41,635 nucleotides of DNA. It comes from Candidatus Cloacimonadota bacterium. Lineage in GTDB: Bacteria > Cloacimonadota > Cloacimonadia > Cloacimonadales > JAMOQM01. The translations under genes were made by a program, and so were the position numbers. Location of the stretch: the NCBI GenBank assembly GCA_027064005.1, contig JAMOQM010000091.1, positions 1 through 41,635 on the forward strand, given 5' to 3'. The notes beneath the pieces were generated by a model. It was given only the letters and a program-made list of their open reading frames with translations. It had not been told where the DNA came from and searched no databases. Below, piece by piece: positions 1 to 41,635 of the stretch (positions are counted from its first letter, which is position 1; every line of letters begins with the position of its first letter).

Positions 1-1312
1 CTCTTGTATCTTCTGAACAATAAAATTCATCACTTGATGAAGTATAGCTTGGTGTATTTTCATCAACAGCTATCATTAAATTTCCGTCAGAAGGATTGTA
101 GTTAAATGGAGTGCTTAATGTGATTTCTAACCATCCGTCTCCATTTTCTACAGCATCTAAACCAACACTGCCATTAAATACTTCAGTCATTCCATCAATT
201 GGAGTCCATACGGAATCAACTTCAGTCATAGCTGTGGTACCCATATAGATAACCCAATCATTTTCATCATCATCACTATTACTTGTCCAATGATAATTAT
301 AATAAATTTTAGAAATTCTTTGATCAGCATCAATCGTGCCAAAATCAGAAGCTAAGTAAATTGATTGTGAATAAGAATATCCGTAATAAGGTTCAATTGG
401 TAAATGCTTATTTGTTTCAGCACCGTTTCCAATCTGTACCAAATCGGCGGGCATTTGATATCCTTCACCGGTAAGAGGAATTTCGTGAGTAGTTCTGGTA
501 ATATTATCAACTATAGATAAGAATGCTGATTTCTCTCCGTCTGATAAAGGTGCAAAAGCTACACCGATAGTAGCAACTTCGTTAAGTCCCAAGTTAATAG
601 GATATGTATTAGTGTCTGTTAATACGAAGTCAGCTACATCATCACCTGTAATGGAGATGTTTGCATCAATAATTAAATTTCCGCCACTAGTATTGCTAAT
701 GGTAAATTCTTGCATATCAGAGCTTGAATTAACATTTACGGTTCCAAATCCAACTGAATCCGGTTCAATTGCAAATACCGGATTAGCAGGAGCCTCATCA
801 ATTGTAACTGCATCAAGATAAGTATTTTTCATTCCCCAATCACTGAGTGCTGTAAATTTTACATCGGTAACATCAGTGGTTAACGGAAGAATTACATTAG
901 CCCAATCTGTAGTACCGAAAACAGGTATTACTAATACATCTGTCCAATCGGTACCGTTTGTTGTGGTTGCGATAGTTAAAGTAGCAGGATTTGATTCAGA
1001 ATCACCATTCCACCAATAAAATGAAAGAACAGGTGAACTCATAGCCGTAAGATCTAACGAAGGGGTAATAATTGAGCCGGTTGTTCCGGAGCTGTAACTA
1101 TAATTATTAAACATTGCGGCATTTGTGCCTTCATAAGATGCACCAGGACCATAAGATGTCCCGTCGTTTTGTACCCAGGAACCGGAACCGTCAGCAGGAT
1201 CCAATGTCCAACCGGTTGGTGGCCATGTTTCGAATCCTTCCGATAATATCGGGTCTGCGAATAGAGTTAAAGTAGCGAATAGGACGAACAATAAGATGAT
1301 TGTCTTTTTCAT
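1..1312 (-). CDS. Secreted modular protein with choice-of-anchor J and D type domains, 3' end outside window
   Basis: An open frame runs from ATG at 1312 to the window edge (437 codons, no stop). It starts with a clear Sec signal peptide (MKKTIILLFVLFATLTLFA, then DPILSEGFE). Residues about 20-170 look like a choice-of-anchor J / cleaved-adhesin type beta-sandwich (GFETWPPTGW start, a conserved FYWWNGD core and a DAVTIDE end). Residues about 175-285 look like an ASH/choice-of-anchor D domain (F.I.P.SVGFGTVNV start, then PLTGEGY). A third acidic beta-rich module with WVIYMGTT follows and is cut off. An AGGAGA ribosome site lies six bases before the ATG. Such proteins are common in FCB bacteria and often carry a C-terminal type IX sorting signal, but that end is not visible here. 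A surface or extracellular adhesin or enzyme is likely; the substrate is unknown. Confidence 0.85.
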   Translation of the reverse strand, partial: MKKTIILLFVLFATLTLFADPILSEGFETWPPTGWTLDPADGSGSWVQNDGTSYGPGASYEGTNAAMFNNYSYSSGTTGSIITPSLDLTAMSSPVLSFYWWNGDSESNPATLTIATTTNGTDWTDVLVIPVFGTTDWANVILPLTTDVTDVKFTALSDWGMKNTYLDAVTIDEAPANPVFAIEPDSVGFGTVNVNSSSDMQEFTISNTSGGNLIIDANISITGDDVADFVLTDTNTYPINLGLNEVATIGVAFAPLSDGEKSAFLSIVDNITRTTHEIPLTGEGYQMPADLVQIGNGAETNKHLPIEPYYGYSYSQSIYLASDFGTIDADQRISKIYYNYHWTSNSDDDENDWVIYMGTTAMTEVDSVWTPIDGMTEVFNGSVGLDAVENGDGWLEITLSTPFNYNPSDGNLMIAVDENTPSYTSSSDEFYCSEDTR

Positions 1313-1334
1313 AATTCTCTCCTTATTTTTTTTT

Positions 1335-1351
1335 CATACAAAATTCGTATG
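1335..1351. promoter_or_regulatory. Imperfect 17-bp palindrome upstream of the secreted-protein gene
   Basis: CATAC-n-AA-n-TT-n-GTATG lies between a TTGACA -35 candidate (1384-1389, minus) and the ribosome site of the gene starting at 1312. Its symmetry and position suit an operator. The regulator is unknown, and it could also be a small leader hairpin. Confidence 0.3.
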
Positions 1352-1383
1352 TTTTTATGAGAAAACTTTTCATCATCAATGTT

Positions 1384-1389
1384 GTCAAC
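1384..1389 (-). promoter_or_regulatory. Candidate -35 element TTGACA for the secreted-protein gene
   Basis: A perfect TTGACA reads on the minus strand 72 bases before the ATG at 1312. No good TATAAT follows at the usual distance; the best match at 18 bases is TTTTCT. The call rests on the -35 hexamer and on the same arrangement recurring before other genes in this window. Confidence 0.35.
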
Positions 1390-1586
1390 TATTTTTTGAA
1401 GTTTTTTTGGATTCCATCTAAATTTTTCCAAATAGTGCCTACGAAATCGTTCACACACTTTTCTAATGAAATTATTCTAAATGACTTTGAACAATTTATC
1501 CCCTTTATTATAAATCTCTTAACTTATTTGTTTTAGAGAATTTAGAGGGAAATGCGTAATTTGAAAATGAAAATGACAGCTACCTA

Positions 1587-1760
1587 ATGTAGCCAACGTG
1601 ATAGCTTTATAAAAAAACGGAATGGATCAACATTTTCCGGTAAAATCTCATCAGGAATATATTTTGTAAGATTAAAAACAAATAAAATTATCCAAACGCG
1701 AAGAATTTTATTAATGAAATAAACGCTTTCTAACCGGCACAATTTAATTTGTGGCAGTTC
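1587..1760 (-). pseudogene. Possible gene remnant in the 1313-2023 intergenic region
   Basis: This 711-base gap holds no complete gene. On the minus strand 58 codons are open between two TAG stops (1761-1763 and 1584-1586), with no convincing start or ribosome site. The peptide is protein-like (YFINKILRVW, then IPDEILPENVDPFRFF and LSRWLH) and could be the tail of a decayed gene, perhaps a transposase, but I cannot assign a family. A perfect hairpin, GCTAC-ctaat-GTAGC (1579-1593), covers the stop codon at its 3' end. Another stem with one bulged base lies at 1800-1819. The rest of the gap holds the two divergent promoters. Confidence 0.22.
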
Positions 1761-1968
1761 CTAAATATGTAAATCTCTAACTATTTCAGATTGAAAATGG
1801 TAGGCAAATATTTTGCTACACTTTGTGAAATTTTCTTATTCATTAACAGTTAATTTATGTTTTCTCTCAAAATCTTACATATATTTTTTTACCTTTGGTA
1901 GGAATTTAAAAAATAATTGACTCTCTTTTGATAAATTTCAGTGAAATGCCAACAAATTTGTAAAAATC

Positions 1969-1997
1969 TTGACACTACTTTAAGTAATAACTATTTG
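1969..1997 (+). promoter_or_regulatory. Candidate promoter of the epimerase-prenyltransferase operon
   Basis: TTGACA (1969-1974), 17 bases, then TATTTG (1992-1997), 27 bases before the TTG start at 2024. The -35 is perfect; the -10 matches the sigma-70 consensus at only three positions. Confidence 0.45.
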
Positions 1998-2023
1998 GAA
2001 ATCAAAAATTAAAGGATATAAAT

Positions 2024-3082
2024 TTGAAAATTACAACGATAATTGGAGCCAGACCTCAATTTATAAAAGCCGGTGTTGTCTCGCGTGAAATTAAAAAACA
2101 CGAAGATATTACAGAAATTATTATTCACACCGGACAACATTATGATTACAATATGTCCGATATATTTTTCAAAGAATTGGAAATACCTTTTCCTGATTAT
2201 TCTTTAAATGTCGGCTCCGGTTCTCACGGAGTTCAAACAGCAAAAATGTTGGCAAAAATTGAAGAGGTATTAATCAAAGAAAAACCTGATTGGGTATTAG
2301 TTTATGGAGACACAAATTCAACTCTTGCCGGTTCGTTGGCAGCAGTAAAACTTCATCAAAAAGTGGCACATGTTGAAGCCGGACTTCGTAGCTTCAACAG
2401 ATTAATGCCGGAAGAAATAAATCGAATCTTAACTGATAGAATTTCTGACGTTTTGTTTGCCCCAACTCAAAATGCTGTTGCAGAATTATCAAAAGAAGGC
2501 TTGTCGGAAAATACTTTATTTGTTGGCGATGTCATGTATGATTCAGTTCTTTTTTATCAAAAAAAGATTAAACAAAATTTCTCAGCTTATAAAATTCCTA
2601 ATATTCCTCAAGATTACTATTTGGCAACAATTCATCGTGCCGAAAACACAGATTTCCCCAACCGACTTCAATCCATTTTAGATGCTTTCGGTGAATTAGA
2701 TAAACCTGTAATCCTTCCTCTGCATCCGAGAACAAAAAATATCATTATGAATTTCAAAGTACCAAAAAATGCGGTGATAATCGAACCGGTCAGTTATTTG
2801 CAAATGCTTGCTTTGGTTATCAATTCAGCGAAAGTTTTAACGGATTCAGGCGGATTACAAAAAGAAGCTTATTTTTTAAATAAATATTGCGTTACAATGA
2901 GAGACGAAACAGAGTGGATTGAAACCCTTGAAAATGATTGGAATATTATCGTTGGAGCTGATAAAGATAAAATTATTAATGCAACAATGAAAAAGAATTC
3001 GAATTCAGATCGGATTGATGCTTTTGGTAACGGTAATTCGGCCGGTAAAATTATTAAATTTCTAACTGAGAGGTATAGATGA
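2024..3082 (+). CDS. Non-hydrolysing UDP-N-acetylglucosamine 2-epimerase family protein, WbpI-like
   Basis: A 352-residue cytosolic enzyme of the WecB/WbpI fold. Visible family motifs are GARPQFIKA (residues 8-16), HTGQHYDYNMSD (35-46), YGDTNST (94-100), HVEAGLRSF (116-124), MPEEINRILTD (128-138), the TIHRAEN segment near 200 and DSGGLQKEA near the C-terminus. The family converts a UDP-2-acetamido sugar from gluco to manno configuration. The GARPQFIK opening and SDIFFKELEIPFPDY resemble WbpI (UDP-2,3-diacetamido-glucuronate 2-epimerase) more than E. coli WecB, and the next gene is a WbpB/WlbA homologue, so I favour that substrate; plain UDP-GlcNAc is the alternative. The start is TTG with AAAGGA seven bases upstream. 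The stop overlaps the next start by four bases (ATGA), so the two are translationally coupled. Confidence 0.9.
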   Translation: MKITTIIGARPQFIKAGVVSREIKKHEDITEIIIHTGQHYDYNMSDIFFKELEIPFPDYSLNVGSGSHGVQTAKMLAKIEEVLIKEKPDWVLVYGDTNSTLAGSLAAVKLHQKVAHVEAGLRSFNRLMPEEINRILTDRISDVLFAPTQNAVAELSKEGLSENTLFVGDVMYDSVLFYQKKIKQNFSAYKIPNIPQDYYLATIHRAENTDFPNRLQSILDAFGELDKPVILPLHPRTKNIIMNFKVPKNAVIIEPVSYLQMLALVINSAKVLTDSGGLQKEAYFLNKYCVTMRDETEWIETLENDWNIIVGADKDKIINATMKKNSNSDRIDAFGNGNSAGKIIKFLTERYR

Positions 3083-4107
3083 AAAAATTAAAATTCGGTT
3101 TGGTTGGTTGTGGAAGAATTTCTTCTAAACATTTTGAATCAATTAAACTTATTGATGAAGCTGAAATGGTGGCGTGTGCCGATATAATTTTGGACCGAGC
3201 AAAAACTGCTGCTGAGAAATATGGAGTTAAAGAATATTTTCAAGATTATCATGAAATGTTTGAAAAAGTAGATTTAGACGTTGTAATTATCGCAACACCG
3301 AGCGGAATACATCCTGAAGTTGGAATTGCTGCCGCAAATAAAAAAATTAATGTAGTTTCTGAAAAACCAATGGCTACAAACTTAGAAGATGCCGATAAAT
3401 TAATTAAAGCTTGTGATGAAAATAAAGTTCACCTTTTTGTTGTAAAACAAAATCGCCTAAATACAACTATGCAACTCCTCAAAAGAGCAATTGACAAAAA
3501 AAGATTCGGAAAAATTTATTTCGTCCAATCAAATGTATTTTGGCAACGTCCACAATCCTATTATGATTTAGCTAAATGGCGCGGAACTTGGGAATTTGAC
3601 GGTGGTGCTTTTATGAACCAAGCCAGTCATTATGTTGATGCAATTCATTGGATTGTTGGTCCGGTTGATAGCGTAATGGCTGAAACAGCAACCATGGCCA
3701 GAAATATAGAAACTGAAGATACGGGATGTGCTGTTCTTAAATTTAGAAACGGTACTATCGGAAATATCAACGTTTCAATGCTTACTTATCCTAAAAATTA
3801 TGAAGGATCAATAACCGTTATTGGTGAAAAAGGTACTGTAAAAATCGGCGGAGTTGCTGTAAATCACATTGAAAAATGGGAATTTGAAGATTATGATGAT
3901 GACGACAAATCTATCATCGAAAGTAATTACAATCCTCCAAATATTTACGGATTAGGGCATCTTCCCTATCTCAAAAATGTTGTGAATTCAATATTGAACG
4001 GTGAAGAACCATTAACGGATGGTCGCGAAGGAAGAAAATCTTTAGAAATTATTTACGCAATTTATTTATCTGCAAAACACGGCAAGAAAATCGCCATTCC
4101 ATTATAA
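3079..4107 (+). CDS. Gfo/Idh/MocA family oxidoreductase, WlbA/WbpB-like UDP-GlcNAc-uronate 3-dehydrogenase
   Basis: 342 residues. The N-terminal Rossmann fold opens with FGLVGCGRISSKH (6-18); the catalytic EKP triad is at residues 95-97 with Lys96. The second domain carries KQNRLN (123-128), FWQRPQSYYDLAKWRGTW (154-171) and NQASHYVDAIHW (180-191), a pattern I recognise from WlbA/WbpB, followed by GSITVIGEKGTVKIGG. Those enzymes oxidise C3 of UDP-N-acetylglucosaminuronate with NAD, the first step toward 2,3-diacetamido-uronic acids for O-antigen or S-layer glycans. The partner aminotransferase (WbpE type) and acetyltransferase (WbpD type) are not in the window. It is second in the operon, 15 bases before the prenyl synthase gene. 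The exact substrate is inferred. Confidence 0.88.
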   Translation: MKKLKFGLVGCGRISSKHFESIKLIDEAEMVACADIILDRAKTAAEKYGVKEYFQDYHEMFEKVDLDVVIIATPSGIHPEVGIAAANKKINVVSEKPMATNLEDADKLIKACDENKVHLFVVKQNRLNTTMQLLKRAIDKKRFGKIYFVQSNVFWQRPQSYYDLAKWRGTWEFDGGAFMNQASHYVDAIHWIVGPVDSVMAETATMARNIETEDTGCAVLKFRNGTIGNINVSMLTYPKNYEGSITVIGEKGTVKIGGVAVNHIEKWEFEDYDDDDKSIIESNYNPPNIYGLGHLPYLKNVVNSILNGEEPLTDGREGRKSLEIIYAIYLSAKHGKKIAIPL

Positions 4108-4122
4108 AAAAGAGAGGTTATA

Positions 4123-5010
4123 TTGTTTGAACAAGAGTATTATGAAGTAAGAAAAAAGATGTTGGAAAAAGCTTTAGACAGATATTTAACTCCTAAAAAT
4201 GTATATCCGAATGAGTTGCATGAAGCGATGAGATACAGCATTTTTTCTGAAGGAAAAAGATTAAGACCTTTTTTGATGTTCGCAGCTTTTGAAATGCTTA
4301 AAGGCAAAAAAAGCGTTAAAAGTTTAAAAAATATCGTCCCGGCAGCGTGTGCAATTGAAATGGTACACACCGCATCATTAATTCATGATGATTTGCCGAG
4401 CATTGATAATTCAGATGAGAGAAGAGGTAAGAAAAGTTGCCACGTTAAATTTGGAGTTCCAACTGCTTTATTAGCCGGAGACGCACTGTTGACAAAAGCT
4501 TTTGAAGTTTTAACAGATGTTTTACCAAAATTTAAAGCAATTGAATGTATTACTGCCTTTACAAATTCCGTTTCAACTCGTGGAATGATTGCCGGTCAAA
4601 CTGTTGACATAACTTCTACAAATAAAAGAATAAATGTTAATATCTTAAAATATATCCATTTGAAAAAAACCGGTGCTTTGCTGCAATTAGCTATGGATAT
4701 CGCTTGTATAATGTCAAATGCTGATGAAAATGTTCGAGCAACATTAGGAAATTTTGCCTTAAATGTTGGACTGGCTTACCAAATAATTGACGACATCCTC
4801 GATGAAATCGGTGGTTTTGAAGACCTTGGTAAAGAACCGGGTCAAGATTTAAAAAACAAAAAAGCTACTTATCCAGGATTGATCGGATTGGAAAAATCTA
4901 AAAAAGAAGCTGAAAAATTATTAAATTCGGCATTTAAAATGATTAAGGGATTTCCTAACAATGATGTTCTCTTAGAATTCGTACAAACTATTAAGGATAG
5001 ATTACCATAA
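4123..5010 (+). CDS. Polyprenyl diphosphate synthase, probably geranylgeranyl diphosphate synthase
   Basis: A 295-residue trans-prenyltransferase of the IspA/CrtE family, cytosolic and all-helical. GKRLRPF (44-50) binds isopentenyl diphosphate. The first aspartate-rich motif is DDLPSID (89-95) with the two-residue insertion of bacterial enzymes, followed by RRG (100-102). The second is QIIDDILDE (220-228). The residue five before the first Asp is Ala84. In this family a small residue there usually allows a C20 product, whereas farnesyl synthases carry a bulky aromatic residue, so geranylgeranyl diphosphate is likelier than farnesyl. It starts with TTG after AGAGAGG. It lies one base from the UbiA gene, so its product is the probable prenyl donor for that enzyme. 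Chain length is an inference. Confidence 0.88.
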   Translation: MFEQEYYEVRKKMLEKALDRYLTPKNVYPNELHEAMRYSIFSEGKRLRPFLMFAAFEMLKGKKSVKSLKNIVPAACAIEMVHTASLIHDDLPSIDNSDERRGKKSCHVKFGVPTALLAGDALLTKAFEVLTDVLPKFKAIECITAFTNSVSTRGMIAGQTVDITSTNKRINVNILKYIHLKKTGALLQLAMDIACIMSNADENVRATLGNFALNVGLAYQIIDDILDEIGGFEDLGKEPGQDLKNKKATYPGLIGLEKSKKEAEKLLNSAFKMIKGFPNNDVLLEFVQTIKDRLP

Positions 5011-5011
5011 A

Positions 5012-5842
5012 TTGAAAGCTTATTTTGAAATAATTAGACCTTTTAATACAATATTTGTAGCACTGACAATTTTGTTCGGTGCTTTTTTTCATTCACATAA
5101 TTATTCAATATATGCGATTATTTTTGCTATTTTTTCAGCTGGTTTCATATCGGCAGCCGGATATGTAATTAATGATTTTTATGATTTGCAAATTGATAAG
5201 ATTAATCGACCTGACAGAGTTTTACCATCAAATAGAATGCGACCGAAGGTTGCTTTTTGGTATGCAATAATTTTGTTATTTTTGGGAATTATCTTCGGTT
5301 TTCTTACCCAAAAATCAGGTTGTATATTTCTCGCATTATTGAATTCATTTTTGATGTTTTATTATGCAAAATCTTTAAAAAAGAAATTTTTATTTGGGAA
5401 TTTAGTTGTTGCTTACGCAGCAGGTTCAGCTTTTATTTTTGGAGCTATATCTAATTCTAATTTAAAAAATGTTTTTGTTGTTTCTATTGTTGCTTTTTTA
5501 TATACTTTAGTTAGAGAAATCGTTAAAGATATGGAAGATGTTGAAGGCGACATAAAAGAGAATTCTTCAACTTTACCAATTATTTTAGGGAAAAAAGTAG
5601 CAGCATATTTAACGATAATTCCGATCTTAATGATATTTTTTTTCCTAAATTATAAGTTTATTTTTCATGGACTTAATATTTATAAAATTGTCATAAATCC
5701 ATTTAATTATATTGTAACGTTACCACTTTTAATCCTATTTTTTTTATATTCCAATAATTTAAAAGCAAAATTTCTTCATAAGATTTCTTTGATCATGAAA
5801 TTGGATATGTTACTATACCTTGTCGGAGTTTGGTTTATTTAG
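5012..5842 (+). CDS. UbiA-family prenyltransferase, digeranylgeranylglyceryl phosphate synthase-like
   Basis: 276 residues with about eight membrane helices. Both UbiA aspartate motifs are present: NDFYDLQID (54-62) and KDMEDVEGD (172-180). The flanks KINRPDRVLPSNR (63-75) and REIVKDMEDVEGD (168-180) match archaeal (S)-2,3-di-O-geranylgeranylglyceryl phosphate synthase much better than MenA, UbiA or heme O synthase as I know them. That enzyme adds the second geranylgeranyl ether chain to glycerol phosphate. The enzyme for the first chain (GGGP synthase) is not in the window. FCB bacteria, including Cloacimonadota, are known to carry archaeal-type GGGPS/DGGGPS genes. The start is TTG, one base after the prenyl synthase stop, with AAGGAT upstream. 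Alternative: a prenyltransferase of quinone or chlorophyll-like metabolism. Confidence 0.8.
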   Translation: MKAYFEIIRPFNTIFVALTILFGAFFHSHNYSIYAIIFAIFSAGFISAAGYVINDFYDLQIDKINRPDRVLPSNRMRPKVAFWYAIILLFLGIIFGFLTQKSGCIFLALLNSFLMFYYAKSLKKKFLFGNLVVAYAAGSAFIFGAISNSNLKNVFVVSIVAFLYTLVREIVKDMEDVEGDIKENSSTLPIILGKKVAAYLTIIPILMIFFFLNYKFIFHGLNIYKIVINPFNYIVTLPLLILFFLYSNNLKAKFLHKISLIMKLDMLLYLVGVWFI

Positions 5843-5853
5843 ATTTTAAGAAT

Positions 5854-5893
5854 AGAAAAGCACCATTTGTAATTTCAAAATAGTGCTTTTTCT
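5854..5893. terminator. Hairpin terminator after the UbiA gene
   Basis: GAAAAGCAC pairs with GTGCTTTTTC, extended by ATTT/AAAT across one mismatch around a short loop. The T-run on either strand lets it serve the plus operon and possibly the minus-strand pseudogene. It begins 12 bases after the UbiA stop. Confidence 0.7.
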
Positions 5894-5900
5894 AAAAAGT

Positions 5901-6190
5901 TTACTTCAGATAAATTCCACAACCAATAAATGTTTTAGAATCAATTTTTCGAAGATATGTTAATTTTTTCTCAATCTTAAAATTCTCGTAATTTTTCCAA
6001 GCATATTCTTGCCAGGCAATATCAGTAGTTTTCATTGCTTCGATAAATTTTTTGATAAAATAAACACCATATTAATCCTTAAGATTTATCTGATTTTGAC
6101 CAATTTTTTTACACCAAATTTTGGTACGTATCATAACCGCCGAAATTATTTTTTTTTGAAGTAGATGAGAAGTATTCGATTTATATTTGT
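5901..6190 (-). pseudogene. Remnant of a Cache-domain sensor gene, with an in-frame stop
   Basis: The 5843-6240 gap holds no intact gene, but the minus strand reads as the C-terminal part of a Cache sensor domain. In one frame, ending at TAA 5901-5903, the peptide contains YGVYFIKKFIEA, WQEYAWKN, KKLTYLRKI and FIGCGIYLK. This is the order and wording of the end of single-Cache domains (G.YFIK.F, W.nY.W.N, KLTY, FIGSGIYL). The same frame upstream gives GQNQINLKD, then a TAA (6072-6074), exactly where the LKD-x-x-G step of the domain should continue. Upstream of about 6120 the likeness shifts frame and fades, so the 5' border is approximate. The original gene may have been a chemoreceptor or histidine kinase. 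Confidence 0.55.
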
Positions 6191-6202
6191 TATTTTTAAA
6201 TG

Positions 6203-6232
6203 AAAAAAGAGAAAGAGTGTTAGCTCTTTCTC
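6203..6232 (-). terminator. Terminator of the liv operon
   Basis: GAGAAAGAG (6209-6217) and CTCTTTCTC (6224-6232) form a perfect 9-bp stem with a six-base loop. On the minus strand it is followed by a run of T. It lies 8 bases after the livF stop. Confidence 0.8.
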
Positions 6233-6240
6233 AAATAACA

Positions 6241-6978
6241 TTATATTAGTTGATTTTGTTTCTTTTTTCCTAAATATGCTTCTTGGATTTTTTTAGATTT
6301 CAATAATTCTTCGGAATTACCGTATTCCACAATATTACCTACTTCTAACACATATCCTCTATCTGAAAGTCGCAAAGCAGCTCGAGCATTTTGCTCTACA
6401 ATAAGAACTGTTACTCCCTGCTTACTAATTTCTTTGATAGCTTTGAAAATTAATTTAACTAAAATTGGGGCTAATCCCAAACTTGGTTCATCCAACAATA
6501 GCATTTCCGGATTACACATTAACGATCTTCCGATTGCCAGCATTTGTTGTTCACCACCGGAAAGTGTTCCGGCTAATTGATTTTTCCTTTCTTTTAAGCG
6601 TGGGAAAAGTTCATAAACCCATTCCATTCGGGCATAATCAATTTTCTTTAAAGAATAAGCTCCCAGTTTAAGATTATTTTCGACTGTGATTGTTCCAAAA
6701 ACAAGTCTTCCTTCCGGCGATTGACTTATCCCAAGCGGAACAATTTTATGAGCAGGAATTTTAGTTAATTCATGCCCCCGATAATTTATTTCACCGGATT
6801 GAGCTTTAATCAAACCACTAATTGTTCTTAACGTAGTTGTTTTACCGGCACCATTAGATCCTATAATTGCAACAATTTCCGAAGGATATACTTTTAAGGA
6901 AATTCCTTTTAACGCTGAGATATGACCGTAGGAAACTTTTAGATCCTTTATCTCGAGAAGAACATCTTTAGTTTTCAT
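6241..6978 (-). CDS. livF: Branched-chain amino acid ABC transporter ATP-binding protein LivF
   Basis: 245 residues from the preferred ATG at 6978 (MKTKDVLLEIKDLKVSYG). AAGGAG lies six bases upstream of this codon, whereas starts further upstream (to 7002) have no ribosome site and a longer overlap with livG. Walker A is GSNGAGKT, the signature is LSGGEQQ, Walker B is MLLLDEPSLGLAP, and the switch His of the canonical IVEH is replaced (VLIVEQNARAA), as is usual for LivF. It pairs with LivG to power uptake of leucine, isoleucine, valine or related substrates through LivHM. It overlaps livG by 11 bases and is last in the operon, just before a terminator. Confidence 0.93.
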   Translation of the reverse strand: MKTKDVLLEIKDLKVSYGHISALKGISLKVYPSEIVAIIGSNGAGKTTTLRTISGLIKAQSGEINYRGHELTKIPAHKIVPLGISQSPEGRLVFGTITVENNLKLGAYSLKKIDYARMEWVYELFPRLKERKNQLAGTLSGGEQQMLAIGRSLMCNPEMLLLDEPSLGLAPILVKLIFKAIKEISKQGVTVLIVEQNARAALRLSDRGYVLEVGNIVEYGNSEELLKSKKIQEAYLGKKKQNQLI

Positions 6979-7759
6979 CTTCATCTCCTTCATCATCTGC
7001 ATCTTCCTTTCCTAAATAAGCTTCAATAACAGCCGGGTCATTTTGGACAATTTCAGGAGTTCCTTCACATATTTTTTCCCCAAAATTAACTACCGTTATA
7101 TAATCGGTCACATTCATTACAAGATTCATATCATGCTCAATTAAAAGAATTGTGAATCCCATATCTCTTAATTTAAAGATCAAATTCGTTAAATCTAAGG
7201 TCTCGTGACCATTTAATCCAGCAGCCGGTTCATCAAGCACAATCAATTCCGGTTCAGTTGCTAAAGCTCTGGCAATTTCGACTCTTCTTTGATGACCGTA
7301 GGGAAGATTCTTAGTCAATTCAGTAGCATAATCTTGAAGATTCATTAATTCCATGATTTCTTTAACTTTCAACCAATTTTTCTTTTCGTCTCTTTTTGAA
7401 AAAGGTGTATGAATTAAACCATGATACCAATGTTGTTTACTTATTTGATTTCTTCCGGACATAATATTTTCTGCCACACACATATCGCTAAAAAGTCGAA
7501 TAGTTTGAAAAGTCCTCACTATCCCCAAATTAGCTATTTTGTCAGGAGGATAATTTGTTATATCTTTTCCTTTCCAAATAACTGTTCCTTCCTCCGGTTT
7601 ATAAATGCCGGTAAGACAATTAAAAACGGTAGTTTTCCCAGCACCGTTTGGACCGATAATTCCATAAATTTGACCTTTTTTTACTGAAAAACTTAAATGG
7701 TCAACAGCTACTAATCCGCCAAATATTTTTGTTAGATTTTCTATTTTTAATAATTCCAT
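6968..7759 (-). CDS. livG: Branched-chain amino acid ABC transporter ATP-binding protein LivG
   Basis: 263 residues. Walker A GPNGAGKT, LivG-type signature region LPYGHQRRVEIARAL, Walker B LIVLDEPAAGLN, then LLIEHDMN with the switch His. The conserved NVARTFQ-like segment reads GIVRTFQTIRLF. The C-terminal tail after LGKEDAD is unusually acidic (DDEGDEDEN) and may be lineage-specific. The start is coupled to livM through TAATG, with AAGGAT six bases upstream. It forms the ATPase heterodimer with LivF on the cytoplasmic face of the transporter. Confidence 0.93.
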   Translation of the reverse strand: MELLKIENLTKIFGGLVAVDHLSFSVKKGQIYGIIGPNGAGKTTVFNCLTGIYKPEEGTVIWKGKDITNYPPDKIANLGIVRTFQTIRLFSDMCVAENIMSGRNQISKQHWYHGLIHTPFSKRDEKKNWLKVKEIMELMNLQDYATELTKNLPYGHQRRVEIARALATEPELIVLDEPAAGLNGHETLDLTNLIFKLRDMGFTILLIEHDMNLVMNVTDYITVVNFGEKICEGTPEIVQNDPAVIEAYLGKEDADDEGDEDEN

Positions 7760-8706
7760 TATTTATCCTTCAATAAGTATTTTGGAATAATTCCAAATTT
7801 CTTAGGAATTATACCTCTAGGTCTCAAAATCATTGTTAAAATCATCATTACCCCAAATACAAGATATCTATAAGTATTAAAATCTCTAAATATTTCAGGT
7901 AATACAAACATAAGGAATGTTCCTAATAACACACCGGGAATTGATGACATTCCTCCTACAATTACGATCGTGAAAAACAAAATTGATTGCATCAAATTAA
8001 ATGATTCCGGACTAATTACAGTATATTGGATAGCGAAAAGAACGCCGGCAATACTTGCAATTGAAGCTCCAAGTGCAAAAGCAAAAAGACGATAAAATCT
8101 CGTATTAATTCCAACACATTGAGCAGCCAAATTGTCCAATCTTAAATAATGAAAAGCTCTTCCAACTGCACTTGTTTCGAGATTCTTTATCATTATCAAA
8201 ATTAAAATCAGCACAAAAAAAGCGAGATAATAAACAGATAAATCGGAAGAAAATTCAAAACCAAAAAGGGAAGGTCTTTCAATACCAAAAATTCCATTTG
8301 GACCACCAGTAAGTCCAAAAACATTATTCTTGATTACTTGTTGGAAAATAATATTGAATCCTATTGTTACAACTAAAAGATAATCACCTCTCAGATGAAT
8401 AGTCGGCATTGCCATAAGAACGGAAATAATCGCCGAAATTAGCACTACGACCGGTATCGCCCATAATATAGGTATATTAAAAACGGTATTCATAATTGCT
8501 GAAATGTAGGCGCCTATACCAAAAAACATGGCATGTCCCATATCAAACATTCCGGCTTTTCCAAGTACAATATCCTGACTAAGAGCAACTATCGAATAGA
8601 TAATAAATGTCGTACCAATTGCTAACCAACTGGAATTAGAAAATAGCGGATAGATTAACAATATCCCCAAAAATACTAGATATTTGTATATTGCTGATTT
8701 TCTCAT
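7759..8706 (-). CDS. livM: Branched-chain amino acid ABC transporter permease LivM
   Basis: A 315-residue inner-membrane permease with about nine hydrophobic helices. The LivM family segments are visible: LGKAGMFDMGHAMFFGIGAY near residue 50, LRGDYLLVVTIGFNII near 105, FGLTGGPNGI near 130 and the cytoplasmic coupling region GRAFHYLRLDNLAAQCVGIN near 190. It forms the translocation pore with LivH. It is coupled to the upstream and downstream genes by one-base overlaps (TAATG) on both sides. Confidence 0.93.
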   Translation of the reverse strand: MRKSAIYKYLVFLGILLIYPLFSNSSWLAIGTTFIIYSIVALSQDIVLGKAGMFDMGHAMFFGIGAYISAIMNTVFNIPILWAIPVVVLISAIISVLMAMPTIHLRGDYLLVVTIGFNIIFQQVIKNNVFGLTGGPNGIFGIERPSLFGFEFSSDLSVYYLAFFVLILILIMIKNLETSAVGRAFHYLRLDNLAAQCVGINTRFYRLFAFALGASIASIAGVLFAIQYTVISPESFNLMQSILFFTIVIVGGMSSIPGVLLGTFLMFVLPEIFRDFNTYRYLVFGVMMILTMILRPRGIIPKKFGIIPKYLLKDK

Positions 8707-9608
8707 TATACTTTCTCCGCAACACGTTCACCGAGAATTCCGGTAGGTTTAAAGATAAGAATAAGAATCAATAATATGTATGTAAAGGCATCCGCCCAAG
8801 TACTTGAGATATATCCGGCAATTAAAGAGTTAAATAATCCTAAGAAAATACCACCAAGCATCGCACCCGGTATATTCCCGATTCCGCCGATAATAGCTGC
8901 AACAAAGGCACTTATTCCGTAATTCCAACCCATATTGAAAGTAATTCCACGATAGAACATTCCAAGGAACATCCCACCGACAGCACCTAAAGTTGATCCT
9001 AAAGCAAAAATTATGACAATAATTGCATCAACATTAATTCCCATTAACCTTGCAGCATCTTGATTAATTGCAGCTGCCCGAATTGCTCTACCGGTTCTTG
9101 TTTTATTCACCAAAATATATAATCCAATCATGATGAAGAACGATAACAGTAAAATCAATATTTGAATCAAACTGATAACCGAATCTCCAAAATGCCATAT
9201 TTTATTTGGAATAATATCTGCCGGATAATAGTGTGGATTAGGTCCCCAAATTAGCATAATCGCATTTTGAAAAACCATTCCTGCTCCTAAAGCTGAAACG
9301 ACTGCACTCAATCTTGGTGCCTTTCTTAATGGTCGATATGCAATTCTTTCCAGTAGGTAACCAATAATTGAGATAATAACAATCGTTATGATCAATGATA
9401 TTAAAATAGCAATTATTGAGTTCGAAAAGGAACTAACTACGGTCGTATAGATTGTTAATCCTACAAAAGCTGAAAGTGCAACCAAATCACCATGAGCAAA
9501 ATTGATAAACTTCATTGTTCCGTAAACCATAGTATAGCCTAAAGCTATGAGAGCAAAAATGCTCCCAATAGTTAGACCATTAATAACTTGTTGTATAAAA
9601 ATATACAT
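8706..9608 (-). CDS. livH: Branched-chain amino acid ABC transporter permease LivH
   Basis: A 300-residue inner-membrane permease with about eight helices. Typical LivH wording is visible: QQVINGLTIGSIFALIALGY at the N-terminus, GTMKFINFAHGD, RPLRKAPRLSAVVSALG near 95, GRAIRAAAINQDAARLMGIN near 170 and GISAFVAAIIGGIGNIPGAM near 230. It starts with ATG after AAGGTG, nine bases after the livK stop, and overlaps livM by one base. Confidence 0.94.
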   Translation of the reverse strand: MYIFIQQVINGLTIGSIFALIALGYTMVYGTMKFINFAHGDLVALSAFVGLTIYTTVVSSFSNSIIAILISLIITIVIISIIGYLLERIAYRPLRKAPRLSAVVSALGAGMVFQNAIMLIWGPNPHYYPADIIPNKIWHFGDSVISLIQILILLLSFFIMIGLYILVNKTRTGRAIRAAAINQDAARLMGINVDAIIVIIFALGSTLGAVGGMFLGMFYRGITFNMGWNYGISAFVAAIIGGIGNIPGAMLGGIFLGLFNSLIAGYISSTWADAFTYILLILILIFKPTGILGERVAEKV

Positions 9609-9617
9609 TACAACACC

Positions 9618-10748
9618 TTATTTACTGATTACTTTATAAGAATTGTCCGGTTGAATTTCATAAGCAAAATATGAACTTCCAATTCTTTCACCTTTTTTAT
9701 CCCACGACAAAGGACCTGTAAATCCGGGGAAAGGTTTTTTCATATTATGAAGGAAATCTGCAATAACTTTGGTATCTAAAGAATTTGTTTGTTCAGCAGC
9801 ATACATAATAGCACGAAGTCCGTCAACATTCAAAATAGTCCAAATACTGGGAATTTTCATTCCGTATTTTTTTTCATAATCAGCTAAGAATTTTTTAGCA
9901 TCGTCATATGGTAATAATGATGGAGTTGGAACATTAATCAAATAAGAACCTGAAGCGGCAGAACCTGCCAATTTTACAAAATCAACATTATCGTTTGCGT
10001 CACCACCATAAAAATCAGCTTTAATATCCAACTGAACTTGTTGAGATCTCAACAATCCACCATCAGAATAATAGCCACTGAAATAAATTACATCCGGATG
10101 AAGTGATTTTATTTTAGTAAGAATCGGAGTAAAATTTTGGTTTCCCGCTTTAATTTTACCATAATAAACCACATCTCCACCTAATTTCTCAATTTCTTTT
10201 TTTACAGCATCTCCTAAACCTACAGCAAAACTTGAATAGTCGGAAAGAATAGCTACTTTTTTATAATGCCTTTGATTGATAAAATGATTTGCAGTAAAAA
10301 TAGCTTCAGCACTATTTGGATTTGAATTCCTAAAGAATGTCCAATAAGCATGTTTTGTCAAAGCATCGCTGGTACCATCACTAGTTTGAAGCACTCCCGC
10401 TTTATAATACATTTTTTGCGGAGCAGCAGCACAAGTTGAAGTGTAAGAACCTATTACAGCCATTACTTTTTTATTAATGAGATTCTTTGCAGCGAAAGCA
10501 GCTTTGACTGCTGTTCCTTCATCATCTTCACTAATGACTTCAATTTTGTTACCAAGTAATCCACCTTGAGCATTTTTTTGTTCAACAATAAGTCTTACAG
10601 CTTGGTCAATCCCTTGACCTTCATTTGCATATTTACCGGTGATAGGTGCTTGAACTCCGATTTTAACAACTTTGGCATTAAGTCCAATTGGGATAATTAG
10701 TGCCAAAACCATTAACAACATTAAACTTCCAGTAATCTTTTTTTTCAT
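9618..10748 (-). CDS. livK: Branched-chain amino acid ABC transporter substrate-binding protein LivK
   Basis: A 376-residue exported type I periplasmic binding protein. The signal peptide covers about residues 1-25 (hydrophobic LMLLMVLALIIPIGLNA). The mature protein begins KVVKIGVQAPITGKYANEGQ, typical of LivJ/LivK. AVIGSYTSTCAAAPQKMYY includes the usual ligand-contact serine/threonine cluster, and KKVAILSDYSSFAVGL marks the second lobe. There is no lipobox, consistent with a free periplasmic protein. It is first in the operon with a strong AGGAGG site, fitting higher expression of the binding protein. Substrate specificity within the leucine/isoleucine/valine/amide group cannot be read from sequence. 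Confidence 0.93.
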   Translation of the reverse strand: MKKKITGSLMLLMVLALIIPIGLNAKVVKIGVQAPITGKYANEGQGIDQAVRLIVEQKNAQGGLLGNKIEVISEDDEGTAVKAAFAAKNLINKKVMAVIGSYTSTCAAAPQKMYYKAGVLQTSDGTSDALTKHAYWTFFRNSNPNSAEAIFTANHFINQRHYKKVAILSDYSSFAVGLGDAVKKEIEKLGGDVVYYGKIKAGNQNFTPILTKIKSLHPDVIYFSGYYSDGGLLRSQQVQLDIKADFYGGDANDNVDFVKLAGSAASGSYLINVPTPSLLPYDDAKKFLADYEKKYGMKIPSIWTILNVDGLRAIMYAAEQTNSLDTKVIADFLHNMKKPFPGFTGPLSWDKKGERIGSSYFAYEIQPDNSYKVISK

Positions 10749-10800
10749 TCGATCCTCCTAAATTTTTATTAAAACAAAAAATGACTTTATTTTAAATCTA

Positions 10801-10806
10801 TGTCAA
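10801..10806 (-). promoter_or_regulatory. Candidate -35 element TTGACA of the liv operon
   Basis: A perfect TTGACA on the minus strand lies 52 bases before the livK ATG. The hexamer 17 bases downstream is CATTTT, a poor -10. The rest of the 10749-11038 gap is very AT-rich and otherwise shows only the terminator of the RND operon. Confidence 0.35.
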
Positions 10807-10984
10807 TTGTTTTATTTCAGATTAATTATATTTTTTGTTAATTATTTAGAACGTCAAATATATTGAATTATTTCAGAATTACTTAACTTCCTGGTACATA
10901 TTGATTTAATATATAAATATTAGCGATAAATAGTCTGTTATTAATTTGTAATTTAATTTTCTTTTTTTTATTTATTTCCTTCAT

Positions 10985-11023
10985 TATAAAAAAAAGAGGA
11001 ATCTTCTTACGAAAATTCCTCTT
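10985..11023 (-). terminator. Terminator of the padR-RND operon
   Basis: AAGAGGAAT (10994-11002) and ATTCCTCTT (11015-11023) form a perfect 9-bp stem with a 12-base loop. On the minus strand it is followed by eight T. It lies 15 bases after the RND pump stop. Confidence 0.85.
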
Positions 11024-11038
11024 AAATTTATTATCTGC

Positions 11039-14000
11039 TTATTCTTCTTTTGCGTCATCCTGAGCCATAGCTTCTTCAAAAGAAATATGTGTTTTGAATC
11101 TGGTAATACCCAATCTTCCGAATAATGAATCCACTAAAGAATAAATTACGGGAATAACAACTAATGTTAATATCGTAGCAAAAGCTAATCCGAACGAGAT
11201 ACTTACAGCCATTGGCTTCCAATCTTGGGTAGCCGTTGAGGTTGAAATAATCATTGGAACCATCCCAAATATTGTAGTAATAGTAGTTAGCAAAATAGGA
11301 CGTAATCTTGTTACTCCGGCATTAATTAATGAATGCCAACGATCCATTCCCAATTCCCTTTCCTTATTGACAAAATCAACCAGAACTAAGGAATCATTAA
11401 CGACAACTCCTGCCAATGCGACCACGGAAATCATTGTATTTAGGGAAAATGGAAGTCGTGTAACTAATAATCCGAAAATAACTCCAATAAACGAAAATGG
11501 AATTGTTAACATTACAATTAGAGGTTGGACATAGGATTTAAATTGTGTTGCTAAAATTGCAAATACCAAAAATAAAGCAACGATAAAAGCATACATTAAT
11601 GAAGTGTACGATTTTTTCTGTTCTTCAGCCTGTCCACCATTTTCTAAAATATAACCGGGAAATTTTTTCTCAAAATTAGCCAGTTTACCATCTATTTTTT
11701 TGATTTTATTTCCAAAAAGAATATTTTTTACATTATTGGGAGTTTGAGTAATAGTTCTTCCGTTATCTTGATAATTAGAGACATCAGCAGTAATGGTAAC
11801 AATTCTTTTCCTATCTCGATGAACTATTTCAGCGATACCATCTACTTGTTTTAATTCCGCCAAATCTTTGAGAGGAACTAAATTCCCTGTTCTAGTCCTA
11901 ATTTTTAGATTTGCAAGTTCAGAGAGATTATCAATATTATCAGGCTTTTCTTTCACAATGATATCGTATTCATCCAAATCTCCACCTCTAAAAGTAGAAA
12001 CCGTTGAACCGTAAAGAGCTGTTCTGACAGCTGAAGAAATTTGAGCGGTAGTTATTCCATAAATACCTAATTGTTCATAATTTGGAATAATCCTCAATTC
12101 ATCTTTTCCTTTTGAATAAGTACTCGAAATATCCGTAACTCCCGGTATTTTCTCTAATACTTTTTCTAAATAATCGCTAATTTCCTTCAAAGTAGTTAAT
12201 TTATTCCCCTTTACCCGAAGTTCAACATCTTCGCCGGTAGGAGGACCGCTTTTTGTTAATTTAAATTTATAGGAAGTAATTTCAGGGATTGTATTCATAA
12301 ATTTCCGAAGTGAATTTTTTATTTCATCTAAAGGATATTTCATTTCATCAGCATCGATAAAATCCATTCGGATTTCGGCGTTTGAACTGGCTTCTTCCCA
12401 TCGATGTCTAAGAATCATACTTCCCACAGTTGTTACAATAGACTCTATATCGTGCCTTTCTTTCATTGTTTCCAAATGATTTTCAATTCTTGTTACAACC
12501 TCATTTGTTTTATCTAACTCAGTTCCAATTGGTGTTGTTAGTTGTAATTTCAGTGTTTTAGGAGTGTGTTGGGGAAAAAATTGTAAAGGTATCAATTGAA
12601 AAACTATAACCATTCCACTGAGAATCAAAGCAAAAATCACGGAAAGAACGGTAATGATTCTATGCTTAAGTGCAACTTTGATTATTTTTCGATAACCATT
12701 TGTTATTTTAATTTGAATCGGAGAAATTTTATGTGTTTTAACATTTATCGGTTTTGCCATTTCAGAAACATGAGACGGTAAAATAAAAAGTGCTTCAAAC
12801 AAAGATGCTGCCAAAGCTATTGAGACAACAATCGGGAAAAAATGCATAAATTTTCCCATCATTCCCGACATCATCAACATTGGAATAAAGGCGGCAATCG
12901 TGGTCAAAACAGCAGCAATAACCGGCCACATAATTTCTTCAGCACCTTTGATAGTCGCTTCTTTTGGTGAAAATCCCATTTCTAAATATCGATGTACGTT
13001 TTCCAAAACAACAATTGCATCATCTACTATCATTCCCAAAACTAGAATTAGAGCAAAAAGACTGAGATTATTAATAGTGATATCAAAAGCATTCATAATG
13101 ATAAAAGCTAATAAAAAACTGAAAGGTATCCCCCACGCAGCAAGAATAGCATTTCGCCATCCAATGAAAATCCATAATGAGAAAAATACTAAAATAATTC
13201 CCAGAACAGCATTACTTCCGAGGACTTTCATGCTTTTGCTAACTTCAATTGAGCCATCATTTCTCACAACAGCTCTAACACCGGGATTATTCTTTGCAAA
13301 AGCTTTCACTTCTTTTCTAACATCTTTGATAACATCAATAATATTACCGTCAACGTCTTTATAAACAAAGATATTCACCGATTTTTTACCATCTAATTTT
13401 GAAATAACATTCTGTTCTTCGAGAGTATCTTTTACAGTGGCAACATCACTTAATTTTACTGAATTTCCAAGATTGTCAGTGCTTATAATTAGATGACCGA
13501 TATCATCAACTTTATTAAATTCTCCAACAGTTCTTACTAAAAATTCTGCTGACCCGTATTTGATTGTTCCGTTTGGATAATTATTATTTCGCATTCTGAT
13601 TGCATTTGAAATATCATCTAAGGTCAATCCGTAAGCTTCTAATTTTTTAAGATCACCTTCCACCCAAATTTGTCGTTCACGAGTTCCTGAAACATCGGTT
13701 TTTGAAACGTGATCAATATCTAAGAGGCGGTCTTTCAAATCATCAGCAATATTTCTTAAGGAATTTTCTGAAAAATCACCGGAAATCGCCACATCGCAAA
13801 TTTCATTAATTTCTCTCATATTTAATCTGATAGCAACCGGATCCATGGCATCTTCGGGAAGGTCTTTAACTTTATTAAGTTCGGAGTTAAGATTATCCCA
13901 ACAATCGTCGGGATTTGCGTTCGGTTTGAAATTTACAGAAATTGTAGCTTTTCCTTCTGTACAGGTAGATTCAATATAATCCAAATCATCGACATCCGAG

Positions 14001-14212
14001 ATTTCATCTTCTATTTTTTTAACAATTTGCTTCTCAATTTCAGAAGGAGTTACGCCCGGGTAAGCAACAACGATGATTGCACTTCCAAAATCAACCGGCG
14101 GCATTTCTTCTTTAGGCATATTGAATACTGTGAAAACTCCAAAAACAATTACTAAAATCATGATAAGATTTATAAGAACGGAATTGTTTACAGATAGTTT
14201 TATTATAGACAT
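11039..14212 (-). CDS. RND-family efflux pump inner-membrane transporter, HAE1/AcrB-like
   Basis: 1057 residues, the normal length for an RND pump. It has the twofold-repeated layout: a first helix at residues 10-30, a large periplasmic loop, a helix block with GMIVDDAIVVLENVHRYLEM near residue 400 (the paired Asp of the proton relay in helix 4), then a second periplasmic loop and a second block with GVVVNDSLVLVDFVN near 950. It exports hydrophobic drugs, detergents or lipids from the periplasm or inner membrane through the fusion protein and TolC partner encoded just upstream. The C-terminal tail after the last helix is short and acidic. GGAG lies six bases before the ATG, 11 bases after the fusion-protein stop. 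The substrate is not predictable. Confidence 0.95.
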   Translation of the reverse strand: MSIIKLSVNNSVLINLIMILVIVFGVFTVFNMPKEEMPPVDFGSAIIVVAYPGVTPSEIEKQIVKKIEDEISDVDDLDYIESTCTEGKATISVNFKPNANPDDCWDNLNSELNKVKDLPEDAMDPVAIRLNMREINEICDVAISGDFSENSLRNIADDLKDRLLDIDHVSKTDVSGTRERQIWVEGDLKKLEAYGLTLDDISNAIRMRNNNYPNGTIKYGSAEFLVRTVGEFNKVDDIGHLIISTDNLGNSVKLSDVATVKDTLEEQNVISKLDGKKSVNIFVYKDVDGNIIDVIKDVRKEVKAFAKNNPGVRAVVRNDGSIEVSKSMKVLGSNAVLGIILVFFSLWIFIGWRNAILAAWGIPFSFLLAFIIMNAFDITINNLSLFALILVLGMIVDDAIVVLENVHRYLEMGFSPKEATIKGAEEIMWPVIAAVLTTIAAFIPMLMMSGMMGKFMHFFPIVVSIALAASLFEALFILPSHVSEMAKPINVKTHKISPIQIKITNGYRKIIKVALKHRIITVLSVIFALILSGMVIVFQLIPLQFFPQHTPKTLKLQLTTPIGTELDKTNEVVTRIENHLETMKERHDIESIVTTVGSMILRHRWEEASSNAEIRMDFIDADEMKYPLDEIKNSLRKFMNTIPEITSYKFKLTKSGPPTGEDVELRVKGNKLTTLKEISDYLEKVLEKIPGVTDISSTYSKGKDELRIIPNYEQLGIYGITTAQISSAVRTALYGSTVSTFRGGDLDEYDIIVKEKPDNIDNLSELANLKIRTRTGNLVPLKDLAELKQVDGIAEIVHRDRKRIVTITADVSNYQDNGRTITQTPNNVKNILFGNKIKKIDGKLANFEKKFPGYILENGGQAEEQKKSYTSLMYAFIVALFLVFAILATQFKSYVQPLIVMLTIPFSFIGVIFGLLVTRLPFSLNTMISVVALAGVVVNDSLVLVDFVNKERELGMDRWHSLINAGVTRLRPILLTTITTIFGMVPMIISTSTATQDWKPMAVSISFGLAFATILTLVVIPVIYSLVDSLFGRLGITRFKTHISFEEAMAQDDAKEE

Positions 14213-14223
14213 TTTAAACTCCG

Positions 14224-15303
14224 TTATTTTTGATTAATCTTAAGTTTGGTTCCGTTTTCGATATCATCCGTACCTGAAACGATTACTTTATCGCCAAAAT
14301 GAATTCCGGATTTAACAACAACCTTGTTATCTATAACTTTTTGGATTTTAATTTCTTTTTTAACGGCAATATTCTTATCGGAAGCGATAAAGACGTAATG
14401 TGTATCATAGTATCTTGCAACCGCATCTACCGGCAAAATGATTACGTTATTATGACTAATTGTATGGATTGTGGCATCAACAACCATACCCGGCAGTAAT
14501 TTTTCATCATTATTATTGATTTCAATTTCAATAGGATAGAAATTTTTTTGCGGAATTAAATCCTTTCCAACACCGATAATTTTCCCTGATAAAGTAAGAT
14601 TTAAAGGTTTATAAAAAACATCGACTTTATTTCCTTTTTTAATATTGATTACATCTTTTTCAGAAACTCCAAGTGATAATTTCAGTTTTTTTGTTTGAAC
14701 TATTCTGCAAATTTCTTGTCCGGGATTTATATGCTGACCATCAATAACAGGGAGATAGGAAATATATCCTGAAATTGGGGCAATAAATATGGAATTGTTA
14801 TAATTTCTTTGGGCTGTTTCCAAACCGGATTTTGCCATTTCCAAAGCGGATTTTGCATTATTCCAATTGCTTAAAGTTTGATTGTATTCCGAAAATGATA
14901 TTGATTTATCTTTAAACATTTTTTCCGCAGCATTTTTTGATTTTGTTGCAACCTCAAAATTGAACTTACTTGATTTCAGAGAAGCTTTTGCTTGATTTAA
15001 TCTGAGAATAAAATCATTTTCACGTAATTTACCCAAAGAATCTCCTTTAGAAATATAATCACCGAGATTTTTATTTATCTTCGCTATATTTCCCGAAACT
15101 TCCGAAATTAAATCTACTCGGTTCACACTTTTCAATCTTCCGCTGATTTTAACAAAATCCGTAATTGATTGAGGTTGAATATTTTCGATAAAAACCGAAG
15201 TTGGTTTATCACTTTTTTTATTTGGTCTTCGTTTGGATTTATTACATCCAAATGTAGTTAAAACACCAATTATCATTAGAATAGGAATTATTCTTCCTCT
15301 CAT
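14224..15303 (-). CDS. RND efflux membrane fusion protein, lipoprotein
   Basis: 359 residues. The N-terminus MRGRIIPILMIIGVLTTFGC is a lipoprotein-type signal with the lipid-anchor Cys at 20, although Phe at -2 makes the lipobox imperfect. Then come a barrel-sandwich/lipoyl half motif (VDLISEVSGNIAKINKNLGD near 65), an alpha-helical hairpin (about 95-165), the returning lipoyl half (NSIFIAPISGYISYLPVIDG) and a beta-barrel plus membrane-proximal domain (LLPGMVVDATI). It links the pump to the outer-membrane channel. It overlaps the tolC-like gene by four bases (ATGA). Confidence 0.92.
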   Translation of the reverse strand: MRGRIIPILMIIGVLTTFGCNKSKRRPNKKSDKPTSVFIENIQPQSITDFVKISGRLKSVNRVDLISEVSGNIAKINKNLGDYISKGDSLGKLRENDFILRLNQAKASLKSSKFNFEVATKSKNAAEKMFKDKSISFSEYNQTLSNWNNAKSALEMAKSGLETAQRNYNNSIFIAPISGYISYLPVIDGQHINPGQEICRIVQTKKLKLSLGVSEKDVINIKKGNKVDVFYKPLNLTLSGKIIGVGKDLIPQKNFYPIEIEINNNDEKLLPGMVVDATIHTISHNNVIILPVDAVARYYDTHYVFIASDKNIAVKKEIKIQKVIDNKVVVKSGIHFGDKVIVSGTDDIENGTKLKINQK

Positions 15304-16646
15304 TTTCCCTCCGTTTTCTTAAATAATATTTTAGATATTTTTGTGAAATTTTCAACACCAACTTGAAATTTTAAATTGTTCTTAGCTTCTAAAAACGAAT
15401 AAATCGAATTTGTATATTGGTTCAAAGCATTGAAATACATAACCTGAGTATCCATCAAATCTGTTAAAGAAACCAAATCATTTTGATATCTCGTTTCCAT
15501 TTGTTTATAAGTTTCCGAAGCCAAATCTTTTGCTAAAGAAGAAGATTCTATTGTTTTTGCCGCTAAATATAAATTTTGTAATGAAGATTGAATTCCAAGA
15601 TTCAATTGTGATTGAAAATTTTTCAAATCATACTCAGATTTTTTTAATTTATGTTTGCTATCTTTTACACCTAAACCGTTGTCAAATATTGGAAATATCG
15701 GTATTGACGATGACAACGCAATCGTACTGCTTTTTGAGTAACTATCATCAGGATCAATAGATTCAGTCCAATTCTTTGAATAAGAAAGATTCAAGTTAGG
15801 AAGAAAATTACCGTAACTCATCAAAAGGGATTTCTTTTGAATTTCTTTATTTAAGATAGAAATTTTAAAATTAGGATTATATTTTTCAGCTATATTCAGA
15901 AGTTGTCTATGAATATTTTCATTACTCATAATTTGAGAATATTTAGCTATTCCGGATTTTACTTCTTCTAAATTAATTTTTTTCAAAGTAATATCTTGAT
16001 AAGTTCCGATAGAATTTTGTAAGTCTAAAACTGATAGATTATAGGCATTTGTTAATTGGATAAATACAATATTTTTGTTGGCTTTAGCTGTTTGTGCTTT
16101 CAAATAATCTGCCTTCGAAATAATACTTCTTTCAAATTTCAATTTAGAAATTTCAAGATGCTTTGCTGATGATTCCAAATCCAATTTGGCATTTTCTTTT
16201 TTGGACAACAATTCCAAACATTTGTAATACTTAGATTCAACATCATTTAATAATGATTGTCTTTTAAGCTTTAATTGTTGTTTAGAAATTTTTTCCGCAT
16301 CAGATTGGATTTTTGCACCCAACCAAATTTTCCCGCCATTAAATATCGGTTGTGTAATCGTAGCATTAACGGAGATATTTCTATCTTGCAAATCGTCAGA
16401 ATTTACACCGGGCATTATAGGTTTTGGGTCTGAATTTGACACATTCCCCGAAACAGAAGCCGATGGTAATAAATTAAGATAGGCTTTTTCTTTTGAAATC
16501 GTACTACTCTTCAAATTTTCTTTTGCAGATAATAATGAATTGTTGTTATTCAAAGCCATTTTTTTTGCTTTATCAAGTGATAATTCCAAAGCAAAAATAT
16601 TAATCGAAATTAATATCATCATCAATATGATTATATTTTTTTTCAT
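15300..16646 (-). CDS. TolC-family outer membrane efflux protein
   Basis: 448 residues with a signal peptide (MKKNIIILMMILISINIFA). It shows the internally duplicated TolC layout: two halves rich in long coiled helices with ALNNNNSLLSAKENL near 30 and a matching segment near 260, each followed by beta-strand segments (SASVSGNVSNSDP and NLNLSYSKNW). It forms the trimeric channel through the outer membrane for the pump encoded downstream. The padR gene overlaps it by one base (TAATG) with GGAGG upstream, so the regulator and channel are translationally coupled. Confidence 0.92.
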   Translation of the reverse strand: MKKNIIILMMILISINIFALELSLDKAKKMALNNNNSLLSAKENLKSSTISKEKAYLNLLPSASVSGNVSNSDPKPIMPGVNSDDLQDRNISVNATITQPIFNGGKIWLGAKIQSDAEKISKQQLKLKRQSLLNDVESKYYKCLELLSKKENAKLDLESSAKHLEISKLKFERSIISKADYLKAQTAKANKNIVFIQLTNAYNLSVLDLQNSIGTYQDITLKKINLEEVKSGIAKYSQIMSNENIHRQLLNIAEKYNPNFKISILNKEIQKKSLLMSYGNFLPNLNLSYSKNWTESIDPDDSYSKSSTIALSSSIPIFPIFDNGLGVKDSKHKLKKSEYDLKNFQSQLNLGIQSSLQNLYLAAKTIESSSLAKDLASETYKQMETRYQNDLVSLTDLMDTQVMYFNALNQYTNSIYSFLEAKNNLKFQVGVENFTKISKILFKKTEGK

Positions 16647-17236
16647 TAAATTTCCTCCTCATTTGACAAAAACCGTTTTTCACCTTTTCCCTTCTCCAAA
16701 TCATCTAGAATATTTTGAACTGTAATCATTTCATTTTCAATCATCATTTTTACCATTTCTAATATTCTAAAAGCATAAAAAGGTAGGTTTAAATCTCCAG
16801 TTTCATTTTCCCCAATACGTTCTGTTTGCTTTTCAATAAACATTTTTTTACGTAACTTCATCGTTTTTAATCTTTTTTCTAAAGCTTCTTTAAAAGTATT
16901 TCTTGTTACAGCCCCATCAATAATCCACAACAAAGCCCAAAAGCCCGTTGTCTTTTCAGAATTAGCTAAAATATTTTCCTTTATTTTAGATTTGAATTCA
17001 CGCTGACCTTCCTCGGTAATTGTATATACTTTCTTTTGAGGAAGATTTTTTTGAGAAACCATTTCTCCGGCAATAAGTCCTTCACTTTCCAGCTTTTTTA
17101 AAGATTTATAAATAGAAGCTTTTTTTATTCCTCTAAGAATATGAAATCTTCGCTCTTCCACCTTTTGTGAAATTTGATATCCATACATTGGTTTTTCAAA
17201 AATAAAACCAAGCACAAACAAATCAATTATCGGCAT
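16646..17236 (-). CDS. PadR-family transcriptional regulator of the efflux operon
   Basis: 196 residues from the ATG at 17236 (MPIIDLFVLGFIFEKPMYGY), chosen because AGGAGG lies four bases upstream; an open extension to 17275 has no such site. The N-terminal winged helix (residues 1-85) has the PadR hallmarks YGYQI, IKKASIYKSLKKLESEGLI and KKVYTITEEGQREF. A C-terminal helical part (about 90-180) serves dimerisation and ligand response. PadR proteins usually repress drug-efflux genes and their own gene. Being the first gene of the RND operon, with a palindrome in its promoter, fits autorepression relieved by a toxic compound. Confidence 0.9.
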   Translation of the reverse strand: MPIIDLFVLGFIFEKPMYGYQISQKVEERRFHILRGIKKASIYKSLKKLESEGLIAGEMVSQKNLPQKKVYTITEEGQREFKSKIKENILANSEKTTGFWALLWIIDGAVTRNTFKEALEKRLKTMKLRKKMFIEKQTERIGENETGDLNLPFYAFRILEMVKMMIENEMITVQNILDDLEKGKGEKRFLSNEEEI

Positions 17237-17289
17237 AAAACCTCCTATAACTATTTCCAATATTATCCATATCACTATTATTTTTTTTC

Positions 17290-17318
17290 ATAGTTTCTTG
17301 GAGACTATATACTGTCAA
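17290..17318 (-). promoter_or_regulatory. Promoter with palindromic operator candidate for the padR-RND operon
   Basis: TTGACA (17318-17313, minus) is followed after four bases by an imperfect 19-bp palindrome, ATAGT-n-TC-nnn-GA-n-ACTAT (17290-17308). The palindrome fills the spacer and the -10 region, where PadR proteins typically bind. The -10 itself is weak (AACTAT at 17 bases). The rest of the 17237-17554 gap shows nothing else apart from the nfu -10. Confidence 0.45.
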
Positions 17319-17509
17319 TTTTTTTCTTTTTTATAAAAGCAAATAGTGTCTAAATAAGCGTTCGTTAATCAAGACAAGTTATAAACAAAAATCCTTCTAA
17401 ATATATTTATTTTTGAGAGAAATCGAGATTACATAAAAATCATTAAAATTGGGAAACAAACAAAACGCCATAATTTTGCTAAATAATTTTTGTTTACAAC
17501 AAATTAGGT

Positions 17510-17515
17510 TATAAT
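17510..17515 (+). promoter_or_regulatory. Candidate -10 element TATAAT upstream of nfu
   Basis: A perfect TATAAT lies 39 bases before the nfu ATG. No clear -35 is placed 16-18 bases upstream; the region there is T-rich (TTTTTG). Confidence 0.4.
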
Positions 17516-17554
17516 ATTTACGTTCTCATTATCAAAAAATAGCATGGAGGAAAA

Positions 17555-17782
17555 ATGTTAGATAAAAATAGAGTACAAGATGTTTTGGATAAAGTAAGAC
17601 CATCATTACAAGCTGATGGTGGCGATTGTGAAATAGTAAATATTCGTAAAGACAATGTTATTGAAGTTCGTCTGCAAGGTGCTTGTGGCGGATGTCCAAT
17701 GGCTACTTTAACTTTAAAAGCCGGAATCGAAAGAGTTTTAAAAGACGAAATTCCTGAAATAGTTGAAGTTGTTTCAGTTTAG
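17555..17782 (+). CDS. NifU-like Fe-S cluster scaffold (Nfu type)
   Basis: A 75-residue single-domain protein equal to the NifU C-terminal domain. Features are LDKVRPSLQADGGDCEIVNI (11-30), then the cluster-binding CGGC at residues 44-47 within GACGGCPMATLTL, and a conserved GIERVLKDEIPEI tail. Dimers hold a 4Fe-4S cluster between the two CxxC motifs and pass it to target enzymes in the cytoplasm. GGAGG sits four bases before the ATG. It is followed directly by a terminator hairpin, so it is probably mostly expressed alone. Confidence 0.93.
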   Translation: MLDKNRVQDVLDKVRPSLQADGGDCEIVNIRKDNVIEVRLQGACGGCPMATLTLKAGIERVLKDEIPEIVEVVSV

Positions 17783-17787
17783 TTTAT

Positions 17788-17809
17788 AGCGGAGAAATCC
17801 GCTTTTTTT
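17788..17809 (+). terminator. Hairpin terminator between nfu and mscS
   Basis: AGCGGA-gaaa-TCCGCT has a 6-bp stem and a GAAA tetraloop, followed by an uninterrupted T-run that ends at the A of the mscS ATG (17810). It looks like a complete intrinsic terminator, leaving no space for a separate mscS leader. Confidence 0.75.
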
Positions 17810-19060
17810 ATGGAATCATTAAATTTTCAAACGTTTTTTTCTAATATCCAAAGTTGGTTATCAACCAATATTTTGGTGAAAGATGGTATTTATCAACTAA
17901 TCTTTTTCGCTTTTGCTTGGATTTCCGCTTCATTATTAAATAAACTTATTTTAAAAATTTTCAGAAAATATAAATCTAATGTAGTTCACGTTATTACTTC
18001 GTTTATTTTTCCACTATTCTTTTTAATAATAACCTATTTAGGACAAATTATTGCGACCTATTTTCATTGGAAAAATCCGGCTTTAAGTGTAGGAATAAAT
18101 TTTATTTTAGGTTGGATTAGCATTAAGATTTTAAATCTTATTTCTTTGGATCAAGCTCTGAAAAAAATATTAAAGTATCTCGTTTGGTTAATTATTATTT
18201 TAAATATTTTAGACCTGAGAGTAAAATTTGAAGAGGTTTTAGACTCTTTTAAATTTAATTTTGGCTCTATCCATTTAAGTTTATTATCAATTATTAAGGG
18301 CGGATTATTCCTTATTTTTCTGATTTGGATTTCTAAAAAAACTTCAGATAAAATCAATACGGAAATTCAAAAAAACAGTAAGTTAGATCCCGGTGCAAAA
18401 GCATTAATATCAAAAACAATAAATATTTCTTTTATTACGATTGCTACTTTGATAGCTTTGAATAGTATCGGATTAAATCTTACCGCATTTACTGTTTTTG
18501 GTGGTGCATTCAGTGTCGGAATTGGTTTTGGATTACAAAAATCCGTTTCAAATTTGATTAGTGGAGTAATTTTACTTTTGGATAAATCTATAGAACCGGG
18601 TGATGTTATCGAAGTTGATGGAAATTACGGAATTATTAAATCTATGAATGCCAGATATATTACTTTGAGTACTGTGATTGGTAAAGAGTACCTAATTCCC
18701 AATGAAAACCTTATTACTTCCGAAGTTATAAATTGGTCATTTACAGATAATTTGATACGTTTAACTGTTGGAGTTGGAGTTTCATATAAATCAGATATTG
18801 AAAAAGTTATGGAAATCTTAGTGCAATCCGCTTTGTCTGTAAAAAGAGTTCTCCCTAACCCTAAACCTATTCCATTTCTAAAGAATTTTGGGAACAGTTC
18901 AATTGATATGGAAATACATTTCTGGATAAAAGATCCGGAAAACGGAGTAGAAAGAGCAAAAAGTGCGGTGAGATTTGAAATTTGGAGACTATTTAAAGAA
19001 GAAAACATCGAAATACCTTTTCCTCAGCAAGAAGTTTATGTTAAGGAAATGCCGAATTAA
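17810..19060 (+). CDS. MscS-family mechanosensitive ion channel
   Basis: 416 residues. About five N-terminal membrane helices precede the conserved MscS core. The pore helix reads VFGGAFSVGIGFGLQKSVSN (near 230-250) and is followed by LISGVILLLDKSIEPGDVIEV and a beta domain with NARYITLSTVIGKEYLIPN. The C-terminal cytoplasmic vestibule ends IEIPFPQQEVYV. It is a tension-gated channel of the inner membrane that releases solutes on osmotic downshock. The ATG at 17810 is the only sensible start, yet it directly abuts the terminator T-run and the only GGAG lies inside the hairpin, 15 bases away. It is in the same frame as nfu, separated by a TAG. The start assignment is therefore less sure than the family. 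Confidence 0.9.
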   Translation: MESLNFQTFFSNIQSWLSTNILVKDGIYQLIFFAFAWISASLLNKLILKIFRKYKSNVVHVITSFIFPLFFLIITYLGQIIATYFHWKNPALSVGINFILGWISIKILNLISLDQALKKILKYLVWLIIILNILDLRVKFEEVLDSFKFNFGSIHLSLLSIIKGGLFLIFLIWISKKTSDKINTEIQKNSKLDPGAKALISKTINISFITIATLIALNSIGLNLTAFTVFGGAFSVGIGFGLQKSVSNLISGVILLLDKSIEPGDVIEVDGNYGIIKSMNARYITLSTVIGKEYLIPNENLITSEVINWSFTDNLIRLTVGVGVSYKSDIEKVMEILVQSALSVKRVLPNPKPIPFLKNFGNSSIDMEIHFWIKDPENGVERAKSAVRFEIWRLFKEENIEIPFPQQEVYVKEMPN

Positions 19061-19083
19061 CTCTATGTTTTGAACAGAATCTT

Positions 19084-19135
19084 GTTAGAAATTAACATTC
19101 GGTAAAATATCGCTTATTTTGTTAATTTCTCGCAA
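19084..19135. repeat. Long inverted repeat between mscS and the GND-repeat gene
   Basis: AGAAATTAACA (19087-19097) and TGTTAATTTCT (19120-19130) are perfect 11-bp inverted arms around a 22-base loop. TTG/CAA pairs beyond a two-base mismatch extend the stem. There is no T-run, so it is not a standard terminator. It begins 24 bases after the mscS stop. The rest of the gap to 19271 shows only the ribosome site GGAG of the next gene. Confidence 0.5.
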
Positions 19136-19271
19136 CCTTTATTTGCATTCCATAAATATTATTTTTTTACTTATTTCCTAATTTTTCCCCCGACTTAGCT
19201 TGTTTTTATTCTAAAAAGAGAATCTATCTTCTAAATTAAATTTCAACAAATAAATTAACGGAGAAACTAAA

Positions 19272-21740
19272 ATGAAAACGAAAATTGCTGTTTTTATCTT
19301 GATAATGATTTCAAATATTCTCGGTGCAATTGTAATATCTGACAATGAAAAGAAGATAATGAATTCAATGTTAGAAAAAGTGCAATTAGATACAACCGCT
19401 CTTAATTTCCCTAAAAATTGGGCAAGTTCTAAATTCAAAATAAAAAAAATGATTCAAATTTTAGAACAACCTCTTGAATTTCCAAAATTCGTTGATGAAG
19501 TAAAAGACACGCTTTTAGTTAAAAATTCAAATCACAAGATTGATTTTATGTTCAATACAATTCTGGAAAAGGATTCTCTAAAAATAGATAATCATATAAT
19601 CTTCTCAGAAATAGATAAGAAATTCAAAAACATAAAAAATGAAAAAGATATTTTAAAATACGCGAAATTTTGTATGGAAAAATCCGAAAAAATCCTCCAA
19701 CCAATGTTAGATAGTCTGTCACTTTCAGAACTAAAATCTCTTGAATCATTTATCTATTCAATCAGAAAAGATGAAAAATTAGATAAAGAAAAATATGAAA
19801 ATTTTTCTCAAAAAAATAACTTTACTCAGGATAGTCTAAAAATTGAAAATTACATTTCAATGATAAAAAAAACTGATTTACGAGCTCTTCAAAATGCATC
19901 TAAAATATTTTTTTATGGAATTAATAAACTGGAATCGTCAAATTTTCGCAAAATAAAATTCAAAAAAAAATATCTTTTAAAATCTAAATTCGGACTTTTG
20001 GTTTGCGGAACAAAATCAAATGATAATTATAAAAAAAGATACGCTTTCATTTATGACCCCGCCGGAAATGATATTTACACCGGAAATATCTCGACCAATC
20101 TCAAAAATCACTTTTGTGCAATCATCGATAAAAAAGGTGATGATATTTATAGAAATCCAAATCTCGGAGAATTGTTCAATATAACTTTTGGAATCGGCTA
20201 TCTTTGTGATGAATCCGGTAATGATTATTATTACGGGGACGATTTTGCTTTTTCAGCAAATTTCGGTTCTTTATTGGTAAAAGATAACGGGGGAAATGAT
20301 ACTTTTCTTTGTGGAAAATATTCGCTTGGAGCCGCAAGTTTTGGAGTTGCTTTAATTCAAAATACCGGTGGTAATGATTTTTATTCAGGTTCCGAATTTT
20401 CTCAAGGATTTGGCGGACCTTTAGGTTGCGGTATTTTAGCTGATTATTCCAATAATATAAAATCTAACAATAATGATGTATATTTCGCCGGTGGAAAATA
20501 TTTACATGAACCGCTTGCCCCAAATGATTATAGAGCATTATCGCAAGGTTTCGGCTTTGGCATTCGCCCTGACATTGCAGGAGGAATAGGCATTATATTT
20601 GATCAAAAAGGAAATGATCATTATAATGGAGGAGTGTTTTCCCAAGGAGTTGGATATTGGTTCGCACTGGGAATGTTAATTGACTTAGAAGGCAATGACG
20701 ATTATCACTCGGTTTACTATCCGCAAGGAAGTGGAATTCATCTGGCAGCAGGATTTTTATATGACGAGGATGGAGATGATAATTACTATTCGAAACACGG
20801 TCCCGGACAAGGAGCAGGTCATGATTATGGAGTAGGATTTTTAGTTGATAGAAGCGGTAATGACGCTTATTCAGTGGAAGGCGGAAATGGTTTGGGAATT
20901 ACAAATTCCGTTGGGGTATTTCTTGATGTTGCGGGAAATGACCGATACGAACGAAAATATACCGAATCATACGGATATGGGAAAAAAGCAAGAGAATCCG
21001 GCAGTCTTGGATTATTTTTAGACACAAACGGCAATGATATATATCCTAATAAAATATCCTCAAATAATTCTTTTTGGGATACCGGTTATTTCGGATTTGG
21101 TTTGGATACTTTAACATTTTCTCAAAAAAAATTGAAATCCGAAATTAAAGATGAACCTATTGATATTGACTCATTGAGTTCTATAGAAAAAATCTTTGAA
21201 TACGCATCGGAATGGGAAGTAGGATCTGCCAAAAAACGGGTAAGATTTGCACGTAAATTATTAATTTCTCAAGATAAAATCGCCACTGATTATATTTGTA
21301 AAAACAAACTGGATACTAAAAGTGGTTTGGAAATGAGAGCAATCGTTGAACTATCAAAAAATTCCAATTATATGAAAAAAAAATTAAGTAAAAATTTAAA
21401 AAATAAAGATGAGCGAATAGTGAGAAACATCATTTATTTGATTGGAGAAATTGCTGACACAAGTTATGTTGATACTTTGAAAATAATGATGAAAAATAAA
21501 AAATACACTTCCTCGGTATTATCTTGTTTAGGTAAAATGAAGACAAATAAATCTCTAAATATTTTGGCAAAATACATTGATTCTGAAAATGTTTATTGGA
21601 GAGTTACAACTGCCAGAAGTCTAAAAAAAATCGCTACTCCTAAAAGTTTAAAACTTCTCGAAACAATGAAAAACGATAAGTGCTTTTTAATAAAATCGAT
21701 GTTTAAATCATCATCAAAGACTTATATTACGAAGGAATAA
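19272..21740 (+). CDS. Exported protein with GND-x-Y repeats and C-terminal HEAT-like repeats
   Basis: 822 residues; I do not recognise a named family. A signal peptide covers about residues 1-18 (MKTKIAVFILIMISNILG). Residues 20-260 are lysine-rich and helical. Residues about 265-591 hold some twelve units marked by GND-x-Y/F (GNDIY, GDDIY, GNDYY, GNDTF and others), mostly 24-28 residues apart. Between marks the pattern is roughly y-GG-x-SQG-x-G, then G-x-L-x-D-x-x-GND, suggesting a glycine-rich beta solenoid with possible metal sites. Residues about 640-815 form helical repeats (DERIVRNIIYLIGEIADTS, YWRVTTARSLKKIATPKSL) like HEAT repeats. The start has GGAG upstream. It stands alone between mscS and marR. 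It may be periplasmic or outer-membrane associated. Confidence 0.8.
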   Translation: MKTKIAVFILIMISNILGAIVISDNEKKIMNSMLEKVQLDTTALNFPKNWASSKFKIKKMIQILEQPLEFPKFVDEVKDTLLVKNSNHKIDFMFNTILEKDSLKIDNHIIFSEIDKKFKNIKNEKDILKYAKFCMEKSEKILQPMLDSLSLSELKSLESFIYSIRKDEKLDKEKYENFSQKNNFTQDSLKIENYISMIKKTDLRALQNASKIFFYGINKLESSNFRKIKFKKKYLLKSKFGLLVCGTKSNDNYKKRYAFIYDPAGNDIYTGNISTNLKNHFCAIIDKKGDDIYRNPNLGELFNITFGIGYLCDESGNDYYYGDDFAFSANFGSLLVKDNGGNDTFLCGKYSLGAASFGVALIQNTGGNDFYSGSEFSQGFGGPLGCGILADYSNNIKSNNNDVYFAGGKYLHEPLAPNDYRALSQGFGFGIRPDIAGGIGIIFDQKGNDHYNGGVFSQGVGYWFALGMLIDLEGNDDYHSVYYPQGSGIHLAAGFLYDEDGDDNYYSKHGPGQGAGHDYGVGFLVDRSGNDAYSVEGGNGLGITNSVGVFLDVAGNDRYERKYTESYGYGKKARESGSLGLFLDTNGNDIYPNKISSNNSFWDTGYFGFGLDTLTFSQKKLKSEIKDEPIDIDSLSSIEKIFEYASEWEVGSAKKRVRFARKLLISQDKIATDYICKNKLDTKSGLEMRAIVELSKNSNYMKKKLSKNLKNKDERIVRNIIYLIGEIADTSYVDTLKIMMKNKKYTSSVLSCLGKMKTNKSLNILAKYIDSENVYWRVTTARSLKKIATPKSLKLLETMKNDKCFLIKSMFKSSSKTYITKE
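20064..21044 (+). repeat. Coding repeat region of about twelve GND-x-Y units
   Basis: Unit marks begin at 20064, 20136, 20217, 20292, 20370, 20469 (NND variant), 20610, 20691, 20772, 20856, 20934 and 21030. Spacing is 72-84 bases for most, with longer steps of 99, 141 and 96. DNA identity between units is low, so these are old protein-level repeats, not recent tandem duplications. Confidence 0.75.
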
Positions 21741-21851
21741 CATTTTACTCTTCTGATATTTCCAAAACAATAAACGACAATATCTTAAATATAACTTTTG
21801 TTTATTAAAGCACTGAGAATAATAATAAAAGTTGTATTTGAAAAACATTTT

Positions 21852-21888
21852 AGTTGACAGCTCAACCATATTAGTTGACTTGTCAACT
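21852..21888 (+). promoter_or_regulatory. Two tandem MarR-type palindromes in the marR leader
   Basis: Site 2, AGTTGAC-tt-GTCAACT (21873-21888), is a perfect 7-bp-arm palindrome. Site 1, AGTTGACAGCTCAACC (21852-21867), is a weaker copy. Their centres are 21 bases apart, two helical turns, so dimers would bind the same DNA face. Site 2 ends just before the marR ribosome site. The TTGAC/GTCAA half-sites are typical of MarR operators. Confidence 0.65.
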
Positions 21889-21897
21889 GAGGTTAAT

Positions 21898-22350
21898 ATG
21901 AAAGAGAAAAGAAAAAAAAGCGTCGGTTTCTGCGTAAATTTTTTAGGGAGAAAAACTAGAAAATATCTCGAACTGGAAGCTGAAAAATTAGGATTAAAAA
22001 CAGGTGATTTGTTTATTTTACATCGACTTATTAAAGAAGAAGGACTTTCGCAAAATCAAATAAGTTGCTTAATGAGGATGAATAAAGCCCACATTGCTCG
22101 CTCAACATCCCATCTAATTTCTAAGAATTTTATCGTGTCAAAATCTGATAAAAATGATTCTAGATTACACAGATTATATTTAACGGATTTAGGTAAGGAA
22201 TTAATCCCGCAAATAAAGGTCATCTTTAAAAATTGGTCAGCTACCCTTACATCTGATTTTTCTAAAGAAGAAAAAACTTTGATTTTAAATTTGCTATTAA
22301 GAATGTGCGATAATGCTAAACAATATTATCATGGAGAAAATAATGAATAA
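21898..22350 (+). CDS. MarR-family transcriptional regulator
   Basis: 150 residues from ATG 21898 (MKEKRKKSVGFCVNFLGRKT), chosen because GAGG lies five bases upstream. The open frame continues up to a TTG at 21832, but that stretch is the operator DNA. It has a winged-helix core: LKTGDLFILHRLIKEEGLSQ (helices), QISCLMRMNKAHIARSTSHL (recognition helix), then the wing SKSDKNDSRLHRLYLTDLGK with the usual D-x-R of MarR. Terminal helices serve dimerisation. It overlaps the MATE gene by eight bases, so it most likely represses itself and the exporter until an inducer binds. A Cys (FCVNFL) near the N-terminus could sense oxidants, which is speculation. Confidence 0.9.
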   Translation: MKEKRKKSVGFCVNFLGRKTRKYLELEAEKLGLKTGDLFILHRLIKEEGLSQNQISCLMRMNKAHIARSTSHLISKNFIVSKSDKNDSRLHRLYLTDLGKELIPQIKVIFKNWSATLTSDFSKEEKTLILNLLLRMCDNAKQYYHGENNE

Positions 22351-23680
22351 ACGAAATGTTTTAGATGAAAAAAATATGCTGAAATTGCTCTTAAAACTTT
22401 CATTACCCGCAATGACGGGAATGTTTGTAATGGCGTTATATAATATAGTCGATACGATTTTTGTCGGGCAGGGAGTTGGTTCTCTCGGTATCGCCGGTCT
22501 AACAATTGTCTTTCCTTTTCAAATGATAATTACATCTATCGGAATTTCTCTCGGGGTTGGAACAGCCTCTCTCATTTCGCGAAGTCTGGGAGCCAAAAAT
22601 TATAAAAAGGCTGAAAATTCACTTGGAACTTCCTACATGTCGGCATTTATTATCACTGCAATTCTAACGTTATTTTCATACATTTTTTTAGATAATTTAT
22701 TGCATTTATTTGGTGCAACCAAAGCGGTTTTACCTTATTCAAAAAGTTATATGAGTATTATCTTAATCGGAAATATCCCCATTGTTTTTTCAATGATTGG
22801 AAATAATGTTATCCGTTCGGAAGGAAATGCCAAAATGGCAATGTTTTCGATGCTCATCGGTGCTGTTGTCAATATTCTACTTGATCCGCTATTTATCTTT
22901 CATTTCAAAATGGGAGTTGCCGGAGCAGCCACAGCTTCCGTAATTGCTCAATTTACCCAATTGGCATTTATCATATATTTCTTTTCCTCCGGGAAATCCA
23001 TATTACACTTCAAATTAAAATCTTTCCTCATCAAATTCAGTATTCTTAAAGAAATTGTCAGTGTTGGCTTTTCCTCATTTGCAAGATTAGTTGCCGGCAG
23101 TTTCGTTTTTATCCTAATTAATAATGCAATAGGAAAATATGGCGATGATAATTCTATTGCAATTTTTGGAATTTCCGTTAGATTTACCAGATTTGTTTTA
23201 ATGCCGGTTTTTGGAATTGCACAAGGATTTCAACCAATTGCTGGATATAACTTTGGAGCGAAAAGATTTCCTAAAATTATTGAAGTAACCAAATTAGCTA
23301 TAATTTCTTCAACCGCAATTATTACGTTTTCAATAATATTATCTGAACTTTTCCCAACCGCTATTTTAAAATTATTCTCAAAAGATCCGCTTTTAATATC
23401 ATCCGGAGCAAAAGTACTACGGATTATGATTTTTGCCCTTCCGGTAGTAGGATTTCAAGCAATCGGCACAACTCTTTTCCAAGCTTTAGGGAAAGCTTTA
23501 CCGGCAATTATCCTATCAATGTCGCGTCAAATTTTAATATTAATACCATTGATTTTAATACTTCCGAGATATTATGGAGTTATGGGGGTTTGGGTTTCTA
23601 ATCCGATATCAGATACTGCTTCAGCTATTTTAACTTTCTTCTTTTATAAAAACTTAATAAAACAACTAAAAAAATTGTAA
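22343..23680 (+). CDS. MATE-family efflux transporter
   Basis: 445 residues from ATG 22343 (MNKRNVLDEKNMLKLLLKLS), preceded by GGAG at six bases; the frame is open to 22313. It has twelve membrane helices in two homologous MatE halves. The first opens LPAMTGMFVMALYNIVDTIF with VGQGVGSLGIAGL; the second includes PVFGIAQGFQPIAGYNFGAK, a signature of the NorM/DinF-like multidrug group. It exports cationic drugs or metabolites using a sodium or proton gradient across the inner membrane. It is translationally coupled to marR and ends in a strong terminator. Confidence 0.93.
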   Translation: MNKRNVLDEKNMLKLLLKLSLPAMTGMFVMALYNIVDTIFVGQGVGSLGIAGLTIVFPFQMIITSIGISLGVGTASLISRSLGAKNYKKAENSLGTSYMSAFIITAILTLFSYIFLDNLLHLFGATKAVLPYSKSYMSIILIGNIPIVFSMIGNNVIRSEGNAKMAMFSMLIGAVVNILLDPLFIFHFKMGVAGAATASVIAQFTQLAFIIYFFSSGKSILHFKLKSFLIKFSILKEIVSVGFSSFARLVAGSFVFILINNAIGKYGDDNSIAIFGISVRFTRFVLMPVFGIAQGFQPIAGYNFGAKRFPKIIEVTKLAIISSTAIITFSIILSELFPTAILKLFSKDPLLISSGAKVLRIMIFALPVVGFQAIGTTLFQALGKALPAIILSMSRQILILIPLILILPRYYGVMGVWVSNPISDTASAILTFFFYKNLIKQLKKL

Positions 23681-23712
23681 AAAAAAGTCCCTTTAAAAAG
23701 GGACTTTTAAAA
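23681..23712. terminator. Bidirectional terminator between the MATE gene and the long minus operon
   Basis: AAAAGTCCC (23683-23691) and GGGACTTTT (23700-23708) form a perfect 9-bp stem with an eight-base loop, with A-run and T-run on the two sides. It lies directly between the convergent stop codons of the MATE gene (23680) and the XRE gene (23713). Confidence 0.88.
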
Positions 23713-24042
23713 TTATTTTTTTTCAGAAAGAATATCTACTAAATGTGTAGTAGCTTCAATTAATTCTTTATGAAGTTCTTTATTTTGTTTGTTTAATTTC
23801 TGAATTTCTTCAACCAAATCTTTATCGTTTTGTGATTTAGGCTCTTCCCCAAGAACTAACCAATTTAAATCAACTCCAAACTCTTCACGAAGAGCTTTCA
23901 AAGCTGCTGTTCTTGGAATTAAAAAACCGTTTTCATATTTTGAAATTGTTGATTTTGGATATCCAATTCTTAAGCCAAAAGCATCTTGATTTAAATGATT
24001 CTCTAATCGAATCTGCTTTACTCTTTTACCTATTTCTTTCAT
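23713..24042 (-). CDS. XRE-family helix-turn-helix regulator with coiled-coil tail
   Basis: 109 residues. The N-terminal HTH_3 domain covers residues 5-66 (IGKRVKQIRLENHLNQDAFG, then KSTISKYENGFLIPRTAALK and FGVDLNWLVLGE), the standard Cro/CI arrangement. A charged coiled coil (EEIQKLNKQNKELHKELIE) follows and probably dimerises the protein. GAGGTGG precedes the ATG. It is the last gene of the long minus-strand cluster, 21 bases after thiS. It may regulate this cluster or genes elsewhere; no operator can be assigned. Confidence 0.88.
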   Translation of the reverse strand: MKEIGKRVKQIRLENHLNQDAFGLRIGYPKSTISKYENGFLIPRTAALKALREEFGVDLNWLVLGEEPKSQNDKDLVEEIQKLNKQNKELHKELIEATTHLVDILSEKK

Positions 24043-24063
24043 TTTCCACCTCTTATTTTTTAT

Positions 24064-24267
24064 TCAACCACCACTGATAAGGTGTATTACCTTAACTTCA
24101 GCGTTTTTTGGAATTATAAATGTGTCATAATCTTCTTTTTTCACCAAGGTACCGTTGACCTTAATCACAAGCATTTTAAACACATAATTCATCTTTTTCA
24201 AAACCATCCGAACCGTTAGGTTCTTTTCCCAATCTATTAAATGACCGTTAACAGTAATTTTTTCCAT
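24064..24267 (-). CDS. thiS: ThiS/MoaD-like sulfur carrier protein
   Basis: 67 residues with a beta-grasp fold. It starts MEKITVNGHLIDWEKNLTV, has the VIKVNGTLVKKEDYDTFIIP core and ends in the obligatory Gly-Gly (HLISGG), which is adenylated by a ThiF-type E1 and then thiocarboxylated. Sulfur would go to the thiazole of thiamine or to another acceptor. The start overlaps the thiF stop by one base (TAATG), so carrier and activating enzyme are made together. No thiG, thiH or other thiamine gene is near. Confidence 0.85.
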   Translation of the reverse strand: MEKITVNGHLIDWEKNLTVRMVLKKMNYVFKMLVIKVNGTLVKKEDYDTFIIPKNAEVKVIHLISGG

Positions 24268-24884
24268 TATTCCTCATTCACCAAAATTTTTACTACTAAA
24301 TCTGATTGCATATTAGATACAATTCCAATCTTTGGAGACAATGGCGAAAAATCATTTTTAATCTCTGTTACTTGATCGCCACATATGTAAATTTTGTCAA
24401 CAACTTTTATTCTCAATTTTTCAAAATCTCCAAACCCATAAACACCGGAAGCAATAATTATCGGTTTTTCAGGGAAATGTTCTGTCCAATTTTCAATTAG
24501 CATTTGCTTAACTTCAGCCTTATCAAGGGCTTCTACAAGTATGTCAACTTTTGAAAAAATGTCTTTAACGTTTAGTGAATTTAATTCGGTTTTATATTTT
24601 TCTATCTTAATAAACGGATTAATTCTTTTTATAGTTTCATAAAGAGCATCAACCTTATACATTCCAACTTGGTCTAAAAAATAATATTGTCGGTTTAGAT
24701 TTGGATATTCAACTTTGTCAAAATCAGCAATCACCAATTTATCGATTCCACAACGAGCTAAACTTACTGCCACATTGGAACCTAAACCACCTGCACCGGC
24801 AATACCAATAGTTTTATTAGCAATTTTTTCTCTAATTTTCGGGTCAATTTTTCCGAACAAATCTTCTTTATTTATATTCATCAT
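24267..24884 (-). CDS. thiF: ThiF/MoeB/HesA-family adenylyltransferase, short ThiF type
   Basis: 205 residues. It has the nucleotide-binding GIAGAGGLGSNVAVSLARCG (27-46), the E1 motif DFDKVEYPNLNRQYYF with the Arg that contacts ATP, then VGMYKVDAL and VEALDKAE. It activates the C-terminal glycine of a ThiS-type carrier as an acyl-adenylate. Length and content match the short ThiF family of about 200 residues, which lacks the rhodanese-like and zinc-binding CxxC parts. It overlaps batE by four bases and thiS by one base. The local partner suggests thiamine thiazole or a related sulfur transfer. Confidence 0.85.
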   Translation of the reverse strand: MMNINKEDLFGKIDPKIREKIANKTIGIAGAGGLGSNVAVSLARCGIDKLVIADFDKVEYPNLNRQYYFLDQVGMYKVDALYETIKRINPFIKIEKYKTELNSLNVKDIFSKVDILVEALDKAEVKQMLIENWTEHFPEKPIIIASGVYGFGDFEKLRIKVVDKIYICGDQVTEIKNDFSPLSPKIGIVSNMQSDLVVKILVNEE

Positions 24885-25654
24885 TCTGTTAATCCAATTT
24901 TACCGATTGCTTCATTTCTTATCCAACCGCCTAAACCATTATTTAATTGTATTTGACACCAGTCTCCATCCGATTTCTCAATTTTGAAAATCATTCCTTC
25001 GTGAATAGTAAAAACTCTTGTAAAATCTTCACTCGGTCCACTATACCCCGCTTCTGTAGAGGTTAAAAGAACGCCTTCGGTAATATTATGAAAATTTTTC
25101 CATTTCAAATAAGATATCATTGAAAAAACGATAAAGAAAATTATAAGAATAATCATGATAAAAATAGGGACAGTTTTTTCACGACCTTTGAAATTTAAGA
25201 TCATAATATTTAAAGTCAAAATTATTCCAAGAAAAAACAACAAGGAAATTATTGCCGACAGATTGGGCGAAAAATAATTATAAATTCGTAAAATTGTTTT
25301 TTCAGCCATACTTTTATTTTCAATTCGTTGCTTATCTTTTGTCAAAGTAAGAGCATATTCTAAATCTTTTCGAGCTTTTTTATTATTTGGATTTGCTTTA
25401 AGAGCGATTTTATAATACTGAATTGCCCGACCTAATTTTCCCAATCGAAAGTAGCAATTTCCAATATTGTAGAAAATTTTATCATCATTCAATCCTGTAT
25501 TTTCTATTTTTTTAAAATCCTTTAAAGCTAATTTATAATTTTTATTTTGATAATTTTTTATTCCATCAGAAAAGGTTGTTTCGGTAAGCGAATTTGCTGA
25601 AATCGCAAATGTCAATCCAATAAGAATCATTATTGCAAAAAATTTTATTTTCAT
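24881..25654 (-). CDS. BatE-like TPR protein with SH3 domain
   Basis: 257 residues. Signal peptide about 1-21 (MKIKFFAIMILIGLTFAISA), TPR repeats about 30-110 (IFYNIGNCYFRLGKLGRAIQ, YYKIALKANPNNKKA), two membrane helices about 130-155 and 163-185, then a C-terminal bacterial SH3-like domain about 190-250 (GVLLTSTEAGYSGPSEDFTR, GDWCQIQLNNGLGGWI). This is the architecture of BatE in Bacteroides-type aerotolerance operons. It probably anchors in the inner membrane with the TPRs on the periplasmic side, as a protein-interaction scaffold. GAGGAT precedes the ATG. It lies 10 bases after batD. Confidence 0.85.
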   Translation of the reverse strand: MKIKFFAIMILIGLTFAISANSLTETTFSDGIKNYQNKNYKLALKDFKKIENTGLNDDKIFYNIGNCYFRLGKLGRAIQYYKIALKANPNNKKARKDLEYALTLTKDKQRIENKSMAEKTILRIYNYFSPNLSAIISLLFFLGIILTLNIMILNFKGREKTVPIFIMIILIIFFIVFSMISYLKWKNFHNITEGVLLTSTEAGYSGPSEDFTRVFTIHEGMIFKIEKSDGDWCQIQLNNGLGGWIRNEAIGKIGLTE

Positions 25655-25664
25655 TTTATCCTCA

Positions 25665-27470
25665 CTATATTTGCTGAATTTTAGAAATTAATGAACGCAA
25701 TTTTTCTTCATCACTTTGAATTTTTTCTTTGCTTATTTCTTCCGGAGTAAATCTTGCCCGATCACAAATCTCAAAATATTCTTTAATGTCATCCAAAATA
25801 TTAGCGAATTTTCCCGATTTTATCTTATCATAAATCTCGGAAGTTGTTGAACCTCGTGAAATATTTAATTTATCGGTAATGTAATTTGAAATCCCAACCT
25901 GTGATGATGAATAGAATTTTTTATCTCCATTCTTAGAATATTCTTCAGCTTCTTTAAGATATTTTTTTAGAATTTTTGACGCATTTTTAATTCTGCGATA
26001 TTCGGTATTATTCAACAATTTGTTCTTTTCTTTTGAATAATAATATGCTCCGATAAGAGATAATATCGAAAACAAATAAATTAACCAATAAACAAATTTA
26101 TCAAACAAAAGCTGTTTTGGTTTTTTAGAAATTGTTGTATAAATAAACCCGATATCAGCACCTTCAGAAGAAACATTTGATTGCACAAATCCATTTGGAA
26201 TAAATGATTTCTTACCGGCTTTAATCTCCAGATTATGAGGTTTTGTACTTAAAGTAATGTATTTCTTTATCTGCGGATTAAAGAAAGAAAATTCTATTTT
26301 AGGAATTTGATAATTACCTTCTTCCTCCGCAATTACGAGATATTTAATTCTTTTAATACCGCTCATATTTGTTTTATCGAAAAAACCAGTCTTCGTTTCC
26401 GGATCAAGAAAATGAAAATGAACCATTTTTTTTAATTGAGGAGCGACAAATTGATTGAAATTACCTTTCCCTTTGATTTTCAAAGTATATGTAAAAGAAT
26501 CCCCAACTTTCAAACCGGAAACATTTAATGAATCCTCCAACGTAAATTGCCCAATTGCTCCCGTGAATGAAACAGGTTGATTTTTTGTTGGCAACGGCAA
26601 AACCGTTAAAGGAATCTTTTTGCTTCTGACTGTAATTTGTCGAGAAGAATCAAAATCAAAAAATGACCTTGCCGGTACTGAAACCTGAACATTCATTTCT
26701 AAACTTGGTATAAACAATTTTCCGGAATTATTTGCTGACAAAGCAATTTTAGTTAATAACATTTGCTTATATATTTGTCCTTTATAATTCGTCCTCTGAA
26801 AACTAACTTTATCGGCTGTATAAAGATTTTCTTTCCAGAAACCTTTGTAATCCGGTGATTTCCCAAAAGATAAATTTAGCAATCTATCTTTAGTTAAAAG
26901 GTAATAACTTACAATTACCGGTTCGCCTTCAAAAACGGTATTCTTATTTAACTTTGCAATTACAAAAGTGTTATTCTTTGATATATTTTGACGGGGTTGA
27001 TTTGAAGTAAACGGATCGGCAAAGAATTGGTTCTGCTGTTGCCTGTTTTGATGAGAAGGACGGTTACCTGAATTTTTGGTTACAACCATTTTTATCGGTG
27101 AAGTCGTAATTGTTTTACCTTTAAACGTTAAACTGATTGGAGCGATAATAAATGTTCCGATTTTTTGAGGTTGTAGAGTGTAGATAAAGGATTTTGTGGT
27201 TTTTCTTTCCATTTTCCCATTCACAATCGTAATTGAAGAAGATGATGATGATGTTTGTCCAATTACATCAAAATCTAATTTATTAGGCAATTTTACCTCA
27301 TCGACTTTCGACGCATTCTTGCCGGAAATTTCTATTGTGAGAGTAAAAGTATCATTAATCCCAACTTTGGTAACATCAACATAAGATTGAATACTTAGAG
27401 CCGAAACACTGAATATCGTCATCAACAGGGAAATGGTTATTATTATTTTTTTGTAATTCATCGTTTTCAT
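25665..27470 (-). CDS. batD: BatD family aerotolerance protein
   Basis: 601 residues. After a signal peptide (to about residue 24) comes a long beta-rich periplasmic region. It opens with VDVTKVGINDTFTLTIEISG and repeats Ig-like segments such as KIGTFIIAPISLTFKGKTI and VGDSFTYTLKIKGKGNFNQF, the usual BatD (oxygen tolerance) pattern. One membrane helix (YWLIYLFSILSLIGAYYYS) lies near 460-480. A cytoplasmic helical tail of about 120 residues follows. The start has AGGAGG five bases upstream. It is ten bases after batC. BatD is thought to be the periplasmic part of a MoxR/BatAB complex. Confidence 0.9.
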   Translation of the reverse strand: MKTMNYKKIIITISLLMTIFSVSALSIQSYVDVTKVGINDTFTLTIEISGKNASKVDEVKLPNKLDFDVIGQTSSSSSSITIVNGKMERKTTKSFIYTLQPQKIGTFIIAPISLTFKGKTITTSPIKMVVTKNSGNRPSHQNRQQQNQFFADPFTSNQPRQNISKNNTFVIAKLNKNTVFEGEPVIVSYYLLTKDRLLNLSFGKSPDYKGFWKENLYTADKVSFQRTNYKGQIYKQMLLTKIALSANNSGKLFIPSLEMNVQVSVPARSFFDFDSSRQITVRSKKIPLTVLPLPTKNQPVSFTGAIGQFTLEDSLNVSGLKVGDSFTYTLKIKGKGNFNQFVAPQLKKMVHFHFLDPETKTGFFDKTNMSGIKRIKYLVIAEEEGNYQIPKIEFSFFNPQIKKYITLSTKPHNLEIKAGKKSFIPNGFVQSNVSSEGADIGFIYTTISKKPKQLLFDKFVYWLIYLFSILSLIGAYYYSKEKNKLLNNTEYRRIKNASKILKKYLKEAEEYSKNGDKKFYSSSQVGISNYITDKLNISRGSTTSEIYDKIKSGKFANILDDIKEYFEICDRARFTPEEISKEKIQSDEEKLRSLISKIQQI

Positions 27471-27480
27471 CGCACCTCCT

Positions 27481-28221
27481 CTACCAGAATTTTCCTGATT
27501 TAGGTCTTTGCCCTTGAATCATTACTTTTTTCTTTTTCTTATTTTCTTTTTCTTTTTGCATTACCATCTTTAATAATTTTTCAGCTTGTTTTTTATCTTT
27601 TGCCATTTTCATTTGCTGTTTTTTTTGTTGTTCATTTTGTTTTTTATCTTGCTTTTGATTCTTTTGTTTATCTTTATTTTGATTATTTTTATCTTGTTTA
27701 TTCTGTTTCTGTTGGTTTTGTTTATCTTTTTTCTGATTTTTTTTATTCTTATTATTTTTATTGTTCTTTTGTTTTTGTTTTTGTTGTCTTTGAAGCATTC
27801 TCGACGCCAATTCATAATTGATTCTAGCATCTTCATTTTTGCTATCAGACATCAAAGAATTTTTGTAAGCTTTAATTGCATCTTTATAATTTTTCTTTTG
27901 AAAATAACTATTCCCAAGATTTTTATAAATTTCACTTTTATTCTTAATTGATTTATCTCGCAAAGCTAATTTATATTCATCAATAGATTTATCATATTTC
28001 TTATTTTGATAATAATTATTTGCCAAATTATAATGCAATTTCCCGTCTTTAGGATAATTTACCGCATTCTTTTCAAAGTATTTTTCACTATCTTTGTATT
28101 TTCCCTTTTGATAAAGAGATTTACCTTTAAAGTAATTTTTCAGCTTTGAATAATTAAAATCAATCGAGTGTAAACTGATGAACATTAAATATATCATTAT
28201 TAGGATTGATATTTTTTTCAT
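27481..28221 (-). CDS. batC: BatC-like TPR protein with Lys/Asn/Gln-rich tail
   Basis: 246 residues from ATG 28221, five bases after GGAG (a GTG at 28227 is the upstream alternative). Signal peptide about 1-19, TPR repeats about 35-135 (KLHYNLANNYYQNKKYDKSI, IYKNLGNSYFQKKNYKDAI). From about 148 to 232 there is an extreme low-complexity stretch of K, N and Q with some D, then MIQGQRPKSGKFW. A short C-terminal motif ending in W after a charged tail is typical of BatC. The tail is probably disordered and may bind partners or polyanions. It sits between batB (4-10 bases away) and batD. Confidence 0.85.
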   Translation of the reverse strand: MKKISILIMIYLMFISLHSIDFNYSKLKNYFKGKSLYQKGKYKDSEKYFEKNAVNYPKDGKLHYNLANNYYQNKKYDKSIDEYKLALRDKSIKNKSEIYKNLGNSYFQKKNYKDAIKAYKNSLMSDSKNEDARINYELASRMLQRQQKQKQKNNKNNKNKKNQKKDKQNQQKQNKQDKNNQNKDKQKNQKQDKKQNEQQKKQQMKMAKDKKQAEKLLKMVMQKEKENKKKKKVMIQGQRPKSGKFW

Positions 28222-28231
28222 TTTCACTCCG

Positions 28232-29245
28232 TTATATCGTCCGTTTTATAATTTCTTTTTTATTATATAAAATAAATATTTCAACAAAAATTAAAAATAA
28301 AGCAATCAATAAAAAGTATCTGTATTGGTCTTTATAGCGAATAAATTCTTTGCTGGAATACTTTGATTTTTCAATAGTGCTTATTCTTTTCAAAATTTCA
28401 AAAATCTCTGATTGCTGAGGAGTTATAGCATAAAATTTCCCATCGGTAACCTTTGCTAATTTTGTCAAAGTACCAACATCCAATTTAGATAAAATTATAT
28501 TTCCCTTATCATCTTTGGCATATTCAACATCTCCATTTTCATTTTTAATCGGTATTGTTGAACCTTCCGGACTCCCTATTCCTAAAGAATAAATAATAAT
28601 CCCGTCTTTCTTCAATTTTTTTGCTGTTTCAATAGATTTCTTCTCCAGATCTTCCCCGTCAGAAACAAGAATAACAACTTTATATTTTTGAGAATTACTA
28701 AAAAGTGATGCGGATTTATTTAACGCCGCTCCAATATTTGTACCGTAATATGGAACCGTATCTGTATCTATATTGTTTAGAAACATTTTGGCAGCCCCAT
28801 AATCATCGGTTAGCGGACATTGCACAAAACTTTTTCCGGCAAATGCTACAATCGCTACTCTATCGCCTTTTAATTGATCAATAAACAGTGAAATTTGATC
28901 TTTTGCACGTTTCAATCTATTTGGTTTAATATCTTCAACTTCCATACTCTTTGAAGTATCTAAGCAAATAACAATATCGATTCCTTCTTTTTTCACAATC
29001 TGCAATTCCTTATTCCATTGTGGTCTGGCAGCTGCAATAATCATAAAAAATATAGCGGTAATTAAAAGTGCGTTCTTTAAATTCAAATGAAAAAAAGAAA
29101 GATTACCATAATAAAAATCAAAAAAACGTTCATCACTAAATTTTGAGAATCGTGATTTATTTCTCTTTTTAACAAAGAAAATCAAGATAATTAATATTGG
29201 AATTATCAGCAGTCCTAACAAAAATATTTTATTTCCCCATTGCAT
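28232..29245 (-). CDS. batB: BatB-type von Willebrand factor A membrane protein
   Basis: 337 residues. Membrane helices at about 7-25 and 56-74 and one near 310-330. The vWA domain lies between, with the metal-ion site DTSKS (Asp96, Ser98, Ser100), a later conserved Thr region (PYYGTNIGAALNKS) and VVILVSDGEDLEKKS. QCPLTDDYGAAKMFL is shared with the neighbouring BatA. The vWA domain probably faces the cytoplasm or periplasm next to the MoxR ATPase partner. SD AGGAAG precedes the ATG. It is 12 bases after batA. Confidence 0.9.
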   Translation of the reverse strand: MQWGNKIFLLGLLIIPILIILIFFVKKRNKSRFSKFSDERFFDFYYGNLSFFHLNLKNALLITAIFFMIIAAARPQWNKELQIVKKEGIDIVICLDTSKSMEVEDIKPNRLKRAKDQISLFIDQLKGDRVAIVAFAGKSFVQCPLTDDYGAAKMFLNNIDTDTVPYYGTNIGAALNKSASLFSNSQKYKVVILVSDGEDLEKKSIETAKKLKKDGIIIYSLGIGSPEGSTIPIKNENGDVEYAKDDKGNIILSKLDVGTLTKLAKVTDGKFYAITPQQSEIFEILKRISTIEKSKYSSKEFIRYKDQYRYFLLIALFLIFVEIFILYNKKEIIKRTI

Positions 29246-29257
29246 TTTATACTTCCT

Positions 29258-30250
29258 TTATGGCAAAAATTTTGGATTTATAATCGTAAACCAAAGTTCA
29301 ATTATTAACAACAAAATAGATAATAATATGAAATATGGAAATAATTCTTGGTAATGATAATAATTTTTAATCTTAATTTCTGTCTTTTCCATCTTATCAA
29401 TATTATCAATAATATTCTTTAGTTCTTCGGAATTATGGGCTCGATAAGCTTTTTTTGTACCGGTTTCTTGAGCTATTTTATTCAAAGATGCCATATCAAC
29501 ATCAACTTTAATTTTCTGATATCTTTTCCCATAAATTGGATCTTGCACAGGAATTTCAGCATAACCTCTTTTACCAACACCAATCGCATAAATTTTTATA
29601 CCAAAAGTTTTTGCTAAATTTGTCGCGGTTAAAGGATCAATCTCGCCGGTATTGTTTCTACCGTCAGTAATCAAAATAATAACTTTAGATTTTGCTTTAG
29701 AATCTTTGAGCCTCGCCACAGAATTTGCAATCCCCAAACCGATAGCAGTTCCTTGAGCTTCTTTATCAATTTTAATATCTGATAAAATTTTCATCAAAAT
29801 GTTGTAATCTAAAGTTAGCGGACATTGAGTGTAAGCATTTTCAGCGAATTTGACAATTCCAATCCTATCATTTTTTCTTTTATTGATAAAATATTTAGCA
29901 ACTTTTTTGGCTGATTCCAATCTATTTTTCGGCTTAAAATCAATGGCTTCCATACTTCCGCTCACATCAATTGCCATCATAATATCAATACCTTTTCCCG
30001 AAATCTGCTGTTTTTTATAAGAAAATCTCGGACCGGCCAAAGCAAATATTATTGAAAAAATCATCAAGCTGTGAATTGCAACCAAAAGAAGTGGCCAATA
30101 TGAAGAATGACCGGCTACTTTTTTCAAAATATCTATTCTGGAATGATGAATACGCGGACGTTTTTTTCTAATAATATAGAAATAATACGCCCAATAAATT
30201 GGAAGAATAAAAGCCAGCCACAACCATTTAGGATTAGACAATTCAAACAT
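29258..30250 (-). CDS. batA: BatA-type von Willebrand factor A membrane protein
   Basis: 330 residues with two N-terminal helices (about 8-26 and 52-72), a vWA domain and a C-terminal helix (YFILLSILLLIIELWFTII). The metal-ion site is complete: DVSGSM with Asp95, Ser97 and Ser99, then the GTAIGLGIANSVARL threonine motif and VIILITDGRNNTGEI. NRLESAKKVAKYFI matches the BatA pattern. It overlaps the preceding gene by eight bases with GAGGAG upstream. BatA and BatB are paralogues and are presumed to be a heteromeric complex handled by MoxR. Confidence 0.9.
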   Translation of the reverse strand: MFELSNPKWLWLAFILPIYWAYYFYIIRKKRPRIHHSRIDILKKVAGHSSYWPLLLVAIHSLMIFSIIFALAGPRFSYKKQQISGKGIDIMMAIDVSGSMEAIDFKPKNRLESAKKVAKYFINKRKNDRIGIVKFAENAYTQCPLTLDYNILMKILSDIKIDKEAQGTAIGLGIANSVARLKDSKAKSKVIILITDGRNNTGEIDPLTATNLAKTFGIKIYAIGVGKRGYAEIPVQDPIYGKRYQKIKVDVDMASLNKIAQETGTKKAYRAHNSEELKNIIDNIDKMEKTEIKIKNYYHYQELFPYFILLSILLLIIELWFTIINPKFLP

Positions 30251-31169
30251 TTTTCTTCTCCTCGGAGTTTTTCAAATCTTCGTGCCGATCAAAGCTGTTT
30301 AAAAAATTCTCAAACCAATTTAGCATTTCTTCAGAACTTTCCAAAGATGGAATATATTTGGCAAATTTAACTCTCTCTGCTTTTTCCAAAAAATTTAATA
30401 TCTTTTTTCTAACTTCCATATCTTTACGAGGAAAAGCTTTTTTAATTTCATAGAAAGTCATTTCAACAGCATTTAATTTATATTCCAAAGCAATAAATTC
30501 TCGCATTATCATTGATAGACCAAAATAGAAACCCAAAAAATCACCTTTTCCGAGTAAATTCTCTTTCTTTAAATTTTCCAACTTTTCAAGACAAATAACA
30601 TAAGGAGGTCGATTATCAATAAATTCAACTTTCTCAACGACATCTTTATCCTTATTTTTAAATTTTTTAATCAAAAGGACAATAACTAAAACGATTAAAA
30701 TCAGGATAAGTATCGGTACAAAAATATCCCAAAATCCGGGTTTAATTGTCATTAAAGGAGAAATGCCTCTTATAGTTTTTGTGGAATCAGTTGTAACTTT
30801 TTTGACAAAAACAGTAATAGGTTGCGAAGAGAGTTTTTCAATTTTATCACCGGATTTTACCGTAAAATCAATCGCCGGAATTTGATGTTCTCCAGTATCA
30901 AAAGGAGCCATTTTTATCATTAAGTTTGTAATTTTCTTAGCATTTTTTATTGAATCCTGTTGAGAAATATTATAAACAATGAAGATATCCAAAGTATCTT
31001 CCCGCGGAGTAAATATCGAATCGTTCAATCCGGTTTCTATCGAAATATTAAGCGTCATCGGTGTTCCGATATAAACATTTGTTGGTTTGTCTATCTTTGT
31101 ATTTATTGTTTGAGCAGACAAAATTCCAAATATTAAAATATTGATAATGATGAATTTTATATTACGCAT
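30243..31169 (-). CDS. BatD-like membrane protein of the MoxR/vWA cluster, function unknown
   Basis: 308 residues. Signal peptide about 1-19 (MRNIKFIIINILIFGILSA), one Ig-like beta domain (TNVYIGTPMTLNISIETG, FDTGEHQIPAIDFTVKSGDK), a strong membrane helix at about 149-168 (FVPILILILIVLVIVLLIKK) and a cytoplasmic helical domain to the end. The cytoplasmic part (MREFIALEYKLNAVEMT, REFI followed by an acidic helix) resembles the tail seen in BatD and DUF4381-like proteins. It lies between DUF58 and batA, overlapping both by eight bases, as such proteins do in many FCB Bat operons. I treat it as a reduced BatD paralogue. Confidence 0.75.
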   Translation of the reverse strand: MRNIKFIIINILIFGILSAQTINTKIDKPTNVYIGTPMTLNISIETGLNDSIFTPREDTLDIFIVYNISQQDSIKNAKKITNLMIKMAPFDTGEHQIPAIDFTVKSGDKIEKLSSQPITVFVKKVTTDSTKTIRGISPLMTIKPGFWDIFVPILILILIVLVIVLLIKKFKNKDKDVVEKVEFIDNRPPYVICLEKLENLKKENLLGKGDFLGFYFGLSMIMREFIALEYKLNAVEMTFYEIKKAFPRKDMEVRKKILNFLEKAERVKFAKYIPSLESSEEMLNWFENFLNSFDRHEDLKNSEEKKNV

Positions 31170-32046
31170 TGTTCTTTCGTTTTATCCTCATTTTGAAAAA
31201 TTTTATTAAAGCTTTCACATATTCCTGATCTGTTTGAATTGTTAACAAATCAATTTTCATTTTCTTAAGTTTCTCTATCAATATTCCATCCTCTTCTAAA
31301 ATCAATCGGGAATATTTCTCTCTCACTTTTTTACTGGAAGAATTAACTGTAAAAATCTCTCCTGATTCCCAATCTTTAAGATAAAGTAAACCGGCGTTTG
31401 GCAAATTCTTTTCAATAGGATCAATTACTCTAATTGCAATTACGTCGTGTTTACGAGATAAAAGTTTTAGCGGTTTTTCATAATCCTTATCCAAAAAATC
31501 AGAAATTAAAAAGATAATACTTTTCTTTTTTGTAATCCGATAAACATATTCAATCGCATTTTTCAAACTGGTTTTATTGCTCTCCGGATTAAAATAGAGA
31601 ATCTCTCTCAAAATCCTCAAAGCTGTTTTCTTTCCTTTTCTCGGCGGAATATATTTTTCAATTTGATCTGAAAATAGAGTTAAACCGACTTTATCATTAT
31701 TTGACAAAGCGGAGAAAGACAGCACACCGGCAATCTCGGTAATCAATTCGGATTTCAAACTATTTCGGGTTCCGAGAACAGTTGAGGCACTGCAATCAAT
31801 CATAAATAGAACATTCAGTTCGCGAGTTTCCTCAAATTTTTTAATATAAGGATGACTCATTCTCGCCGAAACATTCCAATCTATTTGACGAAAACTATCG
31901 CCTGATTGATATTCTCGAACTTCAGAAAATTCCAAACCTTGCCCTTTAAAAAGGGAGTGGTATTCTCCGGAGAAAATTTCCGAAACCAAACTTTTGGTAG
32001 TAATTTCTATTTTTCGAATTTTCTTAATTATTTCCGATGCTTCCAT
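31162..32046 (-). CDS. DUF58 domain-containing protein
   Basis: A 294-residue soluble protein. It has the DUF58 signature REYQSGDSFRQIDWNVSAR (44-62) and a vWA-like fold starting FMIDCSAST (82-90), with NKTSLKNAIEYVYR and IIFLISDFLDKDYEKPL later. DUF58 proteins travel with MoxR ATPases and Bat proteins and are probably their adaptors or substrates. The vWA metal site is degenerate (DCSAS), as is usual in this family. GGAG precedes the ATG. It is 21 bases after moxR. Confidence 0.92.
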   Translation of the reverse strand: MEASEIIKKIRKIEITTKSLVSEIFSGEYHSLFKGQGLEFSEVREYQSGDSFRQIDWNVSARMSHPYIKKFEETRELNVLFMIDCSASTVLGTRNSLKSELITEIAGVLSFSALSNNDKVGLTLFSDQIEKYIPPRKGKKTALRILREILYFNPESNKTSLKNAIEYVYRITKKKSIIFLISDFLDKDYEKPLKLLSRKHDVIAIRVIDPIEKNLPNAGLLYLKDWESGEIFTVNSSSKKVREKYSRLILEEDGILIEKLKKMKIDLLTIQTDQEYVKALIKFFKMRIKRKNNA

Positions 32047-32067
32047 TTCTACTCCGATTTAATATTT

Positions 32068-33054
32068 TTACGGAACTTCAATTTCATCAAACAATCTGTT
32101 TACAACATCTTCTTGAGTTACTTCTTCAGCTTCGGCTTCATAAGTTAAAATTATTCTATGACGTAGCACGTCTTTACCAATTGCTTTTACATCGTCCGGA
32201 GTTACATAACCACGATGTTCCAAAAATGCGTGAGCTTTTGCAGCTCTTGCCAAAGCAATTGAGGCACGAGGCGAAGCACCGTTTGCGATTAGAAGTTGCA
32301 AATCTTTTAAATTCGGATATTTTTCAGGCTCACGAGTCGCAAAAACAATATCTAAGATATATTCGCGGATTTTATTTTCCATATAAATATCATTAACAAT
32401 TTTTCTCATTTCCAGAATATCTTCAATTTTAATAACTTGTTTTACTTCAATTGGTTCTTCTTTTTCCATCCTATTAAGGATCAATCTTTCTTCTTCACGA
32501 GTCGGATAATTAACCACCAATTTCAGCATAAATCTATCTAATTGAGCTTCCGGAAGCGGATAAGTTCCTTCTTGTTCGAGAGGATTTTGGGTTGCCATTA
32601 CCAAAAATGGTTTAGGCAATTTATAGGTTGTATCGCCAATCGTAACCTGTTTTTCCTGCATTGATTCCAATAAAGCAGATTGAACTTTTGCCGGAGCTCG
32701 ATTAATTTCATCTGCAAGAATAAAGTTTGCAAAAATAGGACCTTTTTTAGGAACAAATTCCGTTGTTTTTTGATTATAAATTAAGGTACCAATTAAATCT
32801 GCCGGTAAGAGGTCCGGAGTAAATTGCAATCTTTTAAAAGTTGCGGAAACTGTATTAGATAAAGTATTTACAGCCAATGTTTTTGCTAATCCGGGCACAC
32901 CTTCCAAAAGAATATGACCGTTTGACAGCAGCCCAACCAATAATCTTTTCATCATATAATCTTGACCGACAATCACTTTATTTACTTCATTCATAACATC
33001 GTCAATCATTTGACTTTTTTGTTCTACAATTTTTTGGATTTCTTCAATCGTCAT
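32068..33054 (-). CDS. MoxR family AAA+ ATPase
   Basis: 328 residues from ATG 33054 (MTIEEIQKIV), chosen because GGAGG lies four bases upstream; the frame is open to 33123 but that part has no ribosome site and contains an RNA hairpin. Walker A is GVPGLAKT (52-59), Walker B is FILADEIN (111-118), sensor 1 is the ATQNPLEQEGTYPLPEAQLD region, and the arginine-rich lid contains ASPRASIALARAAKAHA. MoxR proteins are chaperone-like ATPases that insert metals or assemble complexes together with vWA proteins. It heads the DUF58-bat section and is separated from rfbD by 87 bases, the largest gap in the cluster. Confidence 0.94.
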   Translation of the reverse strand: MTIEEIQKIVEQKSQMIDDVMNEVNKVIVGQDYMMKRLLVGLLSNGHILLEGVPGLAKTLAVNTLSNTVSATFKRLQFTPDLLPADLIGTLIYNQKTTEFVPKKGPIFANFILADEINRAPAKVQSALLESMQEKQVTIGDTTYKLPKPFLVMATQNPLEQEGTYPLPEAQLDRFMLKLVVNYPTREEERLILNRMEKEEPIEVKQVIKIEDILEMRKIVNDIYMENKIREYILDIVFATREPEKYPNLKDLQLLIANGASPRASIALARAAKAHAFLEHRGYVTPDDVKAIGKDVLRHRIILTYEAEAEEVTQEDVVNRLFDEIEVP

Positions 33055-33088
33055 TCTTCCTCCAAAATTTTTTGATATTTTAAAACTC

Positions 33089-33135
33089 ATTAGAATAACA
33101 CCGCCGAGTCGGTTTTGTTTCAAAAATATTCTAAT
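33089..33135 (-). promoter_or_regulatory. Nested hairpin in the moxR leader
   Basis: ATTAGAATA (33089-33097) and TATTCTAAT (33127-33135) are perfect 9-bp inverted arms. Inside, ACCG (33100-33103) and CGGT (33110-33113) form a second stem. The inner part is the only GC-rich patch in the gap. There is no T-run on the moxR side. A cis-acting RNA structure, processing site or operator would fit. Confidence 0.45.
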
Positions 33136-33141
33136 TTTCTT

Positions 33142-34014
33142 TTATTTTGAGAGATTTTCTACCTTTCTTTTCACATATCGCGACAAAGCATTTTGCCAAG
33201 TTGGAATTTTCTTTCCGGTAATTTTTTCATATTTAGAAATTGAAAGCACGGAATTAGTCGGACGAGGTGTTTTATCGGGAAAATAATCAGCGGGAATAGG
33301 CTCAATATTTGTATTAAGAGGATAATATTTTTTCATAATTTTTAGCATTTCTACCGAAAATTCATATCTATTATGTCTGCCTTTATTTGTAAAATGAAAA
33401 ATGCCTTTTTGTTTCATACTTAGAAGGTTTTGGAGCCCGACAATCAAATCTTCAGTATAAGTTGATTTTCCAAATTGATCACTGACAATTTTCAAATTAG
33501 CCTTTGTTTTTATCAAATTAAAAACCGATGAAACAAAATTTTTTCCATTCAAACCAAATAGAAAGCTAATCCTGATTATCAAATAATTTTCCAAATTGTT
33601 TAGCACAAACTGTTCGCCTTCCAACTTTGATTTTCCATAAAGATTCACCGGATTGGGTTTGTCATTTTCAAGATATTCATAATTTGAGGAAGAGTCACCT
33701 TTGAAAACATAATCCGTACTAAAATGCACGAGAAAAATACCGTATTTTTTTGCCAACTTACAGAGATTTTCTACACCGGCTGCATTGACTTCATAAGCTT
33801 TTGAATATTCCTCTTCAGCTTTAGTAACATTTGCATAAGCAGCACAATTTATGATAATTTCGGGTAAATATTTTTTGATAATTTCTTCCATCATTCCCAT
33901 ATTTGTTAAATCAAATTCTTGATGTGAAAGAGCAATTGAATCTTTAAAGAAATCATTTTTCGCAATTTCACTTCCTAATAAACCGTTCGCTCCGGTGATT
34001 AAATATTTTGTCAT
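33142..34014 (-). CDS. rfbD: dTDP-4-dehydrorhamnose reductase family protein
   Basis: 290 residues, an extended short-chain dehydrogenase. NAD(P)-binding TGANGLLG (8-15), INCAAYANVTKAEEE, VHFSTDYVFKG and the catalytic YGKSK (Tyr-x-x-x-Lys) are all in place; TPRPTNSVLS near the C-terminus is typical of RfbD. It reduces dTDP-4-keto-L-rhamnose to dTDP-L-rhamnose for O-antigen or cell-wall glycans. rfbA, rfbB and rfbC are not in the window, so an RfbD-like reductase with another nucleotide sugar remains possible. SD AAGGAT precedes the ATG. It is three bases after the BatA-like gene, so probably cotranscribed. Confidence 0.85.
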   Translation of the reverse strand: MTKYLITGANGLLGSEIAKNDFFKDSIALSHQEFDLTNMGMMEEIIKKYLPEIIINCAAYANVTKAEEEYSKAYEVNAAGVENLCKLAKKYGIFLVHFSTDYVFKGDSSSNYEYLENDKPNPVNLYGKSKLEGEQFVLNNLENYLIIRISFLFGLNGKNFVSSVFNLIKTKANLKIVSDQFGKSTYTEDLIVGLQNLLSMKQKGIFHFTNKGRHNRYEFSVEMLKIMKKYYPLNTNIEPIPADYFPDKTPRPTNSVLSISKYEKITGKKIPTWQNALSRYVKRKVENLSK

Positions 34015-34017
34015 TTT

Positions 34018-35916
34018 CTAATCCTTAATTTCTTTCTGAGCAGTTAAAACCACAATCGTTTCCAAAATCAATAGCAGTAAAACAAGAATAAAAATCCATC
34101 TCCAAATCTCCAATCCGTCGTTATCGGCCAAAATTGAAGCGTCAAACTTTGGAGAAATTATTTGAAAATTGGAAGGATATTTCGTCTCTTTTTGATAATT
34201 TGATTCTTCATAATTCAGATTTACCGAAAAATATTTTTTCTCGCCTTCTTTATTTTCATAAGAATAATTTCCGATTCTTTCCGGATAAAATTCATCATTA
34301 TTCATTTCTATTTTTTTATTATCGGGGAGAGTAATACTTTGAAAAGAAAGACGTATTTTTTCATTAATTTGAAAATTCTTTGTGTCGGAAATTTCATCAT
34401 TTAGTGCGATTCTGTTAAAGATAATCGGAAAAATTTGGCTTTTCCAAAATTCATTTTTATTTATGCCAATATCAGTATTTAGCAAAAATCTTCTTTTCTT
34501 TAATTTGAAAAGAATACCGCCTTCGGGAGTAGAAATTAATTCATTTTTATGAGATTTTATTACCCGGAAATCTGAAACAAAATCAGAACCGATTTTAAGA
34601 TCTGAAGTTATCTGCGAATATTTATCAAACCGTGTAATTTGGATTTTAGAATCTATAAAATTGCTAAATTCAACCTGATAATTTTGATTCATAAATGTTT
34701 TAAAATCTTGCGAAATATTTTTATCGGAAATAATTAATATGTTATGTTTAAAAGAGTTAACTGCCATTTCTATTGAAGGTGTAATTTGTGATTTTTTATA
34801 GATAACCAACAAATCATAATTTTGAAAATCTTCTTTATTAACCGTATTTGAGTTCAGAATTTGAAAGGTAAATCCTGATGAAATTAAGGCAGAAGTTAAA
34901 GGAATCGGAATCTTTGTATTATCTGTAATTATCACAGCTTGATGATGAATTTTATATTGGAAACTATAATAGGATTTGTTATCAAAATCCAACCGCTCGT
35001 CGTGAATTAAAACAAAACCTTTGTGAAAACCTTCCTTATTAATTGAAAGCGGAAAAAATATTTTTTTAACTTGTTTTCTATCTAATGAAACAATTTTTTC
35101 GGAAATTTTTACTCCGTCCAAAATCAATTCGCAAACAATATCATTTTGTTTTTGGGAAGAATAATTTTTTACTTCAGAAGTTATCATCGGATGCAAAGCA
35201 TTGTTTTTCCAAACCATCTCATACTTTGCTTTCTCGCAACTTAAATTATTTTTTTCTGATTGTTGATAAATCGGAATGACATTTATTTTACATTTATCAA
35301 AACTAATTTTTTCTTTCTGAAGATCGGAGATAAAAAATATTTTACGATTAGAATAGCCGGTATCTTTTAATTCAAAGTTTACCTTGTTAAATAATGCGTC
35401 CAAGTTTTCCGCTGAAGGTGTGATTTTTATTGATTCTAATATTTTAACCGGGAAAGTTCCGGAATACGTTATTGAGTTAAAGTTATTCCATTTTTCGGAA
35501 CGAGTATAAACTGCAACCAAATCATTTTTTTTGAAAAATCCGTTTAATTTTGTAGCAACAATTTTAGCTTTTTCCAAATCAGTTGAACCGTTTTTTGAGT
35601 AATTCATTGAATACGAATTATCTATTATGATGGCAACCGCTGTTTTGGAATGATTTTTTGATTTTAATCCTTTTATAGCAGGTCTGGAAAGGGCAAAAAA
35701 GAAGAGCAAAATAATCAGAATCCGAATTATCAAAAGAATTAAATTTAGAAGATTAAACTTTCTCTTTTTGGAAGATTGACTTTCAACAATAAATTTTATC
35801 GAACTAAAAACAACTTTGACCGGCTTCTTTTTAGAGAATAAATGAATCAAAATTGGCAATATTGCCAAAAGTGAAAACACCAAAACACTGCTGTTTATTA
35901 GAGACAAATGAAACAT
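34018..35916 (-). CDS. Long BatA-domain/vWA membrane protein
   Basis: 632 residues. The N-terminus (LAILPILIHLFSKKKPVKVVF) is the aerotolerance regulator N-terminal (BatA) domain with two helices (about 5-27 and 56-77) ending in FALSRPAIKG. A vWA domain follows with DNSYSM (Asp99, Ser101, Ser103). The middle 350 residues are beta-rich and poorly conserved, and a single helix lies near the end (WRWIFILVLLLLILETIVVL). This long type is frequent in FCB genomes beside MoxR/DUF58. The start has no clear ribosome site although it is seven bases after the preceding gene, suggesting coupling. Function is unknown beyond the Bat link. Confidence 0.85.
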   Translation of the reverse strand: MFHLSLINSSVLVFSLLAILPILIHLFSKKKPVKVVFSSIKFIVESQSSKKRKFNLLNLILLIIRILIILLFFFALSRPAIKGLKSKNHSKTAVAIIIDNSYSMNYSKNGSTDLEKAKIVATKLNGFFKKNDLVAVYTRSEKWNNFNSITYSGTFPVKILESIKITPSAENLDALFNKVNFELKDTGYSNRKIFFISDLQKEKISFDKCKINVIPIYQQSEKNNLSCEKAKYEMVWKNNALHPMITSEVKNYSSQKQNDIVCELILDGVKISEKIVSLDRKQVKKIFFPLSINKEGFHKGFVLIHDERLDFDNKSYYSFQYKIHHQAVIITDNTKIPIPLTSALISSGFTFQILNSNTVNKEDFQNYDLLVIYKKSQITPSIEMAVNSFKHNILIISDKNISQDFKTFMNQNYQVEFSNFIDSKIQITRFDKYSQITSDLKIGSDFVSDFRVIKSHKNELISTPEGGILFKLKKRRFLLNTDIGINKNEFWKSQIFPIIFNRIALNDEISDTKNFQINEKIRLSFQSITLPDNKKIEMNNDEFYPERIGNYSYENKEGEKKYFSVNLNYEESNYQKETKYPSNFQIISPKFDASILADNDGLEIWRWIFILVLLLLILETIVVLTAQKEIKD

Positions 35917-35923
35917 ATTTTAA

Positions 35924-36928
35924 TTATTTTCCGAAAGAAATAGTGGCGATATATTGGTTATTGTTAATTAACCACTTGTTATTTATTATCGCAATATCAA
36001 TCTTAAAAGATTTAATCATATAAGATGTTCCAAAAGTGAAAAAAATATCCTCTTGAGATTTAAAATCTTTACTGTAACAACCGGTTCTAAAATTGACAGT
36101 TGATGCTTTTCTTTTAATAATTTTTTCATATCCGAAATGATATTCTTTTTTTGTTTTAATTTGAGCTTTCTGTAAAATGGAAACGTAAAATAATGAATTT
36201 TCCGTATTTTTTTGAACACCGTAAGAAACGCGTTTTGTAAGATTTTTATTCGAAGAATTTTCCCAATAAATTTTACTTAACAAATCATAAAAACTAACCC
36301 CGGCAAGAATATTGCCTTTTTTATAAATTCCACTAAAATCCAGAGAGAAACCTTTTGCTTTATCATCAAAAAAAGATTCCGTTTGCCAATTATTTTCATT
36401 CAATTCTTGATTGAGATTTACCAATCTTCCGTAAAGATATTTACAAGTTAATCCGAAAATATAATTTTTTTGTTTTTCTGAAATTGCAAGCTGAAAAGAA
36501 TTCAAAGTAAAATCTTTATATGATTTATGTAAAGAATCCGACATAGTATTCTCATGTTTATCAACTATTGGAAAGTAAAGCATACTTCCTTTCGGAGCGG
36601 ACATACCAATTCCCAAAACATGTCCTTTTTGAACAAAATTCAGAATATGTATTGATTGATAAATCGATTCGGGAGATTTAGGAGAATATTTATAGGAAAT
36701 ACCCACATTTTCTTTCTCGACCAAACCTAATGATGCGGAATTGAAATAAGCGGTAAACGGATCTCCCGCACTATAAATTGGATTACCACCCATTCCTGAA
36801 GCAATCGCAGATACCGGTGCTAAAGAGGTGTGAAAATCATAATTTATTTTGGGAAATGCCATAACTATTGAATAAATGGTAACAAAGGTTAAAACAAAAA
36901 GCAACCTATTAAACTTTAGATTTTTCAT
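35924..36928 (-). CDS. PorV/FadL-like outer membrane beta-barrel protein
   Basis: 334 residues from ATG 36928 (MKNLKFNRLLFVLTFVTIYS), which gives a clean signal peptide to about residue 24. An ATG at 36949 is the alternative, and GAGGAG lies 13 bases before 36928, so the start is uncertain. The mature part opens with the PorV/UPF0164-type ASGMGGNPIYSAGDPFTAYF plus NSASLGLV, where the family has AmGGA...D..A.f.NPA.L. Alternating hydrophobic strands run to the end (IDIAIINNKWLI, YIATISFGK), as expected for a barrel. Roles in this family range from type IX secretion to hydrophobic compound uptake. It overlaps the PAP2 gene by 20 bases. Confidence 0.7.
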   Translation of the reverse strand: MKNLKFNRLLFVLTFVTIYSIVMAFPKINYDFHTSLAPVSAIASGMGGNPIYSAGDPFTAYFNSASLGLVEKENVGISYKYSPKSPESIYQSIHILNFVQKGHVLGIGMSAPKGSMLYFPIVDKHENTMSDSLHKSYKDFTLNSFQLAISEKQKNYIFGLTCKYLYGRLVNLNQELNENNWQTESFFDDKAKGFSLDFSGIYKKGNILAGVSFYDLLSKIYWENSSNKNLTKRVSYGVQKNTENSLFYVSILQKAQIKTKKEYHFGYEKIIKRKASTVNFRTGCYSKDFKSQEDIFFTFGTSYMIKSFKIDIAIINNKWLINNNQYIATISFGK

Positions 36929-37829
36929 AAGAAATTTTTTTCTCCTCATAATATTTTATTCTGAAAATATTTTCCAATTTTGAATACAGTTTGAATGAAA
37001 GAGGATAAAAAATAATTACATATAAAATACCCCCAAGTACATCCGTAAAATAATGATAATGACAATAAACTGTTGCAATTGACAAAAGAAGCGTAATTGG
37101 AATAAACACAAAACCTAACTTCTTCTCATATTTCAAAGCGGAAAGCATCAAAACTAAGGCAATCGCAACATGAGAACTGGGAAAAGCCCCCCCAAGATGC
37201 GGACTGTGAATATATATTTCCGCCATAATTTTTGTAAAAATTCCATATCTTAAAGTTTTTGCTAATTCCATTGCCTCAGGATAGAATCTCCCGCCGATTA
37301 CCGGCAGAATTACATAAGTTAAAAAACAAATATAAAAAACAAAACTTAGTGTGAAAATAAATTCTCCCAAATATTCATATTTCCTTTTTACAAACAAAGT
37401 TATTGCTAAAATAAAAAACATTAGATAGTAGGAAAAATAAGAAAAATGAAATAACTCCTGAAGGAAAAAAGTATCAAAATGAGTTCCCCAATAAAGAGTA
37501 GGCTGATATCCAAAAATAGAAAAATCAATTTTTTGAAAAAAACCATCAATATAATCATGAAAAATAAGCAAATTCAAATGTGAAACAGATTCAAAAAAAT
37601 ATCCGTATAGCACTAACGGATAAGACAATCTTAAGAAAAAAACAAACTTACTTTTGGGAAATTTTCCGTGTAAATAGGTTAAACCCAAAATTAAAATGAT
37701 AATCGAAAAATGAAGTAGAATTTGACGCAAAGGATGCTCAATTCTACTCCAACCGTAAATAATAAAACAATCAATTATACTTGCATAAATTAAAGTTATG
37801 GTATCAACAGGGTTTAACTTTTTAATCAT
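36909..37829 (-). CDS. PAP2-family membrane enzyme, Aur1/inositol phosphotransferase-like
   Basis: 306 residues with about eight helices. The PAP2 motifs are GGAFPSSHVA (213-222, His220) and YCHYHYFTDVLGG (255-267, with His259 and Asp263). GGRFYPEAMELA (179-190) precedes them at the lumenal side. This spacing and the PSSH/HYxxD wording fit the PAP2_3 group that includes yeast Aur1 and bacterial inositol-phosphoceramide or phosphatidylinositol-type synthases more than undecaprenyl phosphatase. It would move a phospho-headgroup between lipids on the outer face of the inner membrane. It overlaps the YghO-like gene by four bases (ATGA). Simple lipid phosphatase activity is the alternative. Confidence 0.78.
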   Translation of the reverse strand: MIKKLNPVDTITLIYASIIDCFIIYGWSRIEHPLRQILLHFSIIILILGLTYLHGKFPKSKFVFFLRLSYPLVLYGYFFESVSHLNLLIFHDYIDGFFQKIDFSIFGYQPTLYWGTHFDTFFLQELFHFSYFSYYLMFFILAITLFVKRKYEYLGEFIFTLSFVFYICFLTYVILPVIGGRFYPEAMELAKTLRYGIFTKIMAEIYIHSPHLGGAFPSSHVAIALVLMLSALKYEKKLGFVFIPITLLLSIATVYCHYHYFTDVLGGILYVIIFYPLSFKLYSKLENIFRIKYYEEKKISYEKSKV

Positions 37830-38932
37830 ATTTCTTTATCATAAATTCTATAACGTTTGTAAGGCTCAGCTCCAAGCATTTCGGCGATTCTATTCATCAT
37901 TAAATTAGTTTCCAAAATCCAAGATAACTCACCACCCCAAAGACCTTTTTTACGACAAGTTTCAAATGTTTTATAGTAAAAAGCGGCATCAATTCCACGT
38001 TTTTGATATTCGTGAACAACACCCATTGTTATAACTCTAACCGTAGGGATTTTTGATTTGTAATATAGAGCTTTTGCTAAACTAATCGGATTCATATGAC
38101 CGTTCATCTTTTTCAAAACAAAGTTAAAATTAGGCAGTGCCACAGAAAAGCCAACAGGTTTTCCGTCTGCAAAAGCAAGATAAACTAATTCCGAATCAAC
38201 AACAGGAAGCAAATCTTTAACTGTTTGATCAAATTCCTCGCGAGTATCGGGAACAAATCCCCAATTTTTTTCCCAAGCTTTAGAATAGATTTCAAAAACA
38301 AGTTCAATATCTCTCTTGAGATTTTTTTTATCAAGACACCGGATTTCAAAGCTATTTTTTTTCATAGCTAATTTAGCTATTCTATCTAATTTAGGAGGAA
38401 TAGGATCCGATTTTAAAAGATATGCTAACAAATCCATAGATTTTTTATATCCGGATTTTTTTATCAAAGCATCATAATAGCTAAAATTGTGAGTCATCAT
38501 TATATATGGTGGTGTCTCAAACCCGTCAACCAATGTCCCGCACTCATTATTTACAGAGAAATTCATCGGACCGCGAAGTGTATCCATACCCTTATTTTTA
38601 TTCCAATCTTCGGCTGCTTTTAAAATACCATTAGCGACTTCTTCATCGTCAATAGATTCAAAAAAACCAAAAAATCCGACTTTATCATTATGGAAATTAT
38701 TGTGTTGAGTATTTGTTTGAGCGGAAATTCTACCAACCGGTTTACCGTCTTTATATGCTAAAAAAAGTTGTACTTCCGAATGTCGGTAATATGGATTTTT
38801 CTCCGGATTAAAAAACTTTTTTTGATCACTCAATAGTGGCGGTACCCAAAGTTCATAATTTTTGTATAATTCATAAGGTAATTTTATAAAGGCATTTAGT
38901 TCTTTTTTAGTTACAACTTTTCTAATTTCCAT
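37826..38932 (-). CDS. YghO-like GNAT-fold acyltransferase
   Basis: 368 residues, soluble. The N-terminal part reads ELYKNYELWVPPLLSDQKKF, PYYRHSEVQLFLAYKDGKPV, VGFFGFFESIDD, then LRGPMNFSVNNECGTLVDGF and PPYIMMTHNFSYYDALI, the wording of the YghO family. The second half is a GNAT-like domain (ELVYLAFADGKPVGFSVALP; MGVVHEYQKRGIDAAFYYKT, with the Q-x-x-G-I-x acyl-CoA loop). I recall that the bacterial ceramide synthase of Caulobacter belongs to this broad family, so an acyl transfer onto a lipid amine is plausible. The AGGAGA site overlaps the end of plsY by the TAATG junction. Confidence 0.75.
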   Translation of the reverse strand: MEIRKVVTKKELNAFIKLPYELYKNYELWVPPLLSDQKKFFNPEKNPYYRHSEVQLFLAYKDGKPVGRISAQTNTQHNNFHNDKVGFFGFFESIDDEEVANGILKAAEDWNKNKGMDTLRGPMNFSVNNECGTLVDGFETPPYIMMTHNFSYYDALIKKSGYKKSMDLLAYLLKSDPIPPKLDRIAKLAMKKNSFEIRCLDKKNLKRDIELVFEIYSKAWEKNWGFVPDTREEFDQTVKDLLPVVDSELVYLAFADGKPVGFSVALPNFNFVLKKMNGHMNPISLAKALYYKSKIPTVRVITMGVVHEYQKRGIDAAFYYKTFETCRKKGLWGGELSWILETNLMMNRIAEMLGAEPYKRYRIYDKEI

Positions 38933-39552
38933 TATATCTCTCCTAATTTTTTTGATACTATAATATTTACTACTCCCATTAAAAATGCTGCGATTAATAA
39001 CTTGGTCAAAAAGACAGAATTATAATCAGAGAAATATACAGGGAAAAATGAGATGCAAAAATGTGCAACTATCGAAGGTAAAAGAACAATCATATATTGA
39101 GCAAATCTAACTTGTTTGAAAAAGATGACAACAAGCCCGGCAAAAAACGCAACAATTAGGGTCGGTAAAAAGGCAAAATAAGATATTAACCCAATGTAAG
39201 TAAATAATCCACGCCCACCTTTAAATTTATGATTCACCGGTAAACAATGTCCTAATAACATCATAAACCCAAAAGCTAAAAGATAATTTTCATAGTTTAT
39301 CCCCGGGAAAAATTCTCTTAGCAAAACATTCAATAACATTAAATATAAATAAACTTTTAGGAAATCAATTGCTCCGGCAAGAATACCAAGCGATTTACTT
39401 ACATTATGAAACAAATTCTCAGTGTCAGGATGACCTGTCCCGACCTTATATAAATTTAAAGATTTAAAACTCTTCGCTAAAATTATACAAGTTGAAAATC
39501 CCCCGATCAGATAAGAAATAAGTCCAATACCAACAGCGATAAATATATTCAT
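38932..39552 (-). CDS. plsY: Divergent PlsY-family glycerol-3-phosphate acyltransferase
   Basis: 206 residues with about five helices. GGFSTCIILAKSFKSLNL opens as in PlsY, followed by VGTGHPDTENLFHNVSKSLG (37-56) where the family has GSGN-x-G-x-TN, then GHCLPVNHKFKGGRGLFTYI (101-120), the G-KGGKG acyl-phosphate motif with K to R. PlsY makes lysophosphatidate from acyl-phosphate and glycerol 3-phosphate in the inner membrane. The altered first motif raises the chance of a changed substrate. AGGAGG precedes the ATG; it starts directly after yggS and overlaps the YghO-like gene by one base. Confidence 0.78.
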   Translation of the reverse strand: MNIFIAVGIGLISYLIGGFSTCIILAKSFKSLNLYKVGTGHPDTENLFHNVSKSLGILAGAIDFLKVYLYLMLLNVLLREFFPGINYENYLLAFGFMMLLGHCLPVNHKFKGGRGLFTYIGLISYFAFLPTLIVAFFAGLVVIFFKQVRFAQYMIVLLPSIVAHFCISFFPVYFSDYNSVFLTKLLIAAFLMGVVNIIVSKKLGEI

Positions 39553-40260
39553 CTAATCCTCCTTACCATAATTTCTATAACCAAACAAACTACTCCCGAT
39601 TCTAACCATATTTGAACCTTCTTCAATAGCTATTTCAAAATCATTACTCATTCCCATAGATAAATATTTCATCTCCAATTCTTGATATTTTTTAGTTTTA
39701 ATCCGTTCGGAAATTTTCCACAATAAACTAAAACATCGCCTAATTTCTTGTTCGTCTTTTGTAATTGTTCCGATTGTCATTAATCCTTTGATTTTTATGG
39801 AAGGAATTTCAAGAGCTTTGTCTAAAAAATAATAAATCTCATCCGGACTAATTCCTGATTTTGATTCTTCTCCTGAAGTATTTATTTGAATCAAAACATC
39901 TTGTTTAAAATCATTTCTACTCGAGTAATTGCTAATCTTCTCTAAAGTTGAAATTTTATCAATGGAATGAATTAGAGTTGGTCTGAATTTCATTAATTTA
40001 TTTACTTTGTTAGATTGTAAATGCCCGATAAAATGAAATTCTCGGTACTTATTTTTTAGCTTAGGAAATTTTTTTTCCACTTCTTGGACTTTGTTTTCAC
40101 CGATAATATCAAGACCTAAATTAATTGCCTCATCCAATAATTCTACCGGATGGGTTTTCGTTACGGCAACCAATTTTACATCTTTAGAATTAACTCCTGC
40201 TTTTTCTGAAGATTTCAGAATTTTTTCTCTAATTATTTCTATTCTTTGTGATAAATTCAT
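39553..40260 (-). CDS. YggS-family pyridoxal phosphate homeostasis protein
   Basis: 235 residues from ATG 40260 (MNLSQRIEII), five bases after AGAGG; a GTG at 40266 is the alternative. It is a single alanine-racemase-type barrel with the Schiff-base lysine in VAVTKTHP (Lys35), then IGENKVQEV, FHFIGHLQSNKV, IHSIDKI, QINTSGEESKSGI, GLMTIG and SMGMSNDFEIAIEEGSNMVRIGSSLFG, all standard for YggS/PLPBP. It binds PLP without known catalysis and buffers the cofactor. It is the first gene of the long minus cluster. Confidence 0.93.
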   Translation of the reverse strand: MNLSQRIEIIREKILKSSEKAGVNSKDVKLVAVTKTHPVELLDEAINLGLDIIGENKVQEVEKKFPKLKNKYREFHFIGHLQSNKVNKLMKFRPTLIHSIDKISTLEKISNYSSRNDFKQDVLIQINTSGEESKSGISPDEIYYFLDKALEIPSIKIKGLMTIGTITKDEQEIRRCFSLLWKISERIKTKKYQELEMKYLSMGMSNDFEIAIEEGSNMVRIGSSLFGYRNYGKED

Positions 40261-40279
40261 ACTCACCTCTTTTTTAAAA

Positions 40280-40309
40280 ATAGCATTTTATTTGGATATT
40301 GTGTGTCAA
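40280..40309 (-). promoter_or_regulatory. Candidate promoter of the 18-gene minus-strand cluster
   Basis: TTGACA (40309-40304) is followed after 18 bases by TGCTAT (40285-40280), leaving about 19 bases to the yggS ATG. The -10 is weak and the implied leader is very short. The rest of the 40261-40487 gap shows nothing I can name. Confidence 0.35.
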
Positions 40310-40487
40310 GAAAAATAAGGTTTTATCATCAAAACAACATTAGAAGTTTTTTATAAAACAAATTTCCGCAGACAAACACGAAAGAAAATGGATTTATCCG
40401 CAACAACAATTATCTCAAAATTTCTTTGAATTTCTATAACCGATCAGAAGTCAAAACTTTTGCAAATTGTTAGAATAAAAAACAAGG

Positions 40488-41018
40488 TTATTCATCAACA
40501 TTAAAATTAATTTTATAGTTTCTTTTCTCGAGTATTCTTCCAAAAATAATTCCGAAAAACAGATAAAGAGGAATTGTTACCAATAATCTAACAGCAGTGA
40601 ATTTTAATCCTAAAAAGCTAATTTCAAAAATCGTCATGGGAATTCTTACAATTCCGGAAAATCCTAAGTAAGCAAAGATGACACTCAAAGAAGCACCTTT
40701 TTTGTGTAAAGTTTCTGCAAGAGGTAAAGCCACAAAGAGCCCTCCTACCGAAAAACCGGCTAAAATTAAAACCCACAAATAAGCTTTGGGTCCACTGTTT
40801 TTCCCAAGATGTTTAATTACGGTCTCACGTTTAATCCAAACTTCAAATAAAGCAATTAAGATAAACGCACATGGCAGAATTTTAAGCATTGATAAAAAAA
40901 CTTTAACAAAAGAAATTCCGGAATTTAATCCACTTTGAAAATCTATAAAATACGAAATAAGAACGAAGATTATAAATCCCAGAAATATTGACAAATGTAT
41001 TTTTTGTGATTTTTTCAT
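40488..41018 (-). CDS. Half-size permease, YraQ/ArsP_1-like, second half
   Basis: 176 residues from ATG 41018, with GGAG six bases upstream (a start at 41030 would remove that spacing). There are about four or five helices. LILAGFSVGGLFVALPLAET and KKGASLSVIFAYLGFSG resemble one repeat of the permeases of the YraQ/ArsP_1 (DUF318) group, with a Pro after the small-residue run and a G-x-S/P-x-x-x-x-x-AF pattern. The preceding gene carries a matching half. It starts one base after the stop of that gene. Substrate unknown; organoarsenicals or metals are known for some relatives. Confidence 0.6.
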   Translation of the reverse strand: MKKSQKIHLSIFLGFIIFVLISYFIDFQSGLNSGISFVKVFLSMLKILPCAFILIALFEVWIKRETVIKHLGKNSGPKAYLWVLILAGFSVGGLFVALPLAETLHKKGASLSVIFAYLGFSGIVRIPMTIFEISFLGLKFTAVRLLVTIPLYLFFGIIFGRILEKRNYKINFNVDE

Positions 41019-41019
41019 T

Positions 41020-41499
41020 TTATTCTCCAAATATAATTTTCATAACGAAAACCGCTGTTATTGCAATAAACAGGGAAATAATATTCCTTAAAATAGCAAT
41101 CTTAGTACCAAGTGTCTTCTTCTCAATTGGAAAAGTTACAACTCCAACTGTCATTAGCGACACGCTAAAACCGGCAATGACATAATAGGGAATTCCCTGC
41201 ATTTTTAAACCTGCACATAAAGGGAATGCCGCAAAACCGGGCATAACCGAAATTGAACCAAATCCAAGTGCTAATAAAACGCCCCTAATTCCGGAATCAG
41301 AGCCAATGTATTTTTGCATTATTTCAGCCGGAATAAAAGTAATTATCAAAGCAAATCCGGACATTACAAATAGAAACAAAGGAAGCATATTCAGCATTTT
41401 TTTTAAAGCCATCTTTAAAGCTTTTATACTCTTTTTCTTATCTTTAAAAAAAGAAAACACTAAAAGAATCGCAGTTATTATCCATAAAAAAATATTCAT
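41020..41499 (-). CDS. Half-size permease, YraQ/ArsP_1-like, first half
   Basis: 159 residues from ATG 41499 (MNIFLWIITAILLVFSFFKD), seven bases after GAGGT; an ATG at 41523 is the alternative. Four helices with a basic cytoplasmic loop (KDKKKSIKALKMALKKMLN) after the first. FGSISVMPGFAAFPLCAGLK and MQGIPYYVIAGFSVSLMT are the counterpart of the repeat in the downstream gene. The two genes together equal one full-length permease. Upstream to the window end (41500-41635) nothing else is visible. Confidence 0.6.
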   Translation of the reverse strand: MNIFLWIITAILLVFSFFKDKKKSIKALKMALKKMLNMLPLFLFVMSGFALIITFIPAEIMQKYIGSDSGIRGVLLALGFGSISVMPGFAAFPLCAGLKMQGIPYYVIAGFSVSLMTVGVVTFPIEKKTLGTKIAILRNIISLFIAITAVFVMKIIFGE

Positions 41500-41635
41500 A
41501 AAAGTACCTCGAAATTTTTTCATAAAAAAAAATTATGAGAATTATTAGCAAGGTTTTATTTTTTAATAGTAAATATCTCGTTCATTCTATATTTCTTGGA
41601 AAACACAATATTATAAGCGATGGTTTTATACAAAA

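Follow-up and report, generated by a model that had tools for sequence, protein, structure and literature searches.

What does an exported protein do that joins a dozen widely spaced GND-x-Y repeats to HEAT-like helices, and does its glycine-rich middle domain belong to a known repeat family? The gene that raises this question occupies 19272..21740 (+ strand) of the window, the whole 41,635-nucleotide stretch of Candidatus Cloacimonadota DNA analysed here, and is present in a single copy in the 2.4 Mb source genome. The ORF starts with ATG, preceded by GGAG 8 nt to its 5′ side, and encodes 822 aa; the ORF table and AF2 modelling divide the product into an export signal, a helical N-terminal domain, a GND-x-Y β-solenoid and a HEAT tail. 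The strict pattern G[ND]Dx[YF] occurs 11 times, whereas 20,000 randomisations of the same composition gave it 0.09 times on average and never more than 3 times; a twelfth, degenerate unit (NNDVY, residues 400-404) takes the form G-x-D-x-Y in relatives. Thus, the twelve units described in the sequence-only reading are real. Start-to-start spacings of 24, 27, 25, 26, 33, 47, 27, 27, 28, 26 and 32 residues agree with the 24-33 residues given there for all intervals but one, the gap of 47, which results from a conserved loop inserted in turn 6.

The export signal proposed earlier was also borne out. Residues 1 to about 20 (19272..19331, +), MKTKIAVFILIMISNILGA, form a Sec-type signal peptide without a lipobox, and nearly all relatives begin with a similar hydrophobic N-terminus; a simple rule for export-type N-termini was passed by 108 of 133 relatives, with the failures mostly due to alternative starts. 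The adjoining helical domain (residues 24-222; 19341..19937, +), delimited from the AF2 model and from conservation by 30-residue block, is weakly conserved and matched no known family.

Structure prediction of the middle domain gave a confident and regular solenoid. The full-length AF2 model, built with 34 homologues (pLDDT 89.9, pTM 0.87), placed helices at residues 24-222, the solenoid at 234-612 (19971..21107, +), a low-confidence linker at 615-630 and HEAT helices at 638-821. Because a Foldseek search with this model returned only HEAT-type and other α-repeat chains, the solenoid was modelled alone from 80 sequences (pLDDT 94.8, pTM 0.92), again with one unit per turn. Each predicted turn spans about 27 residues and has three short strands; by DSSP, a strand of 5-6 residues leads into a 5-residue turn holding the GND, then come a strand of 3-4 residues and a longer loop, and a 2-residue strand with a short turn after it closes the unit.

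AF2 is known to produce confident false solenoids, with stacked uncompensated charges, from perfect repeats, although diverged natural repeats were found to be reliable (PMC11795689). Stacked Asp residues are also present here. In view of this tendency of AF2, the fold was tested independently of the model, by covariation among orthologues only (92 sequences, with a modest Neff of 58). The top 100 long-range mutual-information pairs included 7 in the same register of adjacent turns, compared to 0.44 expected, and 14 within one position of that register, compared to 1.1 expected, with counts dropping on both sides of register 0. A same-register peak of this kind between neighbouring turns is what one repeat per turn should leave behind, and it supports the solenoid, short of proof given the modest Neff. 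The alternative that the model is an artefact of repetitive sequence is extremely improbable, considering this AF2-independent peak, the divergence of the repeats, the 80 diverse rows of the alignment and the recurrence of a conserved strand-turn pattern in every unit. In sum, one repeat per turn with strands stacked in register, as found by prediction and covariation, places the middle domain very probably among the β-solenoids.

Searches for a family to which this solenoid could be assigned returned little. The window protein gave only HEAT or marginal matches in Pfam, NCBIfam and PHROG, leaving the solenoid units unmatched; all 80 solenoid members likewise gave only HEAT or marginal matches in Pfam and NCBIfam, and a profile search of PDB sequences with the solenoid found nothing. 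The earlier statement that no repeat family could be named for the units therefore agrees with the profile searches, and of the two results that would have contradicted the sequence-only reading, assignment of the units to a characterised family and a prediction lacking a regular solenoid, neither was obtained. Foldseek comparison of the solenoid model with the PDB found nothing significant (best E 0.46, TM at most about 0.24), and there was no match among viral structures, suggesting that the predicted geometry lacks a solved counterpart. The top-ranked of these non-significant matches were parallel β-helix polysaccharide lyases and hydrolases (such as chondroitinase B, PL6), which share with the present protein a repetitive β-solenoid whose successive turns bear conserved polar and aromatic residues, but at these E and TM values the fold does not match a solved member, a CAZy-type Pfam match is lacking and the conserved residues are others.

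The RTX β-roll (PF00353) offers a closer chemical likeness, with its Gly-Asn-Asp turns, acidity, stacked short strands and plausible calcium role. A strongly diverged form of this calcium-binding GGxGxDxUx roll, lengthened to 27-residue turns, would account for the resemblance of GND-x-Y to the RTX turn G-x-D-x-hydrophobic and for the presence of CyaA RTX block V chains among the weak Foldseek matches (TMt 0.39, rmsd 4-5, about 136 columns, E 4.5-5.5). Nevertheless, we consider this origin highly improbable: each turn has about 27 residues with one GND rather than a nonapeptide of period 9, HemolysinCabind (PF00353) matched 0 of the 80 members at E 0.1, and the structural matches are non-significant. 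Nor is the type I secretion layout of RTX proteins found, as the protein has a Sec-like signal at its N-terminus and a HEAT helix at its C-terminus. The distinction from RTX nonapeptides drawn in the sequence-only reading thus stands, on the 24-33-residue period and the lack of any PF00353 match.

A further, limited resemblance is to the SBBP repeat (PF06739). At E 0.1, only 5 of the 80 members matched it, the best at 4.2e-5, and the window protein did not; in the one member scored singly against the cut-off, L139, a short stretch of one unit reached 19.7 bits compared to a cut-off of 20.5. The SBBP repeat is a propeller repeat, whereas a solenoid is predicted here. A comparison with the knotted solenoid of Brevundimonas (PMC13123833) was set aside, as that protein comes from a different bacterial group and its closest kin are pentapeptide-repeat proteins. 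Thousands of unmatched repeat architectures are listed in large surveys of predicted structures, and the GND-x-Y solenoid may be among them; the "extruded repeat" clusters in The Encyclopedia of Domains are a known class of such predicted architectures without a CATH match (PMC7618865). β-Solenoids and HEAT repeats as such are already known kinds; what is absent from Pfam, NCBIfam, PHROG and the PDB is this solenoid family, with its unmatched geometry.

Comparison of the 80 sequences revealed the turn consensus [VIL]-G-x-L-x-D-x-x-G-[ND]-D-x-Y, with a conservation of about 92-100% at D(-3), G(0), D(+2) and Y(+4) in almost all turns; in turn 1, D(-3) is either D or E, and conservation of this position was scored outside turn 6, where an insertion specific to the window protein disturbs the column. 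The model shows ladders along the stack to which each turn contributes two Asp and one Tyr, and the net charge of the domain averages -28, acidic residues outnumbering basic ones. The Asp ladders and the strong acidity together make a cation ladder plausible. It is a reasonable inference from the sequences that cations, plausibly calcium, are bound between turns, as the sequence-only reading had suggested; divalent cations, probably calcium, would compensate the charge of the Asp ladders and stiffen the rod.

The C-terminal module (residues 638-821; 21183..21734, +) follows the low-confidence linker. Although the Pfam HEAT_2 match of the window protein (E 8e-6, 26.5 bits) is slightly below the gathering cut-off of 27.7, the family profile matched HEAT-type alphaRep chains at E 5e-59, and AF2 predicted helices over this stretch. 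The HEAT-like repeats noted earlier are therefore HEAT by sequence and by predicted helices, and they differ from the HEAT_2 and alphaRep examples in being exported and joined to, or encoded beside, a β-solenoid. Most orthologues have the HEAT module fused to the solenoid. A separate HEAT gene starts where the solenoid gene ends at L146-L149 (WOR-3 phylum) and L184 (one Cloacimonadota genome), and in these split lineages both ORFs begin with hydrophobic export-type sequences; the stand-alone HEAT partners of relatives matched HEAT_2 at E 3e-35 and 2e-40. The tree requires at least two independent changes between fused and split forms, on well supported branches. Occurrence of the two modules both as a fusion and as neighbours suggests that they probably act together, and probably outside the cytoplasm. 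HEAT modules are also present in exported bacterial proteins, and with separate exported HEAT genes adjoining the solenoid gene, the usually cytoplasmic location of HEAT repeats carries little weight as an oddity of this protein.

The gene is widespread. It was present in 53 of 59 genomes of the same order, in 54 of the 59 Cloacimonadota genomes sampled (29 of 30 genera), and in 74 of 100 genomes of the phylum of the WOR-3 record L113. A third, small phylum, to which L105 gave access, has it in 16 of 17 genomes; in the latter two tallies a paralogue can count as a match, and in a few WOR-3 genomes the match is to the HEAT stretch only. The wider contig search for relatives was based on the best 80 of 253 loci, and a locus titled Latescibacterota (L111), which belongs to the same phylum sample as the WOR-3 record, was not counted as an extra phylum. 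No relative was found on plasmids by tblastn, and none was confirmed among IMG/VR viral sequences. Beside the fused and split forms, the third phylum contains another solenoid type, which is more distant and about 760-850 aa long (G061:C155, G062:C15, G185:C131, G190:C12 and others). The best reading of these data is that the solenoid-HEAT protein represents an undescribed, single-copy and nearly phylum-wide family of envelope proteins.

Analysis of conservation along the solenoid revealed a set of residues that the repeat itself does not explain. Leaving aside the repeat Tyr, non-Gly/Asp positions that are at least 96% conserved lie only in turns 6-12, and none is in turns 1-5; they are R432, P433, Y462, W463, Y483, Q485, H490, L496, H517, N545, F550, R574, F582 and W602, and turns 7-10 are the most conserved stretch of the protein. 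The turn-6 inserted loop (residues 405-438; 20484..20585, +; family consensus GGKYxHxPLxPxDYRSxxQGFGFGxRPDxAGG), recognised from conservation in A1 and A2, has the invariant R432 and adjoining residues at its end; residue 416 within the loop shows covariation with positions 481-543 of turns 8-10. The subsequent turns contribute the aromatic pair Y462-W463 (turn 7; 20655..20660, +; Y in 80/80 and W in 78/80 in A2), H490 (turn 8; 20739..20741, +; 80/80 in A2 and 41/41 extra sequences), H517-D518 (turn 9; 20820..20825, +; H in 79/80 and D in 80/80 in A2), N545 (turn 10; 20904..20906, +; 78/80), R574 (turn 11; 20991..20993, +; 79/80) and W602 (turn 12 or C-cap; 21075..21077, +; 80/80). W463, H490 and D518 share a register, each being five residues after the Gln of its turn's QGxG, and from this common offset and the DSSP assignment they should stack on consecutive turns.

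Outside the fused orthologues, R432, Y462-W463, H490 and D518 persist in HEAT-less paralogues and in the split genes of other lineages, across three phyla, with the aromatic pair conserved except in a degenerate lipoprotein paralogue; H517 is replaced by Trp in one paralogue clade. The lipoprotein (L183, 7010-10132, the same protein as at L033) is a second, lipobox-bearing paralogue of about 1040 aa in a Cloacimonadota genome that has kept R432, H490 and D518 and lost W463 and H517, and is possibly site-dead. The short HEAT-less paralogues at L166-L181 in the WOR-3 phylum (about 490-720 aa) have most of the site residues; the short paralogue is directly followed, at L172 and at L181, by a gene encoding about 270-300 aa, and the one at L172 has an export signal and no Pfam match. 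The losses in the lipoprotein and the Trp-517 clade look like those of a functional site able to degenerate, rather than of a structural ladder, and the uneven conservation, centred on non-repeat polar and aromatic residues of turns 6-12, points to a candidate active or binding site. Taken together, these residues probably constitute a conserved functional site and not mere structure.

Gene context differed between lineages, so that no function could be read from it. In the window, the neighbours are MscS and MarR/MATE genes. The gene lies between two efflux systems, each accompanied by its own regulator: a PadR-OEP-HlyD-AcrB operon upstream (11039-17275) and a MarR-MATE pair just downstream (21832-23680). 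Farther downstream is a BatA/BatD/VWA (aerotolerance-type) cluster with a ThiF-family gene at its end (24267-35916). One Cloacimonadota family (L059, L070, L082 and L096) has rsmG-parA-parB, named by reading the sequences rather than from a family scan, directly downstream of the solenoid-HEAT gene; this is the usual origin-proximal cluster. WOR-3 neighbours include metallophosphoesterase or M6-peptidase genes together with housekeeping genes. At L160-L162 and L164 of this phylum, the adjoining gene encodes an M6-type metallopeptidase, to which a weak type IX secretion tail is attached (at L161, Peptidase_M6 E 9e-13 and CHU_C E 0.0015). No neighbour was conserved across lineages, the adjacent genes being mostly housekeeping genes that vary.

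The interpretation that we favour, which we hold tentatively and at somewhat less than an even chance, is an envelope protein whose solenoid bears a putative active or ligand site and whose HEAT arm serves for docking. By analogy with the layout of parallel β-helix enzymes, the patch of His, Asp, Arg and aromatic residues would be an active site or a specific ligand site, with an envelope glycan (peptidoglycan or a surface polysaccharide) as the likeliest ligand, and the HEAT arm, perhaps together with the helical N-terminal domain, would attach the rod to a partner protein, either periplasmic or at the cell surface. Catalysis is possible but doubtful, and action on a glycan is somewhat unlikely. 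Counting against an active or ligand site are the facts that no enzyme family, fold match or informative operon was found and that invariant residues can be structural.

A pure scaffold or spacer is one rival explanation: a rod in the periplasm or at the surface, stabilised by cations, would dock through its HEAT arm and have no active site. The high regularity of the solenoid, its two Asp per turn and its acidity fit such a rod, as do the usual binding of proteins by HEAT modules and the failure to match any enzyme family. However, in a spacer there would be no need for R, W, H, H, D and N to be invariant within just a few turns, nor would it be expected to keep them at only about 30-40% identity elsewhere and in short HEAT-less paralogues, or to have turns 7-10 as its most conserved part, and we regard this explanation as unlikely. 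Of the sequence-only reading, the regular exported solenoid joined to HEAT is supported, but the term scaffold is probably incomplete, with conservation concentrated on the non-repeat residues of turns 6-12. Those residues could instead form a face that binds a peptide, lipid or lipoprotein without turnover, in an envelope assembly factor or receptor whose HEAT module holds the client. Linkage of HEAT by fusion and by gene adjacency, a single-copy and nearly universal distribution like that of an assembly component, and the aromatic pair at the site are consistent with this role; we nevertheless judge it quite unlikely, as no conserved envelope-assembly gene is nearby and a set of His/His-Asp/Arg residues is seen more typically where chemistry takes place than where a ligand is passively bound.

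The favoured interpretation of a solenoid with an active or ligand site has a more far-reaching form, which we consider rather unlikely. The protein would then represent a new enzyme superfamily, built on a calcium-stiffened GND-x-Y solenoid of unsolved turn geometry whose His-Asp/Arg/Trp active site extends over successive turns, and would be a core envelope-polymer enzyme of Cloacimonadota, WOR-3 and the third candidate phylum, steered by its HEAT partner. R432, W463, H490, H517 and D518 make the function directly testable. At least three phyla, almost uncultured, have the family near-universally and in single copy, yet its solenoid part is unrecognised by the curated family models used; it could be among the core envelope components that distinguish these phyla.

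Follow-up and report, generated by a model that had tools for sequence, protein, structure and literature searches.

Does a run of overlapping genes in an uncultured bacterium, pairing a YghO-type acyltransferase with an Aur1-like PAP2 protein, encode part of a bacterial sphingolipid pathway? The genes lie on contig C91 of a metagenome-assembled genome from the order Cloacimonadales (Cloacimonadota), labelled G000 in our survey; the whole 41,635-nucleotide stretch analyzed is called the window here. From the observed gene presence, kinship, gene order and predicted folds we infer the reactions, and we consider it likely that this locus carries two steps of the pathway, the genes for which are scattered over the genome in Cloacimonadota.

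An overlapping trio and its neighbors

The relevant features are, in order of transcription:

39553-40266, minus strand: YggS-family PLP protein, a conserved neighbor and probably housekeeping (TIGR00044, 191.5 bits; conserved order)
38932-39552, minus strand: PlsY2, a divergent PlsY paralogue of 206 aa (PF02660), first of the overlapping trio
37826-38932, minus strand: YghO/Aca-type tandem-GNAT acyltransferase of 368 aa, candidate bacterial ceramide synthase (bCerS) from trees, homologues adjacent to serine palmitoyltransferase (SPT) and predicted fold
36909-37829, minus strand: Aur1-like PAP2 membrane enzyme (PAP2_3) of 306 aa, candidate ceramide phospho-headgroup transferase from profile, structure and operon homologues
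35924-36949, minus strand: PorV/PorQ-like protein, downstream conserved neighbor (NF033709, 33.2 bits against a cut-off of 90; conserved order)

PlsY2 and the acyltransferase share one base (TAATG), and the ORF coordinates together with the shared ATGA confirm the four-base overlap of the acyltransferase and PAP2 genes claimed in a sequence-only reading of this DNA. The YggS-family gene lies directly upstream of PlsY2 with a gap of 0 nt, and the last part of the PAP2 gene is shared with the PorV/PorQ-like reading frame. Pfam matched the trio at 79.6 bits (PF02660), 26.8 bits (PF00583, weak) and 57.2 bits (PAP2_3); NCBIfam provided no model for the GNAT or for the PAP2 protein. A scan for promoters and terminators gave counts no different from those in shuffles (39 vs 38.6 and 4 vs 3.8, respectively). 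The order YggS-PlsY-GNAT-PAP2-PorV is repeated in many relatives. In a survey of 58 genomes, 40 have the PAP2 gene, and in 35 of these it is on the same strand as the acyltransferase gene and no more than 300 nt away. Given this linkage and recurring order, the trio arrangement reflects more than chance.

The sequence-only reading had also placed the pair next to plsY. The neighbor does belong to the PlsY family, but it is not the housekeeping copy: canonical PlsY is encoded on contig C80 (183 bits, compared with 78.5 bits for PlsY2). PlsY2 shares the PF02660 family with PlsY of Aquifex aeolicus (5xj5) and scores 38.6 bits to this solved enzyme, whereas its motif regions are changed. Its TIGR00023 equivalog score is 53.9 bits, under the cut-off of 137.2, and on this score we do not assign it as the PlsY glycerol-3-phosphate acyltransferase. 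PlsY2 is probably an acyl-phosphate-type acyltransferase.

Kinship of the acyltransferase and its proposed pathway partners

In a tree of 78 rows, a 100/100 branch separates the window acyltransferase and all 38 SPT-linked rows from the 10 B-type rows. A second tree agrees, with support of 100/99 for clade A and the nearest SPT-linked rows at 85/84. E. coli YghO, 38% identical to the window protein, also lies on the SPT-linked side; since PMC9386255 equates YghO with Caulobacter CC_1154 as the same gene (aca), this position supports placement on the bCerS side. The likeness to the bCerS family noted from sequence alone is thus borne out, as the tree proposed as its check puts the window row with bCerS rather than outside that branch. 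The predicted structure is a tandem GNAT fold. A profile search of solved structures returned weak GNAT matches, and a search of the same structures with the single sequence returned vinculin noise only. We regard the window acyltransferase as a candidate bCerS, for which N-acylation is the probable activity judged from kinship.

The sequence-only reading was to be given up if the genome had no SPT and the acyltransferase lay outside the bCerS branch; neither is the case. An SPT homologue was found on contig C2 (positions 4242-5417). Its best match among 11 NCBIfam models is NF047600 (SerpalmtaseCFB), ahead by 186 bits with a score of 590.4 bits, just under the curated cut-off of 640. The best PDB match is Sphingobacterium multivorum SPT at 450 bits, compared with 294 for the next molecule, and the protein is 42–60% identical to SPTs adjoining clade-A GNATs in other phyla. 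A KBL-like protein on contig C114 was rejected as an SPT because its best models are KBL. The accompanying search for a ceramide reductase (CerR) also succeeded: a homologue on contig C124 (12416-13381) matches at 227 bits, compared with 84 bits for the next match in the same genome.

These partners permit a provisional pathway. SPT would form 3-ketosphinganine, the window acyltransferase would N-acylate the long-chain base and so supply the second fatty tail, and CerR would reduce the keto group. The closest known system is bCerS/Aca, represented by Caulobacter CC_1154 and E. coli BL21 yghO (ECD_02850): the window acyltransferase belongs to the same YghO-type tandem-GNAT branch, and its genome encodes SPT and CerR homologues. 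Unlike the bCerS/Aca gene, the window gene is not clustered with SPT or CerR and is flanked instead by the PlsY paralogue and the Aur1-like PAP2 gene.

The product could instead be a relative of sphingolipids, either a 1-deoxyceramide, with alanine in place of serine, or a sulfonolipid, with the GNAT acylating that base. PMC11334938 describes 1-deoxyceramides, and also sulfur-bearing ones, from euxinic water and states that Spt can use alanine. The enzyme encoded here, however, scores 242 bits to cysteate-C-fatty acyltransferase, well below its score to SPT, and an Aur1-like enzyme would have no acceptor on a lipid lacking the C1 hydroxyl. We consider such a product quite unlikely.

Distribution and dispersal of the genes

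Presence across the 58 genomes was scored with cut-offs that we set ourselves: identity of at least 50% for type-A GNAT and at least 68% for SPT, more than 150 bits for CerR, and E <1e-5 for PAP2 (all at least 40% identical). Pieces at contig ends were counted as present (GNAT in G018 and G039; SPT in G027, G040 and G057; CerR in G047 and G056; PAP2 in G011 and G018). CerR passes this threshold in 47/58 genomes, and type-A GNAT occurs in 41 of the 47 SPT-bearing genomes. Five genomes carry type-A GNAT without SPT (G002, G008, G023, G054, G056), six carry SPT without type-A GNAT (G014, G017, G029, G046, G047, G053), and all four genes are jointly absent from six of the 58. PAP2 is absent from 11 of the 47 SPT-bearing genomes, indicating that it is dispensable for whatever those genomes make. 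A phylogeny-corrected test of gene association pointed in the same direction and was not significant, the independent pairs being too few; for CerR and SPT, 3.5 pairs went the same way and 0.0 the opposite way.

The genome also encodes, on contig C85, a second YghO-type protein, which is of type B, and it might be the ceramide synthase, with the window enzyme doing something else. Type B is found in SPT-carrying Bacteroides, Phocaeicola and Prevotella records, and four g18 genomes have type-B2 with SPT and without type A. We nonetheless find this assignment improbable, since every SPT-linked homologue in the tree is on the type A side and since, of the 47 SPT-bearing genomes, 41 have type A whereas many lack type B or B2.

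Gene neighborhoods were compared at 44 loci not titled Cloacimonadota, of which 42 have a kept GNAT ORF, and at 36 Cloacimonadota loci, of which 34 do; the two without one in each set were omitted from the fractions. L162, titled Armatimonadota but with the Cloacimonadota gene order, was counted among the other titles. At the other-phylum loci, SPT lies within three ORFs of the GNAT on the same strand in 29/42, and by the same criterion SPT or CerR is present in 34/42 and PAP2 in 10/42. A contiguous SPT-GNAT-CerR-PAP2 arrangement occurs in five of these loci (L172, L179, L182, L185, L187). Among the Cloacimonadota loci, neither SPT nor CerR was near the GNAT (0/34), and in the source genome the three genes sit on separate contigs.

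The lack of nearby SPT, together with the PlsY-family gene within the operon, would suit an operon for glycerophospholipid metabolism unrelated to sphingolipids. This explanation is hard to credit, because the operon PlsY is a divergent second copy and orthologous GNATs reside in SPT operons of other phyla, some with PAP2. Clustering with SPT or CerR is the usual arrangement for bCerS but does not define it, and PMC11334938 states that co-localization is not required. This 2024 survey also identified 33 Cloacimonadota MAGs with Spt-like genes, saw neither bCerS nor CerR within 10 ORFs in any of them, and asked whether rearrangement had occurred or unrelated genes had taken their place. The locus favors rearrangement, with a bCerS relative in its own conserved operon and a CerR relative as well. 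What is new with respect to that survey is that, as judged from sequence, bCerS and CerR are both present but dispersed, with the candidate bCerS in a conserved PlsY2-bCerS-PAP2 operon.

The PAP2 enzyme and its possible head group

By profile, the PAP2 protein matches AUR1 over profile positions 18-285 (E 5.6e-4), and by structure its predicted model (pLDDT 95.7) aligns with Aur1-Kei1 over almost its whole length (Z 19.0, rmsd 4.1, 259 residues). These results uphold the earlier likening of the protein to IPC synthase. H220 (in the FPSSH motif), H259 and D263, which we take to be the catalytic PAP2 His/His/Asp, are invariant in 26 PAP2 sequences. The enzyme would take a phospho-alcohol head group off a glycerophospholipid and attach it to ceramide, releasing diacylglycerol, probably via a phospho-histidine intermediate.

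Even if the acyltransferase is a bCerS, the PAP2 protein could be a phosphatase acting on ceramide phosphate, sphingoid phosphate or another lipid phosphate. Chemistry is shared across the PAP2 superfamily, and the lowest profile E-values belong to the phosphatases YodM and LpxE (5.8e-5 and 1e-4), ahead of AUR1. The matches to both, however, are confined to the C-terminal part, starting at about position 219. LpxE aligns with the model at Z 15.8 over 162 residues, Aur1-Kei1 ranks first by structure, and the top two Foldseek ranks are IPC synthase entries. We judge a phosphatase to be somewhat unlikely.

The candidate head-group transferase resembles yeast Aur1, an IPC synthase, in its PAP2_3 family, near-full-length fold and conserved His-His-Asp positions. 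Bacteroides BT_1522, a PI-dihydroceramide synthase according to PMC9246714, is grouped with the yeast enzyme, which is the one that our comparisons used. In a separate observation, phosphoethanolamine dihydroceramide in Bacteroides persists after deletion of the Aur1-like BT_1522. Unlike both systems, the source genome lacks myo-inositol-phosphate synthase, and its PAP2 gene accompanies bCerS instead of a PI synthase cluster. Another related arrangement is the KDSR/CerR-PAP2 pair of Bacteroides finegoldii and Prevotella (L278, L281), in which a PAP2 protein sharing 29% (Bacteroides) or 25% (Prevotella) identity with the window protein is encoded directly after a CerR/KDSR-like reductase; there the partner is the reductase, not bCerS, and the sources searched gave no function for the pair.

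PF01658, the myo-inositol-phosphate synthase family, has 0 matches in the source genome, a result that concerns synthesis and is separate from inositol uptake; it occurs in 7/58 genomes, compared with 40/58 for PAP2. Given this absence, an inositol head group is unlikely and was dropped as the leading idea. PS decarboxylase is present in the source genome but in only 9/58 overall, making PE weak as a general donor across the order. CDP-alcohol phosphatidyltransferases, found in 55/58 genomes, fit PG and do not separate the donors. PG or PE is more likely than PI as the donor. The proposal made from sequence alone, acylation of a sphingoid-like amine and transfer of a phospho-headgroup, retains the support of genes, kinship and folds as a set of predicted activities; inositol as the head group is not supported.

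More tentatively, the Aur1-like PAP2, whose gene partner is bCerS in Cloacimonadota and CerR/KDSR in Sumerlaeota, KSB1, Acidobacteria, Latescibacterota and Bacteroidota, might be a general bacterial ceramide head-group synthase using PE or PG. If so, the Bacteroides PAP2 beside the BT_0972-like reductase would make phosphoethanolamine dihydroceramide. The operon offers a head-group candidate, the bacterial assignment in the literature surveyed being the inositol case. Archaeal-type ether lipid synthesis genes are present in the same genome, and the membrane could be unusually mixed.

Organization of the operon

The sphingolipid-type module proposed by the sequence-only reading, a YghO-like acyltransferase plus an Aur1-like PAP2 enzyme, is real, and at the gene level the sphingolipid interpretation has good support. 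The operon and the adjoining gene comprise the following features.

39553-40266, minus strand: YggS, ORF, 0 bases from the PlsY-family gene
38932-39552, minus strand: PlsY-family protein (PlsY2), PlsY in Pfam at 79.6 bits
37826-38932, minus strand: acyltransferase, 368 aa, weak GNAT match in Pfam at 26.8 bits
36909-37829, minus strand: PAP2 protein, 306 aa, PAP2_3 in Pfam at 57.2 bits

PlsY2 and the acyltransferase overlap by 1 base, and the acyltransferase and PAP2 genes by 4 bases; NCBIfam provided no model for either of the latter two proteins. The PlsY-family protein scored 53.9 bits against the NCBIfam equivalog, far short of the 137.2 cut-off. Canonical PlsY (>170 bits) was detected in 53 of the 58 surveyed genomes. 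Since this genome encodes its canonical PlsY on contig C80 (183 bits), the operon copy (78.5 bits) represents a second, divergent PlsY. Compared with Aquifex PlsY, GSGNVGATN is changed to GTGHPDTEN and FKGGKGV to FKGGRGL, regions that we take to be active-site motifs.

PlsY2 lies within 300 nt of the acyltransferase in 34/46 genomes and within 1500 nt in 41/46. It also remains beside PAP2 in five genomes in which the type-A acyltransferase (the window protein and its orthologues) is absent (G017:C23, G046:C59, G047:C24, G053:C27) or located on another contig (G040:C1). A type-B2 acyltransferase is encoded in all five and may have replaced type A.

The acyltransferase and its SPT-linked relatives

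Serine palmitoyltransferase (SPT) is not missing from the genome, as the sequence-only reading had allowed that it might be. A 392-aa homologue (G000:C2:4242-5417) scored 590.4 bits with NF047600 (SPT, CFB type; next model 404), missing the curated cut-off of 640. Among solved structures, it is closest to Sphingobacterium multivorum SPT (449.9 bits; next molecule 294). We take the solved SPT entries to be from this species, consistent with the listing in PMC10196870. The ceramide reductase (CerR) that had been sought is represented by G000:C124:12416-13381, which matched a profile built from six reductases of SPT clusters at 227 bits, the next matches in this genome scoring 84 and 83 bits. A KBL-like protein on contig C114 was rejected as an SPT because KBL models and structures rank first. 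There (L045, 4440-7002), genes for an SDR-type dehydrogenase, a holo-ACP synthase and this KBL-like alpha-oxoamine synthase are consecutive, the first two overlapping by 1 base.

We placed the acyltransferase in trees with references encoded near an SPT gene in annotated records (Rahnella, E. coli yghO, Roseomonas, Aureispira, Streptomyces, Rubrobacter, Sphingomonas, Pseudomonas and Acidisoma). E. coli BL21 yghO (ECD_02850) is reported to correspond to Caulobacter CC_1154, the gene aca, needed for dihydroceramide synthesis (PMC9386255). In the first tree (75 proteins), Cloacimonadota clade A comprised 34 rows (support 100/99), and its nearest neighbors were SPT-adjacent Aureispira and Rubrobacter proteins (85/84). 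Type B, which included a second copy from this genome (contig C85), Bacteroides, Phocaeicola and Prevotella proteins and one Chloroflexota protein, was separated by a branch of length 1.43 (100/100). When SPT-adjacent homologues of other phyla were added (78 proteins), a 100/100 branch split 68 rows, including the window protein and all 38 SPT-linked proteins, from 10 type-B rows; inner order was poorly supported and some rows had long branches. A position outside the bacterial ceramide synthase (bCerS) branch, raised earlier as a point against the module, was thus not observed.

The predicted structure (mean pLDDT 89.7) is a tandem GNAT, best matched by MAB_4324 (Z 24.2, 302 residues), glucosamine N-acetyltransferase (Z 22.6) and mycothiol synthase (Z 21.6), followed by N-myristoyltransferases, users of long acyl-CoA (Z ~15). 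This modeled fold agrees with N-acyltransferase activity and does not by itself specify the substrate.

Gene neighborhoods were compared in the best 80 loci from a genome scan with the acyltransferase, of which 36 were titled Cloacimonadota or its named genera and 44 bore other titles; the ORF was kept in 34 and 42, respectively. Of those 42, 29 had SPT on the same strand at most three ORFs away, 23 had CerR within three ORFs, and 34 had one or the other; PAP2 was near in 10, jointly with SPT in 7. The order SPT-GNAT-CerR-PAP2 was found in Sumerlaeota (L172), KSB1 (L179), Acidobacteria (L182, L187) and Latescibacterota (L185, SPT truncated by the contig end), and GNAT-CerR-PAP2 in a locus titled Bacteroidetes (L211). 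Among the 34 Cloacimonadota loci, none had SPT or CerR nearby, 31 had PlsY2 and 22 had PAP2. The window acyltransferase gene is therefore of the same kind, but set apart from SPT in this phylum. Among the papers searched, PMC11334938 was the only one to combine Cloacimonadota with ceramide.

Other YghO-type copies were also seen. The type-B gene on C85 (L039, 3681-4802; ~51-52% identity to Bacteroides and Chloroflexota proteins) adjoins a radical SAM gene and a TetR-regulator-like gene. Type C, a fast-evolving tandem copy immediately upstream of type A in family f8 (L050 6733-7936, L051 870-2049, L052 7053-8229), occurs in seven surveyed genomes (G015, G025, G029, G033, G035, G039, G050), all lacking the PAP2 gene except G035. 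E. coli K-12 has an IS5 copy on the 5' side of yghO (L089, 14044-16341); in another E. coli record, yghO is retained next to genes for an SPT-like protein, an ACP, an epimerase and an acyl-AMP ligase.

The PAP2 protein and its candidate head group

Pfam assigns all 26 aligned PAP2 homologues to both PAP2_3 and PAP2, and 8 of them also to PAP2_C; invariant residues include H220 (FPSSH motif), H259 and D263. A profile built from these homologues matched the phosphatases YodM (E 5.8e-5) and LpxE (1e-4) by the C-terminal part only, and AUR1 (E 5.6e-4) across positions 18-285. In structural comparison, the predicted model (mean pLDDT 95.7) best matched Aur1-Kei1 (9ivc; Z 19.0, rmsd 4.1, 259 residues, 17% identity) and an IPC synthase-ceramide complex (9vj4; Z 18.9, 258 residues), ahead of LpxE (Z 15.8, 162 residues) and human SMSr (Z 11.8, 201 residues); Foldseek placed the same two IPC synthases on top. 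Whereas the Aur1 alignment takes in the N-terminal helices, the LpxE and YodM alignments begin at model residue 92 or 93 and thus leave these helices uncovered. The profile and structure comparisons favor a transferase; a phosphatase is less likely.

Myo-inositol-phosphate synthase was not found in this genome and occurs in 7/58 surveyed; PS decarboxylase was detected in this genome and in 9/58 surveyed, and CDP-alcohol phosphatidyltransferases in 55/58. These counts make inositol unlikely as the common head group, and PG or PE remain as candidates.

The Bacteroides finegoldii protein closest to the window PAP2 (29% identity, 92% covered) is encoded by a gene that overlaps a reductase gene whose product is ~28-35% identical to SPT-linked CerRs; Prevotella has the same pair.

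L278, 4967-6930 (B. finegoldii): CerR/KDSR-like reductase, then directly an Aur1-like PAP2 gene
L281, 5192-7201 (Prevotella): the same arrangement

We infer that the B. finegoldii reductase is an orthologue of B. thetaiotaomicron BT_0972, reported as a tested 3-ketosphinganine reductase (PMC9278070). The AUR1 homologue BT_1522 is reported to produce PI-dihydroceramide, with PE-dihydroceramide unaltered on its deletion (PMC9246714). The pairing suggests that the PAP2 protein encoded beside the reductase is a candidate ceramide head-group enzyme distinct from BT_1522. A literature search combining ceramide phosphoethanolamine synthase, Bacteroid and PAP2 gave no such bacterial assignment among the matches listed.

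Three PAP2 matches run across one in-frame TAG in ~660-aa open frames (G024:C13:21277-22161, G026:C10:35958-36839, G034:C4:26228-27106), for which an overlapping downstream gene, a gene fusion or stop-codon recoding may account.

Co-occurrence and proposed pathway

Across 58 genomes of one order (this genome and 57 relatives), using presence cut-offs chosen in this analysis, type A was present in 46, SPT in 47, CerR in 47 and PAP2 in 40.

Co-occurrence in 58 genomes (both; first alone; second alone; neither; Fisher p)
SPT, CerR: 45; 2; 2; 9; 2.6e-7
Type A, SPT: 41; 5; 6; 6; 0.006
PAP2, SPT: 36; 4; 11; 7; 0.025

Six genomes (families f2, f4, f5, f9, f11) lack all four genes. In a phylogeny-aware test on a tree built from RpoB fragments of 56 genomes (the other two lacked an RpoB match), independent pairs, same versus opposite, were 3.5 versus 0.0 for CerR/SPT, 1.5 versus 0.0 for A/SPT and 1.4 versus 0.8 for SPT/PAP2, mostly in the same direction, with significance out of reach. 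Several exceptions are incomplete MAGs; incompleteness does not explain G008 (100% complete; A, CerR and PAP2 without SPT) or the g18 genomes (SPT, CerR and PAP2 without A). These co-occurrence data are supportive and fall short of proof.

In the proposed pathway, SPT would form 3-ketosphinganine, which bCerS would N-acylate in the cytoplasm; CerR would reduce the acylated product, and the Aur1-like enzyme would attach a phospho-head group. Acylation is placed ahead of reduction because this order is reported for Caulobacter (PMC11087976). The module amounts to a known pathway in rearranged form, with a conserved candidate for the head-group step; it does not constitute a new kind of system.

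The window also encodes a farnesyl/geranylgeranyl-type diphosphate synthase and a UbiA protein (4123-5839, plus strand), the latter best matching geranylgeranylglycerol-phosphate geranylgeranyltransferase below that model's cut-off. With a PcrB/GGGPS homologue elsewhere in the genome (G000:C56:4620-5306, L277), these genes give the potential for archaeal-type ether lipids alongside sphingolipids.
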